From Phycisphaeraceae bacterium (GTDB taxonomy: Bacteria > Planctomycetota > Phycisphaerae > Phycisphaerales > Phycisphaeraceae), in NCBI GenBank assembly GCA_020851465.1, contig JADZCR010000006.1, positions 248,001 through 312,000 of the forward strand: a stretch of 64,000 bases of DNA, given 5' to 3'. The notes below the pieces were generated by a model, which had not been told where the DNA came from, searched no databases, and saw only the letters and a program-made list of their open reading frames with translations. Made by a program: the position numbers and the translations under genes. This document shows, piece after piece, positions 1 through 64,000 of this stretch. Positions within the stretch are counted from its first letter, which is position 1. The number at the start of each line of letters is the position of its first letter.

Positions 1-369
1 AAAGCTGATGAGCGAGTCGCGGGCGGGATCGTGGGCGGTGATCTGGTAGGGCACGGGTGCGCCCTGGGCGTCGAAGACGCGATAGTCGTCGCCGCTCCGG
101 GTCGCCAGACCAGCATGGATGATGCGAACCGCTGCAACATCGACCCCCGCACTACCCACGCTTTCCACACCCACCACAGCCCGGCAGGACCAGCCGGGAG
201 CCAGCCACGGCTCGGCAACGGCCCCGGAAACGGACAAGCCCCAAATCGTCAGGGCGGCGAACAGGGCAGCGGTCGGTGTGAGATGAACTCTGAGCCGGAG
301 CATGAGGCTTTCCAGGAATCGAGCCGGACGGGTGACGGGCCGCCCGCGTTCCGCGAGTCGTTTATTCAT
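1..369 (-). CDS. Exported protein, DUF2341-like N-terminus (partial, runs off window)
   Basis: The 123 codons read without a stop to the window edge, so the C-terminus is missing. The protein starts with a basic stretch, then a hydrophobic segment at about residues 31-50 and an Ala-rich signal-peptidase-like site near residue 52, so it is probably exported. The following residues (WLAPGWSCR, then VFDAQGAPVPYQI) resemble the beta-rich DUF2341 type of extracytoplasmic domain, which in some bacteria is joined to or lies next to ExbB/TolQ proteins. That match is by eye and weak. The gene lies 60 bases downstream of a DUF4175-like gene but has its own strong promoter, whose predicted start site is the A of the ATG, so it is probably transcribed separately and without a leader. 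Confidence 0.7.
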   Translation of the reverse strand, partial: MNKRLAERGRPVTRPARFLESLMLRLRVHLTPTAALFAALTIWGLSVSGAVAEPWLAPGWSCRAVVGVESVGSAGVDVAAVRIIHAGLATRSGDDYRVFDAQGAPVPYQITAHDPARDSLISF

Positions 370-375
370 AGAACA

Positions 376-404
376 ATTTTAGCAATCTTCGTCAGGAAAG
401 TCAA
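376..404 (-). promoter_or_regulatory. Sigma-70-type promoter for a predicted leaderless mRNA
   Basis: On the minus strand TTGACT (404-399) is followed after exactly 17 bases by TAAAAT (381-376). Each hexamer matches the consensus at 5 of 6 positions. Six bases lie between the -10 box and the ATG at 369, so the usual start site, 7 bases past the -10, is the A of the start codon. The region is an A+T-rich island in otherwise G+C-rich DNA. Confidence 0.7.
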
Positions 405-428
405 CAATTTATTTAACGATAATTGCGC

Positions 429-3400
429 CTACTCGCCTGACCCGCTCAGGGCCTTGTAGTACGCGCCTACGAGGTCTTCGTATCCTTCAGGCAAGGCCTG
501 CTGCGAACCATTGCTGATCTGCTGGCGCAGCTCCGGCGGGAGGTTGCCGGCTTTCTGGAGCGACAGGTTCACCGCTTCGTCGATCGGGTTCTGCTCCGCC
601 TTCAGCTCGCTGATGGCCGTCTTGCGCTTTCGGGCAGCATCTTCATATTTCAAGTCGCGCAGGTCCTGCTCGGCGCTTTCCATCAGTTGCAGGGCGCGAT
701 TCACCCGCGAGGAGGATCGGCCGACGTTTTCCAGTTGTTTGGCCACCTGCTGCGCCCGTTCGCGGAGCTGCTGTTGATTCTCCGTAAGCCGGGCCATGTC
801 CTTGATGAAGTCCGGCTTGGTGCCGCCCTGGAGACCGACCATTCCTCCGCCGGTCTTTTTGCCTCCGCCGGTCGCCCCGCGCGGATCGAGTTGTTTCTTC
901 GTCTTGGGATTGCCTTCCTGATATTTTTCGTTGGTCACTCGTGCGGGAGTGGGGCGGCCTTCCATGCCTGCTGACTCATCGCCCTGCATCTGGCCGGAGG
1001 ATCGTCCGCGCCGACCGGAGCCTGTGCGGCCTGTTACCTCGTGCGCGTGGGGTAGCTGATTCCCCGTCTTGCCCTGTCCGCTGAAAGTGCTCAGCGGGCC
1101 GTCAACGATATCCCACCCGCCTTGCGGCAGGTCGCCGCCCCATGAGCTGGTCATGTCGTCGGCTTCCTCGTCAAACTCATCGAGGTCTTCGATCAGGTCG
1201 CCGATAAGGTCCTGCATGTTCGAGGGCAGCGGGGCCGGCTGGACCTGGAATTTACCTTCGGGCGGCTCCTCCATCGCCCAACGTACCGCGTCGCCGCTCT
1301 GGGCCATCCAGACCTCAAGGTCTTCGAGCACCTTGGTGCTGATGACTTTCATGCCCTCCTCCGATGGCGTGGCGATTTCCTCGGTGGGGCCGCGTTTTTT
1401 CTTCTCGATATCCTCAAAAATCGCCGGCAGCGTTTCTGCAAGCTGGGTATCGTTAACGAAGCCTTCGGGCAGTTTCGCGATGGCGTCCACGGAATCTTTC
1501 GCCCACTGCTTCCAGCGGTCCAGCCGGTGCTGCGCATCCGACAGTGCTTCGTTGTCCTCGCCGCTGGATTCCTCGCCTGCGCGCTTGGTCAGCTTCTCGT
1601 ATTTCTCCTTGAGATCGCGCTGCTCCGCGAGAAAGCTATCGAGGTCCTTCGCCAGCTTGCCCATCGTTACTTGCACTTCTTTGTGTGCAGCTTGATCCGT
1701 CCGGGCGATTTTGCGCAGCTCCTCACGCACAGCCTGATCGCGGTTGAGGCGCTGCAACAGTTCCTCAAGCTTGGCGATGATCTCGTCCTGCACAGGCAGA
1801 CTCGACGCAGCGAACGCTTTGCCCGCTTCGAGCTGCGTAGCGTCACGGTAGCTCTCCAGCATCGTGATGGTCCTGGCCATCGGGTCCGACGCGAGATTGC
1901 GCAGCTCGTCGATCATCGTCTGCGCAGGAAACGCATTCTTCTGCATCACGTCCGCCAGTTGGTTTGTGCCGCGACGAATCTCGACCTGCCGTTCGACAAG
2001 GCCGGCCGCGGGCTGATATCCCGCCGACTCGGTGCGATTGAGTCTTTGTCGGCGGATCAACTCGCCGATCGCCTTGGCGTATTCGACGAGTTGAGCTTCC
2101 AGCAGTTTCTGCGCAGCTTCAGGTGTGAGCACGAGGATATTGAAATGCCGTGATTCCCCTTTGCCCGGCCCGTCGGGTGAGATTTCATTTCGGTCGATTG
2201 CGGTGGCCCAATACTCCATGCGGTCGCCGGCTTTGAGGCCCAGTTGAGCGACCGTCTTTTGAGTCTGAAGCTCCTGCCGCAGCAGGGGTGTGGTTTCGCT
2301 ATTGGGCCAGGTCTGGATCGTCACTGGTTCGGACTTGGCACTTTTATCGGGATTGATTCGTCCGATGAGGTTGATCGGCCCGAGGCCGAAGTCATCCTGC
2401 GCCACGAGGCTGAAGTCGATCGCTTCCTCCGGCTTTACCTGGATATCACGTGCCGGCCGTGAGAAGCCGATGACCGGCGGGGTGTCCTGCTCCAGTGTGA
2501 TCGTGTACCGCGCTGCATCGTCCAGTTCGTTCCCTTTCTGGTCACTGAGCCGGAAGCGGAAGACGCCCGCTTTCACCAGCGTCATTTCAGTTGTCCAGAC
2601 GGCGGGATCTTTGGAAGCGACCATCGTGACCGGCGGCTCGCTGTCGAGGATCATCACGGCACGATCGAGCGGTTTGTTGGCTTCAATGGTGAGCGTGACG
2701 CGCGTCTGCGGCAGGCCGTGCAGATGTCCGTCGAACTCTTTAGCCTGACGCGGCGGCAGGGCGGTGTAGGACGGGTATTGATATTGCGCACTCATCCGCG
2801 CGACGCGAGGACGCGGCTCGACCGAAATGGGGATGGTCCGGCTGCGGGCATCGCCGGCAGTGACGTAAAACTGAAAGCCGCTCTCCAATGCGGCAAAGGT
2901 GTGGGTGAAGTTGGGCTTCTCCCCGGCCATCCGAATGCTGCGACGATGCCCCTGCGTATCGATCCAGTTCAGCATCGCCTCATCGGGATAGCGTCCGCCG
3001 GTCTTCGCCTCGATGGTCAGCGGTGATCCCTCCAGCAACGTCTGCGGTTCCGCGGGCGTCACTTCGAGCGTTGTCCAGGTGAAGGGCAGGATGTCTGCCC
3101 ACGGCATGAGCACACGCTGCGCGCTGACGGCTGCGGCTGGACCGGCAAAGTACGCATAAATCGCGGCGACTGTGAGGACCACTCCCATCCCCGACGCGAA
3201 TCGTTTCATGGCGGGTTCTGACACGGCGCGGGAGGCATCCAGCTCGTCGGCGGCTGCGGCTCCGTCCGAAACGATCGCCTCCACCAGCCGCGGCGAATGC
3301 GGCTGCGTCTGGCGGCCAAGCTGGAGCGCGTTGATCAGCCGATTCCGCATCGAGGGCTGCCGCTTCTCCGCCAGCGCAACGAAGTAATCGTCCGTGTGGT

Positions 3401-3644
3401 GAATCAATAGCGGCCGGAAAATAAAGACAACCGCGACGACCGCGACCGCAGCGACGATTAGCAGGAAAACAATCCAGCGAATTGCTGTGCCCAACGCCAT
3501 CGCGTGATCGAGCATCGTTGCCAGCGCGAGGATGCCGACCGTCACCGCCAGCAGGAGCAGCAACCCCTCGGCGACGCGGCGAATCCGCCAGCTCTTGCGC
3601 ACGAGCTTCACCTGTTCCAGCAGTACGGCATACGCTTGCGTCAT
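429..3644 (-). CDS. Large DUF4175-like membrane protein (cluster A)
   Basis: 1071 residues. Three hydrophobic segments sit in the first 175 residues (about 24-46, 54-80 and 149-173). A beta-rich region follows (about 175-500), then a long charged, helix-forming region with many Lys/Glu/Arg/Gln (about 510-800), and a Gly/Gln-rich low-complexity C-terminal part. This is the layout of the DUF4175-like envelope proteins that accompany MoxR/VWA genes in planctomycetes; no enzymatic motif is visible. It is the last gene of cluster A and a paralogue in architecture of the 1248-residue protein at 17911-21657. GAGG lies about 8 bases before the ATG. It probably acts as a membrane-anchored periplasmic scaffold, but that is inference. 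Confidence 0.85.
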   Translation of the reverse strand: MTQAYAVLLEQVKLVRKSWRIRRVAEGLLLLLAVTVGILALATMLDHAMALGTAIRWIVFLLIVAAVAVVAVVFIFRPLLIHHTDDYFVALAEKRQPSMRNRLINALQLGRQTQPHSPRLVEAIVSDGAAAADELDASRAVSEPAMKRFASGMGVVLTVAAIYAYFAGPAAAVSAQRVLMPWADILPFTWTTLEVTPAEPQTLLEGSPLTIEAKTGGRYPDEAMLNWIDTQGHRRSIRMAGEKPNFTHTFAALESGFQFYVTAGDARSRTIPISVEPRPRVARMSAQYQYPSYTALPPRQAKEFDGHLHGLPQTRVTLTIEANKPLDRAVMILDSEPPVTMVASKDPAVWTTEMTLVKAGVFRFRLSDQKGNELDDAARYTITLEQDTPPVIGFSRPARDIQVKPEEAIDFSLVAQDDFGLGPINLIGRINPDKSAKSEPVTIQTWPNSETTPLLRQELQTQKTVAQLGLKAGDRMEYWATAIDRNEISPDGPGKGESRHFNILVLTPEAAQKLLEAQLVEYAKAIGELIRRQRLNRTESAGYQPAAGLVERQVEIRRGTNQLADVMQKNAFPAQTMIDELRNLASDPMARTITMLESYRDATQLEAGKAFAASSLPVQDEIIAKLEELLQRLNRDQAVREELRKIARTDQAAHKEVQVTMGKLAKDLDSFLAEQRDLKEKYEKLTKRAGEESSGEDNEALSDAQHRLDRWKQWAKDSVDAIAKLPEGFVNDTQLAETLPAIFEDIEKKKRGPTEEIATPSEEGMKVISTKVLEDLEVWMAQSGDAVRWAMEEPPEGKFQVQPAPLPSNMQDLIGDLIEDLDEFDEEADDMTSSWGGDLPQGGWDIVDGPLSTFSGQGKTGNQLPHAHEVTGRTGSGRRGRSSGQMQGDESAGMEGRPTPARVTNEKYQEGNPKTKKQLDPRGATGGGKKTGGGMVGLQGGTKPDFIKDMARLTENQQQLRERAQQVAKQLENVGRSSSRVNRALQLMESAEQDLRDLKYEDAARKRKTAISELKAEQNPIDEAVNLSLQKAGNLPPELRQQISNGSQQALPEGYEDLVGAYYKALSGSGE

Positions 3645-3730
3645 GGGAGTCCTCGGCTCATCTCAATTTTCAATCCCTCTGCAAAACATCACGGCTGTAT
3701 GCGCCTGCGGGTGAGTCATGCACACCCGCG

Positions 3731-6064
3731 TCACACCAGATGGTTTCTCCGACGGATGATCCACTCCGCCGACACGCATCCCAGGAAAATCAGCAGCACG
3801 ACCGGGCTGTTCCACACCGTAGCCTTGCGGGTGTCGTAGGTCACGCGGGGTTCAGACGGCAGGTTTTCGACGAGCCGGGTCAGTCCCTCCTGATCGTCGA
3901 TGTCGGTGTAATAACCACCCGTCGGCCGGACCAGCTTTTCAAGCAGAGCTGGATTGGTGGAAGGATCGTCAAGCTCCAGTCCTGAGCCGTGGACGAGAAA
4001 CTCCGCGACCTGATTGGCGCGTTCGGGTAAATCCTGTGCGGCACTCGATGAGGCGGTGACAAGCCGCGCATCCACCTCAAACCGCCCACCGCGATCGGGG
4101 AAATAGGTTGCTGTCCAGGTGTCGGGGTCGGCGGAAGCTATCGGCGTCAGTGCGGTGCTGCGGCCGTCGGGTGAACGCACGTTGAGTAACAACGTGGTCG
4201 CGGCTGCCTGACCGTCCGGCGTGGGCACCATCGCTGCGGGATTGCGCTTCACCCGCACCGTCACACGCTGGCCTCGCTGATAGACCGCGGCATCCGTGCT
4301 CACCGCCAGCGGTGTGCGTTCCTGATTGATGTCACGACCCGCCAGCCAGCGGATCATCTGCGACCAGAAACGGACGTACATCGTGTCCGGCTTGCCCGCC
4401 AGCCGTGCGATGCGCGACCAGCGCCAGGTCGTGTCCGCAGTGAGAACGGCGACCGGCCCCTTGCCGAAACGCTGCCATGCCAGCACGATCGGCTCATCAC
4501 CACGCGCGATGACGGGTGTCGATGAGTCACCGCTCGGCACAGCCCGGATCAGCACGGTTGCACCGGGCTTCGCCTTGCTCACCCGCACCAGGCCTTTGAG
4601 CGACGGCAGACTTTCCCATCGCTGTACGTCGCTCGCATCGCCGGTGACGATCATGGCCGGATGACGTTTGCCGTCGTCGGTCAGCTTCAACGTAAAAGAA
4701 TCCTCAACCTGTCCAAGCGGGCCGGTTACCAGCTCGACTGGCAGCGCTTCCGCCAGCGGCGTCCTGGCCAGGCCGTCATCGCTGAGGCTGTGATAGCCGC
4801 CGAGCACCATCAGTGCGCCGCCGCCTTCAACCCATTTTCTGATTTGGGTATAGACAGAATCGCTGAGCATCGACGCCTCGAAATCGCCGAGCACGACGAC
4901 ATCAATTTTCTGGAGGCGTTCCTGATTGATCAGGTCGCCGCCCGCGATGACGCTGGAAAGTCCGCTGGCACCCATCTGGTCCGGGTTGGCGGAGCGAATG
5001 AGCGTCGCCAGATTGATGTCGGGGTCATTACCCAGCCGGTCGCGGAGGAAGGTGTATTCCGGTCGGAGATAGCCCTCGATGTAAAGCACACGGATCGGGT
5101 CCGCATCGACGCGGAGCTTGAATATCCGCGTGTTGTTGGCGGTCGTTCGCTCCCGTGACTGTTCAAGGGCATGAACCGACAGGACGAAATCGCCCGGCTC
5201 TGTCGGCGTGTACGACAGCGTCACCATCTGCTGAATCGCGCCGGCCGGCAGCGCGACGTGCTGCGTCATGAGCGGCTTGCCCGCTCGCTCGATCTGGATC
5301 GGCACGTTCACCGCATCGCCGCCGTCCTTACCCACGAGGGCTTTGATCTGCACCGCGTTGTGAACCAGCGTGCGCTGCGGAGCATCGACCGAGACCACCG
5401 ACAGGTCGTAAGGCGTACCTTTGCCCGGTGTGGGCTGGCGGAAGCCGATCGCGTAAGTCGGCAGGATGAAATCCTGACCGGCGAGGTAGTCGTCGCGTCC
5501 GGTTGTGTCACGGCCATCGCTGATGACGATGATGCCCGCCGCCGACTGCCCGCGTAATTTGCCTGCCGCCGCACGCACGCCGCGCAGCAGGTCGGTTTGC
5601 TCGGATGTCGGCTCCGTCGGCAGGTCGTCGAAATTCAACTCCCGGCCATCGACCGCGAAGCAGCTCACGTCGAACCGTTCGCGGAGAAGTTTTCCTGCGC
5701 TGGAATCGCTCAGCCATGCCTTTGCCGCCTGATAGCGCGAGGTGAAGGCTCCGTCGTCACCGGCGCGTTGAGGCAGCGACATGCTTTGCGAGTCATCGAG
5801 CACAACCGCCAGCCGTGGCCGATCGGTGCGGGAGAGGATCACCGTCCACGAGGGCTTGAGCAGCGAGACGAGCAGTGCCAGGACACCCGCCAGCCGCAGG
5901 ATAAAGAGGCACCACGTGAGCTTTCGTCCGCTGCGCTGGTAAATGCCGTGATAAGTCAGCGCCAGGATCAGCACGGACGCAACCACGACCAGCAGCCAGA
6001 ACCACGCGGGATCCGCGTTGTCGAGCGTCAGCCGGGCGAGGATGGGATGAATCATCGTGTTCAT
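3731..6064 (-). CDS. Membrane VWA / GATase-like protein (cluster A)
   Basis: 777 residues. Two N-terminal membrane segments (about 21-40 and 52-70) are followed by a VWA domain that begins with an intact MIDAS motif DDSQS at residues 90-94. A class I glutamine-amidotransferase-like fold of the type fused to VWA in these proteins follows (about 330-450, with the segment around VLYIEGYLRPEYTFLRD and a Gly-rich GGGALMVLGG turn). Next is a beta-rich domain and a C-terminal membrane segment near residue 757. I see no catalytic Cys-His-Glu triad, so amidotransferase activity is unlikely. The start codon overlaps the stop of the upstream BatA/VWA gene as ATGA, which indicates translational coupling. 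It probably binds divalent metal and protein partners at the outer face of the membrane. Confidence 0.88.
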   Translation of the reverse strand: MNTMIHPILARLTLDNADPAWFWLLVVVASVLILALTYHGIYQRSGRKLTWCLFILRLAGVLALLVSLLKPSWTVILSRTDRPRLAVVLDDSQSMSLPQRAGDDGAFTSRYQAAKAWLSDSSAGKLLRERFDVSCFAVDGRELNFDDLPTEPTSEQTDLLRGVRAAAGKLRGQSAAGIIVISDGRDTTGRDDYLAGQDFILPTYAIGFRQPTPGKGTPYDLSVVSVDAPQRTLVHNAVQIKALVGKDGGDAVNVPIQIERAGKPLMTQHVALPAGAIQQMVTLSYTPTEPGDFVLSVHALEQSRERTTANNTRIFKLRVDADPIRVLYIEGYLRPEYTFLRDRLGNDPDINLATLIRSANPDQMGASGLSSVIAGGDLINQERLQKIDVVVLGDFEASMLSDSVYTQIRKWVEGGGALMVLGGYHSLSDDGLARTPLAEALPVELVTGPLGQVEDSFTLKLTDDGKRHPAMIVTGDASDVQRWESLPSLKGLVRVSKAKPGATVLIRAVPSGDSSTPVIARGDEPIVLAWQRFGKGPVAVLTADTTWRWSRIARLAGKPDTMYVRFWSQMIRWLAGRDINQERTPLAVSTDAAVYQRGQRVTVRVKRNPAAMVPTPDGQAAATTLLLNVRSPDGRSTALTPIASADPDTWTATYFPDRGGRFEVDARLVTASSSAAQDLPERANQVAEFLVHGSGLELDDPSTNPALLEKLVRPTGGYYTDIDDQEGLTRLVENLPSEPRVTYDTRKATVWNSPVVLLIFLGCVSAEWIIRRRNHLV

Positions 6065-8493
6065 GCGCTTTGGCGGAGGTCGGCTGGAGATTTCGATGCG
6101 TCCGGAGAAATCTCAGCGCGTGTCAACGAGTCGCGCTGCGCGAGGGCGTCAGGCGAGCTTTGGGCACGCCGTCGCGACAGACGATTGGCGAGCCACGGCT
6201 CGAAAAGGCCCACGAGCAGGGCGACGAAAAGCAACTGATCCCACACGCCGAATCCGCGTCGCGCCAGTTGACCCGCTTCGACGGTAGATTCCGGCGCATC
6301 GACAAACGCCCAGGCCGCGCCCGCGGCCATGTGATCCTTGACGCCTGTGTCATCGAGCACGCCGGCTTCGGATTCCTCACTGGGAACATTGGCAGCCAGC
6401 AGCAGACGCGGCGGGTCAGAGGCCTTCGCCAATGCGGATCGCACTTTGTAAATGCCCGCATGTTCGACACCGGCTAATTCCATCGCACTTGCGTTATCGC
6501 CGGCAGTCGTCGATTTTCCAGGCTGCGGGTACTCGATCGTGCCGTCAGGCGTTTCGACCTGTAAGGCCTCGACCTGCGTTGCGGATGCGGGCAGATCAAC
6601 CACCTGCCCCGTGCGGACAAAGTTCGCCCCCGCGAGGCTGTTCTGCGCGAGGTAGCCGACGAGCCGATAAAGCCAGGGGACATACGAAGCCTGTAACGGA
6701 AAATTATTCCAGTCGCGGTCGAGTGAGCTGGTGAAAAGCATGACACGACCGCGCCCGAAGCGTTTCTCCGCGAGGATTGCGTCGCCGTTGGGGGCACGCA
6801 TGAGTACGGAGTCAGCAGGTGCATCGAGTCCCCATCGCGCGGTGAAACGAACCGCAGAGAGGTTGCCGAATTGTCCGTCGGCGAAACCTGCCAGGGCGGG
6901 ATGCTCGTCAGCGACGGAGGCGATAAAGCCGGCATCGGGTGTCGCGGTATCCGTCGCGGGTTGCGTGCTGCCGACCAGATCGGTGATCCGTCCGGGCAGC
7001 AGTCCGCCGTGCAGACGGTTCTCACCCAGCCAGGTGTTGTAGGCTTTGGGATCAACGCGGTCGCCCAGAGAAATCAGCAGGCTCCCGCCGCCGTCCACGT
7101 ATTTCTCCAGTGCTTCAAGCGACCCAGCGGACAGATCGACGACGTTGGCCATCACGATCAGCGGAATGTTCGACAGGTCGAGGCGGGCGAGGTCCGCAGC
7201 ACTGATCGGCGAGCCGCTTTGCGCGGTGTCATCAACGAACGGCACCCCCGCAGATTGCTTTTCGATGATGCGGATCGAGCCTGCGTCTCGTGTCGCACGC
7301 GACCCGGATTGCGGTGTTGATGTCAACGCCAGACGGAAAAAGAACAGTTCATCCCGCGCAGCGACTGCCGACGGTGCGCCGTTGATGGCGAGGAGCTTGA
7401 CGCTTTCTTCAACCTTCAGCGCAAAGTGCCGCTGATTATCGACCGCCAGCGAATCGCGCGGTGCCGCTGACGTATTCTGCGCGTCAGCAGGGGGAGGGCC
7501 GACCTCGACACGCCCGCTGAACCAGCCCGGTTTGGTGAAGCGATGGACGAATCGGACGATGCGGCTGCGGCCTGCGGGGAGATCAACGACCTTTTGCACG
7601 GCGGGCAGAGCTGCATGTCCCGATGCGGCCCCGCTGGCATCGTCAATAATCAGCGACACGGAGACAGTCCTCGCTGCATCGGAGTGATTGGTGACGAGCG
7701 TGCGGAAAGCGAAGGGTACGCCGATCATCGGCTGCGGCGCGCCGTACTGGATCGCATCGACCGAGACGTTGTCCCGCGAGGCACGTCCATCAGGTCGGGT
7801 GCTGACCATGAGCAGCCCCACGCCCGGGCCGGGATCAATCGGGTCGCTGGGAGCGAAGGCGGACTCCTGCAAATCGCTGAAAACGTAAATCTCCTTATTT
7901 CCTGTCGTCGCGCCGCCGGCCAGATCACCGCCGATGGTGTGCGATGCGGCCTCGATCGCGCCGTTGAGGTCCGTCGCCAGATCGGTCAGGCGGATGGCGG
8001 AGATCGCACTGCGGACGGAGGCGAAGTCGCTGGTCGGTTCAGCGAACAGAGATTTAACGCCGTCCTCTCGCCGTCCGGCTAGCACCACGGTGACCCGATC
8101 CCCGCGTGCAACGGAGAGATCATCGAGCAGCAGGATCGCGCCGCGCTTGGCACGGTCGAGCATGGATCCCTGGTCCTCGGTGACACCCATTGAGGCGGAG
8201 TCGTCGATGACGATGGCGACAGTGCGTTTGCCGCCCGCCAAGGCAGCAAGGTTGGGGAACTTCAGCAGCGGTTGTGCCAGCGCGAGCACGAAGAGAACCA
8301 GCAGCAGGATGCGCAGAAGCATCAGGAAGAAATCTTGAAACCGCGCTCGCCGTGATGAACGGATGAACTGCTCGTCGAAAAAGCGTGTTGTGCTGAAGGT
8401 GATCTTTTTGGCCTTCGTGGAGCGGCGCAGGTGCAGCACCAGCGGAATCGCCGTCGCAAGCAGGCCCAGGAGCAGGAGAGGAGACAGGAACAT
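6061..8493 (-). CDS. BatA-type VWA membrane protein (cluster A)
   Basis: 810 residues. The first 75 residues are the BatA N-terminal module (two membrane helices flanking a basic segment with FSTTRFFDEQFIRSSRR), named after the Bacteroides aerotolerance proteins. A VWA domain follows with intact MIDAS motif DDSAS at residues 97-101. The middle resembles the GATase-like domain (LLAINGAPSA and a Gly-rich GGGSLLISLGD turn), and a membrane segment lies near the C-terminus (about 750-770). It overlaps the next gene by 4 bases and starts 12 bases after the DUF58 gene, so it is cotranscribed. No Shine-Dalgarno sequence is evident. In this family MoxR is thought to act on VWA proteins; the process served here is unknown. 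Confidence 0.9.
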   Translation of the reverse strand: MFLSPLLLLGLLATAIPLVLHLRRSTKAKKITFSTTRFFDEQFIRSSRRARFQDFFLMLLRILLLVLFVLALAQPLLKFPNLAALAGGKRTVAIVIDDSASMGVTEDQGSMLDRAKRGAILLLDDLSVARGDRVTVVLAGRREDGVKSLFAEPTSDFASVRSAISAIRLTDLATDLNGAIEAASHTIGGDLAGGATTGNKEIYVFSDLQESAFAPSDPIDPGPGVGLLMVSTRPDGRASRDNVSVDAIQYGAPQPMIGVPFAFRTLVTNHSDAARTVSVSLIIDDASGAASGHAALPAVQKVVDLPAGRSRIVRFVHRFTKPGWFSGRVEVGPPPADAQNTSAAPRDSLAVDNQRHFALKVEESVKLLAINGAPSAVAARDELFFFRLALTSTPQSGSRATRDAGSIRIIEKQSAGVPFVDDTAQSGSPISAADLARLDLSNIPLIVMANVVDLSAGSLEALEKYVDGGGSLLISLGDRVDPKAYNTWLGENRLHGGLLPGRITDLVGSTQPATDTATPDAGFIASVADEHPALAGFADGQFGNLSAVRFTARWGLDAPADSVLMRAPNGDAILAEKRFGRGRVMLFTSSLDRDWNNFPLQASYVPWLYRLVGYLAQNSLAGANFVRTGQVVDLPASATQVEALQVETPDGTIEYPQPGKSTTAGDNASAMELAGVEHAGIYKVRSALAKASDPPRLLLAANVPSEESEAGVLDDTGVKDHMAAGAAWAFVDAPESTVEAGQLARRGFGVWDQLLFVALLVGLFEPWLANRLSRRRAQSSPDALAQRDSLTRAEISPDASKSPADLRQSA

Positions 8494-8505
8494 TTCAGTA
8501 TTGCG

Positions 8506-9432
8506 TCATCGTTTGGCCGCCAACCGCAGCCGGTGGCTCAGGTAATTTCCAAGGAATAGATCAAAGGGCTGGCTGGTATCCGCTAGCGCATAGCCCACGC
8601 CGCGCGACTGACAGCCGGAGCGCATGGAGTCGATAAACTCGTTGAGTCGGCGGAGGTATTCATTCCGCATCGAGCTGGCGTTGGCGGAGACCAGCCGCGT
8701 GGTTTCGATGTCCTCGATCTGCGTAACGTCGTCGAATGGGAAAGTCAGCTCCGCACGGTCGAGAACATGAAACACCACGACCTCGTGCTTCTTATGCCGC
8801 AGATGGCTGATTGATTCGAGCAGCTTGCCGACTTCGCCGACGGAAAAGAGATCGCTGAGCACGACGACCAGCGCGCGACGTTTCATCGTCTCCGCCAGTT
8901 CATTGAAAGTCGTTGTCAGGTCGGTCTGACCGACGGGTTGAGCCTTGCCCAGCTCCTCGAGTACGACGCGCAGGTGGTTGCGTCCCTGTCGGGGCGGGAT
9001 ATGCGTGGCGACTTTCTGATCGTAGGTAATCAGGCCGAACGCATCATGCTGGCTCTGCATGAGGTAAGCCAGGCTCGCAGCGCAGTAGCAGGCGTACTCA
9101 AACTTGGTGATCGCTCCGTCGTGGCGGTAACTCATCGAAGCCGACGAATCGAGCAGGAGGTAGCAGCGGAGATTGGTCTGTTCCTCGTACTGCTTGACGT
9201 AGAGCTTGTCGCGCTTGCCCAGAATCTTCCAGTCGAGGTGACGCGGATCGACGCCCGGCGTGTATTCACGATGCTCGGCGAACTCGATGGAGTAGCCCCG
9301 GTGCGGCGAGCGGTGCTGGCCGGCGTAGAGTCCCTCGACGACCAGACGCGCCGCGATGCCGAGGTTTTTCAGCTTCGCCAGAGCCGCGGGGTCGAGGTAG
9401 CGGGTCGCGGATTGCGCGGAAGTTTCCACCAT
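8506..9432 (-). CDS. DUF58 domain protein (cluster A)
   Basis: 308 residues, the usual length for the family. The family signature is clear: a Gly/His-rich stretch before the sequence EYTPGVDPRHLDWKILGKRDKLYVKQYEEQ (about residues 57-84; only its core is needed for recognition), followed directly by a VWA-like MIDAS motif DSSAS at 95-99. There are no membrane segments, so it is probably cytoplasmic or peripheral. DUF58 genes nearly always follow a MoxR ATPase gene; here a sialidase-like gene separates the two. Its paralogue in cluster B is at 24067-24981. Confidence 0.93.
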   Translation of the reverse strand: MVETSAQSATRYLDPAALAKLKNLGIAARLVVEGLYAGQHRSPHRGYSIEFAEHREYTPGVDPRHLDWKILGKRDKLYVKQYEEQTNLRCYLLLDSSASMSYRHDGAITKFEYACYCAASLAYLMQSQHDAFGLITYDQKVATHIPPRQGRNHLRVVLEELGKAQPVGQTDLTTTFNELAETMKRRALVVVLSDLFSVGEVGKLLESISHLRHKKHEVVVFHVLDRAELTFPFDDVTQIEDIETTRLVSANASSMRNEYLRRLNEFIDSMRSGCQSRGVGYALADTSQPFDLFLGNYLSHRLRLAAKR

Positions 9433-9456
9433 GAGTGCGGTAGTCTCGTTTGAGGG

Positions 9457-10641
9457 TTATCCGGGCAGCGGGACATAGCAGGCGTGCAGGAGGCCGGTCG
9501 CCTGACTGGCCGGAACACGAAGCCGCGCGTCGGCACTGACAAGCCGACCCGCATCTACATCCTGCTCACGAAAGACCGCCATCAACACCTGCCGTTCAGC
9601 CGTCGGCGAGTGGATGTCTCCCCGGTTGAAGTCGTAGATCACGAAAATCCGTCCGTCGTCAGCCTCGATGCCGTCGGGATAGGAGACCATCAACCGCTCA
9701 TCGAGGAGCAAGCCTCCGTCCCACGTCATGCCTTCATCATCGGAGAGCCACGCGGTCAGAAAACTGCGTCCGCGCAAGCCGGAATCCACTGCGCGCTTTC
9801 GATCATGATTTATCAGGAGCAGCCGCCCTGACCGCAGGCGGCGGATAAAAATGCGGCTGCCCGGCCCCTCGATCCTGCTGGGTTGACCGAGGCTCCACGT
9901 TCTGCCGCCGTCAGCGGAAAAGCTCTCGCCGATGCCATATCGGGTGCGCACCAGCATCCAGAGTTGACCATCGCGCCTTTCGACGATCATGTGTTCGTCG
10001 CAGGTTCGATCAGGGACATCCGCGGAGCCGATGATCTGAAAAGTCCGGCCTTGATCGTCACTGGCGAGGACGTTGGAAAATCGTTCGGGATCAAGCTCAC
10101 GATGCCATTCACGGCCGACCCCCGACCACACCGATGTCGGCAGCAGCCACCGGCCGCTGGATAGCACGGTGGGCTTGTTCATCATGATGCCGTTGGCGAT
10201 GCGTCGCGGCGCAGACCACGTGGGCTTCTCCGCGTCGGGGTTTGCGGTATGCGTTTCCCAAACACCCGCCCGGCCATCGAAATGCTTTTTCTCGTTGCAC
10301 TGAGACCAGAAAAGCCAGAGCGTACCGTTCGGATCGCTCCACAGGCACGAATCAAACTCCCGCTCAGCCGTCGAGGCTGGGGCGATGACCATGAACGGAT
10401 CGATCCACGTTTTCCCGTCGTCATCGCTGACGCCGACGACGACATGATTCCCCGCGCCCTCGCCGCCCTGACCGGTGTACCACGTCGCCCACAGTCGGCC
10501 GCGTGTGGTTCGTTCGATGCCGGGAATGCCCTGCCACGTGCGAGCAGCGGGGCCATATTCGCCGCCGGGGCGGACGACTAGTCGAGGAGACCGTTCGACA
10601 ATATGCGCTGCCAATGACGAATTGGAATTAAGTGTTGTCAT
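9457..10641 (-). CDS. BNR/Asp-box sialidase-like protein
   Basis: 394 residues with four Asp-box motifs (S-x-D-x-G-x-T-W/F type) at about 72-79, 190, 238 and 299, which mark a six-bladed beta-propeller of the exo-alpha-sialidase/BNR family. An Arg-x-Ile-Pro-like element at about 35-45 (TWQGIPGIERT) resembles the family's substrate-binding start. No signal peptide or membrane segment is seen, so the product is probably cytoplasmic, unusual for a true sialidase. The gene sits between the MoxR and DUF58 genes of cluster A and has no counterpart in cluster B, so it looks like an insertion into an operon. Substrate is unknown; it may be another glycoside hydrolase or only a binding propeller. Confidence 0.85.
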   Translation of the reverse strand: MTTLNSNSSLAAHIVERSPRLVVRPGGEYGPAARTWQGIPGIERTTRGRLWATWYTGQGGEGAGNHVVVGVSDDDGKTWIDPFMVIAPASTAEREFDSCLWSDPNGTLWLFWSQCNEKKHFDGRAGVWETHTANPDAEKPTWSAPRRIANGIMMNKPTVLSSGRWLLPTSVWSGVGREWHRELDPERFSNVLASDDQGRTFQIIGSADVPDRTCDEHMIVERRDGQLWMLVRTRYGIGESFSADGGRTWSLGQPSRIEGPGSRIFIRRLRSGRLLLINHDRKRAVDSGLRGRSFLTAWLSDDEGMTWDGGLLLDERLMVSYPDGIEADDGRIFVIYDFNRGDIHSPTAERQVLMAVFREQDVDAGRLVSADARLRVPASQATGLLHACYVPLPG

Positions 10642-10677
10642 GTTGATGCGAACCGATGCACGGCCGTATGCGAGGGA

Positions 10678-11754
10678 TCAGGCCGTAGCGTTGAGCTTGT
10701 CGTATTCCTCCGGCGTCGGTTCCGTGACGTTTTCGAGCAATCGCTTGATCAGGTTGTCGCTGTCCACGCCTTCAGCCTCGGCGTGGAAATTGACGATCAT
10801 GCGGTGTCGCAGCACCAGCGGGGCAACCTGACGCACATGCTCGACCGTCACGTTGTATTGCCCAGCCAGTGCGGCGCGGGCCTTTGCCCCCAGCACGAGG
10901 TACTGGATGGCACGCGGGCCGACGCCCCAACTGACAAACTCCCGTATAAACGGCGGGGCGATTTCGTCGGCGGGGCGCGTCGAGCGGCCGAGTTTCACGC
11001 AATACATCGCGACGTGATCGCTCACGGGAACCTGTCGCACCATTTTCTGCAGTGTCAAAATCTCCGGACCACGCAGGACTTTTTCGATCTGGATCGCCAG
11101 ATCGCTGGTCGTCGCCTTGGCGATGGCCAGTTCCTCCGCCGGCGTCGGATAGCCCACCTTGAGCAGGAACATGAAACGATCGAGCTGCGCTTCGGGCAGT
11201 GGGTAGGTGCCTTCCTGCTCGATTGGGTTTTGTGTCGCCAGAACGAAAAACGGCTTGGGCAATTCATACGTCTGCCCGCCGCTGGTGACCTGCTGCTCCT
11301 GCATCGCCTGGAGCAGTGCCGCCTGAGTTTTCGGAGGGGTGCGGTTGATTTCATCCGCCAGCAGGATGTTGGCGAACACCGGGCCGTTGACAAACTTGAA
11401 ACTACGCTGGCCGCTGGTTGGATCCTGCTGGATGACCTCGGTGCCGGTGATGTCGGCGGGCATCAGATCGGGGGTGAACTGAATGCGGTTGAATTGAAGG
11501 TCGATCGCACGGGCGATGGTCTGCACCATCAGCGTCTTGGCCAGACCGGGGACGCCGACCATCAGGCAGTGTCCCCGCGCGAAAATCGCGGTGAGCAGAT
11601 CGTCGATGATCCGTTCCTGTCCGATGATGACGCGGCTGATCTGCGCTTTGAGTGCCTGCCGGGCCTCGCCCAGCCGCGCCAGCGCAGCAGGGTCGATTTC
11701 AGCAGCGGGCGCGTCTTTGAGGCCAAGCGGTCGAGAGGTGCCGAGTTTGGTCAT
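10678..11754 (-). CDS. MoxR-family AAA+ ATPase (cluster A)
   Basis: 358 residues from the ATG at 11754. An upstream in-frame TTG at 11781 is possible, but GGAG lies 8 bases before the ATG. Walker A is GVPGLAKT at 67-74, Walker B is ILLADEI around 130-136, and the sensor-1 region contains [20 protein letters not shown]. This is the full MoxR pattern (AAA_3 plus C-terminal lid). MoxR proteins are ATP-driven chaperones thought to mature or regulate VWA-domain proteins, and this one heads a cluster of them. Its amino acid and nucleotide similarity to the cluster B MoxR (25361-26398) is high around the sensor region, indicating paralogy. Confidence 0.95.
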   Translation of the reverse strand: MTKLGTSRPLGLKDAPAAEIDPAALARLGEARQALKAQISRVIIGQERIIDDLLTAIFARGHCLMVGVPGLAKTLMVQTIARAIDLQFNRIQFTPDLMPADITGTEVIQQDPTSGQRSFKFVNGPVFANILLADEINRTPPKTQAALLQAMQEQQVTSGGQTYELPKPFFVLATQNPIEQEGTYPLPEAQLDRFMFLLKVGYPTPAEELAIAKATTSDLAIQIEKVLRGPEILTLQKMVRQVPVSDHVAMYCVKLGRSTRPADEIAPPFIREFVSWGVGPRAIQYLVLGAKARAALAGQYNVTVEHVRQVAPLVLRHRMIVNFHAEAEGVDSDNLIKRLLENVTEPTPEEYDKLNATA

Positions 11755-11903
11755 GGGTTTCTCCGAAGCGTGGTCAATCAATCTGCGGATTCTTTCGTAG
11801 TTTCGTACCAGTGGTCAGGCGGATCGCTGCTGACTTTGCGTGCATAACGGGAAGGAATTGCATGACGAGCTGACACGTCTTTGCGTGGGTGATCCGCGAC
11901 ACT

Positions 11904-13430
11904 TCAACGTCTCGCGGCGTAGGTGAGGATGTTCAATGCGATCTTGCGGGCAGACTCGGCGTCATACGCATTCGCGTAGGGATCATGCACGCCCTTGAGC
12001 ATCGCCAGCGTGTCGTTTTTTGAGTAAACGATGGCGGCTCGTCCATCCAGCGACACCATCTCTAGCTCCGCGTCACGCTGCGCCAGCGTGCCTGCGTCAC
12101 GGGCGGATTTAACTTCATAGAGCGACTTGAAAAGCTCGTGATCAGCGGGCACCGGTTCGAGTTTCTGATTCGGAAAGATCCGCGCGATCGTCGCTCTCGC
12201 TTCCTTGTCAAACTTGGCGAAGCCCGACGTGTTGTTGATGAAAAGAAAACCGCCTGCCTGAAGGTGGCGGCGAAGCGCAGCCACCTCGTCATCGGTCAAC
12301 TTCGGCTCATCCATGCCGGTCATGACGAGAATCGGCGTGTCGATGAGTTCCTCTACTTTGGCGTCCACGGGCTGGAGTTTGAACTCCATCGGAACACTCG
12401 TCTGCTGCGCCAGCAGACGGATGAGTTGCTGGAGACTGTTGGGGTCGGGGTTCCAGTCCCCCTGATGCTTGAGCAGCGCGATGGGCACCGCAGCGCGTTT
12501 TTGCGGCTGGTCGCCGACGACTTCGCGTGTGACGGCCTGTGCCTTGGCAAAGCGCCGTTGCGCCGCTGTGTAGGAGACGATGTTGATTCCCATGCGCAGC
12601 GCGTCATTGGGCATCATCGCCATCGTGGGTTCGGGTTTGGCGTTTCCGGCTCGCGGGGCAGGCGGCGCGTAGAACTCATCCCAGCCGCAGGTCATGTCAT
12701 AGGGTGAGAGGATCACCGCGGTACGAGCGTTGAAGTTCATCCCCAGCAGTGCAGGCGGGCCTTCGATCCGGGTGTGGATGCCCTGCGCGATCGTGAAGTA
12801 GTGGACGTTTTGATAGTTGTAGTAGCCGTGAAGGATCGGGTGATCCAACTGGAGGATTTCGAGTTTCCGCTGAGGAAACATCCTGAGAACTTCCGCTTCA
12901 AACGACTTGGTGAAGGCCGGACTTCCCAGAGCCGCGTCACCCAGCAGCGTGCCGCCTTCCTGGATGTAATCAACCAGAGCCTCGCGCTGCTCAGCGGTGA
13001 ACTCGAAAGACTCGTAGCCCGTGATATACAACAAGGGCAATTCGCAGCGCTTGCCCTTTTTGTACATCGCAACGATTTCGTCGATACCGATGGGCTGCCA
13101 GCCGTACCAGGCATCGAGCTGATAGCGCACGTGACGGAGGAGGTTGTCCACGTCGCCGGGATTGGGCATGTAATCCTGAGTCGTGCCGTACTTGAGCTTG
13201 CCGATGAAAAGCGGCGGCGCAGGCTCAGCCTTGGGCTCGCTGCGGCGCATCGGTGTGGCGGGCAGCGGCAGCGGCGCGGTCGCCTCGCCGGAGGTCTGCC
13301 GCTGCGGATTCTGTCGCTGCGGCGGGCCGATCGTACCCAGTTGCCGATCCGCCAGCGCCGTGAGAGCGGCGCAGAGAATCAACCAAATAAACGCAATGCC
13401 GCGAGCGAGATTTATCGACCGGCTGCTCAT
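11904..13430 (-). CDS. Exported protein with two DUF4159 domains
   Basis: 508 residues with an N-terminal signal segment (about 10-28), a Pro/Gln-rich linker, and then two tandem DUF4159-like domains (about 74-290 and 312-507). Each half has the same order: an entry strand (IGKLKYGTTQDYMPNP versus IALLKHQGDWNPDP), a hydrophobic strand ending in a TG turn (LLYITGYE versus ILVMTGMDE), a Gly-Gly-hydrophobic segment (EGGTLLGDAA versus AGGFLFINNT), and HPI/HEL near the end. The fold is GATase-like and the function is unknown. A strong AAGGAG lies 6 bases before the ATG, inside the end of the preceding gene. It is the last gene of cluster B. Confidence 0.87.
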   Translation of the reverse strand: MSSRSINLARGIAFIWLILCAALTALADRQLGTIGPPQRQNPQRQTSGEATAPLPLPATPMRRSEPKAEPAPPLFIGKLKYGTTQDYMPNPGDVDNLLRHVRYQLDAWYGWQPIGIDEIVAMYKKGKRCELPLLYITGYESFEFTAEQREALVDYIQEGGTLLGDAALGSPAFTKSFEAEVLRMFPQRKLEILQLDHPILHGYYNYQNVHYFTIAQGIHTRIEGPPALLGMNFNARTAVILSPYDMTCGWDEFYAPPAPRAGNAKPEPTMAMMPNDALRMGINIVSYTAAQRRFAKAQAVTREVVGDQPQKRAAVPIALLKHQGDWNPDPNSLQQLIRLLAQQTSVPMEFKLQPVDAKVEELIDTPILVMTGMDEPKLTDDEVAALRRHLQAGGFLFINNTSGFAKFDKEARATIARIFPNQKLEPVPADHELFKSLYEVKSARDAGTLAQRDAELEMVSLDGRAAIVYSKNDTLAMLKGVHDPYANAYDAESARKIALNILTYAARR

Positions 13431-13433
13431 GCG

Positions 13434-14330
13434 CTACTCCTTCGTTTCAAGATCGGGCGGGGCTGTCGGCGGCGACTTACCTTTGGGCTTGAGAACGATT
13501 TCAGTCGTCTGGCTGCCGTCTGGATTCACCGCGTGAACCCCCGCCGTCGGTACCGGCAGGATCATTTTATCCAGAGCGATGTCCGGCTTTTCCTCGGTCA
13601 AAGCAATTCCGCCCAGATGACGCGCATACACGACCTTCTTCGCCTCATACTGCGGCGGCTTCAACCGTTCTCGCACCAGCGCGTAACTCGGTCGCTCCTG
13701 CACGGGAACCCACGTTACTTCGTCGGGATCTTCCCAACTCCAGCGATTCACCGACCAGATCCACGTCGTCGTGTTAAGTCCCACGCTCTCGGTGAACGGG
13801 CGGCGGCGCAGCGTCGTGATGAGCACGACTGCGTGCTGGATGTTGCCCTGAACGTCGAGCACCACGACCTCATCCGGGAAGCCGCAGACGATATTCCCCG
13901 ACATTTTCTCAAGAATCGTCGCCCGCGACTCATCGCTCAGCGGTTGCTCCTGTTCGTAGTCGCTTCGCGGCACATCCGCGTCCCAGCCCTCAATCAGGCC
14001 GTCCTGAGTCTCGAAGCGCAGGTTGTAGCGACCCGGAGTCAGATCGTTGATGACGACGCGCTCGCCGTCGATCCTGCCCTCAAACACCTTGGCGTATTGC
14101 CCGGTCGGGGTGTTGTCCCAGCGGACGGCGTAAACCTTCCTGATCGGCTCTTTTGTTTCGATGGTCGCGGTGATGGAACCGGCGGACGCGGTCGCACAAA
14201 ACGCAAAAGCGCAGACACCCAGCACGATCCATGCTGCCCAAAAGTGTCGCAGGCGTATTTCGCGGTCGAGTCTTGAGCGTGCCACGTCGGGAACTCCTGC
14301 TGCGGGTGTGCCTCGGAAGCTGTCAGACAT
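13434..14330 (-). CDS. Small exported protein of unknown function (cluster B)
   Basis: 298 residues from the ATG at 14330. A GTG at 14285, preceded by GGAG, would give a shorter and cleaner signal peptide and may be the true start. After the hydrophobic segment (WIVLGVCAFAFC and ATASA cleavage-like site) comes a beta-rich region containing TPGRYNLRFETQDG, reminiscent of a carboxypeptidase-regulatory-like or transthyretin-like beta-sandwich, then a charged C-terminus ending in Pro/Lys/Thr-rich sequence. I do not recognise the family. It lies 3 bases upstream of the DUF4159 gene and 7 bases after the prenyltransferase-repeat gene, so it belongs to the same transcript and probably to the same envelope machinery. 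Confidence 0.8.
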   Translation of the reverse strand: MSDSFRGTPAAGVPDVARSRLDREIRLRHFWAAWIVLGVCAFAFCATASAGSITATIETKEPIRKVYAVRWDNTPTGQYAKVFEGRIDGERVVINDLTPGRYNLRFETQDGLIEGWDADVPRSDYEQEQPLSDESRATILEKMSGNIVCGFPDEVVVLDVQGNIQHAVVLITTLRRRPFTESVGLNTTTWIWSVNRWSWEDPDEVTWVPVQERPSYALVRERLKPPQYEAKKVVYARHLGGIALTEEKPDIALDKMILPVPTAGVHAVNPDGSQTTEIVLKPKGKSPPTAPPDLETKE

Positions 14331-14337
14331 TTCCAAG

Positions 14338-15411
14338 CTAACGCTGATACGCCGGCAGATAGTGCAGATACACCTCCAGACACATCGCTCCGACAGCGGT
14401 GGAGTAGCACTGCGCCGGGCCGTTGTAAGCCTGCTCCGCCTGTCCCGGCCAGCTGCCGTCCTCGGCCTGTGTCGTCAGCAGCGCGTCGCGGACCTTGGGA
14501 TGCCAGTCAGCCCAGTAGTCGCCGCCCGCCTGAAAGTGTGCCTGCATCGCGTAATAGTTGGCGTAGAAAAACCACGCCTGCCCCGGCGCGTAGGCAGCAC
14601 GGTTGGTCTTCATGTAGTCAAGCCCCTTGAGAGTCTTGGGGTCGTCCCATTGTCCCAGGAGTTGGAGACTGAGCGTTCCGCCGGCACTGGTGGCCGGACC
14701 TGCTGAAGGCGAGGCGTAACCAAACCCGCCCGCCGGTGCCGCCAGCATCTTGACGTACTTGATGGCGTTGTCGATCGTTGTCTGCGGCACTTCGAGTCGC
14801 GCATTTTGTGCCGACCGCAGCGCGACGATCTGCATGACCGTGACGCTCAAATCCGCATCTGCCGGTTGCGGGTTGTAACGCCAGCCGCCAGCGGCATTCT
14901 GGCTTTTGACGATCAGGTCCACCGCTTTCTGAATCTGCTTTCGCAGTGATGGAGAAGGAATGAAGCCATACGCTTCCGTCAACGCCAGCGTACACAGGCC
15001 GTGGTCGTACATCTGGACAGGGAAAAATCCGGTGTCGATCTGCACGGAAAGCAGATGCGTCACCGCGCGGTCCACCACATCCTTGTACGGGCCTCGCCCC
15101 GGCTCGTGGCCTCGACCGAGAAAGGCCAGCAGACAAAAGGCGTTGATCCCTTCACGATTCCCCGATGACGGCCAACTGCCATCGGGCTGCTGATGTTTCC
15201 GCAGGTACTCCAGAGCCTTGTCGATCGACGCTTCGACTCGCTCCATCTCGCGCGGGTCGGGCAGGGCGCCATCGGCATCGGCAGCGGGGGCTGCCCTCGA
15301 CGGCAAGGTCAGCAGCGCGACAACCACGCCCATCGTCACGGCTGCGATCACCGCTGCCGTCCGCCATTCGCGGTGCTTGCGATTTTTGTATGTCATGGAA
15401 CGTCTCATCAT
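14338..15411 (-). CDS. Exported prenyltransferase/squalene-oxidase-repeat protein
   Basis: 357 residues from the ATG at 15411, which overlaps the preceding gene's stop by 4 bases. A signal anchor spans about residues 18-38. At least three QW-type repeats (Q-x-x-D/A-G-S/G-W) occur near residues 73, 175 and 325, predicting an alpha/alpha toroid as in squalene-hopene cyclases and prenyltransferase beta subunits. The cyclase catalytic DxDD is not present; the nearest sequence is DADLS near residue 187. With an export signal and a VWA/DUF4159 context, a binding or structural role is more likely than terpene cyclisation. Confidence 0.87.
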   Translation of the reverse strand: MMRRSMTYKNRKHREWRTAAVIAAVTMGVVVALLTLPSRAAPAADADGALPDPREMERVEASIDKALEYLRKHQQPDGSWPSSGNREGINAFCLLAFLGRGHEPGRGPYKDVVDRAVTHLLSVQIDTGFFPVQMYDHGLCTLALTEAYGFIPSPSLRKQIQKAVDLIVKSQNAAGGWRYNPQPADADLSVTVMQIVALRSAQNARLEVPQTTIDNAIKYVKMLAAPAGGFGYASPSAGPATSAGGTLSLQLLGQWDDPKTLKGLDYMKTNRAAYAPGQAWFFYANYYAMQAHFQAGGDYWADWHPKVRDALLTTQAEDGSWPGQAEQAYNGPAQCYSTAVGAMCLEVYLHYLPAYQR

Positions 15412-17909
15412 GTCAGCCCCAGCAATCTCCGGACGCCGACGTCCGTGCAATAAAGTCCCACGAGCAGGATCAGCGTCAACCAGTTGTCCCAGATTTCCTG
15501 TTCATGCGACTGCGAGATGGTGATAGGTTTGCCCTGGATGACATCGGGGAGCTTGTCGATCCGGTCGAGTTCCAGCAGCCCGCCGCCGGTCGCGTCAGCC
15601 ATGGAACCCAGGAGATCGCGGTCCACGCTTGGCTTGCGCAGCTCGCGTCCTGAACCGGTGACCGCCACGCCGCCGGTGACTTCCTTGCCTCGTTGGTCCG
15701 TGTACGTCAGCCGATACGATCCGATTGTTTTGGGTTGCCACACCCCGCGAAAGTGACCAGTCTCAGCGGTCCGTGCGACCGTTGCCTGTTCCTGGCCTTG
15801 TCCGCTGGTGATCTGCACGATCACATCCGCGCGGTCGAGTGGTTTACCGTTGGCGTCCACAGCGTAAAGCTCGATGGCGACAGGATCACCCGGCTCGGCG
15901 CGGGAGGGTGAAACCTCCATCCAGCTTGAGTCTCCGCCGCGATCCTTGTTCCGTGCGACGTAGCGGATGGCCTGTCCCCAGAAGCGATAGAACAGATGGC
16001 TGCCGATGTTTCTGCGCCAGCGGTAGGTTGTGTCGTCACCGATGTAGAGCACACGACCACGACCGGCGTAGCGTTCGGCGATCAACGGGCGCGAAATGCC
16101 CGGCCCCTCAACCTTCGCCAGCACGGTCGCCGTCGGGCCAGCGTCTTCGGCGGCCGCCGCCCAGAAAAACTCGGGCATCCGGCTCCACACGTCGCGGTTC
16201 TGCGTGACGTTGTCGTAAAGCTGAAACACCGGATGGATCGCGCCGGTGGCGGTGACTTTCATGTGGAAGGGATCAAACGCCGGCGCGTCGATGCCCACCA
16301 GGATGTTGACGCTTGAACCATCCGTCAGCGAGGAGCCTGAGGCAGTGCCGGACGCATCGCCCTTGCCTCCGAACCGCACGGGCAGAATTCGCGCCAGCGG
16401 GCCATTCAGAAATCCGCGCGGCATGTGATGCGGGCCGGCCTGAACGATCAATCCCAGACCGTCCTCCTCGACCGCCTTGACGAGTTGCTCCTGTAATTTC
16501 ACGGGCAGGAGATTGCTGGAAATATCACCTAGCAGCACGGTGTTGTATTGCGCGAAGCCCGCTGCATCCTGCGGTAATTTTGCAACCTTGGGCATGTCGC
16601 CGGGCAGGACTCCGTAGCCGATGAGCTGGGCTTCCATGACAATCGTCGTGTCGAGGCCGTTATCGCGCCGCAGCGCATGATCGAGGAAGCGAAAGTCCCA
16701 TCGCGGATAACCTTCGAGATAGAGCAGTCGTTGCTTTTCCGTCTCGACGCGCAGCGAGATGGTCTGTTGGTTGTTGTCCTTGACCTGTTCTTCGGGCTGC
16801 GAGTCAATGGCGACGTTCAGCATCGTCGCGCCGGGTTCCTCAGCCGTGAAGGAGAGTTGAACTTGCTGCCGCTCCGCGCTGTTGAGCGTCAGCGGTTTGG
16901 TGTCGATGACTTTACCGTCGGCAGCGGTGAGCTTGACCTGCACCGATTTGCCGTTGAGACCGCTCGAATCGACGGTGGCGACGACCGCGATCGTATCCTT
17001 GCGGGCGACCTGTCGTGGCGCGAGCACATCCGCGAGGCTCACATCGACCAGCGCGGTGGATGAGCCGACGGGAATCGACCAGACAGGCGTACGCAGGGGC
17101 GGAGCGTTTTCATCATGTGATGCGAGATGCACGCTCGCGTCGTCAGCCGTGCCGCCCAGCCGTTCGATGACCGACATCGGATCAGGCCCGCTGGTCCAGC
17201 GTCCGTCGGAGATCACCACCAGCCCCGCGAGACGTCGGCCGACGGCTTCGTCAATCGCCTTGTCCATCGCGCCGCCCAGATCGGTCTCCTTGGCTTCGTC
17301 GGCACTCAAGGGTTTGGCGGGTTCGCCCGCCAGATCGCCGGAGCGGATCTGCCGCGCAGCACGATAGAGGCGAAGGTCGAAACGCTCCTTCAGCGGTTTG
17401 ATGACGGTTTGGCGGTTATGCGTCAACACCGCATCGAGGAGTTGAGCGCGGCTGTAGCCGTTGAGTTTTTTGCGGACTTCGGGTGACAGGGGGGTCGGCG
17501 GCTTGTCCTTTTGAGGCGGTGGAAGCAGGCCGGCCGCGACCGCCAGATGCGACATCTCCTCATCCGTCAATACGCCCAAGGGCAAGTCCATGCTCGCGGA
17601 CTCATCGAGCACGACGGCGAGTATCGGCTTCTGCGTCACCTCACGGGTCAACCGCAGCGACGGGCCGGCGAGGATGACGATGAGCACCAGCAGGATGCCG
17701 ACTCGACAAGCGGAGAGCAGCCAGCGTAACCCGGCAGAGACGTGCGGGAGATTGTTCCGTTGCCGTCGCACGATGAAAAAAGCGATGGGCACCAGCAAAG
17801 CGATCCCCACCCACAGGATCACCGGACGGGCCCAGATGAGCTGTGCCTGATCGATGGACGATCTGATGTCGTCGCTGATGCCCAGGGTTTGGAGAAGCCA
17901 CGAGAGCAC
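15408..17909 (-). CDS. Membrane VWA / GATase-like protein (cluster B)
   Basis: 833 residues, GTG start at 17909. Two membrane segments (about 29-47 and 63-81), then a VWA domain with intact MIDAS motif DESAS at 102-106, a GATase-like region starting near LLYLEGYPRWDFRFLD, a beta-rich domain, and a C-terminal membrane segment followed by GVRRLLGLT. It is the counterpart of the 777-residue protein at 3731-6064, with the same domain order. It follows the DUF4175-like gene by 1 base and overlaps the prenyltransferase-repeat gene. No amidotransferase triad is seen. GTG is chosen because no better-placed ATG precedes the first membrane helix. Confidence 0.88.
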   Translation of the reverse strand: MLSWLLQTLGISDDIRSSIDQAQLIWARPVILWVGIALLVPIAFFIVRRQRNNLPHVSAGLRWLLSACRVGILLVLIVILAGPSLRLTREVTQKPILAVVLDESASMDLPLGVLTDEEMSHLAVAAGLLPPPQKDKPPTPLSPEVRKKLNGYSRAQLLDAVLTHNRQTVIKPLKERFDLRLYRAARQIRSGDLAGEPAKPLSADEAKETDLGGAMDKAIDEAVGRRLAGLVVISDGRWTSGPDPMSVIERLGGTADDASVHLASHDENAPPLRTPVWSIPVGSSTALVDVSLADVLAPRQVARKDTIAVVATVDSSGLNGKSVQVKLTAADGKVIDTKPLTLNSAERQQVQLSFTAEEPGATMLNVAIDSQPEEQVKDNNQQTISLRVETEKQRLLYLEGYPRWDFRFLDHALRRDNGLDTTIVMEAQLIGYGVLPGDMPKVAKLPQDAAGFAQYNTVLLGDISSNLLPVKLQEQLVKAVEEDGLGLIVQAGPHHMPRGFLNGPLARILPVRFGGKGDASGTASGSSLTDGSSVNILVGIDAPAFDPFHMKVTATGAIHPVFQLYDNVTQNRDVWSRMPEFFWAAAAEDAGPTATVLAKVEGPGISRPLIAERYAGRGRVLYIGDDTTYRWRRNIGSHLFYRFWGQAIRYVARNKDRGGDSSWMEVSPSRAEPGDPVAIELYAVDANGKPLDRADVIVQITSGQGQEQATVARTAETGHFRGVWQPKTIGSYRLTYTDQRGKEVTGGVAVTGSGRELRKPSVDRDLLGSMADATGGGLLELDRIDKLPDVIQGKPITISQSHEQEIWDNWLTLILLVGLYCTDVGVRRLLGLT

Positions 17910-17910
17910 G

Positions 17911-20900
17911 CTATTTAACGTCCTTGCTGAGCTGGCGGTAGTAGGCGTCGATCAACCGTTGATACGCCTCAGGCCCTTTTTCCTGCATGCCTTGAATGAG
18001 CGGATCACGAACACGCGGCGGCAGGCGGTAGAGCGCGGCACCCTGGCCGTTCAACTCGATGCCCGAAAGATCGACGCTCATGATGTCACCCTGATAAAGC
18101 CCGCCCTGTCCCGTCGCGCCGGCTGCGCCGGAAGGCGGCACGGTGTAAGCTTGATTCGAGGGATTGTTCTTGTCGCTCTGACCCTGGCCGCCCATTTTTT
18201 TAGCCATGGCTGATGCGCGAGCTCGACTTGCCGCCGACATGGCGTTGCGCATGGCTTGCGAGGCCATCATCTCCCGCATCTGTGCTGCCATCGCGGAGCG
18301 TTCTTCCGGCGAGGCGTCAGCCATCTTCGCGAGCATGTCACGCATCTGCTGCGTGAGGCTGCCGGCTTTTTCGCCCTGTTTGGCCAACGCGCGTTCCTGA
18401 TCGCCAAGGTGCCGCTGCATTTCACGCTGGTGTTCCTGAAGCATCTGTCGCGGCGTCTGATTCTCAGAGTTGTCCGCTTCCACCGGCCGCTTATCACGAT
18501 CAGCGAAACGCTCGTCCTCCTCGGTCGTCCGGCCGGTCGGCAGCGCATCGACTTCCTTGTCCCACCAGTTCTTTTTTTCCTCCTCCTGTCGCGCCTTTTC
18601 CGCCGCTGCTTCCGCGGCTGCGGCGGCAGGGTCGGTTTTCGCATCGGGAGCTTTGGTCTTGTCTGGTGTGTCAGCTTCGGTCGGCCCGACCTCGCTCTTT
18701 TCCCCCGGCGGAGTCCAGGGCGCGGGCAGATCGTCGTCCGGCTCCTCCTGACCTGCCAACTCGTCACGCAGCAGGTCGCGCGCTTCCTTCAATGCTGCAA
18801 GAGCCTTGGCGTCGAGAGCCTTCTGATCCTGACTGACTTTGTTGAGCTGATTGCTGTCGGCAGTCTCGGTGGACTCCTCAAGCGCGGCCACTTGTTGCCT
18901 CAGGTCTTCCAGTTCCTGCCTCTGGGATTGCAGATCGGTGCCCAGGTCGGTCATCATCCGCGCGGCGCGATTTCCCTGCATCTGGGCGAGGATGTCGGCG
19001 ATCTGCTGCTGCACACCGGCGGCGTCCTCGCCGACCTTGGCACGAGCGGCCTGAAGCTCCGCCATCCGTTTCTGGAGTTGTTCCAGCTCGGCTTTCTGCT
19101 CGGCCGTCAGTTCCGCCAGATCACGCAGACGATCGAGTACCGCAGCGTCCATCGCCTTTTCGTCGCCGCCTTCCGCAGCCAGATCGCGGAGTTGTTTGGA
19201 AATCTCCGCCAATGCCGCTTGTTCCGCCGGAAGTGAAAACACGGATTTGGCTGCAGCCTCGGATGCCGCTGTCACCTGTTTGGCCAGATCGACTGCCTTA
19301 AACCGTTGCTCAATCAGCGCGGAGTCAAGCTCTGCCAGCTCCTTCTGCTGCTGCGGTGAAAACTTTTCAAATTGCTCTTTGAGATATTTCTGAATCTGCT
19401 CCGGTGTCATCTCCGAGCCGTCGGGATTGAGAGGCTTGACCAGCCGGCCTGCAGGTCGCGTCGTGGCGGGAAGCTGATCGAGGAGCGCCGCGGCTGACGC
19501 GGTGACCTTGTTCTGCGATTCGAGCAGCTTGGAAATATTCTCGAGCAGCGGCTTCATCGGATCATCGGCGCGCTGGAGATCAGGGGCCGCAGCCGATCCC
19601 TGAGCCGCCAACCCCAGCCGGAAAGCATCGCTGTAAGCGACCTGTTGTTTGCGATCCTTGACGACGAGGCGGTAATAGACCGACGCACCCGGAGTCAGAG
19701 CCATCAGCCTCGGATCGATCGACGAGAGAACGAGTTGATTCTGTGCCGGTGTGTCAAAGCGGGAAATCCATTTCGGATCGGCAAAGTTTTTGGTGTCTGT
19801 CCCGACCTGAAAGCCGACTTCGAGCACGCCGTAGTCGTCAAAGGCGCGGACCATCATCGGAATTGGTTCAACCTTGTCGATGGTGATGCTCGTGCCGGGT
19901 TTTTCGACGACGACAGCCGGCGGTTGATCCACGGTGCAGAGGATGGAGACCGGCTTCATCGCTGGATTTGCATCGTGACGCGCGTTGAAAAACTCGACGG
20001 CGTAGGAGCCATCCGTTTGTACGGGGATTTCTCCGCGCCATTCGCCGGACTTCGGATCATGCGCCATGGGGATCGTCGCGGTGGGTTCGAGAGTCTGCTT
20101 CTGAATCGTCTCGACTTTCCGTTGCAGGGCACCGACGCGATCGATCCACGCCCGGCCTTTGTCGATGCTGAACGTCACGCCGGAAAGCGGGAGCGGTACG
20201 GACAATGTGCCGCCCAGCAGTTTTGATCCTTCCGCTTCGAGGCGGACCCAGTTACCAAAAACGGGGATCGGCCCCATCTCGGTCGTGCGCGTGTTGGGCT
20301 TCGCGGGAGTTCCCGGCGGAGGCGGCGTGCCCCAGGCGAGTTCCAACGTCGTCGCGTTGTAAAGAAAGCTGACGGTGATCCGGTCGGGCTTATCCGCCGG
20401 ATCGAGATACGCATAAACAAAAATCGAGCCGTCGGTCGGCAGGGAAAACTTGTTGAGCCGTGTTGTGAAGCCGTAGGGCTTTCGATTCCACGCGAACGTG
20501 TGCGCCCGCGCGCCGCTGTAAACTTTCTCAGCAGTCCACTTCCAACTGCCGACCTCGGTTGCGTCGCCGGGCAGTTCATCGTCGAACCAGACCAGTTCGT
20601 TTTCGCGTGTTTCCTGCGTGGTGGTGGTTGAAGCCTTGTAGAGACGGATTTGACCGCTGACCGGATCACCGCCGACTTTCGCTTTCAATTCGATGGCCGA
20701 GCCGAGAGGCGCGCTGATCTGGGCGGTCTCGGTTTCGACGGGGCGGCGTTCGGTGATCGCCATGTAATCGGGCAGCCGGACCGCAGCCGCGAGCGATTCG
20801 ATCAGCGGTCGGCGGATCATGGTGATCTTGTGCGCGGAGGTCCATGTTCCGCCGCCTCGGATCACGTATTCATACGACGTGTCCACGGAGGAGATTTGGA

Positions 20901-21657
20901 ACTTCCCGCCTCTGCCGTCGGAGGTCAGCACCATGGGCATGGTGTGCCACTGACCGCCTTGCTGCCGCAGGAGTAATTCGAGGCTGGTCACACTGCCGCG
21001 TGTAATTCTGGCCTCAATGGTGGTCGGTTCACCCTGGAGCACGCCCGTATCACCGGAGACGGACTCGATGCGCACCCAACTGCCCGGCGCGATCGGCGCG
21101 GTGGGCATGAGAATCCGTTTAACCGCGGCATCCATCCTCTCGCCGACGACCACCAGCAGCAGCACCAGCGTCAGGAGGGTCAGCACTGCTACCGCCGCGC
21201 TGCGCCGCACCGGAGTCGGGGTGGCGACCCATTCGGGTTTGTAGCCGGCGAGCCGTTCCTGCGTCTGTTGCACGAGTCGGTTGGCGAAAGTTTCGTCCAC
21301 CGCAGCCGAGGCGTCTCGGCGGCTCAGGTCGATGACGGTGACGAGCCGGTTGTGCATACCGGGGATCATCCGCTCGATGCGAAAGGCGATGTCCTGGAGA
21401 GATTGCGGCCGCAGGGCGGGGCGGAGCATCAGGCCGATCAGTGCCGCCAGCACCACTGCCGCGAGGATGATGAAGGCCGCGACGCGCAGCGGGATCGGCA
21501 GCGGTATGAACATGTCGATGCACGACGCCAGCAGCAGCCAGGCGAGACCGGCACCGACCGTCAGTGCCAGGCCGGTCAGCAGCGTGTTGCGCCGCAGCAG
21601 GGTGCGGGTTCGGCTGACGAGCCGTTCGATCGTGGTCGCTTGCGGATTCAACTGCAT
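17911..21657 (-). CDS. Very large DUF4175-like membrane protein (cluster B)
   Basis: 1248 residues. N-terminal membrane helices (about 28-50, 58-80 and 150-172), a beta-rich extracytoplasmic part to about residue 680, then a very long coiled-coil-prone region rich in Glu, Gln, Lys and Ala (about 700-1130) and a Gly/Met-rich end. The layout matches the cluster A protein at 429-3644, and the C-terminal sequences PPELRQQISNG/DLVGAYYKALS (A) and PRVRDPLIQGM/RLIDAYYRQLS (B) are clearly alike. GGAGG lies about 10 bases before the ATG. Probably an envelope scaffold working with the neighbouring VWA proteins. Confidence 0.87.
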   Translation of the reverse strand: MQLNPQATTIERLVSRTRTLLRRNTLLTGLALTVGAGLAWLLLASCIDMFIPLPIPLRVAAFIILAAVVLAALIGLMLRPALRPQSLQDIAFRIERMIPGMHNRLVTVIDLSRRDASAAVDETFANRLVQQTQERLAGYKPEWVATPTPVRRSAAVAVLTLLTLVLLLVVVGERMDAAVKRILMPTAPIAPGSWVRIESVSGDTGVLQGEPTTIEARITRGSVTSLELLLRQQGGQWHTMPMVLTSDGRGGKFQISSVDTSYEYVIRGGGTWTSAHKITMIRRPLIESLAAAVRLPDYMAITERRPVETETAQISAPLGSAIELKAKVGGDPVSGQIRLYKASTTTTQETRENELVWFDDELPGDATEVGSWKWTAEKVYSGARAHTFAWNRKPYGFTTRLNKFSLPTDGSIFVYAYLDPADKPDRITVSFLYNATTLELAWGTPPPPGTPAKPNTRTTEMGPIPVFGNWVRLEAEGSKLLGGTLSVPLPLSGVTFSIDKGRAWIDRVGALQRKVETIQKQTLEPTATIPMAHDPKSGEWRGEIPVQTDGSYAVEFFNARHDANPAMKPVSILCTVDQPPAVVVEKPGTSITIDKVEPIPMMVRAFDDYGVLEVGFQVGTDTKNFADPKWISRFDTPAQNQLVLSSIDPRLMALTPGASVYYRLVVKDRKQQVAYSDAFRLGLAAQGSAAAPDLQRADDPMKPLLENISKLLESQNKVTASAAALLDQLPATTRPAGRLVKPLNPDGSEMTPEQIQKYLKEQFEKFSPQQQKELAELDSALIEQRFKAVDLAKQVTAASEAAAKSVFSLPAEQAALAEISKQLRDLAAEGGDEKAMDAAVLDRLRDLAELTAEQKAELEQLQKRMAELQAARAKVGEDAAGVQQQIADILAQMQGNRAARMMTDLGTDLQSQRQELEDLRQQVAALEESTETADSNQLNKVSQDQKALDAKALAALKEARDLLRDELAGQEEPDDDLPAPWTPPGEKSEVGPTEADTPDKTKAPDAKTDPAAAAAEAAAEKARQEEEKKNWWDKEVDALPTGRTTEEDERFADRDKRPVEADNSENQTPRQMLQEHQREMQRHLGDQERALAKQGEKAGSLTQQMRDMLAKMADASPEERSAMAAQMREMMASQAMRNAMSAASRARASAMAKKMGGQGQSDKNNPSNQAYTVPPSGAAGATGQGGLYQGDIMSVDLSGIELNGQGAALYRLPPRVRDPLIQGMQEKGPEAYQRLIDAYYRQLSKDVK

Positions 21658-21659
21658 AG

Positions 21660-23984
21660 TCAGTCGCCCTCCGTCGATGCGCCGGCCAGCAGGCGATTGA
21701 TCCGCTGGGCCAATCGTTCCCGGAAACCCGCGGGGCGACCGGGCCCTCTGGTGACAGCCGGACCTGAGGGGCGGAGCGTCGCCAGCAGGAATTCCACCCC
21801 GATCACCGCGAACATGACCCAGATCAGCGTCCGCCAGATTTCGCGTTTCTGCGTCAGTTGCGACGCCAGCACCGGGTCGTTTGATGAGCCGCGCAGATAC
21901 GTGATTTTCATGGGTTCGAGTGTTTGGCGCATCTGTGCTTCGCTTAACGCATCGAAGTCCGCACCGCTGATGTCGAGGTTTACAGCAAACCCCATGTCGA
22001 TGCGATCCGGCACGCCGCTGCCGGATGCGGCGCGGGGAGTTACGCGGAAGTTGTAGAAACCCTTGCGACCGGTTTCGATCATGCCGCCTACGAGTTTCGT
22101 GCCGTCGCGGTGCAGGGCGATCGCGGTCGGCTTACCTGTCGGATCGGTGGCCTCGACCTGTGCATCGTTCCAGCGATCCGTGATACGGATCGTCGCCGGC
22201 TCGTTGGGTTTGACGGCAGCAGTCGCTTCGACATTCGGCGCGCGTCGCGCGTACGCCACACCACGCAGCAGGATCGGGACAAACTCCGGCTTCAACGGGA
22301 GATTCGACCAGTCAGGCGTGGCGGAAAAACCGGCGACCAGCAGGTGCCCCTCACCCAGCCGCGATTCCACCAGCATCGGCGTGCGGTCGGGCAGACGCAT
22401 GAGTACGCTCGACCTGCCCGCGCCGGGATGTCCGCCCAGCGGCAGCTTGATCGGGAAGTGGCGGTAGATTCTCACCGTGCCGAAATACTCAGAGCCTTGC
22501 TCGTTGAAGGCGCTGAAAATCGGATGCGACAGGTCGATCCCCGTGACCGGCAGAAATCCAGCTTCGTCATCGACATTTCCCACGGGAGATTCAAGCGTGA
22601 AGCCGGGGAGATTCCATCCGGGCAGGCCGTTAGGAGTCGGAGTCGCAGGCGAGCCGAAGATGTAGGTGTTGTAGGGGGCGGGTACGACAGCAGGGCCGGG
22701 GAAAATGAACAGCCCGCCGCCAGTCTCGACGAACTTCCGCAACTTCGGCCCCCACGTCGCATCCAGCGGAACATTCGAGAGCATGATGACATCGACATTG
22801 GCGATCAAGGCATCGGTCAAAGAGGCGGGCGGTATGGCTGTCACTTCGAGCGAGGAGGCGATTTTTTTCGTGTCCACCGGCGTCTGATCGCCCCATTCGG
22901 CAGCCAGCGGTGCCGACAGCGCGGTACGGAGAAACAGGTCCGCTGATTCAGGTGCGCCGGGCGTCGCCGGAGGCGGGGCGACCACCAGCACGTTGAGCTT
23001 TGGCGCGACATTCAACGCGAAGAGATAAGCATCGTCATCGGGGAAGGCGTCGGCGGGGAGCTGGAACTTTCCGCGGAGCAGGCCCGGTTTCGACGGCGTC
23101 AGCGTCACCGCACGGGTGATCCGCTGCCCCGGCTGGAGCGACAAATTCATCTGTGTGACTTGCTGGTCGTCGAGCATGACCGAGAGCGTCGTATCTTTCG
23201 GACGGTCTTTGGAAGTGTTGACGACGGTGGCCGAGAGCATCACCGGCAGACCGACGATGGTGTTCAGCGCGCGGGGCGGATCGCCGACAGCCGCGAGATT
23301 CACCACTGGCTCGGTCGGGCCGACATTCATCACCACGAGTTGGTTATCCGTGCCGGCGAGCCGTGTGACAGGGTGCCCGCGCAGGCCGGACCATCCGCGC
23401 TTGTTGCCGTCGGTCAATACATAGATGATCCGGGTGCCTCGCGGCGTGGTGTTGAAAATGTCTTCGAGGGCTGCGGCGATGTTGCTGGGTGATGCACCGA
23501 CTTTGATCTTGCCGATTTCCTGGTCGATCGCCGCCGGCTGGCTGGCGAAGCGGTTGAGCAGGACTTCCGGTTTCTCCCCGGCACGGATCAGCGCGACGTG
23601 GTCATCCTTGGCGAGCAGTTCCACGATTTTTCGGGCGACCGTCTGCGCCCGTTCGAGGCTCGTTGATCCGCCGGTGCGCAATCCCATCGGTGCGCCGGCG
23701 TCGATGACGATCGCCACATCCCGGCCGCTCTGCCCGCCGAGGAAGTTGAACTTCTGAAGCACCGGGCGAGCAAGCAGAAACACGATCAACGCGACAAATG
23801 CTGTCCTCAACAGCATCAGGAGAAACTCCAGCAGCTTGATCTTCCGCCGCTGCTGGATGTAGCTGTCCATCAGAAAGCGATAGGTCGGCAGCTCCAGCGT
23901 GCGCAGGCGGTACAGCGTGATCAGGTGCAGTGCGATCGGCACCAGTGCCAGCGGCAGAAACCAGAGAAAGAGCGGGTTCAGCAT
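21660..23984 (-). CDS. BatA-type membrane protein with degenerate VWA MIDAS (cluster B)
   Basis: 774 residues. A BatA N-terminal module (first 80 residues, two membrane helices around a basic segment) is followed by a VWA-like domain, a GATase-like domain (NVLVVAPPPA and a GGGLFIFPGP turn) and a C-terminal membrane helix near 715-735. In the MIDAS position the sequence is DAGAP (residues 95-99) instead of DxSxS, so both metal-coordinating serines are missing; I checked this on the DNA around 23690-23715. The equivalent cluster A protein keeps DDSAS. This copy probably does not bind metal in the usual way. It lies 2 bases before the DUF4175-like gene. Confidence 0.87.
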   Translation of the reverse strand: MLNPLFLWFLPLALVPIALHLITLYRLRTLELPTYRFLMDSYIQQRRKIKLLEFLLMLLRTAFVALIVFLLARPVLQKFNFLGGQSGRDVAIVIDAGAPMGLRTGGSTSLERAQTVARKIVELLAKDDHVALIRAGEKPEVLLNRFASQPAAIDQEIGKIKVGASPSNIAAALEDIFNTTPRGTRIIYVLTDGNKRGWSGLRGHPVTRLAGTDNQLVVMNVGPTEPVVNLAAVGDPPRALNTIVGLPVMLSATVVNTSKDRPKDTTLSVMLDDQQVTQMNLSLQPGQRITRAVTLTPSKPGLLRGKFQLPADAFPDDDAYLFALNVAPKLNVLVVAPPPATPGAPESADLFLRTALSAPLAAEWGDQTPVDTKKIASSLEVTAIPPASLTDALIANVDVIMLSNVPLDATWGPKLRKFVETGGGLFIFPGPAVVPAPYNTYIFGSPATPTPNGLPGWNLPGFTLESPVGNVDDEAGFLPVTGIDLSHPIFSAFNEQGSEYFGTVRIYRHFPIKLPLGGHPGAGRSSVLMRLPDRTPMLVESRLGEGHLLVAGFSATPDWSNLPLKPEFVPILLRGVAYARRAPNVEATAAVKPNEPATIRITDRWNDAQVEATDPTGKPTAIALHRDGTKLVGGMIETGRKGFYNFRVTPRAASGSGVPDRIDMGFAVNLDISGADFDALSEAQMRQTLEPMKITYLRGSSNDPVLASQLTQKREIWRTLIWVMFAVIGVEFLLATLRPSGPAVTRGPGRPAGFRERLAQRINRLLAGASTEGD

Positions 23985-24066
23985 GGTCGCATCTGTTCTT
24001 CGGTGAGCGGCTTCCGACGCATCCGCAACGGAGTCGCGCAGGCCCAGCGGCGGGCGAAAGCCTCTC

Positions 24067-24981
24067 TCATCCTTTCATCCTTGCTCGTTGTCCCAGGTAC
24101 TCCATCAGCATCCGTTCGTAAGGCATATCCGTGGTGCAGAAGCGGTATCCGATACCGCGCTCCAGACACGCACCTTTGATCTGGTTGAGGTAGTTGCTCA
24201 TCCGTTCGAGATACTTTTGTCGGATGGATCGCGGGTTGGCGACGATGGAACCATTCCCCTCGGCATCTTTGAATCGGGTGAGCTTCTCGTATGGAAAAGA
24301 AAGCTCCGCCGGGTCCATTACGTGAAAGACGATCACTTCGTGGCGATCGTGTCGGAAATGCGCCAGACCGTCGGCGATGGCGGCGACGTCGTCGATCAGA
24401 TCACTGATGAGGATGACCATGCCGCGCCGGCGGATGCGGCCGGCCATCTGGTGCAGCACCTGTCCCAATCCAGTGTCACCGCGAGGCACGTCGCTCTCCA
24501 TCGCCTCGACCATGCGTTTGAAATGGCTTGGCGTGGTGCACGGCGGGAGGAACTGCCTTACCGCGCTGTCGAACAATGCCAGGCCGACCGCGTCGTTCTG
24601 TCCCAGCATCAGGTACGCCAGCGCAGTCGCCAGATACGCGGCATAGGTGGCCTTGGTCGGGCGGGGCTTGTCACCGCCCGGCTCGCCGGTGAAGTCCATC
24701 GACTTCGACGCATCCAGCAGGATGGTCGCACGGAGGTTGGTCTCCTCCTCGTAGAGCTTGATGTAGTACTTGTCGGTCTTGGCGAGGAGTTTCCAATCGA
24801 CGGTACGGATTTCGTCGCCGACCGTGTACGGCCGATGATCTGCGTACTCGACGCTTGAGCCGTGATAGGGGGAGGGATGGCGGCCGGAGACGAAACCCTC
24901 GACGACCTGCCGCGCTACCAGCTCCATCCGCGAGACACGGGATAAAGCAGGCGGATCAAGAATGGAGCGGACCTTGCTCAC
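24067..24981 (-). CDS. DUF58 domain protein (cluster B)
   Basis: 304 residues, GTG start at 24981, overlapping the stop of the small membrane-protein gene by 4 bases (GTGA). The DUF58 core is clear (YADHRPYTVGDEIRTVDWK, then KLYEEETNLR) and is followed by an intact MIDAS motif DASKS at 90-94. There are no membrane segments. It is the paralogue of the cluster A protein at 8506-9432 and stands in the usual place downstream of MoxR, with only a 99-residue membrane protein between them. Confidence 0.93.
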   Translation of the reverse strand: MSKVRSILDPPALSRVSRMELVARQVVEGFVSGRHPSPYHGSSVEYADHRPYTVGDEIRTVDWKLLAKTDKYYIKLYEEETNLRATILLDASKSMDFTGEPGGDKPRPTKATYAAYLATALAYLMLGQNDAVGLALFDSAVRQFLPPCTTPSHFKRMVEAMESDVPRGDTGLGQVLHQMAGRIRRRGMVILISDLIDDVAAIADGLAHFRHDRHEVIVFHVMDPAELSFPYEKLTRFKDAEGNGSIVANPRSIRQKYLERMSNYLNQIKGACLERGIGYRFCTTDMPYERMLMEYLGQRARMKG

Positions 24982-25274
24982 GGTTTGGAACTCCCGCCTT
25001 GCTCATCAGGACGAGCCTCCGCGTGTGACTGCGGCGATTTGGCACGATCAAGCGACAGCCAGAATCCGATAAACCAGGTGACCATGCCCAGCGGCATGAG
25101 CAGCGCGTAAAACCATCGCTGGTTTTCCTCCTGGGTTCCCAGCAGTCGGATCACCGCCAGCGCACCGGCACAGGTCAACATCAAGCCGAGAAACTTGCAG
25201 CTCTGGGCCGCAATGGATCGCGTGGACTCGGATGTGTTTTGCGATGGATCATCCATGACGAAGCACTGTTTCAT
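24978..25274 (-). CDS. Small two-helix membrane protein in cluster B
   Basis: 98 residues from the ATG at 25274. A second ATG at 25256 is equally possible and neither has a Shine-Dalgarno sequence. Two hydrophobic segments (about SCKFLGLMLTCAGALAVI and ALLMPLGMVTWFIGFWLSL) are joined by a short polar loop, and the C-terminus is charged and ends in Gly-Gly-Ser-Ser-Lys-Pro. No family recognised. Position between MoxR and DUF58, and the 4-base overlap with the latter, argue that it is a real part of the operon, perhaps a membrane anchor. Confidence 0.7.
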   Translation of the reverse strand: MKQCFVMDDPSQNTSESTRSIAAQSCKFLGLMLTCAGALAVIRLLGTQEENQRWFYALLMPLGMVTWFIGFWLSLDRAKSPQSHAEARPDEQGGSSKP

Positions 25275-25360
25275 CAAAAGCGAGTCGGACAATGCAATCC
25301 GCTGTGCCGCGGCAAATCAGACAAACGGGCGCTGGCGCACTCCTGAGTTACGTTCTGATG

Positions 25361-26398
25361 TCACAGTTCCGGGGTGACTTCGATCAGCTTTTCAATCACG
25401 TCATCCGTGCTGATGTTTTCGCTTTCAGCGGTGAAGTTCGTCACCAGCCGATGTCGCAGTACGGGTTTGGCGATGAAGCGCACGTCGTCGATCGAGGCGT
25501 TGGTTCGGCCGTCGAGCAGGGCCTTGGCCTTGGCTCCCAGCAGCAATGCCTGGCAGGCGCGCGGGCCTGCGCCCCAAGTGAGGTAATGGCGGATGAAGTC
25601 CGGGTTTGCCTCGTCCTTGGGTCGAGTGGCGCGGACGAGCCGCACCGCGTAGGCGGCAACCGGTCGGGCGACGATCACTCGGCGCACCACCTGCTGCATC
25701 TGGATGATCTGTTCCTTGGTCACCACCGGCTGGAGCGTGCCGCCTCGCTGTCCCGTCGTCGCCATCGCGATGTCGATCTCCTCGTCGAGCTTCGGATAAT
25801 CGACCTGGATTTTGAACATGAATCGGTCGAGCTGCGCTTCGGGCAGCGGGTAGGTGCCTTCGCTCTCGATCGGGTTTTGTGTGCCAAGGACAAAGAACGG
25901 TTTGTCGAGCGGGTAATGCACGCCCGCGGCTGTCACCTGATATTCCTGCATCGCCTGCAGTAGAGCGGCCTGCGTCTTGGGCGGTGTACGGTTGATCTCG
26001 TCAGCGAGAATCATGTTTGCGAATAACGGCCCCTTGACGAACCGCATCACACGCCGCCCGGTAGACTGGTCTTCTTCCAGAATTTCCGTGCCGGTGATGT
26101 CGCTGGGCATCAGGTCGGGGGTGAACTGGATGCGACCGAAATCGAGCGATAGCAGTTTCGAGAGCGTCGAGATCATCAGCGTCTTGGCCAGACCGGGCAC
26201 GCCTTCGAGGATGCAGTGGCCTTCGCAGAGCAGCCCCAGCAGGAGCAGGTCCATCACCTCGCGCTGGCCGACGATGACCGTGCCCATCTGCTCGAGCATC
26301 TGCCGGTAAGCCCTGGCGACGGCTTCGGCTGCCTGGACATCCTGCGGCGATGCGGGTTCGGTATGAGATGCGGCGGCGGGAACGATGGTTTGCGTCAT
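25361..26398 (-). CDS. MoxR-family AAA+ ATPase (cluster B)
   Basis: 345 residues from the ATG at 26398. The frame stays open upstream to 26689, but the extra 97 residues are Arg-rich and lack MoxR similarity; an ATG at 26497 cannot be excluded. Walker A is GVPGLAKT at 66-73, Walker B LADEI, and the sensor region reads [20 protein letters not shown]. It heads cluster B and probably powers maturation or regulation of the VWA proteins encoded after it. It is a close paralogue of the MoxR at 10678-11754. Confidence 0.95.
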
Positions 26399-26573
26399 GG
26401 AATATTCCCCAATGCGGCGCGGTGAAGGCGCAACCTGAGCCTGGCGCGAGATCGACTCAGAAATATCTGCGGTCGAGACGCCTGATTTCGTACTCATGAG
26501 TGTAGTCTTCACCCGCACGGCATGGGCGAATGATGCGCGAACGGCTGGCCGAATGGGAAGGCTGGACGGAATC

Positions 26574-27695
26574 TCAGCGTTTCGCCTTGCTCTTGTGTTT
26601 GACCCGCAGCCGTTTAGCCGCTTCGCACATGCGACTGAGTTTCTCGTAAGCCTCATCAATCGTCGGCGGCTCGCCGAAGTCGGGGGCAAACCCGCAGTCA
26701 GGGTTCAAAGCGATCCGTGAGGGGTCGATGATTTTCGCTCCCGCAGCCCCGATTGCCTCGATCTCATCAACGGTTTGCAGTTTTTCGCCGCGCACATCCA
26801 CCACGCCCATACCCACACCCAGCCGAGCAGGCAGGAGTTTGAGGTCGTCGGGTACGCCGGTTTCGTGGTAGGCGAACTCGATGTTCACCCGGTCGATCAG
26901 CGCGTCCTTGAGGCGGGGAAGGATCGGCTTGTAGTCGCCGTGTACGTCGCTCTGTCGCTTGTACACGCTGTGGCAGCAGTGGAGATGAATCTCCGCCTTC
27001 AGACCATCCACGATGCCGTTGATCGCGTTGATCGCTTCGGGAAATTGCTTGTCGATATCCCAGCCGCGCCGCAGACGGTCATCGTGCGTATCGCCGCTGC
27101 CCATCAAGCGGCGGTCGCAGAAATAAGTCAGGGCCGGATCATCAAGCTGAATGATGTCGATGCCCGCGTCCACCAGAGCAACCGCTTCCTTGCGAAGGAT
27201 CTTCGTCAGATGTTCCATGAAGTGCTGGATCGTCGGGTAGGCCCGTGTCGAAAAATCCTGGTGCCAATAGCGGATGGCGATGAGGAACGGACTGGGCAGG
27301 GCGAACTTTCTGAAACGTGTCGTGTTGGCGACGAGGAACTGAGCATCCTTGGCCCAGACCGGCTTCGACGCGGTGATCTTGTGCGTCACCACGTCGTGCA
27401 TTTTCTTTTCGCCTGCATGCTCAAAGGGCCTGATCTTTTCAAAGCCGCCGATCCGTTGGAGGAATTCCCCCACGTAATGCCGCCGCCGCCACTCGCCGTC
27501 GCTGACGACATCAAGCCCCGCCAGCTCCTGCAATCGAATAGCGAAGCGCACCACATCATCAAGGGCCGCCTTGTAATCCTTGGGTGACATGCGATCCTGC
27601 TGATCGAGCAGATCGCGGACCATTCGCGGCCGAGGCAACGAGCCGATGACATGGGTGTAGAACAGCGGAAGTTTTTTTGTTCGTGTGGTTTTCAT
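26574..27695 (-). CDS. Cobalamin-independent methionine synthase-like protein (MetE C-terminal domain)
   Basis: 373 residues, the size of the single catalytic domain of MetE (full MetE is about 750). The start [12 protein letters not shown] is the typical entry of this family. The zinc ligands of the MetE/UROD-like barrel appear present: His and Cys in IHLHCCHS, Glu in VNIEFAY, and Cys in NPDCGF. The enzyme could transfer a methyl group to homocysteine or a related thiol, but stand-alone domains often use donors other than methyl-tetrahydrofolate polyglutamate. Convergence with other pathway genes is not seen. Starts with ATG; no clear Shine-Dalgarno sequence. Confidence 0.85.
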
Positions 27696-27914
27696 GGCGG
27701 TGGTTCTCGGAATCCGGTGGATGAGAAGTCGCGGTCAGTCGAGCTCGGACCTTGGCTGCGCAAAGAGGCAATCATCTCCACGTCAGGGGGAACCCGCATA
27801 CGTTAACAGGCGGCGGGGAAGTAGAAAACGCGGCCCGGCAAGTCTCGGTGCAGCGTGTGAACGATGCGATGCTCTGGTTCTGCAGATTGATGTGAGCCGG
27901 CAGACGGAGGAGAT

Positions 27915-28643
27915 TTACGGGTAGTGCCATTCTTCCGGCTTGACCCAACGGACGGACAGGTCGTGAGCCAGCACATTTTTCCCGACCTCTGCATTGATAT
28001 GGGTGATGTCTGGATCGGGAATGTGATTTCGCAGCACGCCGCCGTAGAAAGTGAAGGTGTCGTCATAAAGCAGCGAGCCTGCGGGAGGATTCCCACCGCT
28101 GAGGAAGGCTCCCCATGCATAAGAGCCGCGGACTTTGGGTGTGCGTTCGATGGGATAGAACGGATTCCCGCCGTAGTCGAGTACGGGCAGCCCGCCGTTG
28201 CCGTAGTCGTCTTCGAGTTCGAGGTGGAGCGTTTTCCAGTCCCAGATGTACCCCGCCCAGTTGAAGTAACGGCTGGGGCAATAGAAGACTTTGCTCTCGC
28301 TGTTGAGATAAGGAGCCAAACCACGAAAGAGCATGGTTGCGCCTCCGGTCGGACTCCAGGAGCCGGGGTTGCCGGCATTGCTGACGTAGAGCGGTGAAGT
28401 GACACCAAAATCCAGCGGCAGATTTCGTGGTTCTGTCGGGAGCCAACCCTTGCTGTCGTCGGAATACATCCGCATCGCCAGACCGATGGTTCGCAGATTC
28501 TGACCTCGGCAGTGAATCCGCCGTTCGGCTTCGCGGGCCTGACTCAGTGCAGGCAGCAGCAAGGCCATCAACAGCGCAATAATCGAGATGCAAACCAGCA
28601 GCTCAACTAACGTGAAACCCCGGCGATGTGACGTGTGCGTCAT
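27915..28643 (-). CDS. Type II secretion/pilin-like protein with prepilin N-terminus
   Basis: 242 residues from the ATG at 28643; the open frame extends to 28706 but GGAG lies about 10 bases before this ATG, and the prepilin leader fits it. The leader MTHTSHRRG is followed by [19 protein letters not shown], the classic prepilin peptidase and N-methylation site with a hydrophobic helix. The rest is a pilin-like globular domain typical of the planctomycete DUF1559/H-x9-DG group, ending near [14 protein letters not shown], an imperfect form of that group's C-terminal motif. The -10-like hexamer TAGAAT at 28686-28681 could give a leader of about 31 bases. Confidence 0.88.
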
Positions 28644-28711
28644 GGATCGACTCCAGTGAACGGCAACATCTTTATCGGTTATTCTAGCAAGAACCGTCTC
28701 GCGCAATGCGA

Positions 28712-30109
28712 TCAGGCACGTTGTTTTTGTCGTCTGGAAAAAGCTGTTTTTCCGGCGGGTCGAGATTCGGGGGAATCCTTGCCGCCTTTGCCGGCTCCTT
28801 TGGATCGATCCGCATCGCGCAACATTTTGACCTGCCCGCCGACAATGGTCGCCAATGCCCGGCCTGTGACGCGCCAGCCGTGGAAGGGGCAGTTCCGACT
28901 TTTGCCGTCGAATTGAGCGACGTCGATTGTCCAGGTCTCCTTCGGGTCGATGATGGTTACGTCCGCATCGCTCGATCCGGGTGTCAGCGAGCCTTTTCCG
29001 GGCAGGGGGCAGAGTCGGGCGGGGTTGATCGTCATCATCGCGATCATGGCCGGCCAGTCGAGGGTTTCACTTTCGATCAGGGCGCGGATGTAAAGCGGCA
29101 GAGCAGACTCGAGACCGATGATCCCGAACGGAGCTGCGGCGAACTCCAGTTCCTTCTCCTCCTGCGTATGCGGCGCGTGATCGGTGGCGAGAATGGTGAT
29201 CGTGCCGTCGCGGATGCCTTCGATGATCGCTTCGATGTCGCGTTTGGCGCGCAGCGGCGGGTTCATCTTAAAGCCCGTGTCGTAGCTGGCGCAGCTCTCC
29301 TCGGTCAGCAGCAGGTGATGAGGTGACGCCTCTGCGGTGACGTGCGCCTGGCCGAAAAGATCCGCCCGCGCCCGGCGAATGATCTCGACACTACCTCCGC
29401 TGGAAAGATGCTGCACGTGGTAGCGGCAGCCGAAATTCTGCGAGAGGTTGAGCAGGATGTCGCGCTGGATCATCGCTTCCTCAGCCACACGCGGCCATCC
29501 GGCCAGCCCCAGTCGAGTCGCCAGCGAGCCGGCATTCATTACACCGCCGCCGGAGAGTTCGGGGTCTTCGCAATGTTGCATGAGAACCTTGCCGGTCATC
29601 GCGATGTATTGGAGCGCCTTGTTCATCATCCCCGCCGAAGCGACACCCACGCCGTCATCGGTAAAGCCGACAGCTCCGCTGGCAGCCATGAGGCCGATCT
29701 CAGCGAGTTCTTTGCCCTCACGCGCTTTGGTGATCGCACCGACGGGAAACACATTGGCGAGATTGGCACGCTGCGACTGGCGGTAAACAAACTCCACCCG
29801 GCTGTCGTCGTCGAGGGCCGGCTTGGTGTTGGGCATGCAACAGACGCTGGTGAATCCGCCGTTGACCGCGGCGGCGGCACCAGTGGCGATCGTCTCCTTC
29901 TCCTCCTGTCCCGGCTCGCGGAAGTGAACATGGATGTCGATCAGGCCCGGCGTGACGAGGCAGCCATCGGCCTTGATGACCTTGCCCTGGGGCTTGGAAA
30001 CCTTGCCGATCCGGGTGACTTTTCCGTTTTCGAGGACCAGATCTGAAATGGTGTCAATCTGGTTAGCGGGGTCGATCAGCCGTCCGCCGGTGATGGTCAG
30101 GGTGGACAT
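28712..30109 (-). CDS. pyrC: Dihydroorotase
   Basis: 465 residues. The amidohydrolase metal motifs are present: [16 protein letters not shown] near residue 60, His in LMQHCED and YHVQHLSS, and Asp in [13 protein letters not shown]. The length and motif style are those of class I dihydroorotase, which converts carbamoyl-aspartate to dihydroorotate in pyrimidine synthesis. The C-terminal 30 residues are Lys/Arg/Gly-rich and not part of the family. No pyrB or other pyrimidine genes adjoin, and the ATG has a -10-like sequence (TAAGCT) ending 6 bases before it, so a leaderless transcript is possible. An allantoinase or hydantoinase role is less likely given the REPG motif. Confidence 0.92.
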
Positions 30110-30195
30110 ACGGATAGCTTAACAGGAGAGGCGGGATCAGTGGAGGGCGGCCTGAGGGCAGCAGGTTCAGCACACGGGTCGGAATGCTGTTGCGT

Positions 30196-30384
30196 TTAAG
30201 CTTCCTGTTTGGAGCGGATCGCCTTGAGGTATTGCTGACGGAGCGTTTTTGATTCGCGGAGCGTGTCGTGAATGGAAATCTGGCGGTGGTGATACATGGC
30301 GATCACGTAGAGCACGCTCGTGAACAGCAGATAGACCAATACCGCCAGCACGATCCACACGCTTTGGAAAACAGCCCAGGTCAT
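30196..30384 (-). CDS. Small single-helix membrane protein
   Basis: 62 residues with one strongly hydrophobic segment (about residues 6-28) and a basic, helix-forming C-terminal tail rich in Lys, Arg and Gln. No family recognised. The -10-like TAAATT (30397-30392) ends 7 bases before the ATG, which supports expression. It lies between pyrC and a divergent large gene. A real gene is more likely than not, but the short length makes the call uncertain. Confidence 0.55.
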   Translation of the reverse strand: MTWAVFQSVWIVLAVLVYLLFTSVLYVIAMYHHRQISIHDTLRESKTLRQQYLKAIRSKQEA

Positions 30385-30471
30385 GGCTTGAAATTTATCG
30401 GCCCAAGGCTGCGTATGACTTCATACGGCATGGACGATTCCGACATACCTTTGAGTCGTTAGACTTTGGAT
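30385..30471. promoter_or_regulatory. Divergent promoter region with two start-proximal -10 boxes
   Basis: On the minus strand TAAATT (30397-30392) ends 7 bases before the ATG at 30384. On the plus strand TAGACT (30460-30465) ends 6 bases before the ATG at 30472. Both spacings predict transcripts that begin at or next to the start codon. No good -35 box is seen for either, so the assignment rests on the -10 position. Confidence 0.45.
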
Positions 30472-32796
30472 ATGGAGCACCGATTTGTGCTTTCATCCCG
30501 GCTGGCGTTTCTGGTTTCGCTTGTTTGTCTGTTGATTTCCTCCGTGGCGTCGGCGCAGCCGGACATTCGGCTGTCGGTCGATGCGGAGAACATCGGGCTT
30601 GGCGGGTCAGTGCGTCCCGGCTCATGGACGCCGATGCTCATCACCCTGGAAAACCGGGAAAGCGTGTCGGTTCAGGTACGGTGTCAGTGGACGCTGACAG
30701 ATCCCGACGGCGATGAGGTGAGTGCCCATCGGAGCGTTGCCCTGACGCCGGGTAAGTCGCAGGGCGTCTGGCTATACGCGGTGCCGCCGCTGACGCTCGA
30801 TGAACGGACGGTCTGGCGTGTCTCGGTGGTTGATGAATCATCCGGCCAGCAGGTCGCCATGACGAGCATCAGCCTGCCCGCCAGCGCGATTATCTCGCCC
30901 TACAACCGCATCATCGGCGTCACCAGCGCGCAATCGCTGGCACTCCAGCCGTATGCCGAAATCAACACCCAGCACGAGGCGGCATACTTTGTGCGCGACA
31001 TCGACCCGGCGCGATTACCCGACCGCTGGCATGGGCTGTCGATGATGCAGGCCCTCATCTGGACGCCTGACGCGCCCAACGGCAGTGATCCAAGCTCGAC
31101 CAACATCTCCAGCGAGACGCGAAACGCCATCCTCGAATGGGTGCGACGGGGAGGGCACCTCGTCATCGTCCTGCCGGCCGTGGGGGATCGGTGGTCGGAG
31201 TCACCCTTCCGATCATTACTGGGTGATACGAAGATGGAGACGGTTGCGGAAGTGGCCCCGCCGATTTTTCTCGGCACACCCGTAAGCGGTTTTTCCAATA
31301 TCGAAGTCAAGACATTCCAGCCAGGTACCGACGCAACACCGCTGCTGCGCGATAAACCCGCCAGTGATCCCGGCAGCAGAGTGCTGGCGGTGGCGCAGCC
31401 GTTCGGCATGGGGCGCGTGACGCTCATTGGTGTGGACCTGACCGACAAGCGGCTGTCAAAAATGGGGCTGCCCAATCCTTACACCGTTGGTCATAACACG
31501 GTCGGCGAGTTGCTCTGGCCGACGGTCTTTGGCTGGCGCGGGCCGGTGTTTTCCACCAACACGATCGACTCGATGCGTGCCAACAACACCCTTCTGGATG
31601 CCCAGCAGCGCCGCACCACGGTGATCGACGAACCGCTGATCGCCAATCTTGTGAGCATGAGCGCATCAACCGCGACGCCGATGCTCCTGGCGATCGTGCT
31701 GTTTGCCTTGTACTGGTTCATCGCCGGCCCGGTCAGTTTCGGCGTGCTGCGGCAGCGCGATCAACTCCGTCACAGTTGGACGGTTTTCTGCCTGGTTGTG
31801 CTCGGCTGCACCGTGATTGCCTGGGGCGGTGCGGCCTTGCTGCGGCAGACGCACGCTCGAATCGAACATTTCTCCGTCGTGGACTTCGACACGCGCGGAA
31901 TTGCTCATGCACATAGCTGGTTCTCAGCATTTTCGCCGCATCACGGGGGCGTTGAGATGTCGCTCGGCGTCACCAATGACGACTCCAATCACAACTACCT
32001 CGCGACTCCCGGCATTTCCATGTCTCGTTCGGAAAGCGGATTTCTTGATCCGCAGCGGTACGGTTATGACGGCGGTTCACCCACGAGCATCGCATATCCA
32101 TTTCGCGCCACAGCAAGACAGATCGAAGCTGACTACCTCGGACGCCTCGACCATGACACGGGGATGCCGCAGGAATGGGTTGCTCCGCAGGGAACGGTGC
32201 GGATGGAGAAAGGTTGGCCGGTCGGATCGCTCAAACATGAGCTGCCCGGCACACTCAAGGATGTGATTGTCGTGTACGTCCCCGCCAACGGACGCGAACC
32301 GTGGGTCTGGCCGTGGCTGCGCGAGTGGCCGGCTGGGGCGAGCGTCGAACTCAAGCGGCCGCAGAATGCCGTCTATCTGGTCGTCCCGCCTTCGACGAAC
32401 AAACCGCTCTGGGGCGGATATCTCGGTGACTTGGTAGAGCAAGGCAAACCCGGCAACAACCTGCCCTCGCGGCAGCAGAGCAGCCTCCGTCTCTCCTCGG
32501 ATGAAAACGTCAAGCTCGCAGAGATGTTGACGTTTTATTCGCTGCTCCCTTCGCCGCGTGCGGAGAAAAAGAGCGACGAATATCTGCTGCCTGAGAATGC
32601 CCCCATGCAGTATCTGCGCTCAATCGGTCGGCCGGCGGATATGTCGGCAATGCTGGCGTTCCGCCGCCTGTTCATCATCGGGCATCTGGAACAAAGCCCG
32701 CAACCCATGCCGTTGAAACTTGACCAAAGCAGCGTTCCCTCACGCGGTTGGACCGTGGTCCGCTGGAGCACACCCATCCTCGATGAGGAGAAATAG
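30472..32796 (+). CDS. Large exported membrane protein preceding an ABC ATPase
   Basis: 774 residues from the ATG at 30472; a TTG 6 bases earlier is possible. A signal peptide (about 1-28, ending in SVASA) is followed by a beta-rich domain, a GATase-like segment (ILEWVRRGGHLVIVLPA near residue 222), and two membrane helices at about 403-425 and 438-458. The rest is a beta-rich extracytoplasmic domain. The lay-out resembles the cluster A/B VWA partners but has no VWA/MIDAS motif. It is followed after 71 bases by an ABC ATPase of the ABC-2 type, so it may be the membrane partner of that ATPase although it lacks the six-helix permease pattern. Function unknown. Confidence 0.8.
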   Translation: MEHRFVLSSRLAFLVSLVCLLISSVASAQPDIRLSVDAENIGLGGSVRPGSWTPMLITLENRESVSVQVRCQWTLTDPDGDEVSAHRSVALTPGKSQGVWLYAVPPLTLDERTVWRVSVVDESSGQQVAMTSISLPASAIISPYNRIIGVTSAQSLALQPYAEINTQHEAAYFVRDIDPARLPDRWHGLSMMQALIWTPDAPNGSDPSSTNISSETRNAILEWVRRGGHLVIVLPAVGDRWSESPFRSLLGDTKMETVAEVAPPIFLGTPVSGFSNIEVKTFQPGTDATPLLRDKPASDPGSRVLAVAQPFGMGRVTLIGVDLTDKRLSKMGLPNPYTVGHNTVGELLWPTVFGWRGPVFSTNTIDSMRANNTLLDAQQRRTTVIDEPLIANLVSMSASTATPMLLAIVLFALYWFIAGPVSFGVLRQRDQLRHSWTVFCLVVLGCTVIAWGGAALLRQTHARIEHFSVVDFDTRGIAHAHSWFSAFSPHHGGVEMSLGVTNDDSNHNYLATPGISMSRSESGFLDPQRYGYDGGSPTSIAYPFRATARQIEADYLGRLDHDTGMPQEWVAPQGTVRMEKGWPVGSLKHELPGTLKDVIVVYVPANGREPWVWPWLREWPAGASVELKRPQNAVYLVVPPSTNKPLWGGYLGDLVEQGKPGNNLPSRQQSSLRLSSDENVKLAEMLTFYSLLPSPRAEKKSDEYLLPENAPMQYLRSIGRPADMSAMLAFRRLFIIGHLEQSPQPMPLKLDQSSVPSRGWTVVRWSTPILDEEK

Positions 32797-32867
32797 TGCA
32801 GCATGAAACCATCCGCTGCACCATCACTCGACAAACACAGGGACGCTTCGCGTAAACTCTGACGCTC

Positions 32868-33803
32868 ATGGCGATGATCGAAACCATCAACCTGACCAAA
32901 CGCTATGGCGACCTGATGGCGCTGGCGAACCTCAAGCTGGAGATTGAGGAGGGGGACTGCTTCGGGTTCATCGGTCCCAACGGCGCGGGCAAAACGACGA
33001 CGATCAAAATCCTCGCCACGCTGCTCAAACCCACGTGGGGAGAAGCACGGATCAATGGGCTTTCTGTCGGGCCGGTCAACGCCCGCGAGGTTCGCGCGAT
33101 CATCGGCTACGTACCCGATTACTTCGGCTCGTATGAAGACATGGTGGTCAAAGAGTATCTGGAGTTTTTCGCAGCGGCTTATCACATCCACGGCGCCAAA
33201 CGCCGACAGGTCATTGATGACGTGCTGAATCTGACGGACCTGGGATACAAGGCCGACGCCGAGGTCAACACGCTCTCGCGCGGCATGCAGCAGCGGCTAT
33301 CGCTGGCGCGTGTGCTCCTGCACGATCCCAAGGTGCTGCTGCTCGACGAGCCGGCGTCAGGTCTTGATCCCCGGGCACGCATCGAAATACGCGAACTGCT
33401 TAAAGAGCTGCACCGGATGGGGAAGACCATTCTCATCAGCTCGCACATCCTTTTGGAGCTGGCGGACTTCTGCACGAAAATCGGCATCATCGAACGCGGC
33501 CAGATGATTTTCACCGGCACGGTGACGGAAATTCTCGAACGGGCAAAGGTCGGCCTGGTCCTCAATATCAATGTCGCGCAAAATCAGGTCGGGGCTTCGG
33601 ACCTGATCCGTAAATTGCCGGGGGTGGTCAGCAGCGAGGTGCAGTCCGGCCAGATCCGCGTCAACTGCGAGCCAGCCCGCGCTGATCCCGCCTTGATCGC
33701 CGAAAAACTCGTCACGGCTGGATTCCGCCTCACTCGCCTGGAGGAGGAACGGGTGAATCTCGAAACCGCCTTTATGCGGCTGACCAAGGGATTGGTGCAG
33801 TAG
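32868..33803 (+). CDS. ABC transporter ATP-binding protein (ABC-2 type)
   Basis: 311 residues. Walker A is in GPNGAGKTTTIKIL, the signature is LSRGMQQRLSLARVLL, Walker B is VLLLDEPASGLDP, and the H-loop His is in LISSHILLELADF. The extra C-terminal region of about 80 residues is common in ATPases of ABC-2 exporters and gliding-type (GldA-like) systems. No permease gene is adjacent: downstream is a convergent gene with a terminator between. The gene starts 71 bases after the large membrane-protein gene; TAAACT (32853-32858) ends 9 bases before the ATG, so it may also have its own near-leaderless promoter. Confidence 0.93.
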   Translation: MAMIETINLTKRYGDLMALANLKLEIEEGDCFGFIGPNGAGKTTTIKILATLLKPTWGEARINGLSVGPVNAREVRAIIGYVPDYFGSYEDMVVKEYLEFFAAAYHIHGAKRRQVIDDVLNLTDLGYKADAEVNTLSRGMQQRLSLARVLLHDPKVLLLDEPASGLDPRARIEIRELLKELHRMGKTILISSHILLELADFCTKIGIIERGQMIFTGTVTEILERAKVGLVLNINVAQNQVGASDLIRKLPGVVSSEVQSGQIRVNCEPARADPALIAEKLVTAGFRLTRLEEERVNLETAFMRLTKGLVQ

Positions 33804-33815
33804 CCCGCGGCGCAT

Positions 33816-33855
33816 AAAAAATCCCACGACCGCACACTTCCGCGCCCGTGGGATT
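33816..33855 (-). terminator. Rho-independent terminator
   Basis: On the minus strand AATCCCACG (33855-33847, written as its complement on the plus strand) pairs with 33828-33820 in a 9-bp stem and is followed by six T (complement of A at 33816-33821). It lies after the Spy-like gene that ends at 33891. The plus-strand ABC gene ends just before, and the stem may also slow that transcript, but there is no T-run on that side. Confidence 0.8.
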
Positions 33856-33890
33856 CTCCGGTTTGGTTTAGCAGTCGGGGGATTGCTCGA

Positions 33891-34514
33891 TCAGATGTCG
33901 AGTTCCTTCTTTTCCTGTTCAGCGGGTCGAGTCGTCGGTGGGCGTTTCTCGTGACGCATACGTTCACCGCGCGGACCACCGGGGCCCATGCCGTCCATCC
34001 CGCGATGTTTCTTTATCTGTTCCTTGATCTTCTCGTCGAACTTGGCTTTCTGTTCGTCATTGAGGACGCTGCGAATCTTGTCCGCGTGAGCCTTAAGGCC
34101 TACGCCGTTCTCATCCGCGAGCTTTTTCATCTTTTCGCCGATTTCCTTGGCCTGCTCCCGGTCCTTGGACTCCATGGCTTCCTTGAACTGATCACGCAGG
34201 GCTTTCATTTCGTCGCCGTGTTCGCTGTGAAAGGCCTTCATCTTTGTGAGGAAATCGCTCTGGATTTCTCGGATCTGCGTCTTCTGTTCGTCGGATAGAT
34301 TCAGTTCGGAAAGCAGTCGCATCATCTCGTGGCCGCGTCCGCCGGGTTTACGACCAAAGCCGCTCTCACCGGGTTGTGTAGCCGGGGGATGCGCCCGCGG
34401 GCCGCCAAGCTCCTTGTTGTCTTTCTTTTCCTGTTCCCCAAACACCGCTCCGCCCGCCAGACACACCGCCACAATGGCCGGCACCATCAGTCGAGTCTTC
34501 CAACCTTGAAGCAT
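33891..34514 (-). CDS. Periplasmic Spy/CpxP-like stress chaperone
   Basis: 207 residues from the ATG at 34514, preceded by AAGGAG at a good distance; a longer open frame to 34610 is rejected. A signal peptide (about 1-22) is followed by a mostly helical, highly charged domain. Two LTxxQ-type elements (LSDEQKTQIREIQ near 70 and LNDEQKAKFDEKI near 140) mark the Spy/CpxP group of periplasmic chaperones, or the heavy-metal-resistance/zinc-sensing relatives. Gly/His/Arg-rich tails flank the core (KHRGMDGMGPGGPRGERMRH), which could bind metal. An intrinsic terminator follows. Likely induced by envelope stress, but no regulator is adjacent. Confidence 0.82.
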   Translation of the reverse strand: MLQGWKTRLMVPAIVAVCLAGGAVFGEQEKKDNKELGGPRAHPPATQPGESGFGRKPGGRGHEMMRLLSELNLSDEQKTQIREIQSDFLTKMKAFHSEHGDEMKALRDQFKEAMESKDREQAKEIGEKMKKLADENGVGLKAHADKIRSVLNDEQKAKFDEKIKEQIKKHRGMDGMGPGGPRGERMRHEKRPPTTRPAEQEKKELDI

Positions 34515-34603
34515 GAGAGTTCTCCTTGGGTAAGTAGCCTTGTTCGAGGCTTTGTGGCTGAACGGGTCAGCCGCATGTCTATTGCATCGACATTTCGATG
34601 AAA

Positions 34604-34633
34604 TTCGCAAGCTCAGGGCGACGCGCCTATGAT
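34604..34633 (+). promoter_or_regulatory. Candidate promoter for mrp
   Basis: TTCGCA (34604-34609) and TATGAT (34628-34633) are 18 bases apart, with 4 and 5 matches to the consensus hexamers. The predicted start is near 34640, leaving a leader of about 38 bases before the mrp ATG. Confidence 0.4.
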
Positions 34634-34677
34634 TTTGACCCCGACGATCGTGTGGGAATTATGAAGTTGAGAGTGCC

Positions 34678-35760
34678 ATGCCTATCACCAAAGACCAGAT
34701 CATTGACCAGCTCCGCAAGGTAAACGACCCCGAACTGCACCGTGACCTCGTCACGCTGAACATGGTTAAAAAAGTCGCGTACTGCGACGGTCACGTCGAT
34801 CTGAATATCGAGCTGACCACGCCGGCCTGCCCGCTCAAGGACCAGATCCGCTCCGATGTTGAAAAAGCCATCCGTGCGCTGGGTCCGGAGATCAAAGCGA
34901 TCAACATTGAGTTTTCCGCGCAGGTGCAGCAGTCTCCGCAGGCACGGGCGGCCGCCAACAATCCGTTACCGGAGGTCAAGCACATCATCTCCGTCGGTGC
35001 AGGCAAGGGCGGTGTGGGCAAGAGTACGATCGCTGTGAATCTTGCGGTCGGACTGGCGCGCAGCGGAGCTGCGGTGGGCCTCATGGACGGCGACATTTAC
35101 GGCCCGTCGCTGCCGACACTGCTGGGTCTCGGCCAAACTGCACCGCGAGCCAACGGCAACATCATCCTTCCCTTTGAGGTTCACGGTATCCGCGCGATGA
35201 CGGTCGGCTGCCTTGTCGAGCCGGAAAAGCCGCTGATCTGGCGCGGCCCGATGGCGCATGGTGCGTTCCGCCAGCTTGCGACGCAGACACAGTGGGGGCC
35301 GCTGGATTATCTGGTGATCGACCTGCCTCCGGGCACGGGCGACGTGCCGCTCACCATGTCGCAGCTCCTTCCGCTGACCGGAGCGGTCGTCGTCTGCACA
35401 CCGCAGAAAGTGGCTCAGGACGACGCCCGCCGGGCGATCGGCATGTTCCGACAACTGTCCATCGAGGTGCTGGGTGTCGTTGAAAACATGAGCTATTTCA
35501 TCGGTGATGACGGCAAGGAGTACGACATCTTCGGTCGCGGCGGCGCGGAAAAGATGGCCAGCGAAATGGGTGTTCCGTTCCTGGGAACCGTGCCGATCAA
35601 CATGGCCCTGCGCGCGAACTCCGATGCGGGGCGACCTACCGCGAACTTCACCGAAGACCCGCAACTTTGCCACGAACTGGAAAATGTCGTGCGACGGCTC
35701 GCCGGCAGAATCAGTATGGCCGCGAGGTTGAATCAGGCCCCGGTGCTGAGCGTCTCCTGA
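34678..35760 (+). CDS. mrp: Mrp/ApbC-type P-loop ATPase
   Basis: 360 residues. An N-terminal DUF59/MIP18 domain (about 1-95, with VNDPELHRDLV) is followed by the Mrp ATPase core. The deviant Walker A GAGKGGVGKST is at about 104-114, followed by GDIYGPSLPTLLG and the family signature DLPPGTGDVPLT. Mrp proteins carry or insert Fe-S clusters for other proteins. In the region where most Mrp proteins have CxxC after ENMSYF, this one reads ENMSYFIGDDGKEYDIFG, with no Cys pair. It may still act as an ATPase but cluster binding by that motif is lost. Confidence 0.93.
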   Translation: MPITKDQIIDQLRKVNDPELHRDLVTLNMVKKVAYCDGHVDLNIELTTPACPLKDQIRSDVEKAIRALGPEIKAINIEFSAQVQQSPQARAAANNPLPEVKHIISVGAGKGGVGKSTIAVNLAVGLARSGAAVGLMDGDIYGPSLPTLLGLGQTAPRANGNIILPFEVHGIRAMTVGCLVEPEKPLIWRGPMAHGAFRQLATQTQWGPLDYLVIDLPPGTGDVPLTMSQLLPLTGAVVVCTPQKVAQDDARRAIGMFRQLSIEVLGVVENMSYFIGDDGKEYDIFGRGGAEKMASEMGVPFLGTVPINMALRANSDAGRPTANFTEDPQLCHELENVVRRLAGRISMAARLNQAPVLSVS

Positions 35761-35821
35761 CTGAGGCCGCGTGATTCAACGGACGGATCATCCACGCACG
35801 CCACGCTGACGGATACGTTCC

Positions 35822-35827
35822 TACACT
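35822..35827 (+). promoter_or_regulatory. -10-like box for a predicted leaderless gene
   Basis: TACACT ends 6 bases before the ATG at 35834, so the predicted transcription start is the A of the start codon. No convincing -35 box is found. The bases CTATCCGTATG at the end of this site recur exactly at the start of pyrC. Confidence 0.4.
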
Positions 35828-35833
35828 ATCCGT

Positions 35834-36337
35834 ATGGAACGCGGAAAAATGCTGACGGTTGCCGGCGGGCCGGTCGTCATCTGTGAAAAGACACTGCGTG
35901 CGTTGCTGGCGATCCGGCGTGAAAAACTCCTGCCGGAAATTTACGGACGAGTCGCCATCGCCCGGTCGGTTTTCCAGGCAATGGGTGATGTTCTGCCCAT
36001 CGCGCCGCCGTGGATTGATGTCCTGGACGATCAGCCGCAGCAGAGTCTGCCGGCTCGCATCAGCGGCGGCACACCATCCGAAACCGCAACCTTAAAGCTC
36101 GCGCTGGCGCTGCCTGCTTCGCTGGTGCTGTTTGACGGCCCGATGAAGGACAGCGTGAAACTCAGCTACATCAAGGCTGAGGGCACCGTGCCGATCCTCG
36201 TGATGGCCTACCGCATGGGTAAGCTCTCCGCGGTGCAGCCGATGGTCAAAGCCCTGCAATCACTGGGTCATGCGGACGTGCTGCCGTCAGCCGAGATGCT
36301 CGACGCGCTCTGGGGCGCATTGAGCAAGCTCGAATAG
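35834..36337 (+). CDS. Degenerate PIN-domain-like protein (DUF3368 type)
   Basis: 167 residues. The order of elements resembles DUF3368 predicted PIN proteins: a first strand (VVICEKTLRALL, residues 14-25) where active PIN domains have an Asp-Thr-Ser-Pro start, then GRVAIARSVFQAM, a GTPSETATLKLALAL helix with Glu83, and a LVLFDG strand with Asp101. The first catalytic acid appears as Glu18 rather than Asp. Single-protein location, with no antitoxin-like partner, makes a toxin role doubtful. Similarity is judged by eye, so the family call is tentative. It lies 73 bases after mrp, and its -10-like box predicts a separate transcript. Confidence 0.6.
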   Translation: MERGKMLTVAGGPVVICEKTLRALLAIRREKLLPEIYGRVAIARSVFQAMGDVLPIAPPWIDVLDDQPQQSLPARISGGTPSETATLKLALALPASLVLFDGPMKDSVKLSYIKAEGTVPILVMAYRMGKLSAVQPMVKALQSLGHADVLPSAEMLDALWGALSKLE

Positions 36338-36356
36338 TGGGCAACGCACTCAGCGC

Positions 36357-37187
36357 TCAGGCGAGACCGGCTGGGGTTCGCCGCACGCGCCGCAGGACTG
36401 CCGCACCGATGCCGCCAAGCGTGAGAAAGCCCAGTGCCGCCGTCGTCGGTTCAGGAACAGCATTATCCTGCGAAGGACGGAATGGAACTTCCTGCCTTGC
36501 GGAAGCGATGATCTCGACCGCCAGGTCGTTGTAGTCCTTATCCCCGAGGTTCAGGTCTTCCCAGAAGAGCATCCACGTCGTTTTGTTTTCATAGTTGCTG
36601 CCGGTGATTCCGGTCATCATGTAGGTGATGAGGTGGTCGGTGTTACAGGCGTTGTCGCTGTTAAGCGATGACCACGTGCCGCCGTCACCGGATCGCGCCC
36701 AGCGCCACTGTGCCGGGTAGCCGAGGGCTTCACCCATGTCGATCGTAGTTGACCCGGTGACGGAGTACCCGTAGCCACTGACGTCAAAGAGATTGTGATA
36801 GGTTCCGCCTGAGAAACCGTCGAAGTAGCCGAACGACTGCTGGTATCCGGCAAAGCGAGCCTGCGCCGACCCGACTGCGATACCATCCGACCAGAGCTGG
36901 TCGTCGCGGATTCCGGTCGGCAAGTTGATGAGGTTGGTGGAATTGGCTCCGGCGAGTTTGTCGTCAATACGCAGGGCGACGATTCCCGCACCGTTGGCAT
37001 AGTTGTGCGTTCCTGATTGCAGCGAAAACGTACCGCCGTAAGTTTCACCCAGAATCTGCGCGACACTCTTTTCACCCGGAGGCGGTGAAAGCAGCGTCGA
37101 ATAACTCGCGTGGACCGGCGTCAACGCGAAAAGGAAAGTTGCGGCGGCAGCGGTAGCGCAGAGTTTGTTACGGCGTGAAGATTTCAT
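36357..37187 (-). CDS. PEP-CTERM exported protein with DUF4114-like domain
   Basis: 276 residues. An N-terminal signal peptide (about 1-28, ending in PVHAS), a beta-rich, Gly/Asn/Thr-rich body, and then the segment WEDLNLGDKDYNDLAVEI, which matches the conserved end of DUF4114 domains. The C-terminus has the PEP-CTERM sorting signal: VPEPTTAALGFLTLGGIGAAVLRRVRR, that is a PEP motif, a hydrophobic helix and an Arg cluster. Exosortase cleaves such tails and moves proteins to the surface, often into biofilm matrix; no exosortase is in this window. AGGGA lies 8 bases before the ATG. Confidence 0.9.
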   Translation of the reverse strand: MKSSRRNKLCATAAAATFLFALTPVHASYSTLLSPPPGEKSVAQILGETYGGTFSLQSGTHNYANGAGIVALRIDDKLAGANSTNLINLPTGIRDDQLWSDGIAVGSAQARFAGYQQSFGYFDGFSGGTYHNLFDVSGYGYSVTGSTTIDMGEALGYPAQWRWARSGDGGTWSSLNSDNACNTDHLITYMMTGITGSNYENKTTWMLFWEDLNLGDKDYNDLAVEIIASARQEVPFRPSQDNAVPEPTTAALGFLTLGGIGAAVLRRVRRTPAGLA

Positions 37188-37208
37188 GGGAGTTCCCTGA
37201 ATCAGTGA

Positions 37209-37244
37209 CAGAAGCCCCGCCCGAACAGGCGTGAAAGGCTTCTG
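37209..37244. repeat. Inverted repeat upstream of the PEP-CTERM gene
   Basis: CAGAAGCC (37209-37216) and GGCTTCTG (37237-37244) are exact inverted repeats with an inner CGCC/GGCG pair. A second small repeat, GGGGAA and TTCCCC, is at 37277-37294. Both lie between the PEP-CTERM gene and the MBL gene, and in RNA they could form a leader hairpin; there is no T-run of a normal terminator. Confidence 0.5.
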
Positions 37245-37371
37245 CGTCCAACAAGAGAACCATTTGGCACATCGCCGGGGAAGGGTAATTCCCCAAAGAA
37301 GCCACTTGGAGGTGGGTTTGTATGGTTTGGAAGAGAGGTGATGCCGTGAAAAGGCTGGCGTGCCGGTTTAA

Positions 37372-38280
37372 TCAACCAGCCCAGACTTCGCCGATCTGTC
37401 GGATGATGATGCGACTCTGTCCCGTACCCGCTGCATCGAGCAATCGCTCGATCGGCTCAGCAGGCGGTTCCTTGGAGAGTTTGAACGTGCTGTGATGGAT
37501 CGGCAGCACGTGTTCGGCGAAGGCGTGGTTCGCCATCGTCCACGCCTGCTCCGGAGTGGCGTGGGACTGAATCCACGGGTCGTATGCGCCAATGCCAAGG
37601 ATGGCCATATCCACTTTGCCAATTTCCCGGAACCGTTCGTGGTACGCCGAGTCCCCGCCGTAGAGCACTCGGCGATGATCCGCTTCGATGACAAAGCCTC
37701 CATAACCGCGGAAGACATCCAGCACGGCACGTGCGCCCCAGTGGTTCACTTCACAGGCGGTGATTTTCAGGTTGTCGATGTGGATGGATTCGCCCCACGC
37801 CAGTTCGGTCACGCTGGAAAAACCCAGGTCAGCCACGAGATCACGATTATGTGAGGAGATGATGACCGGCACCGATTTGGGCAGCCGGTGCAGCGTCGGT
37901 CGGTCGAGGTGATCGAAGTGGGCGTGGGAAATCAGGATCAGATCGAGCGGAGGCAATTCACTGAAAGAGGTCGCAGGCCCAAAGAGCCGTTTGGAACCTG
38001 CGGTGATGACCCCAAGCCCCAGACCCACGCGATTCATCAGAACCGGATCGGTGATGATCGTTTTGCCTCCCAGCCGCAGGAGTACGGTCGCGTGACCGAT
38101 CCACGCAGCGGCAAACTCGTGACGCTGCCAGCCCTGCAAATTCAGTCGACGCGGCGGTGGCGGCGGGGGGCTGAGGCGGTCGAACCAGCGCAAACGACCT
38201 CGCCCGCGACCCAGTTGGTCGGCAATCCGTAGCGAAAGCGGATGGTTATAAGGAAAACGCTTGTAGCGACGCCAGTTCAC
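37372..38280 (-). CDS. MBL-fold hydrolase (UlaG/NAPE-PLD-like)
   Basis: 302 residues, GTG start at 38280 with GGAG about 10 bases upstream. The metal motif is HAHFDH (in LILISHAHFDHLDRPT), followed by SSHNRD, a His-containing loop (CEVNHWG), and GGDSAYH with the bridging Asp. The motif HxHxDH and the overall length fit beta-lactamase-fold metallo-hydrolases of the UlaG/NAPE-PLD group, which hydrolyse phosphodiesters or lactones. Arg/Pro-rich N-terminus (about 20-50) is unlike the family core. Neighbours do not suggest the substrate. Confidence 0.88.
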   Translation of the reverse strand: MNWRRYKRFPYNHPLSLRIADQLGRGRGRLRWFDRLSPPPPPPRRLNLQGWQRHEFAAAWIGHATVLLRLGGKTIITDPVLMNRVGLGLGVITAGSKRLFGPATSFSELPPLDLILISHAHFDHLDRPTLHRLPKSVPVIISSHNRDLVADLGFSSVTELAWGESIHIDNLKITACEVNHWGARAVLDVFRGYGGFVIEADHRRVLYGGDSAYHERFREIGKVDMAILGIGAYDPWIQSHATPEQAWTMANHAFAEHVLPIHHSTFKLSKEPPAEPIERLLDAAGTGQSRIIIRQIGEVWAG

Positions 38281-38342
38281 TGCACGAGACTCCGGGACAG
38301 CTACATGATATGTCCAGCGGATGCGATGATTCGCATACCAAG

Positions 38343-38492
38343 CCGCACGAATAAAATCAGATGCGGGGTGAGACGGCTGAAAGATGCAAAGTCTTTCTGT
38401 CAGGCTTGCCGCACGCTGGAACGGGCGTTATTGTTTGTGACCCCCGCGAGGGGAGACTGAGCCCGTTTGGGCTCATTTGTTTAGAGGTTCCG
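38343..38492 (+). promoter_or_regulatory. Structured leader upstream of the PTS IIA gene
   Basis: About 150 bases with three hairpins in a row: GAAAGA/TCTTTC (38379-38397), CCCC-GCGA-GGGG (38442-38453) with a GNRA tetraloop, and TGAGCCC-GTTT-GGGCTCA (38458-38475) followed by TTTGTTTA. The last ends 9 bases before TTCCG and 18 bases before the ATG. I do not recognise a known riboswitch. Together the shape is that of an attenuator or regulatory leader. Confidence 0.45.
38458..38483 (+). terminator. Terminator-like hairpin in the PTS IIA leader
   Basis: A perfect 7-bp stem, TGAGCCC/GGGCTCA, with a 4-base loop is followed by TTTGTTT. It lies directly before the gene start, so it fits transcription attenuation better than the end of an upstream gene; the nearest upstream gene runs away from it. 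Confidence 0.5.
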
Positions 38493-38960
38493 ATGCGGCT
38501 GACCGAAATCCTTCAACCTGCGTGCATCAAAGTGCCCCTGGCCGCCACGGTCAAGCAGGGCGCGATTTTCGAGTTGATTGATCTGCTCGCCGCCTGTCAC
38601 AAGCTCGTCTCACCCGAACAACTCAAAGAAGCGGTCTGGTCACGCGAGCTGACGCGCACCACGGGGATCGGTCACGGCATCGCCATTCCGCACGGTAAGA
38701 GTGCCGGTTGTGCGCAGCTGAGCATGGCGATCGGGCTGACATCACACCCGCTGGAGTTTGGTGCCATCGACGGCCGTCCGGTGCAGATCATCATCCTGCT
38801 CGCCAGCCCTCCGGACCAGACCGGCCCGCATATTCAGGCTCTGGCCCGCATCAGTCGTCTGCTCACCGATGATCGCATCCGCACCGCGATGAAAACAGCC
38901 CCGTCCAGCGATGCGATTTACAAACTCATCGCAGATCACGAGATTCAAGACAACGTGTAA
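38493..38960 (+). CDS. PTS IIA-type phosphotransfer protein (PtsN/fructose IIA family)
   Basis: 155 residues from the ATG at 38493. The frame is open back to 38361, but the upstream part covers the structured leader and is rejected. The PTS IIA-2 domain is complete, with the phosphorylated His in the motif GHGIAIPHGKS (about residues 64-74) after the conserved REL-TRTTGIG segment. It could serve either sugar uptake or the regulatory nitrogen-PTS; no other PTS genes are nearby, which favours a regulatory (PtsN-like) role. Transcription may be controlled by the terminator-like hairpin just upstream. Confidence 0.9.
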   Translation: MRLTEILQPACIKVPLAATVKQGAIFELIDLLAACHKLVSPEQLKEAVWSRELTRTTGIGHGIAIPHGKSAGCAQLSMAIGLTSHPLEFGAIDGRPVQIIILLASPPDQTGPHIQALARISRLLTDDRIRTAMKTAPSSDAIYKLIADHEIQDNV

Positions 38961-39029
38961 CTGCTCGCAGCCGTCCGCAATACGCAATCATGCGACAACG
39001 TCGCGGGGCTGCGTCAGAGTGGAGTGTGG

Positions 39030-39614
39030 TTATTCGCTCGTCGTCGCGGCGGAGTTGTAACGGGTCATCGCCTTGTCGATTCCCTCGCGGAGCCAGCATT
39101 CGATCGCATCACAGGACAGATCAAGCGCGGGTTCCAGGCGTGATTCCTGATCGGGACTGAATCGTCCGAGCACGTAATCAACCTGCGGGATGCGTCCGCG
39201 TGAGTCGATGCCGATGCGCAGTCGCGGATAGGTTGTCGTGCCCAGGGCACGTTCGACATCCGCCAGACCGTTATGTCCGCCCGCGCTGCCGTCGGCACGG
39301 AGGCGGATTCGTCCGCAGTCGAGCGCCAGGTCGTCCACCACTACGATGAGATCGCGCGGTTCGAGTTTGTAGAACGCCGTCGCCTCGACGATCGCCAGAC
39401 CAGAGCGATTCATGAACGTCAGCGGCTGCATGACCAGGCATTTCTGGCCGGCGATCGTTCCCTCAAGCACCCCGGCGTGGAATTTCTCCTTTGCCGGCGC
39501 ACCGTCAGCAAGTCTATGCCTTGTCGCCAGACGGTCCACGACCATGAATCCCGCGTTATGACGGGATTTGGCGTATTCCGGGCCGGGATTACCAAGACCG
39601 ACGATGAGCTTCAT
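39030..39614 (-). CDS. pth: Peptidyl-tRNA hydrolase
   Basis: 194 residues from the ATG at 39614. The family start MKLIVGLGNPGPEYAKSRHN contains the catalytic His of the second motif (RHNAGF), and the middle contains FMNRSGLA and VVDDLALDCGRIRLRADGSAGGHNG, all hallmarks of Pth, which frees tRNA from stalled peptidyl-tRNA. It is the last gene of the conserved order glmU-prs-rplY-pth found in many bacteria. The longer open frame to 39704 is rejected because it extends outside the family start. Confidence 0.95.
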   Translation of the reverse strand: MKLIVGLGNPGPEYAKSRHNAGFMVVDRLATRHRLADGAPAKEKFHAGVLEGTIAGQKCLVMQPLTFMNRSGLAIVEATAFYKLEPRDLIVVVDDLALDCGRIRLRADGSAGGHNGLADVERALGTTTYPRLRIGIDSRGRIPQVDYVLGRFSPDQESRLEPALDLSCDAIECWLREGIDKAMTRYNSAATTSE

Positions 39615-39640
39615 GTGATGGCCGATTGACGATAGTCGAA

Positions 39641-39695
39641 GGCCGATGGAAGAACGAAGTGGAACCACTGTCCCAACCGCGTCCGACCATCGGCC
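39641..39695. repeat. Inverted repeat between rplY and pth
   Basis: GGCCGATGG (39641-39649) and CCATCGGCC (39687-39695) are exact inverted repeats around a smaller GTGG-AA-CCAC hairpin. In the rplY-pth transcript this could form a processing or attenuation hairpin; there is no T-run. Confidence 0.5.
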
Positions 39696-39716
39696 AGCGA
39701 CCATCGACGTGAGTTT

Positions 39717-40415
39717 TTACTTCTTGGCTGCTGCCGCACCGCCTGCGGGTTTGGCACCGGCTGCCGGGGCCTCGCCCTCGGCGCCTTCCTCGGCTTTCTT
39801 GCCGATGACTTCGGGTTCCGCACCGCCTTCGGCGGGGGCTGCGACTTCCACGACCTCTTCCTTCACGACGGTGATAACCGCGATGATCGTGTCCGGGTCC
39901 AGCGTGGTCGTCACGCCTTCAGGCAGCTTGATGTCCTTGACGGTCAGTGTGTCGTCAACCTTGAGGCTGCTCACGTCAGCCTTGACGTTGTCGGGGATTT
40001 CGGTTGCCAGACACTCGACCTCGATTTCGGTGAACGGGTGTTCGAGAATCGCACCGGTCTCCTTGAGGCCGGGGGCTTCGCCGACGAGCACCAGAGGCAC
40101 TTCGACCTTGACCCGTTCATTGAGGTCAACGCGCGCCAGGTCCAGGTGAACGATGACCGATCCCAGGTGGTCCCACTGCACTTCCTTGACCAGGCAAGGC
40201 TCGGTGGACTTGTCCACGACGACCTCAACCAGGTGCGTGTTGCGGTGGAGCAGGTCATGGATTTCCTCCGCGTTGGCGGAAGCGTGGACCGCTTCCTTCT
40301 TGTGACCGTAGATCACCACCGGGAGCTGGCCTGCTTTGCGCAGGCGGGCGGCGTAACGGCTGCCCAGACGATCGCGGTGTTGAACCTTTACCTTGGGAAT
40401 CTCTCGCTTGGCCAT
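39717..40415 (-). CDS. rplY: Ribosomal protein bL25, long CTC form
   Basis: 232 residues from the ATG at 40415, with GGAG about 9 bases upstream. An N-terminal 5S-rRNA-binding L25 domain (about 1-95, with RLRKAGQLPVVIYG) and the C-terminal TL5/CTC beta domain (about 96-185) are followed by an Ala/Glu/Pro-rich tail (about 190-232). The tail is lower in conservation and not part of the folded domain. The protein binds 5S rRNA in the large subunit. The gene lies between prs and pth, the usual order. Confidence 0.95.
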   Translation of the reverse strand: MAKREIPKVKVQHRDRLGSRYAARLRKAGQLPVVIYGHKKEAVHASANAEEIHDLLHRNTHLVEVVVDKSTEPCLVKEVQWDHLGSVIVHLDLARVDLNERVKVEVPLVLVGEAPGLKETGAILEHPFTEIEVECLATEIPDNVKADVSSLKVDDTLTVKDIKLPEGVTTTLDPDTIIAVITVVKEEVVEVAAPAEGGAEPEVIGKKAEEGAEGEAPAAGAKPAGGAAAAKK

Positions 40416-40481
40416 GATGCGTTCTCCATCTTTGGGGTCGTTGGTTTCGACCGGTTTGTAGTTATCCGTTCTCAATAAAAC

Positions 40482-41474
40482 TCAGCCGTTGTGTCCCGGA
40501 TTCCCGCCGTTCTTGCGGAAGAGGCTGGAAACCGACTGGTTGTGGTGGATGCGGTGAATCGCTTCGCCCAGAAGCTCAGCGACGCTTAGCTCGACGAGCT
40601 TTGACTCGATCGTTTTGCAGCGAGGGCCGCAGGGGATCGTATCGGTGACGACGACCTTGCTGATGGGCGAGTCCGCGAGGCGTTCCATCGCCAGGCCGAC
40701 GAGCACAGGGTGCGTGCAGGCGGCCATCACATCGCTAGCGCCGTTGGCTTTGACGAGTTTCGCAGCCTCGACCATGGTGCCCGCGGTGCTGATCATGTCA
40801 TCGAACATCAGCGCGGTCTTGCCTTTGACCTCGCCGATGATGCTGTCGGAAAGCACCTCGGAACTGCTCTTGCGTTTTTTGTTGACGATCGCCAGATCGC
40901 CGCCGAGCCAGTTGGCGTATTTGTTGGCCATCTTTGCGTTGCCCACATCGGGGCTGACGACGACGATGTCGCCCAGCTCGGCACGTATGCTGTCGAAGTA
41001 ATCGACGATAACCGGCGCAGCGTGCAGGTGATCCACCGGAATATCGAAAAATCCCTGAATCTGCTCCGCGTGCATGTCCATCGCCAGCACGCGATCGGCT
41101 CCGGCGGTCGTGATGAGATTGGCGACGAGCTTGGCGGTGATCGGCGTGCGGCCTTCATCCTTGCGGTCCTGCCGTGCGTAACCGAAATACGGAATCACCG
41201 CAGTTACGCGGCGGGCGCTGGCGCGTTTGAGGCAGTCGATATAGATCAGCAGTTCCATCAGGTGGGCATTGACGGGGTGATACGTCGATTGGACGACGTA
41301 GCAATCCCGGCCGCGCACGTCTTCTTCGAGTTTGACGAGCAGCTCGCCGTCGGGAAACAGATCAGTGTGTCCCTGACCGACCGGCAGGTCGAGGTATTTG
41401 CAGATGCTTTCGCACAAATCCCGGCTGGCGCGGCCGCAGAATATTTTGAGGTAGTCACGATCGGCGCGGCTCAT
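40482..41474 (-). CDS. prs: Ribose-phosphate pyrophosphokinase
   Basis: 330 residues. It makes PRPP from ribose 5-phosphate and ATP. The family sequence is clear: FCGRASRDLCESICKYLDL at the start, DLHAAPVIVDYF-type PRPP loops (DMHAEQIQGFFDIPVDHLHA), and the PRPP-binding DDMISTAGTMVEA near residue 222. The start overlaps the stop of the glmU-like gene by 4 bases (ATGA), so the two are translationally coupled. Confidence 0.96.
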   Translation of the reverse strand: MSRADRDYLKIFCGRASRDLCESICKYLDLPVGQGHTDLFPDGELLVKLEEDVRGRDCYVVQSTYHPVNAHLMELLIYIDCLKRASARRVTAVIPYFGYARQDRKDEGRTPITAKLVANLITTAGADRVLAMDMHAEQIQGFFDIPVDHLHAAPVIVDYFDSIRAELGDIVVVSPDVGNAKMANKYANWLGGDLAIVNKKRKSSSEVLSDSIIGEVKGKTALMFDDMISTAGTMVEAAKLVKANGASDVMAACTHPVLVGLAMERLADSPISKVVVTDTIPCGPRCKTIESKLVELSVAELLGEAIHRIHHNQSVSSLFRKNGGNPGHNG

Positions 41475-42301
41475 GCGGAGACCCTTTTTGATGGAGGGGT
41501 CGTGGATGGAGAAGACGCGACGCCATCCTCCGCCAGACGGGCGCGGAGGATGCGATCCACCTGAGCCAACTGCTCGGGCGTGTTGATCGAGAGAACATCC
41601 GCGGCGGGCACCGCATCGACGACGCCGACGCGGTGACCTTGTGCTTTGAGCAGTGCGGGTACATCGGTCAGGTAATACTCACGCTGGCTGTTGGTGTTTT
41701 TCACCTGCGAAAGGCCGGCAAAAAGCAGATCGCTGCGGAAGCAGTAATAGCTCGGATTGATCTCACGCACTTTGAGCTGGTCCGGCGAGGCGTCCTTCTG
41801 CTCGACGATCCGATCGAAGGAGCGGTCCGACGGGTTGCGAATGACGCGGCCGTAACCCGACGGATCGTCAAGGATCGCGGTAGCCAGTGTCGCGGCGGAG
41901 TCCGTCTGACGGTGAACCTGAAGGAGCTGCGCCAGCGTCCGGGCACGGATCAGCGGGCCGTCGCCGGCGAGAATGAAAACATCGGACACGGGCTGGCCGG
42001 TGAAAACCGGTTCAGCCATCCGTGTCGCGTGGCCAGTGCCCAGCTGTTCTTTCTGCTCGACAAACACGCAATCAGATCGACCGGCGAGCGACTCCCGCAC
42101 TTTATCCGCGCCGTAACCGACGACCACCACGCACCGCGTCACGCCCGCCTGACGGCAGGCCTCGGCCACCCACCAGACCATCGGCTTGTCAGCGACGCGA
42201 TGCACGACCTTGGGCAGGTCGCTGTTCATCCGTGTGCCCTTGCCTGCGGCGAGAATGATCGCCTGCGGCGCGTCCGAAGTTTTACAGCTCGGCTTGATCA
42301 T
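41471..42301 (-). CDS. GlmU-type uridylyltransferase, N-terminal domain only
   Basis: 276 residues. The nucleotidyltransferase half of GlmU is complete: LAAGKGTRMNSDLPKV at the start, EQLGTGHA, GDGPLI, YGRVIR, EQKDA and EYYLTD. The C-terminal left-handed beta-helix acetyltransferase half is missing (full GlmU is about 450 residues). The stop overlaps prs by 4 bases, so the shortening is clean and not a frameshift. The product should make UDP-GlcNAc from GlcNAc-1-phosphate; acetylation of glucosamine-1-phosphate would need another protein. Gene order glmU-prs-rplY-pth supports the call. Confidence 0.9.
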   Translation of the reverse strand: MIKPSCKTSDAPQAIILAAGKGTRMNSDLPKVVHRVADKPMVWWVAEACRQAGVTRCVVVVGYGADKVRESLAGRSDCVFVEQKEQLGTGHATRMAEPVFTGQPVSDVFILAGDGPLIRARTLAQLLQVHRQTDSAATLATAILDDPSGYGRVIRNPSDRSFDRIVEQKDASPDQLKVREINPSYYCFRSDLLFAGLSQVKNTNSQREYYLTDVPALLKAQGHRVGVVDAVPAADVLSINTPEQLAQVDRILRARLAEDGVASSPSTTPPSKRVSA

Positions 42302-42364
42302 TGTTTACCAAACGTGGAAACCCGAAGTTAAGAGCCGACGGCAACGATTTCGTCGGCGACTCAA

Positions 42365-42435
42365 CTGACCCGCTAGGATTCGAACCTAGACACTCAGGAC
42401 CAAAACCTGATGTGCTACCGTTACACCACGGGTCA
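42365..42435 (-). tRNA. tRNA-Gln (anticodon TTG)
   Basis: A 71-base cloverleaf reads from 42435 to 42365. The acceptor stem pairs TGACCCG with CGGGTCA, the anticodon arm is TCAGG-TTTTGGT-CCTGA with anticodon TTG, and the T arm has the sequence TAGGTTCGAATCCTA. The discriminator is G. No CCA is encoded. It lies 63 bases upstream of the glmU-like gene on the same strand. Confidence 0.95.
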
Positions 42436-42746
42436 ATGACAGGGCGGACAACGCTCCGACCTGCGTCGAACCAAGTTTTAGCGGGCTTCCGACAGCGTCC
42501 GCGCCAAGCAGGGGCGAACGAGGAGAGGATGCGCCGCACTTTCCTGGAAGCTCGAGCCTGCCCATCAGCCGGCGCTTTGGGGCAGGTTCCTGTCCGCGCC
42601 GCGAGGCCCCATGCCTCGTGTCACGGTCGGCTTCCCTGGGGAAGTCGCAACAGTTTAAGCCATGCACTGATGATGTCAAGAATTCCATCACCCGTCAGGA
42701 ACCGGCTCATCTCTCCGGACTATCTACGTGACGATCAGCGTAAAGA
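42436..42746. other. Gene-free, G+C-rich region with hairpins
   Basis: No convincing protein gene is seen here. On the minus strand it carries a promoter (42679-42652) and then several short hairpins, such as CTTCCC/GGGAAG, GAGGC/GCCTC and CAGG/CCTG, before tRNA-Gln. It may be a long leader that is processed from tRNA-Gln, or a small RNA. It lacks the conserved core of the signal-recognition-particle RNA, and I do not see the shape of 6S RNA. Confidence 0.4.
42652..42679 (-). promoter_or_regulatory. Promoter upstream of tRNA-Gln
   Basis: TTGACA (42679-42674) is a perfect -35 box, followed after 16 bases by TAAACT (42657-42652), a 4-of-6 match to the -10 box. The predicted start is near 42645, about 210 bases before tRNA-Gln. 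No terminator occurs between them. Confidence 0.55.
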
Positions 42747-43751
42747 TCATCGGAATCGCTGCAACGCCAGAATTTTCTGCGGGCTTTCCGGCTGGCGGGT
42801 CCGTGCGCTGAGCAGGGTCGCCAGGCAGCAGGCCAGCGTATGAATGGGCAGACTACCCGCGCCATCCGTGGCGGCCAGATCGGGCCTGCTGATAAATCGC
42901 TGCCAACTGTCAGCAACCAACTCGGCGAAGTCCGGAGTCTTTTCGGATGTCGCGTGGTCCACCGTTTGGCCGTCGAGGCTGGAAAGGGAATAGGAACTGT
43001 CGCCGATCTCCAGCCGTCCCTTGTCGGCCAGCACGTGGAGATTTCGGCGCGGAATGACGCCATTGTCGCTGACCTCGATCAATGCAGCAGCGGTGCCCGC
43101 CAGCCGTGCATGCAGCGCGAGGTGGCCGGTCGCGGCGCGGGGATTGTCCGGTGAGGCACTGAGAACGCTCACGAGGGTGGCGTCCACGGTTTCAGGCAAT
43201 GCGGTGAAGTGCAGGATGGTGCGCCATGCGTCATAAAGCCGAGCAAAGAGCGAGCATTCATTGGGCAGACCAAGAGAGGTAAAGCTCACGAGCTGCGCGG
43301 TGCCGACGTGTTCATGCGGGTCTGCTGCACTGATCCAACCGGAGGAACGGACAAAAGCGGGTAGCAGCGCGACCGAACCAGCCGTACCGCCCGTGCTGCG
43401 CGACGTATCCGGCAGTATCTCCGATCCGCGAACCGGTCCCAGCATTTCCAACCCTGCCAGCGGCGGCTCGATGGTCAACACCGTCGCGCCCTGTGTGGTG
43501 GCGGCGGAGAGATCTTCGCGTGACAGCCCTTCCATCGTCATGAGCAAAACAAACGCAGCAGGACGGTCGATGATGAGCTTGCGAAAATCATCCTGCGTCG
43601 GCGAGTCGAACGTGCGCCCCAATGCGGCGACTTCCGCCGAACGTGAACCGCCCAGGCCGATCACTCGTACACTCATTCCCATGCGGTCCACGATGCGCTG
43701 AGCGAGCGGGGCCCTTGCTGTGTCGGTCCAGATGACAACCTCATGCGACAT
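42747..43751 (-). CDS. Gfo/Idh/MocA-like oxidoreductase
   Basis: 334 residues from the ATG at 43751. The length and the order of a nucleotide-binding-like first half (VIGLGGSRSAEVAALG, residues about 32-47) and a second half that ends in LACCLATLLSART suggest the Gfo/Idh/MocA group, but the family Gly-rich motif (GxGxxG) and the EKP signature are both modified or lacking, so the assignment is weak. A TTG upstream at 43772 is possible. TAGACT (43764-43759) ends 7 bases before the ATG, which predicts a nearly leaderless transcript. It might be a non-catalytic family member. Confidence 0.6.
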   Translation of the reverse strand: MSHEVVIWTDTARAPLAQRIVDRMGMSVRVIGLGGSRSAEVAALGRTFDSPTQDDFRKLIIDRPAAFVLLMTMEGLSREDLSAATTQGATVLTIEPPLAGLEMLGPVRGSEILPDTSRSTGGTAGSVALLPAFVRSSGWISAADPHEHVGTAQLVSFTSLGLPNECSLFARLYDAWRTILHFTALPETVDATLVSVLSASPDNPRAATGHLALHARLAGTAAALIEVSDNGVIPRRNLHVLADKGRLEIGDSSYSLSSLDGQTVDHATSEKTPDFAELVADSWQRFISRPDLAATDGAGSLPIHTLACCLATLLSARTRQPESPQKILALQRFR

Positions 43752-43855
43752 GCGCGACAGTCTAATCTCCAAATGATGATCGAGGAGAGAAGATGCGGCC
43801 GCGGCTGGTCCAGAGAATGTTCAGTGATCCGGAAGTCCGGCGATCAGGTCTCCGG

Positions 43856-43884
43856 TCGCCATCGCGGTGTGGGTGTTCTATAAT
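43856..43884 (+). promoter_or_regulatory. Promoter of the RNase P RNA gene
   Basis: A perfect -10 box TATAAT (43879-43884) is preceded after 17 bases by TCGCCA (43856-43861), which matches the -35 consensus at four positions. The predicted start is near 43891, next to the P1 stem of the RNA. Confidence 0.8.
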
Positions 43885-43891
43885 TTCATTA

Positions 43892-44303
43892 CGGCGTGGA
43901 TGAGGCGATCGCTCGGGTGATTCGTCATCCGGGAGGAAAGTCCGAACACGACAGGACACGGTGATGGGTAACGCCCATCTGCCGGCTGGGTGACGAGCCG
44001 GTACGGGACAGCGCCACAGAAAATACACCGCCGACCGCTTCTCGCTTGCGAGCAGCGGGGTAAGGGTGAAATGGTGGTGTAAGAGACCACCGCCCGCCTG
44101 GTGACAGGCGGGGCACGGCAAGCCCCACCGCGTGCAAAGCCAAGCAGCCCCGTGGAATCGCGCGATCACCTCAAGGGATTCCGACGCCTGTCCGGCGTGG
44201 GGCGGGTAGGCTGCTAGAGCCCGGCGGTAACGACGGGCCCAGAGAAATGGTCGCCTGCTTCGGGTAACCGGAGCAAACAGAATTCGGCTTACGTTCCACG
44301 CCG
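43892..44303 (+). ncRNA. rnpB: RNase P RNA, bacterial type A
   Basis: The catalytic RNA that trims the 5' end of pre-tRNAs. The ends pair as P1 (CGGCGTGGA with TCCACGCCG). The conserved 5' core GAGGAAAGTCCGAACAC is present near 43934, and the 3' core ACAGAATTCGGCTTA near 44278. In between are stems expected for type A, such as the P3-like and P12-like helices. The transcript begins at a strong promoter and is followed by a clear terminator. Confidence 0.95.
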
Positions 44304-44314
44304 CCGCAATGGAA

Positions 44315-44352
44315 ACGGGCCGTCGGGTAAACCCGGCGGCCCGTGCCTTTTT
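44315..44352 (+). terminator. Rho-independent terminator of RNase P RNA
   Basis: A 13-bp, G+C-rich stem (44315-44344, with one T-G pair) with a 4-base loop is followed by GCC and five T (44348-44352). Confidence 0.85.
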
Positions 44353-44414
44353 ATCGTTGTCTCAACCCGTGCGTGACTCGTCGAATCGACGCACATTTTC
44401 CCATCGAGGCAGCG

Positions 44415-46739
44415 TCAATCCTTGACGATCAACGGTACCAGGTTCGATGTCGGCAGTGTCAACGCACCGTGCGCCCGGGCTGCGGCGATGGCCAGAGGGC
44501 CTTGACTGGTCTTGACCAGATCGAGAAGTTTGCCCAGTGCAACTTCACCCAGATGGTTACCGATCTGCGTCGCCGACTCCGCCAGGGAGCCGAGCAGAGC
44601 CACGCGTATCTCTTCTGGTTGAGAGGCGTTGAGGGCGGTCTCCGCAATCGCCTGCTGAGCGTCAGGCGTCTGAAGGCGGGCGAGCACCTGAGCTGCGCCG
44701 GTCACCACTTCCGCCCGCTTGTCGGTCAGAGCGTCGATCAGCGAGCTTTGCGCGTCGGACGCCTTGAACAACGGCGAACCGCCGCGAGCGATTTCACCCA
44801 GGATGTTCAGTGCGGTCAGAGCGTAGTGCTTGCTCTCGTCGGGGGTCATGGGCGCACCGGCCGATTTCTTTGCCGTGTCGTCAATCGCTTTCTTGAGATT
44901 GTCGTTACCCGATGAACGCACGACGGTGGTGATCGAGCGGTCCTGATCGTAGCGGCGATTCAACTCAATCTGATCACCCGCCGAAACGATGGCAATCATC
45001 GGAGCGGACGAGAGCTTGTAGTTCTGCGACAGATCGCGACGCAGGCCTTCGATGCCGGCCAGATCCTGATCAGCGATGACCAGATCCACGCCCGGTCCGG
45101 AGTTGACCGTGTCGATTACCTCATTGAGCGTGGTGCCGCCGAAGGCTTGGAAACCCGCCTCTTTGAGGTCGGAGACGAGTTTGTTTGCAGCGTCGCGGTC
45201 GGAGGCGACGACCATCACCGATTGGCTGTCGCTCTGACGCAGTGCCTCAGCCAGCACGGGGACAACGCGATCGACGCCGGGAAATTCATTCTTCGGTTGG
45301 GCATTGGCCATCGTGAAAGCTGCCTCGAATCGCACGCGGCGATCGGGGAATGACAACGCCCGCAGCAGCGGTTGTACCGTGCCTTCACGGTTGATGAGTG
45401 CATCGGTTCCTGCCGTCTTACGCAGGGCGTCAATGGCGTCGAGAGCCAAAGCCGAGTCGTTGTCCTCCAGTGCGCGTGCCAGCACATCGTGTTGGCGCAG
45501 CGGGCCAGCCATCTCCAGGTAATACGCGGGCGGCCTCATATTCGGGTCGTAGCTGAGATCAACTGCCTTGGCCGGCAGGTGGTTTTCACGGCGGAGATTG
45601 GACGCCAGCCAGAGGCTCAAGGCCGCATCCATCTGCGGGTTGAGCGAAAGGGCGGTCTTGGCGGCACGCATGGCCAGCACGTCGTGGTAAATCTCGTTGG
45701 GAATCGGGATCGGCACCAGCCCCGCCAGCGTGTCATCGGTCCAGATCAGCGCCTTGCCTTCGCCCGCATCACTGGAGCCTTTGTCGCCGCGGCTGCCCGC
45801 AGCGTAGTGGTTTTGACCCAGTGTGAGGAAAAGTTCAGCGGCACTGACGTTTTCCGGCACATCAGCGGTCTTAGCAATCTGCTGAAATGCTGCGTCGATC
45901 GTTTTCTTCGCGCTTGGATCCGTCTTGGGATTTTCGCTGACTTCTTTCAGGTATGGCATCGCGCGGGGATAACCGATCTCCGCGAGAACCTGTGCGACCT
46001 GTCCCTGCGCGACCGGGCCGAGGCTCGGCAACGCGACCGATAACGGCTGAACGACCGAGCGACCCAGTGACACCATGGCTGTCAAAACGTACGGGTGCAG
46101 CCGGCTCTGTTTTTCATCGAGCAATGTCTGGAGCAGGGCGGGAGCGGCGTACTGACCGGCAGCCTTGAGACGGGCTGTCGCGTTGACGTTTGCACGCTCG
46201 CCTTCGGCGAGGCTCGTGATGTCCGCGATGATCCGTTTCGGGTCACGGGCGCGGCCGACACGGGCAGCCTGAATCTTGCCCGCGATCTGATCGCTCAATT
46301 CCCGCAGCGACTCAATCTTCGAGGCGATGATGAGCGTCTTTTCATAGTCGCGGTAATCGCCGCTCTCGACGACATCGAGGAGTTGCTGTTCATCCACCGC
46401 CTTGAGCAGCGCTTCGCCGGTGGCCTGCGCCAGATCGGGGCGTGCGATGCGGACGTAGTGATTGAAGTCGGACCAGAGAGCTTTAGGCTCGGTGGCGGTG
46501 TCACGCGAGCTGGCCTTAGCCGGCGGCGCCTCCTCGGCAGCGGGAGCCGCGTCCTTGTTGTCCGCCGCAGTTTCGGCGGGTGTTGCTTCCGGTGCAGCCT
46601 CGGCCGCTTCCGCAGGCATGGCTTCAGCCGGTTCGGCTGCGTTAAGGCCGGCGTCACCTTCATCGGCCCGTACTGGTCCAAAGAAGATCAAGGGCAGGGC
46701 CGTCGAAAGACTCAGTAACCAGCGTCGCGATAGGGGCAT
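44415..46739 (-). CDS. Exported HEAT-repeat protein with embedded receiver-like domain
   Basis: 774 residues from the ATG at 46739, with GGAG 8 bases upstream and a promoter at 46773-46801. A signal peptide (about 1-25) is followed by an Ala/Glu/Pro-rich linker (about 26-85), then helical HEAT-type repeats (about 150-290 and 400-500). Between residues about 507 and 620 lies a segment that looks like a response-regulator receiver fold: VMVVASDRD, DLVIADQDL and MIAIVSAGD as strands. The repeats continue after it (about 640-765). The phospho-acceptor position may be the Asp of VIADQDL, but an extracytoplasmic receiver would have no ATP-dependent kinase, so it is probably a binding module. Confidence 0.82.
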   Translation of the reverse strand: MPLSRRWLLSLSTALPLIFFGPVRADEGDAGLNAAEPAEAMPAEAAEAAPEATPAETAADNKDAAPAAEEAPPAKASSRDTATEPKALWSDFNHYVRIARPDLAQATGEALLKAVDEQQLLDVVESGDYRDYEKTLIIASKIESLRELSDQIAGKIQAARVGRARDPKRIIADITSLAEGERANVNATARLKAAGQYAAPALLQTLLDEKQSRLHPYVLTAMVSLGRSVVQPLSVALPSLGPVAQGQVAQVLAEIGYPRAMPYLKEVSENPKTDPSAKKTIDAAFQQIAKTADVPENVSAAELFLTLGQNHYAAGSRGDKGSSDAGEGKALIWTDDTLAGLVPIPIPNEIYHDVLAMRAAKTALSLNPQMDAALSLWLASNLRRENHLPAKAVDLSYDPNMRPPAYYLEMAGPLRQHDVLARALEDNDSALALDAIDALRKTAGTDALINREGTVQPLLRALSFPDRRVRFEAAFTMANAQPKNEFPGVDRVVPVLAEALRQSDSQSVMVVASDRDAANKLVSDLKEAGFQAFGGTTLNEVIDTVNSGPGVDLVIADQDLAGIEGLRRDLSQNYKLSSAPMIAIVSAGDQIELNRRYDQDRSITTVVRSSGNDNLKKAIDDTAKKSAGAPMTPDESKHYALTALNILGEIARGGSPLFKASDAQSSLIDALTDKRAEVVTGAAQVLARLQTPDAQQAIAETALNASQPEEIRVALLGSLAESATQIGNHLGEVALGKLLDLVKTSQGPLAIAAARAHGALTLPTSNLVPLIVKD

Positions 46740-46772
46740 GCGTGACTCCAAGGGGGGTGCCGCGTGATGTGA

Positions 46773-46801
46773 AATCTATCTCTGGCATCGCGGAGCGTCA
46801 A
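46773..46801 (-). promoter_or_regulatory. Promoter of the HEAT-repeat gene
   Basis: On the minus strand TTGACG (46801-46796) and TAGATT (46778-46773) are 17 bases apart, matching 5 and 4 consensus positions. The predicted start is near 46766, which gives a leader of about 27 bases that contains the GGAG ribosome-binding site. Confidence 0.6.
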
Positions 46802-46969
46802 GCAACGGCAGCTACGGGTGTTGGCTCACGTTCTCCACAATCCCGTTTTCGGGTGCTCTCAGACTGCATCCGCATCCGCTGCTTCCGCCGAATCGACAGC
46901 CTGTTTACCAAGGAAATGTGAAATTCAGCTGCCTACACTTGCGGCTGGTCCTTGGTCGATAATTTCAAG

Positions 46970-48106
46970 ATGGACGCACAGAAAATATCCCGTGCTGTTC
47001 CAGCCGGTCATCCTCGGCTCATTGCCGGCGTGGCGGCGATGGTCGTCGCACTGGTGATGGCTCTGGCACTGCTGTGGACCGCCCGGACAAAGCCGGGACC
47101 GTCCACGGCAAGCGCAGCAGCGCTGGCAGGCAAGCTGAACGCCGCGCAGCACGATGAGGAGATTCAACGGTTTATCCGGCGGGAGATCGACCCGCTGCTG
47201 ACCATATCCGCCGGACGTGATCGCGCTGCAGTGGATCGGGCAATCGACTCGCTACACGAGCGATTCCAGACTTTTCACGAGGGCGTTGATCCCTTTGTCG
47301 AGGACGTATCAAGCTGGACGACGCGGTTTGGTGTCGTCGGCAGAAAGACGCGGGATGTCTGGAACGGGCTGTGGGGAGATTCACAGCAGGCGGATTCGGT
47401 ACGCGACTACATCTCGGAAAAGTTCCAGGCGCAGGTGCTCTCAGAGGAGTCGCTGCGTGATGCGGTGACGCAGGTCATCGCCGATTTCCGCAGCGATCTG
47501 GCCGCCAATCGCAACGAGCTTTTTGTCGGGGTTAGTGCCGCCATCCGTGCCGGCGATGCGCCGATCGAGTTGCGCGAAATCGACATGGGACTTTTCGATC
47601 GTGAGTTGGACCGCCAGATCAAATCACTGGCGTCGGATGCCAGCGTCAACACGATCACATCCGGCATCGTGGTGTTTGCCTCCAGTGCAGCCGCTGAAGA
47701 AATCGCCCGCCGTGTGGCGTATCAACTCCTCGCCAGACTTGTGACCTACATGGCAGCCGATGCAGCCGTGACCAGCAGCGCCGGCGCAGGTGCGACCGTT
47801 ACCGGTGCTGCGCTGGGTGGCACCGGAGGCAGTACCGTCGGGCCGGTCGGGACAGCGATCGGTATTGGCGTGGGGCTTGCGGTAGGTGTGGCGGTTGACT
47901 GGTGGATGACCGCGCAATTCGAGGAAAAACTGGCCGGCGAGTGTCACGCGTATCTGGACCGCATGGAAAAAACGCTTATCGACGGACTCGAAGATGACGA
48001 CTCCCGCGGCGGATTGCGGCAGGCGCTGGCTCAATCGATCCAGCTCAATCAGCGCGTTCAACGTACTGCGATACTCGCGCGAGTAAACAAGGAGGCTGTG
48101 CAATGA
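46970..48106 (+). CDS. Membrane protein with glycine-rich helical hairpin (cassette gene 1)
   Basis: 378 residues from the ATG at 46970; a TTG at 46952 is possible and lies closer to a -10-like TACACT. One N-terminal membrane helix (about 18-38), a helical, charged middle, and a second hydrophobic part (about 215-310) that contains Ala-rich and Gly-rich stretches: SAGAGATVTGAALGGTGGS and PVGTAIGIGVGLAVGVAVDWW. Such Gly-zipper-like sequences often pack tightly in membranes or form pores. No family recognised. The gene ends in a 4-base overlap with the next, and a strong Shine-Dalgarno lies in its tail, so the two proteins are probably made in coupled fashion and act together. Confidence 0.78.
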   Translation: MDAQKISRAVPAGHPRLIAGVAAMVVALVMALALLWTARTKPGPSTASAAALAGKLNAAQHDEEIQRFIRREIDPLLTISAGRDRAAVDRAIDSLHERFQTFHEGVDPFVEDVSSWTTRFGVVGRKTRDVWNGLWGDSQQADSVRDYISEKFQAQVLSEESLRDAVTQVIADFRSDLAANRNELFVGVSAAIRAGDAPIELREIDMGLFDRELDRQIKSLASDASVNTITSGIVVFASSAAAEEIARRVAYQLLARLVTYMAADAAVTSSAGAGATVTGAALGGTGGSTVGPVGTAIGIGVGLAVGVAVDWWMTAQFEEKLAGECHAYLDRMEKTLIDGLEDDDSRGGLRQALAQSIQLNQRVQRTAILARVNKEAVQ

Positions 48107-49137
48107 ACAAACCATCGCAGCCGTTCGACACAGAAAAAATGGCAGCCACCACTCGCTCTATGTACGCGCAGAGTTCCAGTGCACGTCGAAGTCACCTCCC
48201 CATGCTCCGGTTATCTAATCCATCCGTCGTCGCAGTCGTTGCGGTGATTCTGCTGGGGATCATTTGCCGGCCGGTCCTGGCGCAGGGGTCGGCAGTGAAA
48301 GTCGCAGCACGCGAGCTGATTGAAGCCATCATCGAAAAGGGAGGCAAGGAAGCAGCGGAAGACATTGTGCGTTTCGGCGGTGAAGGGGCGGTGCGAGAAG
48401 TATTGGAAAAAGCCGTCAGGGAAGGGGGCGAGTCTCTCGCGGAGCGGGCGGTGCTGATCGCGCGGTCGCAGGGAGTCGATGCCCTGCGTGTGATCGACCG
48501 TGCGCCGGCAAGGTGGGTCAGCGTGCTGGAGGAAATTCCTAAAGATGCGCTTCGCCCTGCAATCCTCGCAGCGCGACGCGAGCCGGAGTTGATGACGCGG
48601 CTTGTTACGACCTACGGCAAAGAAGCTGCGGAGGTCGCAGCCCGTCATCCCGGTATCGGCACCAAACTCGTCGATCAATTGGGCAAGGACGGAATTGAGC
48701 TGGGCATGAGGCTCAGCGACGATCAAGCCATGATCCTCGCACGTCACAGCGACGATATCGCAAAGCTCGTGCCGACTCAGCGTTCCGAGATACTGGCCAA
48801 GATTTCGCGCTCGCCTCGCGCGGTCCTTGAGTTTCTCGAACACCATCCGAAGGTGCTCGCCACGGCTGCGGGCGTCGGTGTCGTGCTGGCGGTTAAGGAT
48901 CAGGTTCTGGGGCCTGCGGGTGAAGTGACGACGTTGCCCGATGGCACCGTCGTCACGCCGGCACCGGGTATGTTTGAGCGTTTCGCCGACCGCGCAGCGG
49001 AGCGATTTCATCAGCCGATCTACGCCATCTTTGCCGTCATCGCATTGCTCATTTTCGCATGGGGTGCTGTTCAGGTATGGCATGTGTGGCGCGTCAAGCG
49101 GATCAAACAAGCATCGCTGCTTCAGCGTCGATCATGA
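48103..49137 (+). CDS. Membrane-anchored helical repeat protein (cassette gene 2)
   Basis: 344 residues, ATG at 48103 with AAGGAGG 8 bases upstream. A signal or anchor helix (about 45-62) ends near PVLAQG, then comes an almost wholly helical region (about 65-260) with irregular repeats of about 18 residues carrying small charged turns such as EVAARHPGIGTKLV, MILARHSDDIAKLV and LEHHPKVLATAA. A membrane helix near 307-326 is followed by a basic tail. It may be a solenoid in the periplasm joined to the membrane at both ends. No family recognised; partner of the preceding gene. Confidence 0.78.
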   Translation: MNKPSQPFDTEKMAATTRSMYAQSSSARRSHLPMLRLSNPSVVAVVAVILLGIICRPVLAQGSAVKVAARELIEAIIEKGGKEAAEDIVRFGGEGAVREVLEKAVREGGESLAERAVLIARSQGVDALRVIDRAPARWVSVLEEIPKDALRPAILAARREPELMTRLVTTYGKEAAEVAARHPGIGTKLVDQLGKDGIELGMRLSDDQAMILARHSDDIAKLVPTQRSEILAKISRSPRAVLEFLEHHPKVLATAAGVGVVLAVKDQVLGPAGEVTTLPDGTVVTPAPGMFERFADRAAERFHQPIYAIFAVIALLIFAWGAVQVWHVWRVKRIKQASLLQRRS

Positions 49138-49251
49138 CCGCGACACCTGTGCGAGGTGCGGTCGATCACGGAGTTATTGCCTAGGGCTGTCGTCGCGGAA
49201 CTGGTTTTTATGGATGTGTCGGATGGCGGTATTGATTAGACTCTCCGCCTC

Positions 49252-50478
49252 ATGAACAGCCTTGCCATCCTTATCATCCTTACGTTTTTCGAGAGTCTCG
49301 TCACGGTCCTCGTCGAGCGAGGCGTTTATTTTTACAGTCAGGCACAGCTTGGATTCAACGACGTTCAAAACCTGTGGCTGGCGCTGGGTAACGGCGTCTT
49401 CTACGTCCTGGGCGCGATGTCCGTCCATCGTCTGACGCACAAATACGCGGAAAAGACGCTGCTGACAGGCATCCTCGTGGGGCACATCATCTGCCACTTG
49501 TCGCTGACGGCGACGATTTACATGCCGGTATTTCTGGCGAGTAATTTTTTGCTTTTTTATGTGACCGGGGCGAAGTGGCCATTGATTGAGAGCTACGTCA
49601 GCGCGGGGCGTGACGCCCGTCAAACCGCCGATGCGGTGGGGAAGTTCAATGTTTCATGGGCTTTATCAGTTCCGATGGCGATGTGGATCGCCGGCCCGCT
49701 CATCGGCTGGAAAACCTGGCACACGTGGACGGGACTGCCCAGCGGGGGATCAGTATTTCTCCTGGCGGTGCTGGTGAACTGCGTCAGCATTGCGATGCTG
49801 ATGCCGCTGGAAAGCCGACCGCAGCATCTGCCGCACGACCATCAGGCCCGCCCCGGTCAGGATGAAATCCGCCGCCTGCGTCTGCTCACCTTATCGAGCC
49901 GGTGGTCGATGCTGGCGAGTTACATTCTGCTGTTCCTGATTGTTCCACTCTGGCCGAGTATTTTTGAAAGTCTTGGGTTTAAGGTCGCCGTCGCCACGAC
50001 GCTGGCGAGCTTCGTGGACATCGTCCGAGCGATTTCATTCTTCGGGCTTCAGCGCACGCCGCGCTGGCACGGGCGTACTGATGTGCTGGTGTACGCCGCC
50101 GTCGGCCTGCCGGTGGGATTTTGTCTGATGCTCTTTGGTAAAAATCTGCCGGCGATCATCGTGGGGCAGGTCATCTTCGGTCTGGCGGCGGGGATGGCCT
50201 ATTACGCTGCCCTCTATTACGCGATGGTCGTCGCCAACGCTTCGGTCGAGTCAGGCAGTGCCCACGAAAGTCTCGTCGGCAGCGGCTTTGCGATCGGGCC
50301 GGCGTTCGGACTCATCGGAGCATGGTTGGGGCACTTCACCGGCGGAACAACATCCGGAATGGCGGTCAGCGTCGTCCCGCTGCTGCTGCTATGCCTCGTC
50401 GGTGCGCTTTGGCCGATACGCAAAATCATCACTTCCTGTGGATCAAAACAAAATCTGCCGATCCCGCCGGCAGGGTGA
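49252..50478 (+). CDS. MFS-type transporter
   Basis: 408 residues with about twelve hydrophobic segments in two groups of six around a polar middle (about 185-205, with RPQHLPHDHQARPGQDE), the layout of a major facilitator superfamily permease. The substrate is not evident from sequence. TAGACT (49237-49242) ends 9 bases before the ATG, and no Shine-Dalgarno sequence is seen, so the mRNA may be nearly leaderless. The 3' end overlaps the convergent glycosidase-like gene by 50 bases. Confidence 0.87.
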   Translation: MNSLAILIILTFFESLVTVLVERGVYFYSQAQLGFNDVQNLWLALGNGVFYVLGAMSVHRLTHKYAEKTLLTGILVGHIICHLSLTATIYMPVFLASNFLLFYVTGAKWPLIESYVSAGRDARQTADAVGKFNVSWALSVPMAMWIAGPLIGWKTWHTWTGLPSGGSVFLLAVLVNCVSIAMLMPLESRPQHLPHDHQARPGQDEIRRLRLLTLSSRWSMLASYILLFLIVPLWPSIFESLGFKVAVATTLASFVDIVRAISFFGLQRTPRWHGRTDVLVYAAVGLPVGFCLMLFGKNLPAIIVGQVIFGLAAGMAYYAALYYAMVVANASVESGSAHESLVGSGFAIGPAFGLIGAWLGHFTGGTTSGMAVSVVPLLLLCLVGALWPIRKIITSCGSKQNLPIPPAG

Positions 50479-52996
50479 ACTTCACCTCCTCACCGCTGCG
50501 CTTGAACTTCACCGCGCCTTGTTTGACGCTGGTGACCGACTTGACATCGAAGGGCAGACGCACCGTCAGCTCCAGCTTTTCAATCGGCTCGCCGGTCCAG
50601 TTGAGGATGGTCACCACCGCGCCGCCGTCGGATAACAGCAGCGGCGTTTCGACCAGTGCGCGATTGGTCTCGACCGGGCGGATTACTCCGGCCTTCTGTG
50701 TCGGAAAGACGATCCAGCGTCGAATCGACTCGGACCAGCCGACGGGCAGGCCGTCCTTTTTCTCCTTGGGCGTCGCGGCGTAGGAAATCCCCGGCCACCA
50801 GGTGTAGTGAATCACTTCGCCCCGGCCGACATTGCGTCGGGCGATCGCCGGGCGGCCATCGTTGAACTTCGCGCCGATCATCATGTCGGTCTCGTCGATA
50901 TCTGACCGCTTGCCGATCGCGGTGAAGTCGCCCAGTTCACCCTTACCGACTCCGACCGCATGGAGCGTCGAGAGATTGCGCATCAGCATCCGTGAATAAG
51001 CTGACTCACGCAGCCCCGTGATGTTGCTGAGCACCTCGGATGATTCGTGGTAGCGGTCATACTTTGCCGCACCGGGGAATGTCACCAGCGTTCCGCCTTT
51101 GCGAGTCCATTCGCCGATCTGCTGCTGCGCTTCGACGGGGACATCCGGCTCGGTGACGTAGAGCACCTTGTAGGGAGCCAGTTCTTTTTCGTTCATCGAA
51201 TCTTCATCAAGAAAGTCAACGGGGATGTTGGCGTGCTGCAGGGCGGTGTAGAGGTCGAAAATCTCAGCCATGTAATCGACGGTGCCGGCATTGAGATTGG
51301 TGTTTGTCGCGTCGGAGATGACTTTCGCAATCGGTTCGTTCATCTCGTCCCACATCTGCGCACTGCGGGGCATGAGGATCGCCACCTGTGCCCGCGGTCG
51401 GCGTCCGGGATAGAGCAGTTCTTCCGCGTCGGCGATCATCGCGTGCGCCTCGGCCATCTTGGGCAGCACTTTCACGTTTTCCGAGTAGCAGTTGCCGGGG
51501 AAGTTGTATTCGGGGCCGAAGACAAAATATTTGATGCCCTTACCGCCGCTGCCGGCGATGGTGATAATTTTCTGAAGGATGCCGTCGGTACGGTCGCCCG
51601 CGGTACGGGGAATGACATAACCGCCGAACTCGATACCGCTCAGCACTGCCGCCGAGCGCAGCTTGGCGCAGTAAAACGACCACTGCCACGCCTGACTGTC
51701 ATGAAACCAGTCCTCTGTCCACAGGCACTGGCCGCCCTTCATGCGTGCGAACTCAAACCAGTCCTGTCCACCCATAGCCGCGTCGGGGCTGGTCTTGTCC
51801 GCGTTGTTTGCCACTGGGCCGGGAACATAGAGCCGCCCGGCGAAAAAGTTCCAGTTCGTGAAGGTCGGCAGTCCTGGATAAAACGCATCTTCCAGAGCTT
51901 TGGACGCTTCGGCGTAATAGCGTGACGAGTCCCACGCGAAAAAGCGCATCGTCCAGTAGAACAGCCTTTTGGTCGGCAGATCCTTGGCGGCACTGCGGCC
52001 GATGGGTTTGAGTTCTTCCCAGTTTGTCGCGTTCACCTGATGCGGCGCGATGCCATCCGCCTGGAGATGTTCCCGCATGTAATTGTGGAACCGCGTCATT
52101 GCCTTGTCGTTGGCTTCGAGCTGCTTGAACGTCGCGGGGTAGTACCACCCCGGCTCGTCACCCATCGCAAAAACTGCCATGTCTTTGGCGTCGTAACCGG
52201 CGCTGAGGTACGGCTTGGCTTGATCCTGCGCCCACTTGGTCAGATCGGTCGCCTGCTTGGGGTCGTAATCGAAAACGTATCCCGGCGGGCTGTAAACCGC
52301 CCAGGCGGTACGGCGGTTTCCCGTGGTCAGCAGCATTTCGCGTATCAGCTTATTGGAGGGCAGCATGATGCCGTTGAAACCGCCCAGAGACAGCTCGTGA
52401 ATTCCTTCGTTCCAGTTGCGACGATCACCGTCGCCGCCGATGAATCGGTCCACGATAAAAAACTTCTGAGGCCGTTTCCCCGGCGCACCCTCGAAGGCTT
52501 TCCAGTAGCGATGGTTGTAGGTCGCCATCGTCGCCGCTTTGGGGGTGTCGCCTTCCTTGTAAATCATCACGCCCAGGTCGCCGGTAAAAAGATCGCCTGA
52601 AAGCGGGATTGCCGTGTCGCTGCCGTCGAACTTGATCTCCGCTTCGACGAGGGTCGGATCAGCCGCGCCGGGGATGCCCAGGTGCAGCACCAGGGGGAAG
52701 TCGTTCATGTACACATTGGGATAGATGTGTTGACCGACGGAGGTGGCAGCGTTTGCACGGGTGAATGCGGTCCACGCACTCCATGCGTCGCCGGTTGTCG
52801 CGACCGAGCCTTCCACGCCGGTGAGGGAGAAGGAAAACTTTTTGTCAGCAGCCGGTGCAGCACCGCCGGTCGAGGTGATGCGTGCCCGCCATTGAAAGAG
52901 CGGGATTTTTGCCGGATCGATCGACGCTCTTGTCGGCAGAGCGAGGGTCAACAATGCGAGGAGCAGGCAAACGGTGGAGAGGGTTCGCTGAGTCAT
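50429..52996 (-). CDS. Exported glycoside-hydrolase-like protein (beta-galactosidase/GH42-like)
   Basis: 855 residues, GGAG about 9 bases before the ATG. A signal peptide (about 1-24) is followed by a beta-sandwich-like N-terminal region, a central TIM-barrel-like region (about 200-520, with AMGDEPGWYYPATF and CLWTEDWFHD containing candidate acids), and a GATase-like beta-galactosidase trimerisation-type domain (about 545-720, IPVDFLDEDSMNEKELAPYKVL). A beta-rich end completes it. The order is that of GH42-type or related enzymes, but catalytic residues need comparison with a known structure. Its 3' end overlaps the MFS gene. No Asp-box or CBM motif is visible. The product is likely periplasmic or secreted and involved in polysaccharide use. 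Confidence 0.75.
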   Translation of the reverse strand: MTQRTLSTVCLLLALLTLALPTRASIDPAKIPLFQWRARITSTGGAAPAADKKFSFSLTGVEGSVATTGDAWSAWTAFTRANAATSVGQHIYPNVYMNDFPLVLHLGIPGAADPTLVEAEIKFDGSDTAIPLSGDLFTGDLGVMIYKEGDTPKAATMATYNHRYWKAFEGAPGKRPQKFFIVDRFIGGDGDRRNWNEGIHELSLGGFNGIMLPSNKLIREMLLTTGNRRTAWAVYSPPGYVFDYDPKQATDLTKWAQDQAKPYLSAGYDAKDMAVFAMGDEPGWYYPATFKQLEANDKAMTRFHNYMREHLQADGIAPHQVNATNWEELKPIGRSAAKDLPTKRLFYWTMRFFAWDSSRYYAEASKALEDAFYPGLPTFTNWNFFAGRLYVPGPVANNADKTSPDAAMGGQDWFEFARMKGGQCLWTEDWFHDSQAWQWSFYCAKLRSAAVLSGIEFGGYVIPRTAGDRTDGILQKIITIAGSGGKGIKYFVFGPEYNFPGNCYSENVKVLPKMAEAHAMIADAEELLYPGRRPRAQVAILMPRSAQMWDEMNEPIAKVISDATNTNLNAGTVDYMAEIFDLYTALQHANIPVDFLDEDSMNEKELAPYKVLYVTEPDVPVEAQQQIGEWTRKGGTLVTFPGAAKYDRYHESSEVLSNITGLRESAYSRMLMRNLSTLHAVGVGKGELGDFTAIGKRSDIDETDMMIGAKFNDGRPAIARRNVGRGEVIHYTWWPGISYAATPKEKKDGLPVGWSESIRRWIVFPTQKAGVIRPVETNRALVETPLLLSDGGAVVTILNWTGEPIEKLELTVRLPFDVKSVTSVKQGAVKFKRSGEEVKFTLPAGSADFVLIHRK

Positions 52997-53118
52997 GGTA
53001 CGAATCTCCGGGTGCGGGGAAACGATCTCGTGGCATCATCGGTCGCGGACCAGCAGGCCGCAAGCCAACACCTGCGCAGCCTGAGCGTGCCGCTGGATGC
53101 GAGATTACGTTGGAATGT

Positions 53119-54711
53119 TTACCGGGACTGCGCCAGCGGAGCAGCGGGTGCTTTGACAGCGGTAGTCGTCGGCGTCGTCCGTGTGGCATCACGAGCCGCA
53201 TCGACAAACCGTCCGCCGGCGACACCCAGAACCAGCGCGCCGATCGCCGCGACAGCCGCGCCGATGCGACGCGCCGAGCCGGGGCGGGCGGTCGTCTCCG
53301 CCGTCGCCTGGCCGAAGAACATCGCCCCGACGATGCGGAGGTAGTACACCGCGGAGATCGCGCTGTTGATTACAGCGATGACGACCAGCCAGACGTATTC
53401 AGGATGGTCGCTGGAGTGAGCGATGGCGGAGCCGAAGAGATAAATCTTGCCGATGAAGCCGACCAGCGGCGGCAGGCCGATGAGCGAGAGGACGGAGATG
53501 AGCATGATCGACGCCAGACCGGGGTTCCGCGCCGAGAGGCCGGAGATGTCGTCAAAGGTCTGCGATTCCTCCCCGCGTGTTTGGAGCGATCCGAGTACCG
53601 CGAAGGCTCCGCTGGTCGCCAGACCGTACGCGACGAGATAGAACAGGATCGCAGCAGCACCGTTACCGACCGGATCGTTGGAGTTGGCGTGCAGCGCGAG
53701 CAGGCCGACGAGCATGTACCCGGTATGGGCGATCGAGCTGTATGCCAGCACTCGCTTGACGTTGCTCTGGAGCAGGCCGAGCACGTTACCGACGGTCATC
53801 GTTGCCGCCGCCACGATCCAGATGAGCCACGAGATTTCGTGTGGCAGCCCGCCGGCAGCCGGAAGCAGCGACAGCAGGATGATGATCGAGACGAAGCCCG
53901 CCGTCTTGGGTACGAAAGCCAGGAAAGCGGTCACCGGCGTCGGTGCGCCTTCGTAAACATCAGCCGCATAGAAGTGCATCGGGAAGGCAGCGATCTTGAA
54001 CGAGATGCCGACCAGCGCCAGAACAAAGCCGGTCAATCCCAGTGCGTTGAGTCCGTCCCGGGCGATCACTTCACGGATCGCACCGAACTCCGTCTGCCCC
54101 GTCGCGCCGTAGATCAATGCGAAGCCATAGAGGAATACCGCCGCCGCCAGTGCGCCGAGAAAGAAATACTTCACTCCCGCTTCCTGCGCTCTGATTCGGT
54201 CGCGCGACGTAGCGACCATGACGTAGGTCGGCAGGCTGGTCAGCTCCAACGCCAGGAACAGCCAGATCAGGTCGCTCGCACCAGCCGAAAGCATCACCCC
54301 CGCGAGGCTGAACAGGAAGAAAGCGTAGAACTCGCCGCGCATCACGAGGCTGGAGTCGAAATTGTCACGCCCCGATTCGATGCCGGCCGTCAGCGTCAAC
54401 TCATCGGGCACGGACGCAGCAATGAGCAGGAGAATGAGTCCCACAAAGCAGACGATGAGCTTGACAAACGCGGTCATGGAAGTGCCCGCCAGAGCCGCGA
54501 TCCCCGGAGCGGACACGTCCGGCGAGGTGTGAAGGTGCATCTGGCGGCAGGCCACCAGCGCTGCAGCCGCGACCAGCGAAAGCCCCGCGATCCATACCAT
54601 CGCGCGGCGGACTCTCACCGAGCGGGACAGCCCCAGGAGCATCGAAATCACCGCGCCGATCAGCAATGCGATTTCAGGCCAGATGCCGGCAATTTTGTCG
54701 AGCATGTTCAT
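53119..54711 (-). CDS. nuoN: NADH-quinone oxidoreductase subunit N
   Basis: 530 residues with about fourteen membrane segments, the antiporter-like subunit N of complex I, which belongs to the proton-pumping membrane arm. Family sequences include LALELTSLPTYVMVA near 150, KYFFLGALAAAVFLYGFALIYG and AYSSIAHTGYMLVG. The first codon overlaps the nuoM stop by 4 bases (ATGA). It is the last gene of the nuoJKLMN group. The C-terminal tail is Ala/Thr-rich. Confidence 0.94.
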   Translation of the reverse strand: MNMLDKIAGIWPEIALLIGAVISMLLGLSRSVRVRRAMVWIAGLSLVAAAALVACRQMHLHTSPDVSAPGIAALAGTSMTAFVKLIVCFVGLILLLIAASVPDELTLTAGIESGRDNFDSSLVMRGEFYAFFLFSLAGVMLSAGASDLIWLFLALELTSLPTYVMVATSRDRIRAQEAGVKYFFLGALAAAVFLYGFALIYGATGQTEFGAIREVIARDGLNALGLTGFVLALVGISFKIAAFPMHFYAADVYEGAPTPVTAFLAFVPKTAGFVSIIILLSLLPAAGGLPHEISWLIWIVAAATMTVGNVLGLLQSNVKRVLAYSSIAHTGYMLVGLLALHANSNDPVGNGAAAILFYLVAYGLATSGAFAVLGSLQTRGEESQTFDDISGLSARNPGLASIMLISVLSLIGLPPLVGFIGKIYLFGSAIAHSSDHPEYVWLVVIAVINSAISAVYYLRIVGAMFFGQATAETTARPGSARRIGAAVAAIGALVLGVAGGRFVDAARDATRTTPTTTAVKAPAAPLAQSR

Positions 54712-56516
54712 TCCATACCCTCCACCGCTTCGGGGAGAGCCGGAGCTTTCAGGGGTTCCGAGTCATCCGAGTGCTTCGGCGCATCCGACGCCCCTGGAGT
54801 TTCCGGTGCTTTCGGGGCTTTCGGAATTTCGCTTTGCGGGTTGAGCATGACGGACAAGTCAGCGTCGATCACTTTGATGTTGGTGCCGCCCTGCAAGCGG
54901 TCGGGATCGACGATAGCCGCCACCGGCGCGGTGAGCCGATCAGAGACAGGCTCGATGGTGCGAAGGATCGGCGTGGGGAACAGACCCAGCCAGAGACAGG
55001 CGACCGCCAGCGGGAGCAGGGTCGCAATCTCGCGGCCGTTCAGATCCTTCACATGCGCGTGACCGTGACCGTGATCGTGTCCGCCGTGTTCGTGCCCGTG
55101 TGCGGCGGGAATTTTCAGCGGACCCCACACGACACGGCCGACCATGTAGAGGATGTAGATCGCGGCAAGGATCATTCCCAGTGTCGCGATGACGGCATAG
55201 GGACGACCAAGCACCTGCTGCGAAGTGAACGCGCCTAGCAGCGTGAGGAACTCACCGACAAAGCCATTGAGTCCGGGCAGGCCGACGCTGGCGAAGCAGA
55301 AGAACACCATGAAGAACGCCCAGACGGGCATGACTCGCGCCAGGCCGGACATCTGCGCCATTTCGCGGGTGTGGAATCGCTCATAGAGGATGCCGATGCA
55401 GATGAACAATGCGCCGGTCGAGAGGCCGTGGTTAATCATGTAAAGCACGGACCCGCCGATTCCGATGCGGTTCATCGCGAACATCCCCAGGACGCAGAAG
55501 CCCAGGTGCGAGACCGACGAATAGGCGATGAGTTTCTTGATGTCTTTCTGAACCCAGCAGACCAACGCGGTGTAGAGGATGCCGATGATGGCGAACGTCG
55601 CGATGTATGGGGCCGCCTTGACCGCCGCGACGGGTGTCATGGGGATGGCAAAACGGAGCAGTCCGTAAGTTCCCAGCTTCAGCAGCACACCCGCGAGGAT
55701 GACCGAGCCTGCGGTGGGGGCCTCGGTGTGTGCCAGCGGCAGCCACGTGTGGACCGGGAACAGCGGTACCTTCACCGCGAAACCCGCCAGCAGGGCCAGC
55801 AGCACCCACATCTGCTGCGTGTCCGACATCTGCCTTGCAGCACCGTAAAGCGTATGGATATCAAACGTCCACGCACCAGCCCCCTGAAAGATCACGGGGT
55901 CGAGTGTCGTGTTGAACCACGCGACGTAAAGCACTCCCGCGAAGGTCAGCATTGAACCCGTGAAGGTGTAGAGGAAAAATACCCTTGCTGCCTTGAGCCG
56001 CTGCGTCGAACCGAAGATGCCAATGAGGAAGTAGAGCGGGATGAGTGTGAACTCGAAGCAGATGTAGAAGAAAACCAGGTCGGTGGCGACGAACGTGCCG
56101 ACCATCGCCGCTTCGAGGATCAGCAGCCAGAGGTAATACTCTTTGACGCGGGGCTTGACCGCGTCGCTCAGTGCCGTCGCCGAACCGAGAATGACGATCG
56201 GCATCAGGAACGTCGTCAGCAGCACCAGCCAGAGTGAAAGCGAGTCGATGCCAAATCCGAAGCTCAAGCCGAAGCTGGGAACCCAGGTGATGCTGCTGTC
56301 GAACTGCATGACCGCGCTGGGGTCAAAGCTGCCGTCGGTGCTGTAATTGAATCGGCAGGCCATCAGGACTGACAGCGCAAAAGTCAGCAGCGACCAGAAG
56401 AGCGCGGAGCTTCGCGCGGTCGATTCCCTGCCGCGGGGCAGGAATGCGATGGCGATGCCGCCGAGCAGCGGCAGAAGTACCAGCAGAGGGAGCAGATATT
56501 TAGCCAGCCAATCCAT
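54708..56516 (-). CDS. nuoM: NADH-quinone oxidoreductase subunit M
   Basis: 602 residues, an antiporter-like pump of complex I. The conserved Glu of ICFEFTLIPLYFLIGIFG and the Lys of the GFAVKVPLFPVHTWLP segment are present, and LIAYSSVSHLGFCVLG follows. A His-rich cytoplasmic or periplasmic loop (HGHEHGGHDHGHGHAH, about residues 471-487) is unusual. The C-terminal 80 residues are Pro/Ala/Glu/Asp-rich and not part of the core. Follows nuoL by 40 bases. Confidence 0.95.
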   Translation of the reverse strand: MDWLAKYLLPLLVLLPLLGGIAIAFLPRGRESTARSSALFWSLLTFALSVLMACRFNYSTDGSFDPSAVMQFDSSITWVPSFGLSFGFGIDSLSLWLVLLTTFLMPIVILGSATALSDAVKPRVKEYYLWLLILEAAMVGTFVATDLVFFYICFEFTLIPLYFLIGIFGSTQRLKAARVFFLYTFTGSMLTFAGVLYVAWFNTTLDPVIFQGAGAWTFDIHTLYGAARQMSDTQQMWVLLALLAGFAVKVPLFPVHTWLPLAHTEAPTAGSVILAGVLLKLGTYGLLRFAIPMTPVAAVKAAPYIATFAIIGILYTALVCWVQKDIKKLIAYSSVSHLGFCVLGMFAMNRIGIGGSVLYMINHGLSTGALFICIGILYERFHTREMAQMSGLARVMPVWAFFMVFFCFASVGLPGLNGFVGEFLTLLGAFTSQQVLGRPYAVIATLGMILAAIYILYMVGRVVWGPLKIPAAHGHEHGGHDHGHGHAHVKDLNGREIATLLPLAVACLWLGLFPTPILRTIEPVSDRLTAPVAAIVDPDRLQGGTNIKVIDADLSVMLNPQSEIPKAPKAPETPGASDAPKHSDDSEPLKAPALPEAVEGME

Positions 56517-56556
56517 GAAGACTCTTCGCGTAGAGCCGGTTATCCGGCGTGTTAAA

Positions 56557-58596
56557 TCACCAGACCAGCATCAAAATCACCAGTACCGCCGCAGCAATCC
56601 CGAATGCCATACCCAGCCCGTAGCCCTGGAGCACGCCGCGCTGCGCGGGCTGTGCGCCCTGACCGAGCAGCCGAGGTACCAGGCCGACGAGGCTGACGAT
56701 CCCGTCAATAATCAATGAGTCGAAGATAAAGAGCAGATCACCCAGCAGATGCAGCGGCTTGCGGATCAGCGATTCGTTAAGCTCGTCGATCCAGTACTTG
56801 TTTTCCAGCAGGCGGACGATGCTGCGGTTGGCGGCGGCGACACGATCCGCGGCGCCACGGTTGATGCGATGGAAGTATGCCGCCAGCAGGATGCCGGCAA
56901 CCGCGATGACGCTGCTGATGACCATCATCATCGTGTGCAGATCGCGTCCAAAGAGTAAGGGGCCGTGGTGCTCGCCGCCCGTCTCCGCATGGCTGGCGAC
57001 TGCGGCCGTCGAGTGATTCACCATGTGCTCGATCCAGCCGGAGTGTTCCGCCCAGTAACCTGCCGCGATCGCACCCAGGGCGAGGATGAGCAGCGGGGCG
57101 TTCATCAGCCACGGCATCTCGTGCGGCTCGTGATGATGTTCGACGGTGATCTCCTGAGGGTGAGCGTCGGTCGTCGCGCCGTGGGCGTGGGTCGGTGCGT
57201 GGGCGTCATGGCCGTCCGCTCCGTGATGTTCATGGCCCATCTCAAACGACTCAGGCCCTGTGAACACGCGGAACCAGAGGCGGAAGGTGTAAAACGCGGT
57301 GAGGAACGCGGTGACGAGTCCGACGATTCCCAGCATGAGGTAGAGCGTCTGGCCGTGCTCGCCGAGTCCTTTGGCCATGGCCGCTGCGAGGATCATGTCC
57401 TTGCTGTAAAAGCCCGCCATGAAGGGGAAGCCCGCCAGTGCCAGACAGCCGACAAACATCAGCCAGCACGTCACCGGCATCTTTTTGCGCAGACCGGACA
57501 TCTTCCGCAGGTCGAGCTGACCGGCCAGTGCGTGCATCACCGAGCCGGCCGTGAGGAAGAGCAATGCCTTGAAAAATGCGTGGGTGAAAAGGTGAAACAC
57601 GCCGCCGACCGTCGAGAGCACACCGACGCCCAGGAACATGTAACCCAACTGCGAGATCGTCGAGTAAGCGTAGATGCGTTTGATGTCGTACTGACAAAGC
57701 GCGATGGTCGCGGCAAAGATGGCGGTGGCAGCCCCGATGCACGCCACCACAGGCAGTGCGTATTCCGAGAGCACAAAGAGCGGCAGCAGGCGGGCGATCA
57801 TATAGACGCCGGCCGTGACCATGGTCGCCGCGTGGATCAGTGCCGAGACGGGCGTCGGGCCTTCCATGGCGTCGGGCAGCCAGACATACAGCGGCAGTTG
57901 CGCCGACTTGCCGAAGGCACCGAGCATCAGGAGGAAAGGGATGGCCGTGACCATCCAATCACTGTTGGGGCTTACATGACGGGCCTGCTCCATGATCTGG
58001 GTGTATTGCACGGAGCCGAAGCGTTGAAAGGTGAGGAAAATACCAATGGCGAAGCCGACGTCACCGATGCGGTTGACGATGAACGCTTTCTTGGCGGCAG
58101 CAAAGGCCGTGGGTTTGTCGTAGTAGTAGCCGATCAGCAGATAGGAGCAGAACCCGACGCCTTCCCAGCCCAGGTACAGCAGCGCGAGGTTGTCCGCCAT
58201 GACCAGCGTGGTCATCGAAAAGATGAACAGGCTGACACCTGCGAAAAATCGCGCATAGCCGCGGTCGCCCGACATGTACCCCGAAGCGTAGATGGCGACG
58301 AGCGTACCGATGCCGCAGACCACGAAAAGCATCACGAAGGTGAGCGAGTCGAAGTAGTAGGAAAAGTTGGCCTTAAAGCCGCCAACCTCGATCCATTCAA
58401 AAAACGGCACGATCTGATGATCGCTTTCACCCAAGCTGCCGCGTGTGAGAAACGCCAATAGAAAACCCGCTGCGATCGCCAGGATGGTGATCGGGGCCGC
58501 GAGTTTGCGCAGTGATTTGCTCGTGCAGCAAACGCCGCAGAGCACCGCGGAGATCGCAGGCAGCCAAGGAATGTATTTCGCGACGGAAAGATCCAT
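56557..58596 (-). CDS. nuoL: NADH-quinone oxidoreductase subunit L
   Basis: 679 residues, the distal antiporter-like pump of complex I with its long lateral helix. Family motifs include LYLGWEGVGFCSYLLIGYYY, LLMLGAFGKSAQLPLYVWLPDAMEGPTPVSALIHAATMV and YAYSTISQLGYM. A His-rich insertion (about residues 452-491, with GADGHDAHAPTHAHG) is unusual. The C-terminal membrane helix is present. It starts 58 bases after nuoK. Confidence 0.95.
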   Translation of the reverse strand: MDLSVAKYIPWLPAISAVLCGVCCTSKSLRKLAAPITILAIAAGFLLAFLTRGSLGESDHQIVPFFEWIEVGGFKANFSYYFDSLTFVMLFVVCGIGTLVAIYASGYMSGDRGYARFFAGVSLFIFSMTTLVMADNLALLYLGWEGVGFCSYLLIGYYYDKPTAFAAAKKAFIVNRIGDVGFAIGIFLTFQRFGSVQYTQIMEQARHVSPNSDWMVTAIPFLLMLGAFGKSAQLPLYVWLPDAMEGPTPVSALIHAATMVTAGVYMIARLLPLFVLSEYALPVVACIGAATAIFAATIALCQYDIKRIYAYSTISQLGYMFLGVGVLSTVGGVFHLFTHAFFKALLFLTAGSVMHALAGQLDLRKMSGLRKKMPVTCWLMFVGCLALAGFPFMAGFYSKDMILAAAMAKGLGEHGQTLYLMLGIVGLVTAFLTAFYTFRLWFRVFTGPESFEMGHEHHGADGHDAHAPTHAHGATTDAHPQEITVEHHHEPHEMPWLMNAPLLILALGAIAAGYWAEHSGWIEHMVNHSTAAVASHAETGGEHHGPLLFGRDLHTMMMVISSVIAVAGILLAAYFHRINRGAADRVAAANRSIVRLLENKYWIDELNESLIRKPLHLLGDLLFIFDSLIIDGIVSLVGLVPRLLGQGAQPAQRGVLQGYGLGMAFGIAAAVLVILMLVW

Positions 58597-58654
58597 TTAG
58601 TTTGCCCAGATTGCGGACGGACGACCTTACCCGGTCGGCGATCCTCTCAACGGC

Positions 58655-58975
58655 TCATCCCTTCATCTCAGACCACGCATCGGCGTCCAGCGTTCTTCGC
58701 CGCCGGAACAGCAGCACGACCAGACCCAGCGCCAGCGCAGCCTCGGCGGCGGCGATCGTCAGCACAAAAATAACGAACGTCTGCCCCGTGTCGTTGCCGT
58801 GATATTTGCTGAACGCAACCAGTGACACCGCGACGCCCTGAAACATCATTTCCGTACAGAGAAACATCACGATCAGGTTCCGCCGGGTGAGAAATCCCAC
58901 CAGCCCCAGCACAAAGAGAACCGCCCCGGTGAGGAGAAAGTGAGCGAGAGTCAGGTTGTCGAGTACGCCTTGCAT
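58655..58975 (-). CDS. nuoK: NADH-quinone oxidoreductase subunit K
   Basis: 106 residues with three membrane segments, the normal size for NuoK. The conserved Glu residues in FLCTEMMFQGV and in the following helix (AAAEAALALGL) are present. It lies 14 bases after nuoJ and probably shares its transcript. Confidence 0.93.
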   Translation of the reverse strand: MQGVLDNLTLAHFLLTGAVLFVLGLVGFLTRRNLIVMFLCTEMMFQGVAVSLVAFSKYHGNDTGQTFVIFVLTIAAAEAALALGLVVLLFRRRRTLDADAWSEMKG

Positions 58976-58989
58976 CTTGATCTCGTCGA

Positions 58990-59931
58990 TTATCCGGCTC
59001 GTCCGCCGCTGGAGGTCTGGATCGAGTCCAAAGTCTCGTGATCCTGCGGCCCCGGCTCGCGGCCGGCAGCTTCATTGGGGCCTGCAACCGCGGGGGAGCG
59101 TCCAGCCGTCGCTGGGGTTTCGACACGCTTGCGTGCGATCACCACTGCGCCGACCAGCGACACCAGCAGGATCACGCCCGCCAGTTCGAGGCTCAGCGGA
59201 TGGCTGCGGAACAGGTCCAGACCCACACGTTCGACATTGGATAACTGGTCAGCGTCTCCCCGTTCCTCGATGAGGCGGCGGACGCTCTCCGCGTTTTTCG
59301 TGCCCGCGGTGCGGCGTTCCAGTTCCGCATTCGCCCGGCGAGGCAGCATGTGCGCGATCATCTCCGCATCGCTGGGCGAGCCGGATCGTGTCGCGGGGGC
59401 GGTGCTGAACATCACCGAAAGCAGCACGGCCAGCAGGAGAAATCCCGCCGCGATCGCCGCCACCGGCTCACGGGCGACCGAGTCGTACTCCATCGGTTCA
59501 GCCGATTCCGTGTCGCCTTCCTCCGACTGTGCCGCGAGCATGATGACAAAAACGTAAGTCACCAGGATCGCCCCGCCGTAGATAATCACCATGGCAAAGG
59601 CCATGAACTCAGCACTGAGGATGATAAAAAGACCCGCCGTGGCGCAGACGAGCATGATGAACCAGAGAGCGGAGAAAACCGGCTTGGGGTGGGTGATGAC
59701 GCGCACTGCCGAGGCGATCGCCAGAGCCGAGAAGATGTAGTAGTACGCCATCCCGGCGTGGGAGATACCCAGTTGATCGGGCAGGAATCGCGCCAGGAAT
59801 AGCCAAAGCCCGCCCAGGGCGGCGGCACCCAGGATCGCGCCCATCCACCGCGGGTTGTACCCACGGCGAGGCATCATTAACACCAGCGCCAGAGCCCCGA
59901 CCACCGACGCGATATAGATCCCATACTGCAT
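58990..59931 (-). CDS. nuoJ: NADH-quinone oxidoreductase subunit J, extended
   Basis: 313 residues from the ATG at 59931; an upstream frame to 60042 is Arg/Ser-rich and rejected. The membrane core (about 55-200, with AMVIIYGGAILVTYVFVIML) is NuoJ. Family members are usually 160-200 residues, so this one has an N-terminal helix pair (about 1-50) and a long C-terminal part with a helix near 270-285 and a Pro/Ala/Thr-rich tail. No upstream nuo genes are seen; the next gene is divergent. Confidence 0.9.
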   Translation of the reverse strand: MQYGIYIASVVGALALVLMMPRRGYNPRWMGAILGAAALGGLWLFLARFLPDQLGISHAGMAYYYIFSALAIASAVRVITHPKPVFSALWFIMLVCATAGLFIILSAEFMAFAMVIIYGGAILVTYVFVIMLAAQSEEGDTESAEPMEYDSVAREPVAAIAAGFLLLAVLLSVMFSTAPATRSGSPSDAEMIAHMLPRRANAELERRTAGTKNAESVRRLIEERGDADQLSNVERVGLDLFRSHPLSLELAGVILLVSLVGAVVIARKRVETPATAGRSPAVAGPNEAAGREPGPQDHETLDSIQTSSGGRAG

Positions 59932-60143
59932 AGCCGATCGTCTGGGCGAGCGGCCCCGACGCCATCCTGATAGTCGTGATTTTGACGAAAGAGCGTCCTT
60001 CTCCTCGCCGTCCGCGACTAAGGCGGGACAGCATAAGAGCATGGAAAGTTCCTTGCAACATCATCACCGCTTCGTGGAAAGATAACGCACTCCCCGGACG
60101 TGATGGCGGACGTTTGAATCGCTGCTGCGCGCAGTGTGATCGT

Positions 60144-60172
60144 TTGCCGCTGGCGCAGTGAGCCACTAAACT
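60144..60172 (+). promoter_or_regulatory. Candidate promoter for the TPR-like membrane-protein gene
   Basis: TTGCCG (60144-60149) and TAAACT (60167-60172) are 17 bases apart, each with four consensus matches. The predicted start is near 60179, leaving a 34-base leader. Confidence 0.45.
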
Positions 60173-60212
60173 CGACATCAACGCTTACTTCATTCAAGGC
60201 ATCTGAGGCAGC

Positions 60213-60923
60213 ATGGATCACAAGCATCGCGAAGATCTCGATCAGAACGACCTCCTTGAGTTCAGCTTCCGCACCAGGGAGTGGTTCACCAAGTACGGCT
60301 CGATGTTGTTGTGGGTGCTGCTGGCCGTTGCTGCGATCGCATTGGCGGTGCGGTGGTACTCGATCAGCAAGACTCGGACGCGCCTCGACGCATGGAATGA
60401 AGTCGCCAGCGCAGCCGACCCCGACAGTTTCCGCGCCATCGCCCGTGAGTATGAAATTGCTGAGGTTAAAGCTCTGGCGTATCTGCGCGGTGCGGATGTC
60501 GAGCTTGCCCGGGTGTCGATTCCCCAGCCGCCTCAGTCGCCTGACACCACGCAGCCGGCGACCCGACCTGCCGGCAACATCGAAGAAGCGAAACAGATGT
60601 ACCTGGAAGTGACAAAGCTCCAGGGCATTTCGCCGGTGTATAAGCTCAACGCGATGCTTGGACTAGCCGCCGTCGCCGAGGCTGAGCGTGACTGGGCCGC
60701 CGCCGAGCAGTGGTACACTTCCGTTGAAAATCAGGCGGGCGAATACACCTCGATCAAGTCTCAGGCTGAAGCGCGGGCGTCGCGGCTGGAAAGCCTCAAG
60801 ACAACTCCGGCTTTCGCAGCGGATGTCTCTCCGCCGACGACACAAGCCGCGACTGAACCGACGACGCAATCGACTTCATCTGCGCAGACGCAGCCTCACT
60901 CGGCAAACGATCAATCGAAATAG
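60213..60923 (+). CDS. Membrane-anchored TPR-like protein (YfgM type)
   Basis: 236 residues. A short cytoplasmic N-terminus is followed by one membrane helix (about 30-48), then paired helices (about 55-190) with TPR-type spacing (AMLGLAAVAEAERDWAAAEQWY), and a Thr/Gln/Ser-rich C-terminal tail. The design resembles YfgM, which helps protein export and stress control, but that similarity is general. Next is the RluA gene, 63 bases downstream. Confidence 0.78.
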   Translation: MDHKHREDLDQNDLLEFSFRTREWFTKYGSMLLWVLLAVAAIALAVRWYSISKTRTRLDAWNEVASAADPDSFRAIAREYEIAEVKALAYLRGADVELARVSIPQPPQSPDTTQPATRPAGNIEEAKQMYLEVTKLQGISPVYKLNAMLGLAAVAEAERDWAAAEQWYTSVENQAGEYTSIKSQAEARASRLESLKTTPAFAADVSPPTTQAATEPTTQSTSSAQTQPHSANDQSK

Positions 60924-60986
60924 CCCAAGCCCAGGCCGGTCGAGGTCATCGGTTCAGGGCTTTGACAGATTTCCGCGTCGTTCAAC

Positions 60987-62276
60987 ATGCCCGCTGAACC
61001 CGACGATTTCGAGAGCGAAGAAACAGACATTGATGCGGAAGAAGCCGGCGGCGACGTGTCGTCCGACGGCCCGGATCATCGGCAGTTCACCATTCGTAAC
61101 GACATCCGCAGCCGGCTCGATCGCTATCTCCAGAATCGCCTCAAAGGCATCAGCCGTAACAAGGTGCAGGCACTCATCGACCTGGGGGGCGTCACCGTCA
61201 ACGGCAAAGCTCCCAAAGCCAGCACGGTCATCCGCAGCGGTGATGTGATCGACGTGATCCTCCCGCCGGTCGCATCACGCCGCATCGAGCCGGAACCGAT
61301 CCAGCTTGACGTTCTTTATGAGGATGAGCACTTCATCGTGCTCAACAAGCAGGCAAACCTCATCGTTCATCCCGCACGCAGCAATCTCTCTGGAACCTTG
61401 ATCAACGGGCTGGCCTACCGCTTCAAGCAGCAGGTCGAGGAACGCGGCGGCAGGTACGAGTCACGCACGACACGCGGATTTCAGCCGGCGAAATCCCCCA
61501 GGGCTGAGTTCGAGCCTAGCGGTGATGTCGAGGGACTCAGCAGCGTCGGGGCACAGGAGTTCCGCCCCGGCATCATTCACCGACTCGATAAAAACACAAC
61601 CGGCGTCATCGTCGTTGCCAAGTCCGATCAGGCACACTGGCAGATCGCCAGGCAATTCGAGGACCGTTCGACGCTCAAGTCGTATCTGGCGATCGTTCAC
61701 GGCAACTTTGATGAAGTCGGCGGCGCGATCGAGCAACCCCTGGGCAAACATCCGACGATCCGGGAAGCCTGCGCGGTGCGACATGACAGCGCGGGCAAGC
61801 ACGCACTGACGCTCTTCCGTGTACGTGAGCAGTATCAGGGCTATTCACTGGTCGAATTGGAACTCAAGACCGGCCGGACACATCAGATCCGCGTGCATCT
61901 GTCCTATGTCGGCCATCCGATTATCGGAGACGTGCTCTACGGCGGCGAGCCGATCTTTCACGCAAGCCTCGACGAGCCGCCGACGCCCATGGCTGCCCGC
62001 CGACGGTTCACCACCTTTGCGCGGGAAAAGACAGAGGGGCAACGCATCGAAAGTGACGCAGCCGGTCGGGCGGACCTGTTGATCGCTCATCCAGCCCTGC
62101 ACGCGGCACTGCTGGAGTTCACTCATCCGATCACGCAACAGCGGGTGCGATTCACCGCGCCTTTGCATGAACCTATGGCCACGATCGTCCGTCAACTGCG
62201 TAAGCGGCCGGCGCCAGGACCGGTTGTAAGCGAAGGATTCTGGCTGGACCTGAATGCGATCGCGCCGGAGCGTTAA
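60987..62276 (+). CDS. RluA-family pseudouridine synthase
   Basis: 429 residues. An acidic N-terminal stretch (about 1-30), an S4-like RNA-binding domain (about 35-95, with KVQALIDLGGVTVNGKAPK), and the RluA catalytic core: HRLDKNTTGVIVVAK with the catalytic Asp, then LKTGRTHQIRVHL and the GHPIIGDVLYGG motif. An insertion of about 40 residues before the catalytic motif (Arg/Ser/Gly-rich) and another between the core and the end (about 330-375) make it longer than typical RluD (about 325). Substrate rRNA or tRNA position is not predicted. Confidence 0.92.
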   Translation: MPAEPDDFESEETDIDAEEAGGDVSSDGPDHRQFTIRNDIRSRLDRYLQNRLKGISRNKVQALIDLGGVTVNGKAPKASTVIRSGDVIDVILPPVASRRIEPEPIQLDVLYEDEHFIVLNKQANLIVHPARSNLSGTLINGLAYRFKQQVEERGGRYESRTTRGFQPAKSPRAEFEPSGDVEGLSSVGAQEFRPGIIHRLDKNTTGVIVVAKSDQAHWQIARQFEDRSTLKSYLAIVHGNFDEVGGAIEQPLGKHPTIREACAVRHDSAGKHALTLFRVREQYQGYSLVELELKTGRTHQIRVHLSYVGHPIIGDVLYGGEPIFHASLDEPPTPMAARRRFTTFAREKTEGQRIESDAAGRADLLIAHPALHAALLEFTHPITQQRVRFTAPLHEPMATIVRQLRKRPAPGPVVSEGFWLDLNAIAPER

Positions 62277-62331
62277 CCGGCGGACGGATCCGTCGGCGAA
62301 ATTGCCGTGTGAGATTGATGAACTTACCGGT

Positions 62332-62889
62332 TCAGGTTTTTTGCCACGGCACATCGGGCAGGCCGTCGAGCTGGTTCGCTCGCCGTGCGAGAGCAAAAAG
62401 CAGATCGCCGACGCGGTTGAGATAGATCGTAATCCACGGGCCGAGGTCTTCCTGTTTAGACAGGGTGACACATTCTCGCTCTGCACGACGGCAGACCGCG
62501 CGCGAGACGTGCAATCTCGCTGCGACCTCGGAGCCGCCGGGAAGAATGAACTGTCGCATCTCCGGCAGCCTTGAGCAGGCTGCATCGATCATCCGCTCCG
62601 CCTGTGTGACGTGTGTTTCGTCGATGCGGGAAATCGCGGAAGGTTTGTTCTTGTCGCCGTCTTGTCGCGGTGTTGCAAGGTCAGCCCCCAGATCGAACAG
62701 CCGATTTTGGAGCGTGCCCAGAGCCTGGCTGATCTCCGCGTGCTTGCAGACCGCCGCTGCGAGTCCCAGTGTGGAATTAAGCTCATCGACCGTCCCGTAC
62801 ACAGCGACACGAAGTGAATCTTTGCCTACGCTTTGGCCGCCGAACAGCTCGGTTCGCCCGTCGTCGCCTTTCTTGGTGTAAAGTTTCAT
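62332..62889 (-). CDS. Cob(I)alamin adenosyltransferase, PduO type
   Basis: 185 residues. It transfers adenosyl from ATP to reduced cobalamin. The family start KLYTKKGDDGRTELFGGQ (with the GDDGRT motif) and the later segments YGTVDELNSTLGLA, FILPGGSEVAARLHVSRAVCRRAER are complete. TATCAT (62902-62897) ends 7 bases before the ATG, which predicts a nearly leaderless transcript. Its presence indicates that the organism uses adenosylcobalamin. Confidence 0.94.
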   Translation of the reverse strand: MKLYTKKGDDGRTELFGGQSVGKDSLRVAVYGTVDELNSTLGLAAAVCKHAEISQALGTLQNRLFDLGADLATPRQDGDKNKPSAISRIDETHVTQAERMIDAACSRLPEMRQFILPGGSEVAARLHVSRAVCRRAERECVTLSKQEDLGPWITIYLNRVGDLLFALARRANQLDGLPDVPWQKT

Positions 62890-62959
62890 CTGCGCGATGA
62901 TACCCGTGGCTGCGGGAATCGCCGTGCGGTCTCGGAATATTTTTTTCGGGAGTTATTTT

Positions 62960-63032
62960 GGGAGCATAGCTCAGTGGTTAGAGCAGGGAACTCATAATTC
63001 CTCGGTCCGTGGTTCGAATCCACGTGCTCCCA
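62960..63032 (+). tRNA. tRNA with CAT anticodon (tRNA-Ile2 or elongator tRNA-Met)
   Basis: A 73-base cloverleaf: acceptor GGGAGCA/TGCTCCC, D arm with AGCTCAGTGGTTAGAGCA, anticodon arm GGGAA-CTCATAA-TTCCT with anticodon CAT, T arm CCGTGGTTCGAATCCACGT, discriminator A, no CCA encoded. The D-arm and variable-loop sequences look more like tRNA-Ile2 (C34 modified to lysidine) than elongator Met, but I cannot settle it by eye. Confidence 0.92.
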
Positions 63033-63128
63033 TTTCTTAAAACGCTCATGTCATGTCCATCGTTCTGTTAGACCAAAGGGTGCGGACCTGCCGGGCAAAG
63101 CTGGCCGATAGTCGTTAGTCTTTTAGCC

Positions 63129-63155
63129 CCGCATGCGAATCGACTTCGTATGCGG
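63129..63155 (+). repeat. Inverted repeat just before the galactokinase-like gene
   Basis: CCGCATGCGAA (63129-63139) and TTCGTATGCGG (63145-63155) can pair over 11 bp (one G-T) with a 5-base loop. It ends 12 bases before the ATG at 63168 and covers an alternative in-frame ATG at 63150, so it could influence translation. Confidence 0.6.
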
Positions 63156-63167
63156 CTGGATGGTCGC

Positions 63168-64000
63168 ATGAGTAATTTCCGGGTTCTCTCCACGCCTCCT
63201 GTCCCACGCCTGCGTGATGCTCTGCGCGCTTCAGGCTTGTTTGGGCAAGGGGCGATCACGATCGCCCGTGCGCCGGGCCGGCTCGATGTGATGGGCGGCA
63301 TCGCTGACTACTCCGGCTCGCGGGTCTGCGAGATGCCGCTCGATCTGGCTGCCGCGGCTGCGGTGCAGATCAGGACGGACGACAAATTACTCGTCCGCAC
63401 GGTCCAGATCGGCAGCACGCTGGAATTATCCGCGCAAACCTTGCGGGATTCAGACGCGAAAACTTTTCGCTCCCGCATTGCTGACGACCAGAGTTGGGCC
63501 CGCTATGTGGCGGGCTGCATGTGGTGGCTGGTGGCGCACCGCGGGGCGGAACCTTCCGGCGTGTCCATCCTGGTCGATAGCGATGTTCCGCTCGGCGGTG
63601 GCGTCTCGTCGAGTGCGGCGGTCGAGGTTGCGACCATGACAGCCCTCAGTGCCGCCTTGGCCATCAAGCTCAGTCCGATGGAGCTCGCTGCGGCTTGTCA
63701 GTACGTGGAAAATCACGTCGTCGGTGCTCCCTGCGGCGTCATGGATCAAGTCACTTCTGCCCTGGGCGAAGAGAGCAAACTGGTCGAGCTGCTCTGCCAG
63801 CCGGACGCCGCCGGCCTGCCCGCACAAATGATCGGCTCCGTTACGGTTCCTCGCGGGTATGCGTTCGTCGGCATCCACAGCGGCGTGCGGCACGAGGTCA
63901 GCGGTGATCCCTACACGGATACGCGCGTTGCTGCATTCATAGGACAAAAAATTCTCGCTACCCGATTTGCTTCGCGCATCAGTGACGTGCATCTGGCCAA
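63168..64000 (+). CDS. Galactokinase/GHMP-family sugar kinase, arabinokinase-like (partial)
   Basis: The gene runs off the window; 277 codons are present, with the ATG at 63168 chosen (63150 is also possible). The substrate motif is APGRLDVMGGIADYSGS (about 35-51), where ordinary galactokinases have a GRxNLIGEHxDYN-type signature. The ATP motif is PLGGGVSSSAA (141-151). The segment MGGIADYSGS is the form I know from the kinase domain of plant L-arabinokinase (ARA1). The GVMDQ sequence near residue 190 is the third family motif. It should phosphorylate a sugar at C1, but galactose versus arabinose cannot be told without comparison. Upstream is an 11-bp hairpin. Confidence 0.88.
   Translation, partial: MSNFRVLSTPPVPRLRDALRASGLFGQGAITIARAPGRLDVMGGIADYSGSRVCEMPLDLAAAAAVQIRTDDKLLVRTVQIGSTLELSAQTLRDSDAKTFRSRIADDQSWARYVAGCMWWLVAHRGAEPSGVSILVDSDVPLGGGVSSSAAVEVATMTALSAALAIKLSPMELAAACQYVENHVVGAPCGVMDQVTSALGEESKLVELLCQPDAAGLPAQMIGSVTVPRGYAFVGIHSGVRHEVSGDPYTDTRVAAFIGQKILATRFASRISDVHLA

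Follow-up and report, generated by a model that had tools for sequence, protein, structure and literature searches.

A paired two-gene membrane cassette of Planctomycetota encodes a dynamin-trunk-like protein and a predicted alpha-solenoid partner

Introduction

What defines dynamins is membrane work powered by GTP, and planctomycetes form a phylum with unusual envelopes. In the window, the stretch of 64,000 nucleotides from a Phycisphaeraceae bacterium that was analysed here, an earlier note had pointed to a two-gene membrane cassette without likeness to any known family. Here, we ask whether the two genes are a real pair, what kind of proteins they encode and what these proteins may do at the envelope.

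Results and Discussion

Both genes of the cassette are present on the + strand and each encodes membrane segments. Gene 1 (P0001, 378 aa) occupies positions 46970..48106 and gene 2 (P0002, 344 aa) positions 48103..49137. They share the 4-base overlap that had been described, an ATGA at 48103..48106 (+ strand) in which the stop codon of gene 1 meets the start codon of gene 2. The strong ribosome-binding site attributed to the cassette belongs to gene 2, which is preceded by a Shine-Dalgarno AAGGAGG (48089..48095, + strand) at a spacing of 7 nt to the ATG; none is visible in the sequence upstream of gene 1, and a consensus search of the + strand returned neither promoter nor terminator. The start at 48103 places ∼41 residues ahead of the hydrophobic segment of gene 2, and 48202 is a possible alternative start. 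The pair is, as noted earlier, divergent from a HEAT gene on the − strand (44415-46751), whose product combines a HEAT-repeat protein with a weak, degenerate match to a response-regulator receiver. This gene is probably unrelated to the pair since it was not found beside the other pairs inspected.

The association of the two genes extends well beyond the window. In 41 of the 45 loci compared (the window and 44 others), both were found next to each other on the same strand, although these are not 41 independent events since the set includes near-duplicates (L014/L015, L125/L126), several loci lack one end and most were located via gene 2. In the remaining four (L058, L059, L124 and L136, the last of which ends at a contig edge), the two genes were not both detected; in L142, L127 and L128, they stand in the opposite order. 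Since over 40 loci conserve the two genes together, they are more than chance open reading frames. They have also co-evolved: the distances in their trees correlate (r = 0.73, 31 loci) at a level reached by 0 of 5000 permutations, a value to which shared descent contributes. Finally, the reverse search from gene 1 gave no confident match without an adjacent gene 2. The co-occurrence that the earlier note had proposed as a check is thus what we observed, and we conclude that this is a real functional pair, with a well-supported pairing and architecture. Separately, L014 and L015 (G121) are near-identical copies of a recombinase plus the pair that both break off within gene 2 where their contig stops, probably reflecting an assembly break at a repeat.

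Within the sampled Planctomycetota, the distribution of the pair is patchy. Single-sequence searches of 294 genomes of the phylum detected gene 2 in seven and gene 1 in three. With profiles, gene 1 was recovered from 16 genomes out of 392 (two of the matches are weak and partial), and among 146 genomes belonging to the order of G274, 28 gave a gene 2 match. The same kinds of search found no pair in the other genomes sampled from the family and order to which the window belongs. Scanning contigs with an alignment of conserved motifs yielded six loci, five of them assigned to Planctomycetota, Planctomycetaceae or Pirellula; a pattern scan with one sequence yielded none. No relatives were found on plasmids by tblastn, nor on viral contigs.

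Neither protein could be placed by family searches. Pfam and NCBIfam gave nothing above curated cut-offs, no PHROGs family was reached (gene 1 showed only a weak tape-measure match), PADLOC returned no full-length match (gene 1 matched LeoBC in part, and the window's gene 2 matched nothing), and no type IV secretion (T4SS) family scored above cut-off for either protein. Literature searches on Zac, planctomycete elements and GTPase-less dynamins turned up no account of the pair. Judged by these searches, it belongs to no known family, in agreement with the earlier note.

The architecture of gene 1 is more telling. Its AF2 model, built from 36 sequences, is all-helical (pLDDT 80.8, pTM 0.74). 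From the N-terminus, it displays a transmembrane helix at residues 17-35 (47018..47074, + strand; hydropathy 2.87; AF2 helix 15-39), which takes the position of the GTPase domain of dynamin-like proteins (DLPs), then a helical trunk at residues 48-269 (47111..47776, + strand) that starts with a 57-residue helix (48-104), a glycine-rich hydrophobic segment at residues 270-311 (47777..47902, + strand), and return helices of the trunk at residues 316-377 (47915..48100, + strand; AF2 helices 316-338 and 349-377). The glycine-rich stretch (27% Gly over 50 residues) is poorly ordered in the model, with low pLDDT at 270-289, and is mostly missing from two divergent members (L019 and L051). It had been described as a membrane hairpin or glycine zipper; the glycine-rich element itself stands, but it aligns with the DLP paddle and is better read as the putative membrane-binding paddle of a dynamin-type trunk. 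The body of the protein is predicted to be extracytoplasmic. By charge, the N-terminus faces inward in 23 of 33 members; in the window, the helix is flanked by +2 before and +3 after, which leaves its orientation undecided on this basis.

Several comparisons bear on the nature of this trunk. The PADLOC LeoBC dynamin model matches 11 of 36 gene 1 members (best E-value 6.2e-8; 3.1e-4 in the window), over the part that lies behind the GTPase. With hhalign, gene 1 aligns with planctomycete DLPs at a probability of 82.7, which reaches 88.9 when the GTPase is trimmed and sparse columns are dropped, and the alignment is collinear across trunk and paddle. Its score of 50.9 compares with a maximum of 38.1 over 50 local shuffles per window size, 24.5 for the reversed profile and at most 15.7 in 60 full shuffles, and gene 2 aligned with the same DLPs as a control gives a probability below 1. 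The halves of gene 1 taken alone score weakly (20-32 each), so the dynamin-like signal is spread along the protein; against a broader DLP alignment (A8), the probability is just 53-61%. In the window's own genome, a separate protein (L179, G000:C13:1560-2945) matches the LeoBC model with its GTPase part included (E-value 2.5e-15).

Fold comparison points in the same direction with less force. The top matches to the gene 1 model are largely trunks of the dynamin family: BDLP (Z 9.7, rmsd 4.9, 243 residues), the MxA/MxB stalks (Z ∼9), LeoA (Z 8.5, rmsd 7.4, 210 residues) and CjDLP (Z 8.3, rmsd 8.1, 239 residues). However, a designed bundle ranks first (Z 10.6), so Z values of 8-10 between helical bundles are unsafe and do not decide kinship by fold alone, and Foldseek against the PDB and viral models gave nothing at E < 0.001. 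An alternative is a structural scaffold of the inner membrane, unrelated to dynamins, in which long helices and a helical-repeat partner shape or brace the planctomycete envelope and the likeness to dynamins is convergent. Helical bundles match many folds and gene 1 also has its tape-measure-like match, but composition-preserving shuffles stay below both the LeoBC and the profile-profile signals, and we regard such a scaffold as rather unlikely. Homology between the trunk of gene 1 and that of DLPs is supported by the profile comparisons, and a resemblance to a dynamin trunk is likely.

What gene 1 does not share with DLPs is their motor. The P-loop/Walker A motif G-x4-GK[ST] occurs in none of the 36 gene 1 members versus 12 of 13 DLPs, and Pfam detects no dynamin GTPase family in gene 1. 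Without Walker A, the protein is by definition not a dynamin, hence our term dynamin-trunk-like. Like the bacterial DLPs (Nostoc BDLP, LeoA/LeoBC and the CjDLP pair), it combines a long helical trunk with a putative glycine-rich hydrophobic paddle and is encoded in an operonic pair; LeoA itself is periplasmic and has a glycine-rich paddle (PMC4159319). In contrast to them, it has an N-terminal membrane anchor instead of the GTPase domain, and its partner is an alpha-solenoid rather than a second dynamin. With respect to the dynamin (Leo) defence models of PADLOC, the trunk part of LeoBC is matched, whereas the GTPase part is missing and a defence neighbourhood is not consistent.

The partner protein is also built of helices. 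Gene 2 begins with a hydrophobic, signal-peptide-like segment at residues 42-60 that ends in VLA|Q (48226..48282, + strand), followed by an alpha-helical repeat solenoid at residues 64-262 (48292..48888, + strand), predicted to be extracytoplasmic, and by a C-terminal transmembrane helix at residues 305-323 (49015..49071, + strand) with a basic tail of net charge +6. The AF2 model shows a solenoid of short helices and a single long C-terminal helix (pLDDT 82.0, pTM 0.58); its fold matches are mainly designed helical repeats and TALE/MTERF-like solenoids (Z up to 7), and neither gene 2 nor its 36 aligned members match a HEAT/ARM Pfam profile. Most members share the signal-peptide-like start and the basic tail; charge places the C-terminus inside in 33 of 34. 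A helical-repeat body between two membrane anchors had been proposed; the repeat and the C-terminal helix hold, while the first anchor is more likely a signal peptide. The gene 2 profile also found long Brocadiales proteins with YGDD repeats, which were set aside; the one inspected had no gene 1 neighbour. A protein of group f48, taken for Brocadiales (L062, G334, 4246-6033), carries YGDD[AV] repeats in tandem together with membrane helices at its C-terminus and resembles the body of gene 2.

Some features of both proteins recall membrane-active toxins. Ten gene 2 members match Pfam Bacteriocin_IIi (best E-value 1.4e-5), three of them with 17-21.5 bits, below the 25-bit cut-off, and the window's gene 2 protein gives no match. 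The likeness to aureocin/lacticin Q bacteriocins is confined to a 24-residue motif (KYGxxAxxxxWxNKG), a single short element, sub-threshold in these three members, within a far larger anchored protein. Gene 1 weakly recalls alpha-pore-forming toxins (ClyA, AhlB and SmhB) in its elongated helical bundle and putative hydrophobic tip, and AhlB and SmhB are multi-component as the pair is; however, the fold match is weaker (Z 5-6, below the DLPs) and the pair has membrane anchors, N-terminal in gene 1 and C-terminal in gene 2. On these grounds, the pair might act in defence or exclusion or as a permeabilising effector, the paddle of gene 1 and amphipathic repeats in gene 2 opening or disrupting the inner membrane on a signal. 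The genomic context partly agrees: in L054 (G274:C109, 187-3650), gene 1, gene 2, cas2 and cas1 are consecutive on one strand; in L057 (G361, 7950-18039), the pair lies ∼133 bp before ZacABC, with a transposase-like gene between ZacB and ZacC; in L015, it is near a probable type I restriction-modification locus; and some pairs adjoin recombinases. Yet only ∼4-5 stand-alone loci are, by inspection, near defence genes, other stand-alone pairs sit among housekeeping genes, and in the f98 genomes the chromosomal pair has conserved neighbours. An effector role appears unlikely. We also discarded defence islands in general as the principal explanation, given that many stand-alone pairs are flanked by ordinary genes.

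More broadly, the pair occurs in three main settings, which are probable integrative elements, chromosomal loci with ordinary genes and the few loci beside defence genes. In trees, the window's pair falls within the branch of stand-alone copies, close to L057, L142, L013 and the f71 loci. On the elements, about ten loci place the pair beside genes for ParB and/or a coupling protein (T4CP; PF02534 or TraG-D_C): both accompany it in G105 (two copies), G405, G396, G502, G480 (two copies) and G307, a T4CP in G393 and ParB in G402. The T4CPs are confirmed by Pfam in seven element-type loci and, among the elements read far enough, a TrwC relaxase in G502 and G480. VirB4-type ATPases (two families) are absent from eight element genomes and from the window's genome. 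This branch hence shares adjacent ParB, T4CP and TrwC genes with conjugation modules, but VirB4 is missing from its genomes and neither protein scores above cut-off against any T4SS component.

Such a context could mean that the element-borne pair helps the coupling protein and the relaxase in passing DNA across the envelope or joins mating cells, substituting for a type IV secretion channel, the stand-alone copies being domesticated. Against this, no T4CP was found in the window's genome or in most genomes with stand-alone pairs, and no relaxase is visible in the vicinity of the first copy in G105. An element of related type (L189, G419, 7352-15817) carries ParB, a 141-aa membrane protein, a T4CP and a relaxase-like gene but not the pair, and a relaxase and T4CP without VirB4 would also fit an ordinary element that borrows a channel. 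We therefore hold a transfer module to be quite improbable. More speculative still is a motor-less dynamin module, made of the membrane-anchored trunk and paddle with the solenoid partner, that would serve as a minimal device for envelope passage or cell junction on integrative elements with a coupling protein and a relaxase and without a type IV secretion ATPase, and that would be domesticated elsewhere. A role of the pair in conjugation, exclusion or pore formation may nevertheless exist, a pore being, along with stress sensing, what the earlier note had tentatively suggested.

The reading that we prefer, with a probability of roughly 0.4, is that the two proteins make up a GTP-independent envelope complex that binds, tethers or remodels membranes. 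Gene 1 would be a GTPase-less relative, or a structural mimic, of a bacterial DLP. Its N-terminal helix would anchor it in the inner membrane with the long helical trunk outside the cytoplasm, a topology supported by the predictions above, and its paddle would insert either in that membrane or in the one facing it across the periplasm. Gene 2 would be exported by its signal peptide, expose its alpha-solenoid outside the cytoplasm and remain anchored by its C-terminal helix, with the basic tail in the cytoplasm. We infer that the two proteins associate physically, gene 2 binding gene 1 and organising or gating it, and that, acting jointly and with no need for GTP, they would tether or curve membranes or disturb them locally.

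Conclusions

To conclude, a protein in which the trunk and paddle are kept and the GTPase is swapped for a membrane anchor would reveal what the membrane half of a dynamin does alone. That some copies of the pair neighbour genes for a coupling protein and a relaxase, in genomes lacking VirB4, bears on how DNA is moved by planctomycete elements. Besides, the pair offers a new, testable module of the planctomycete envelope.
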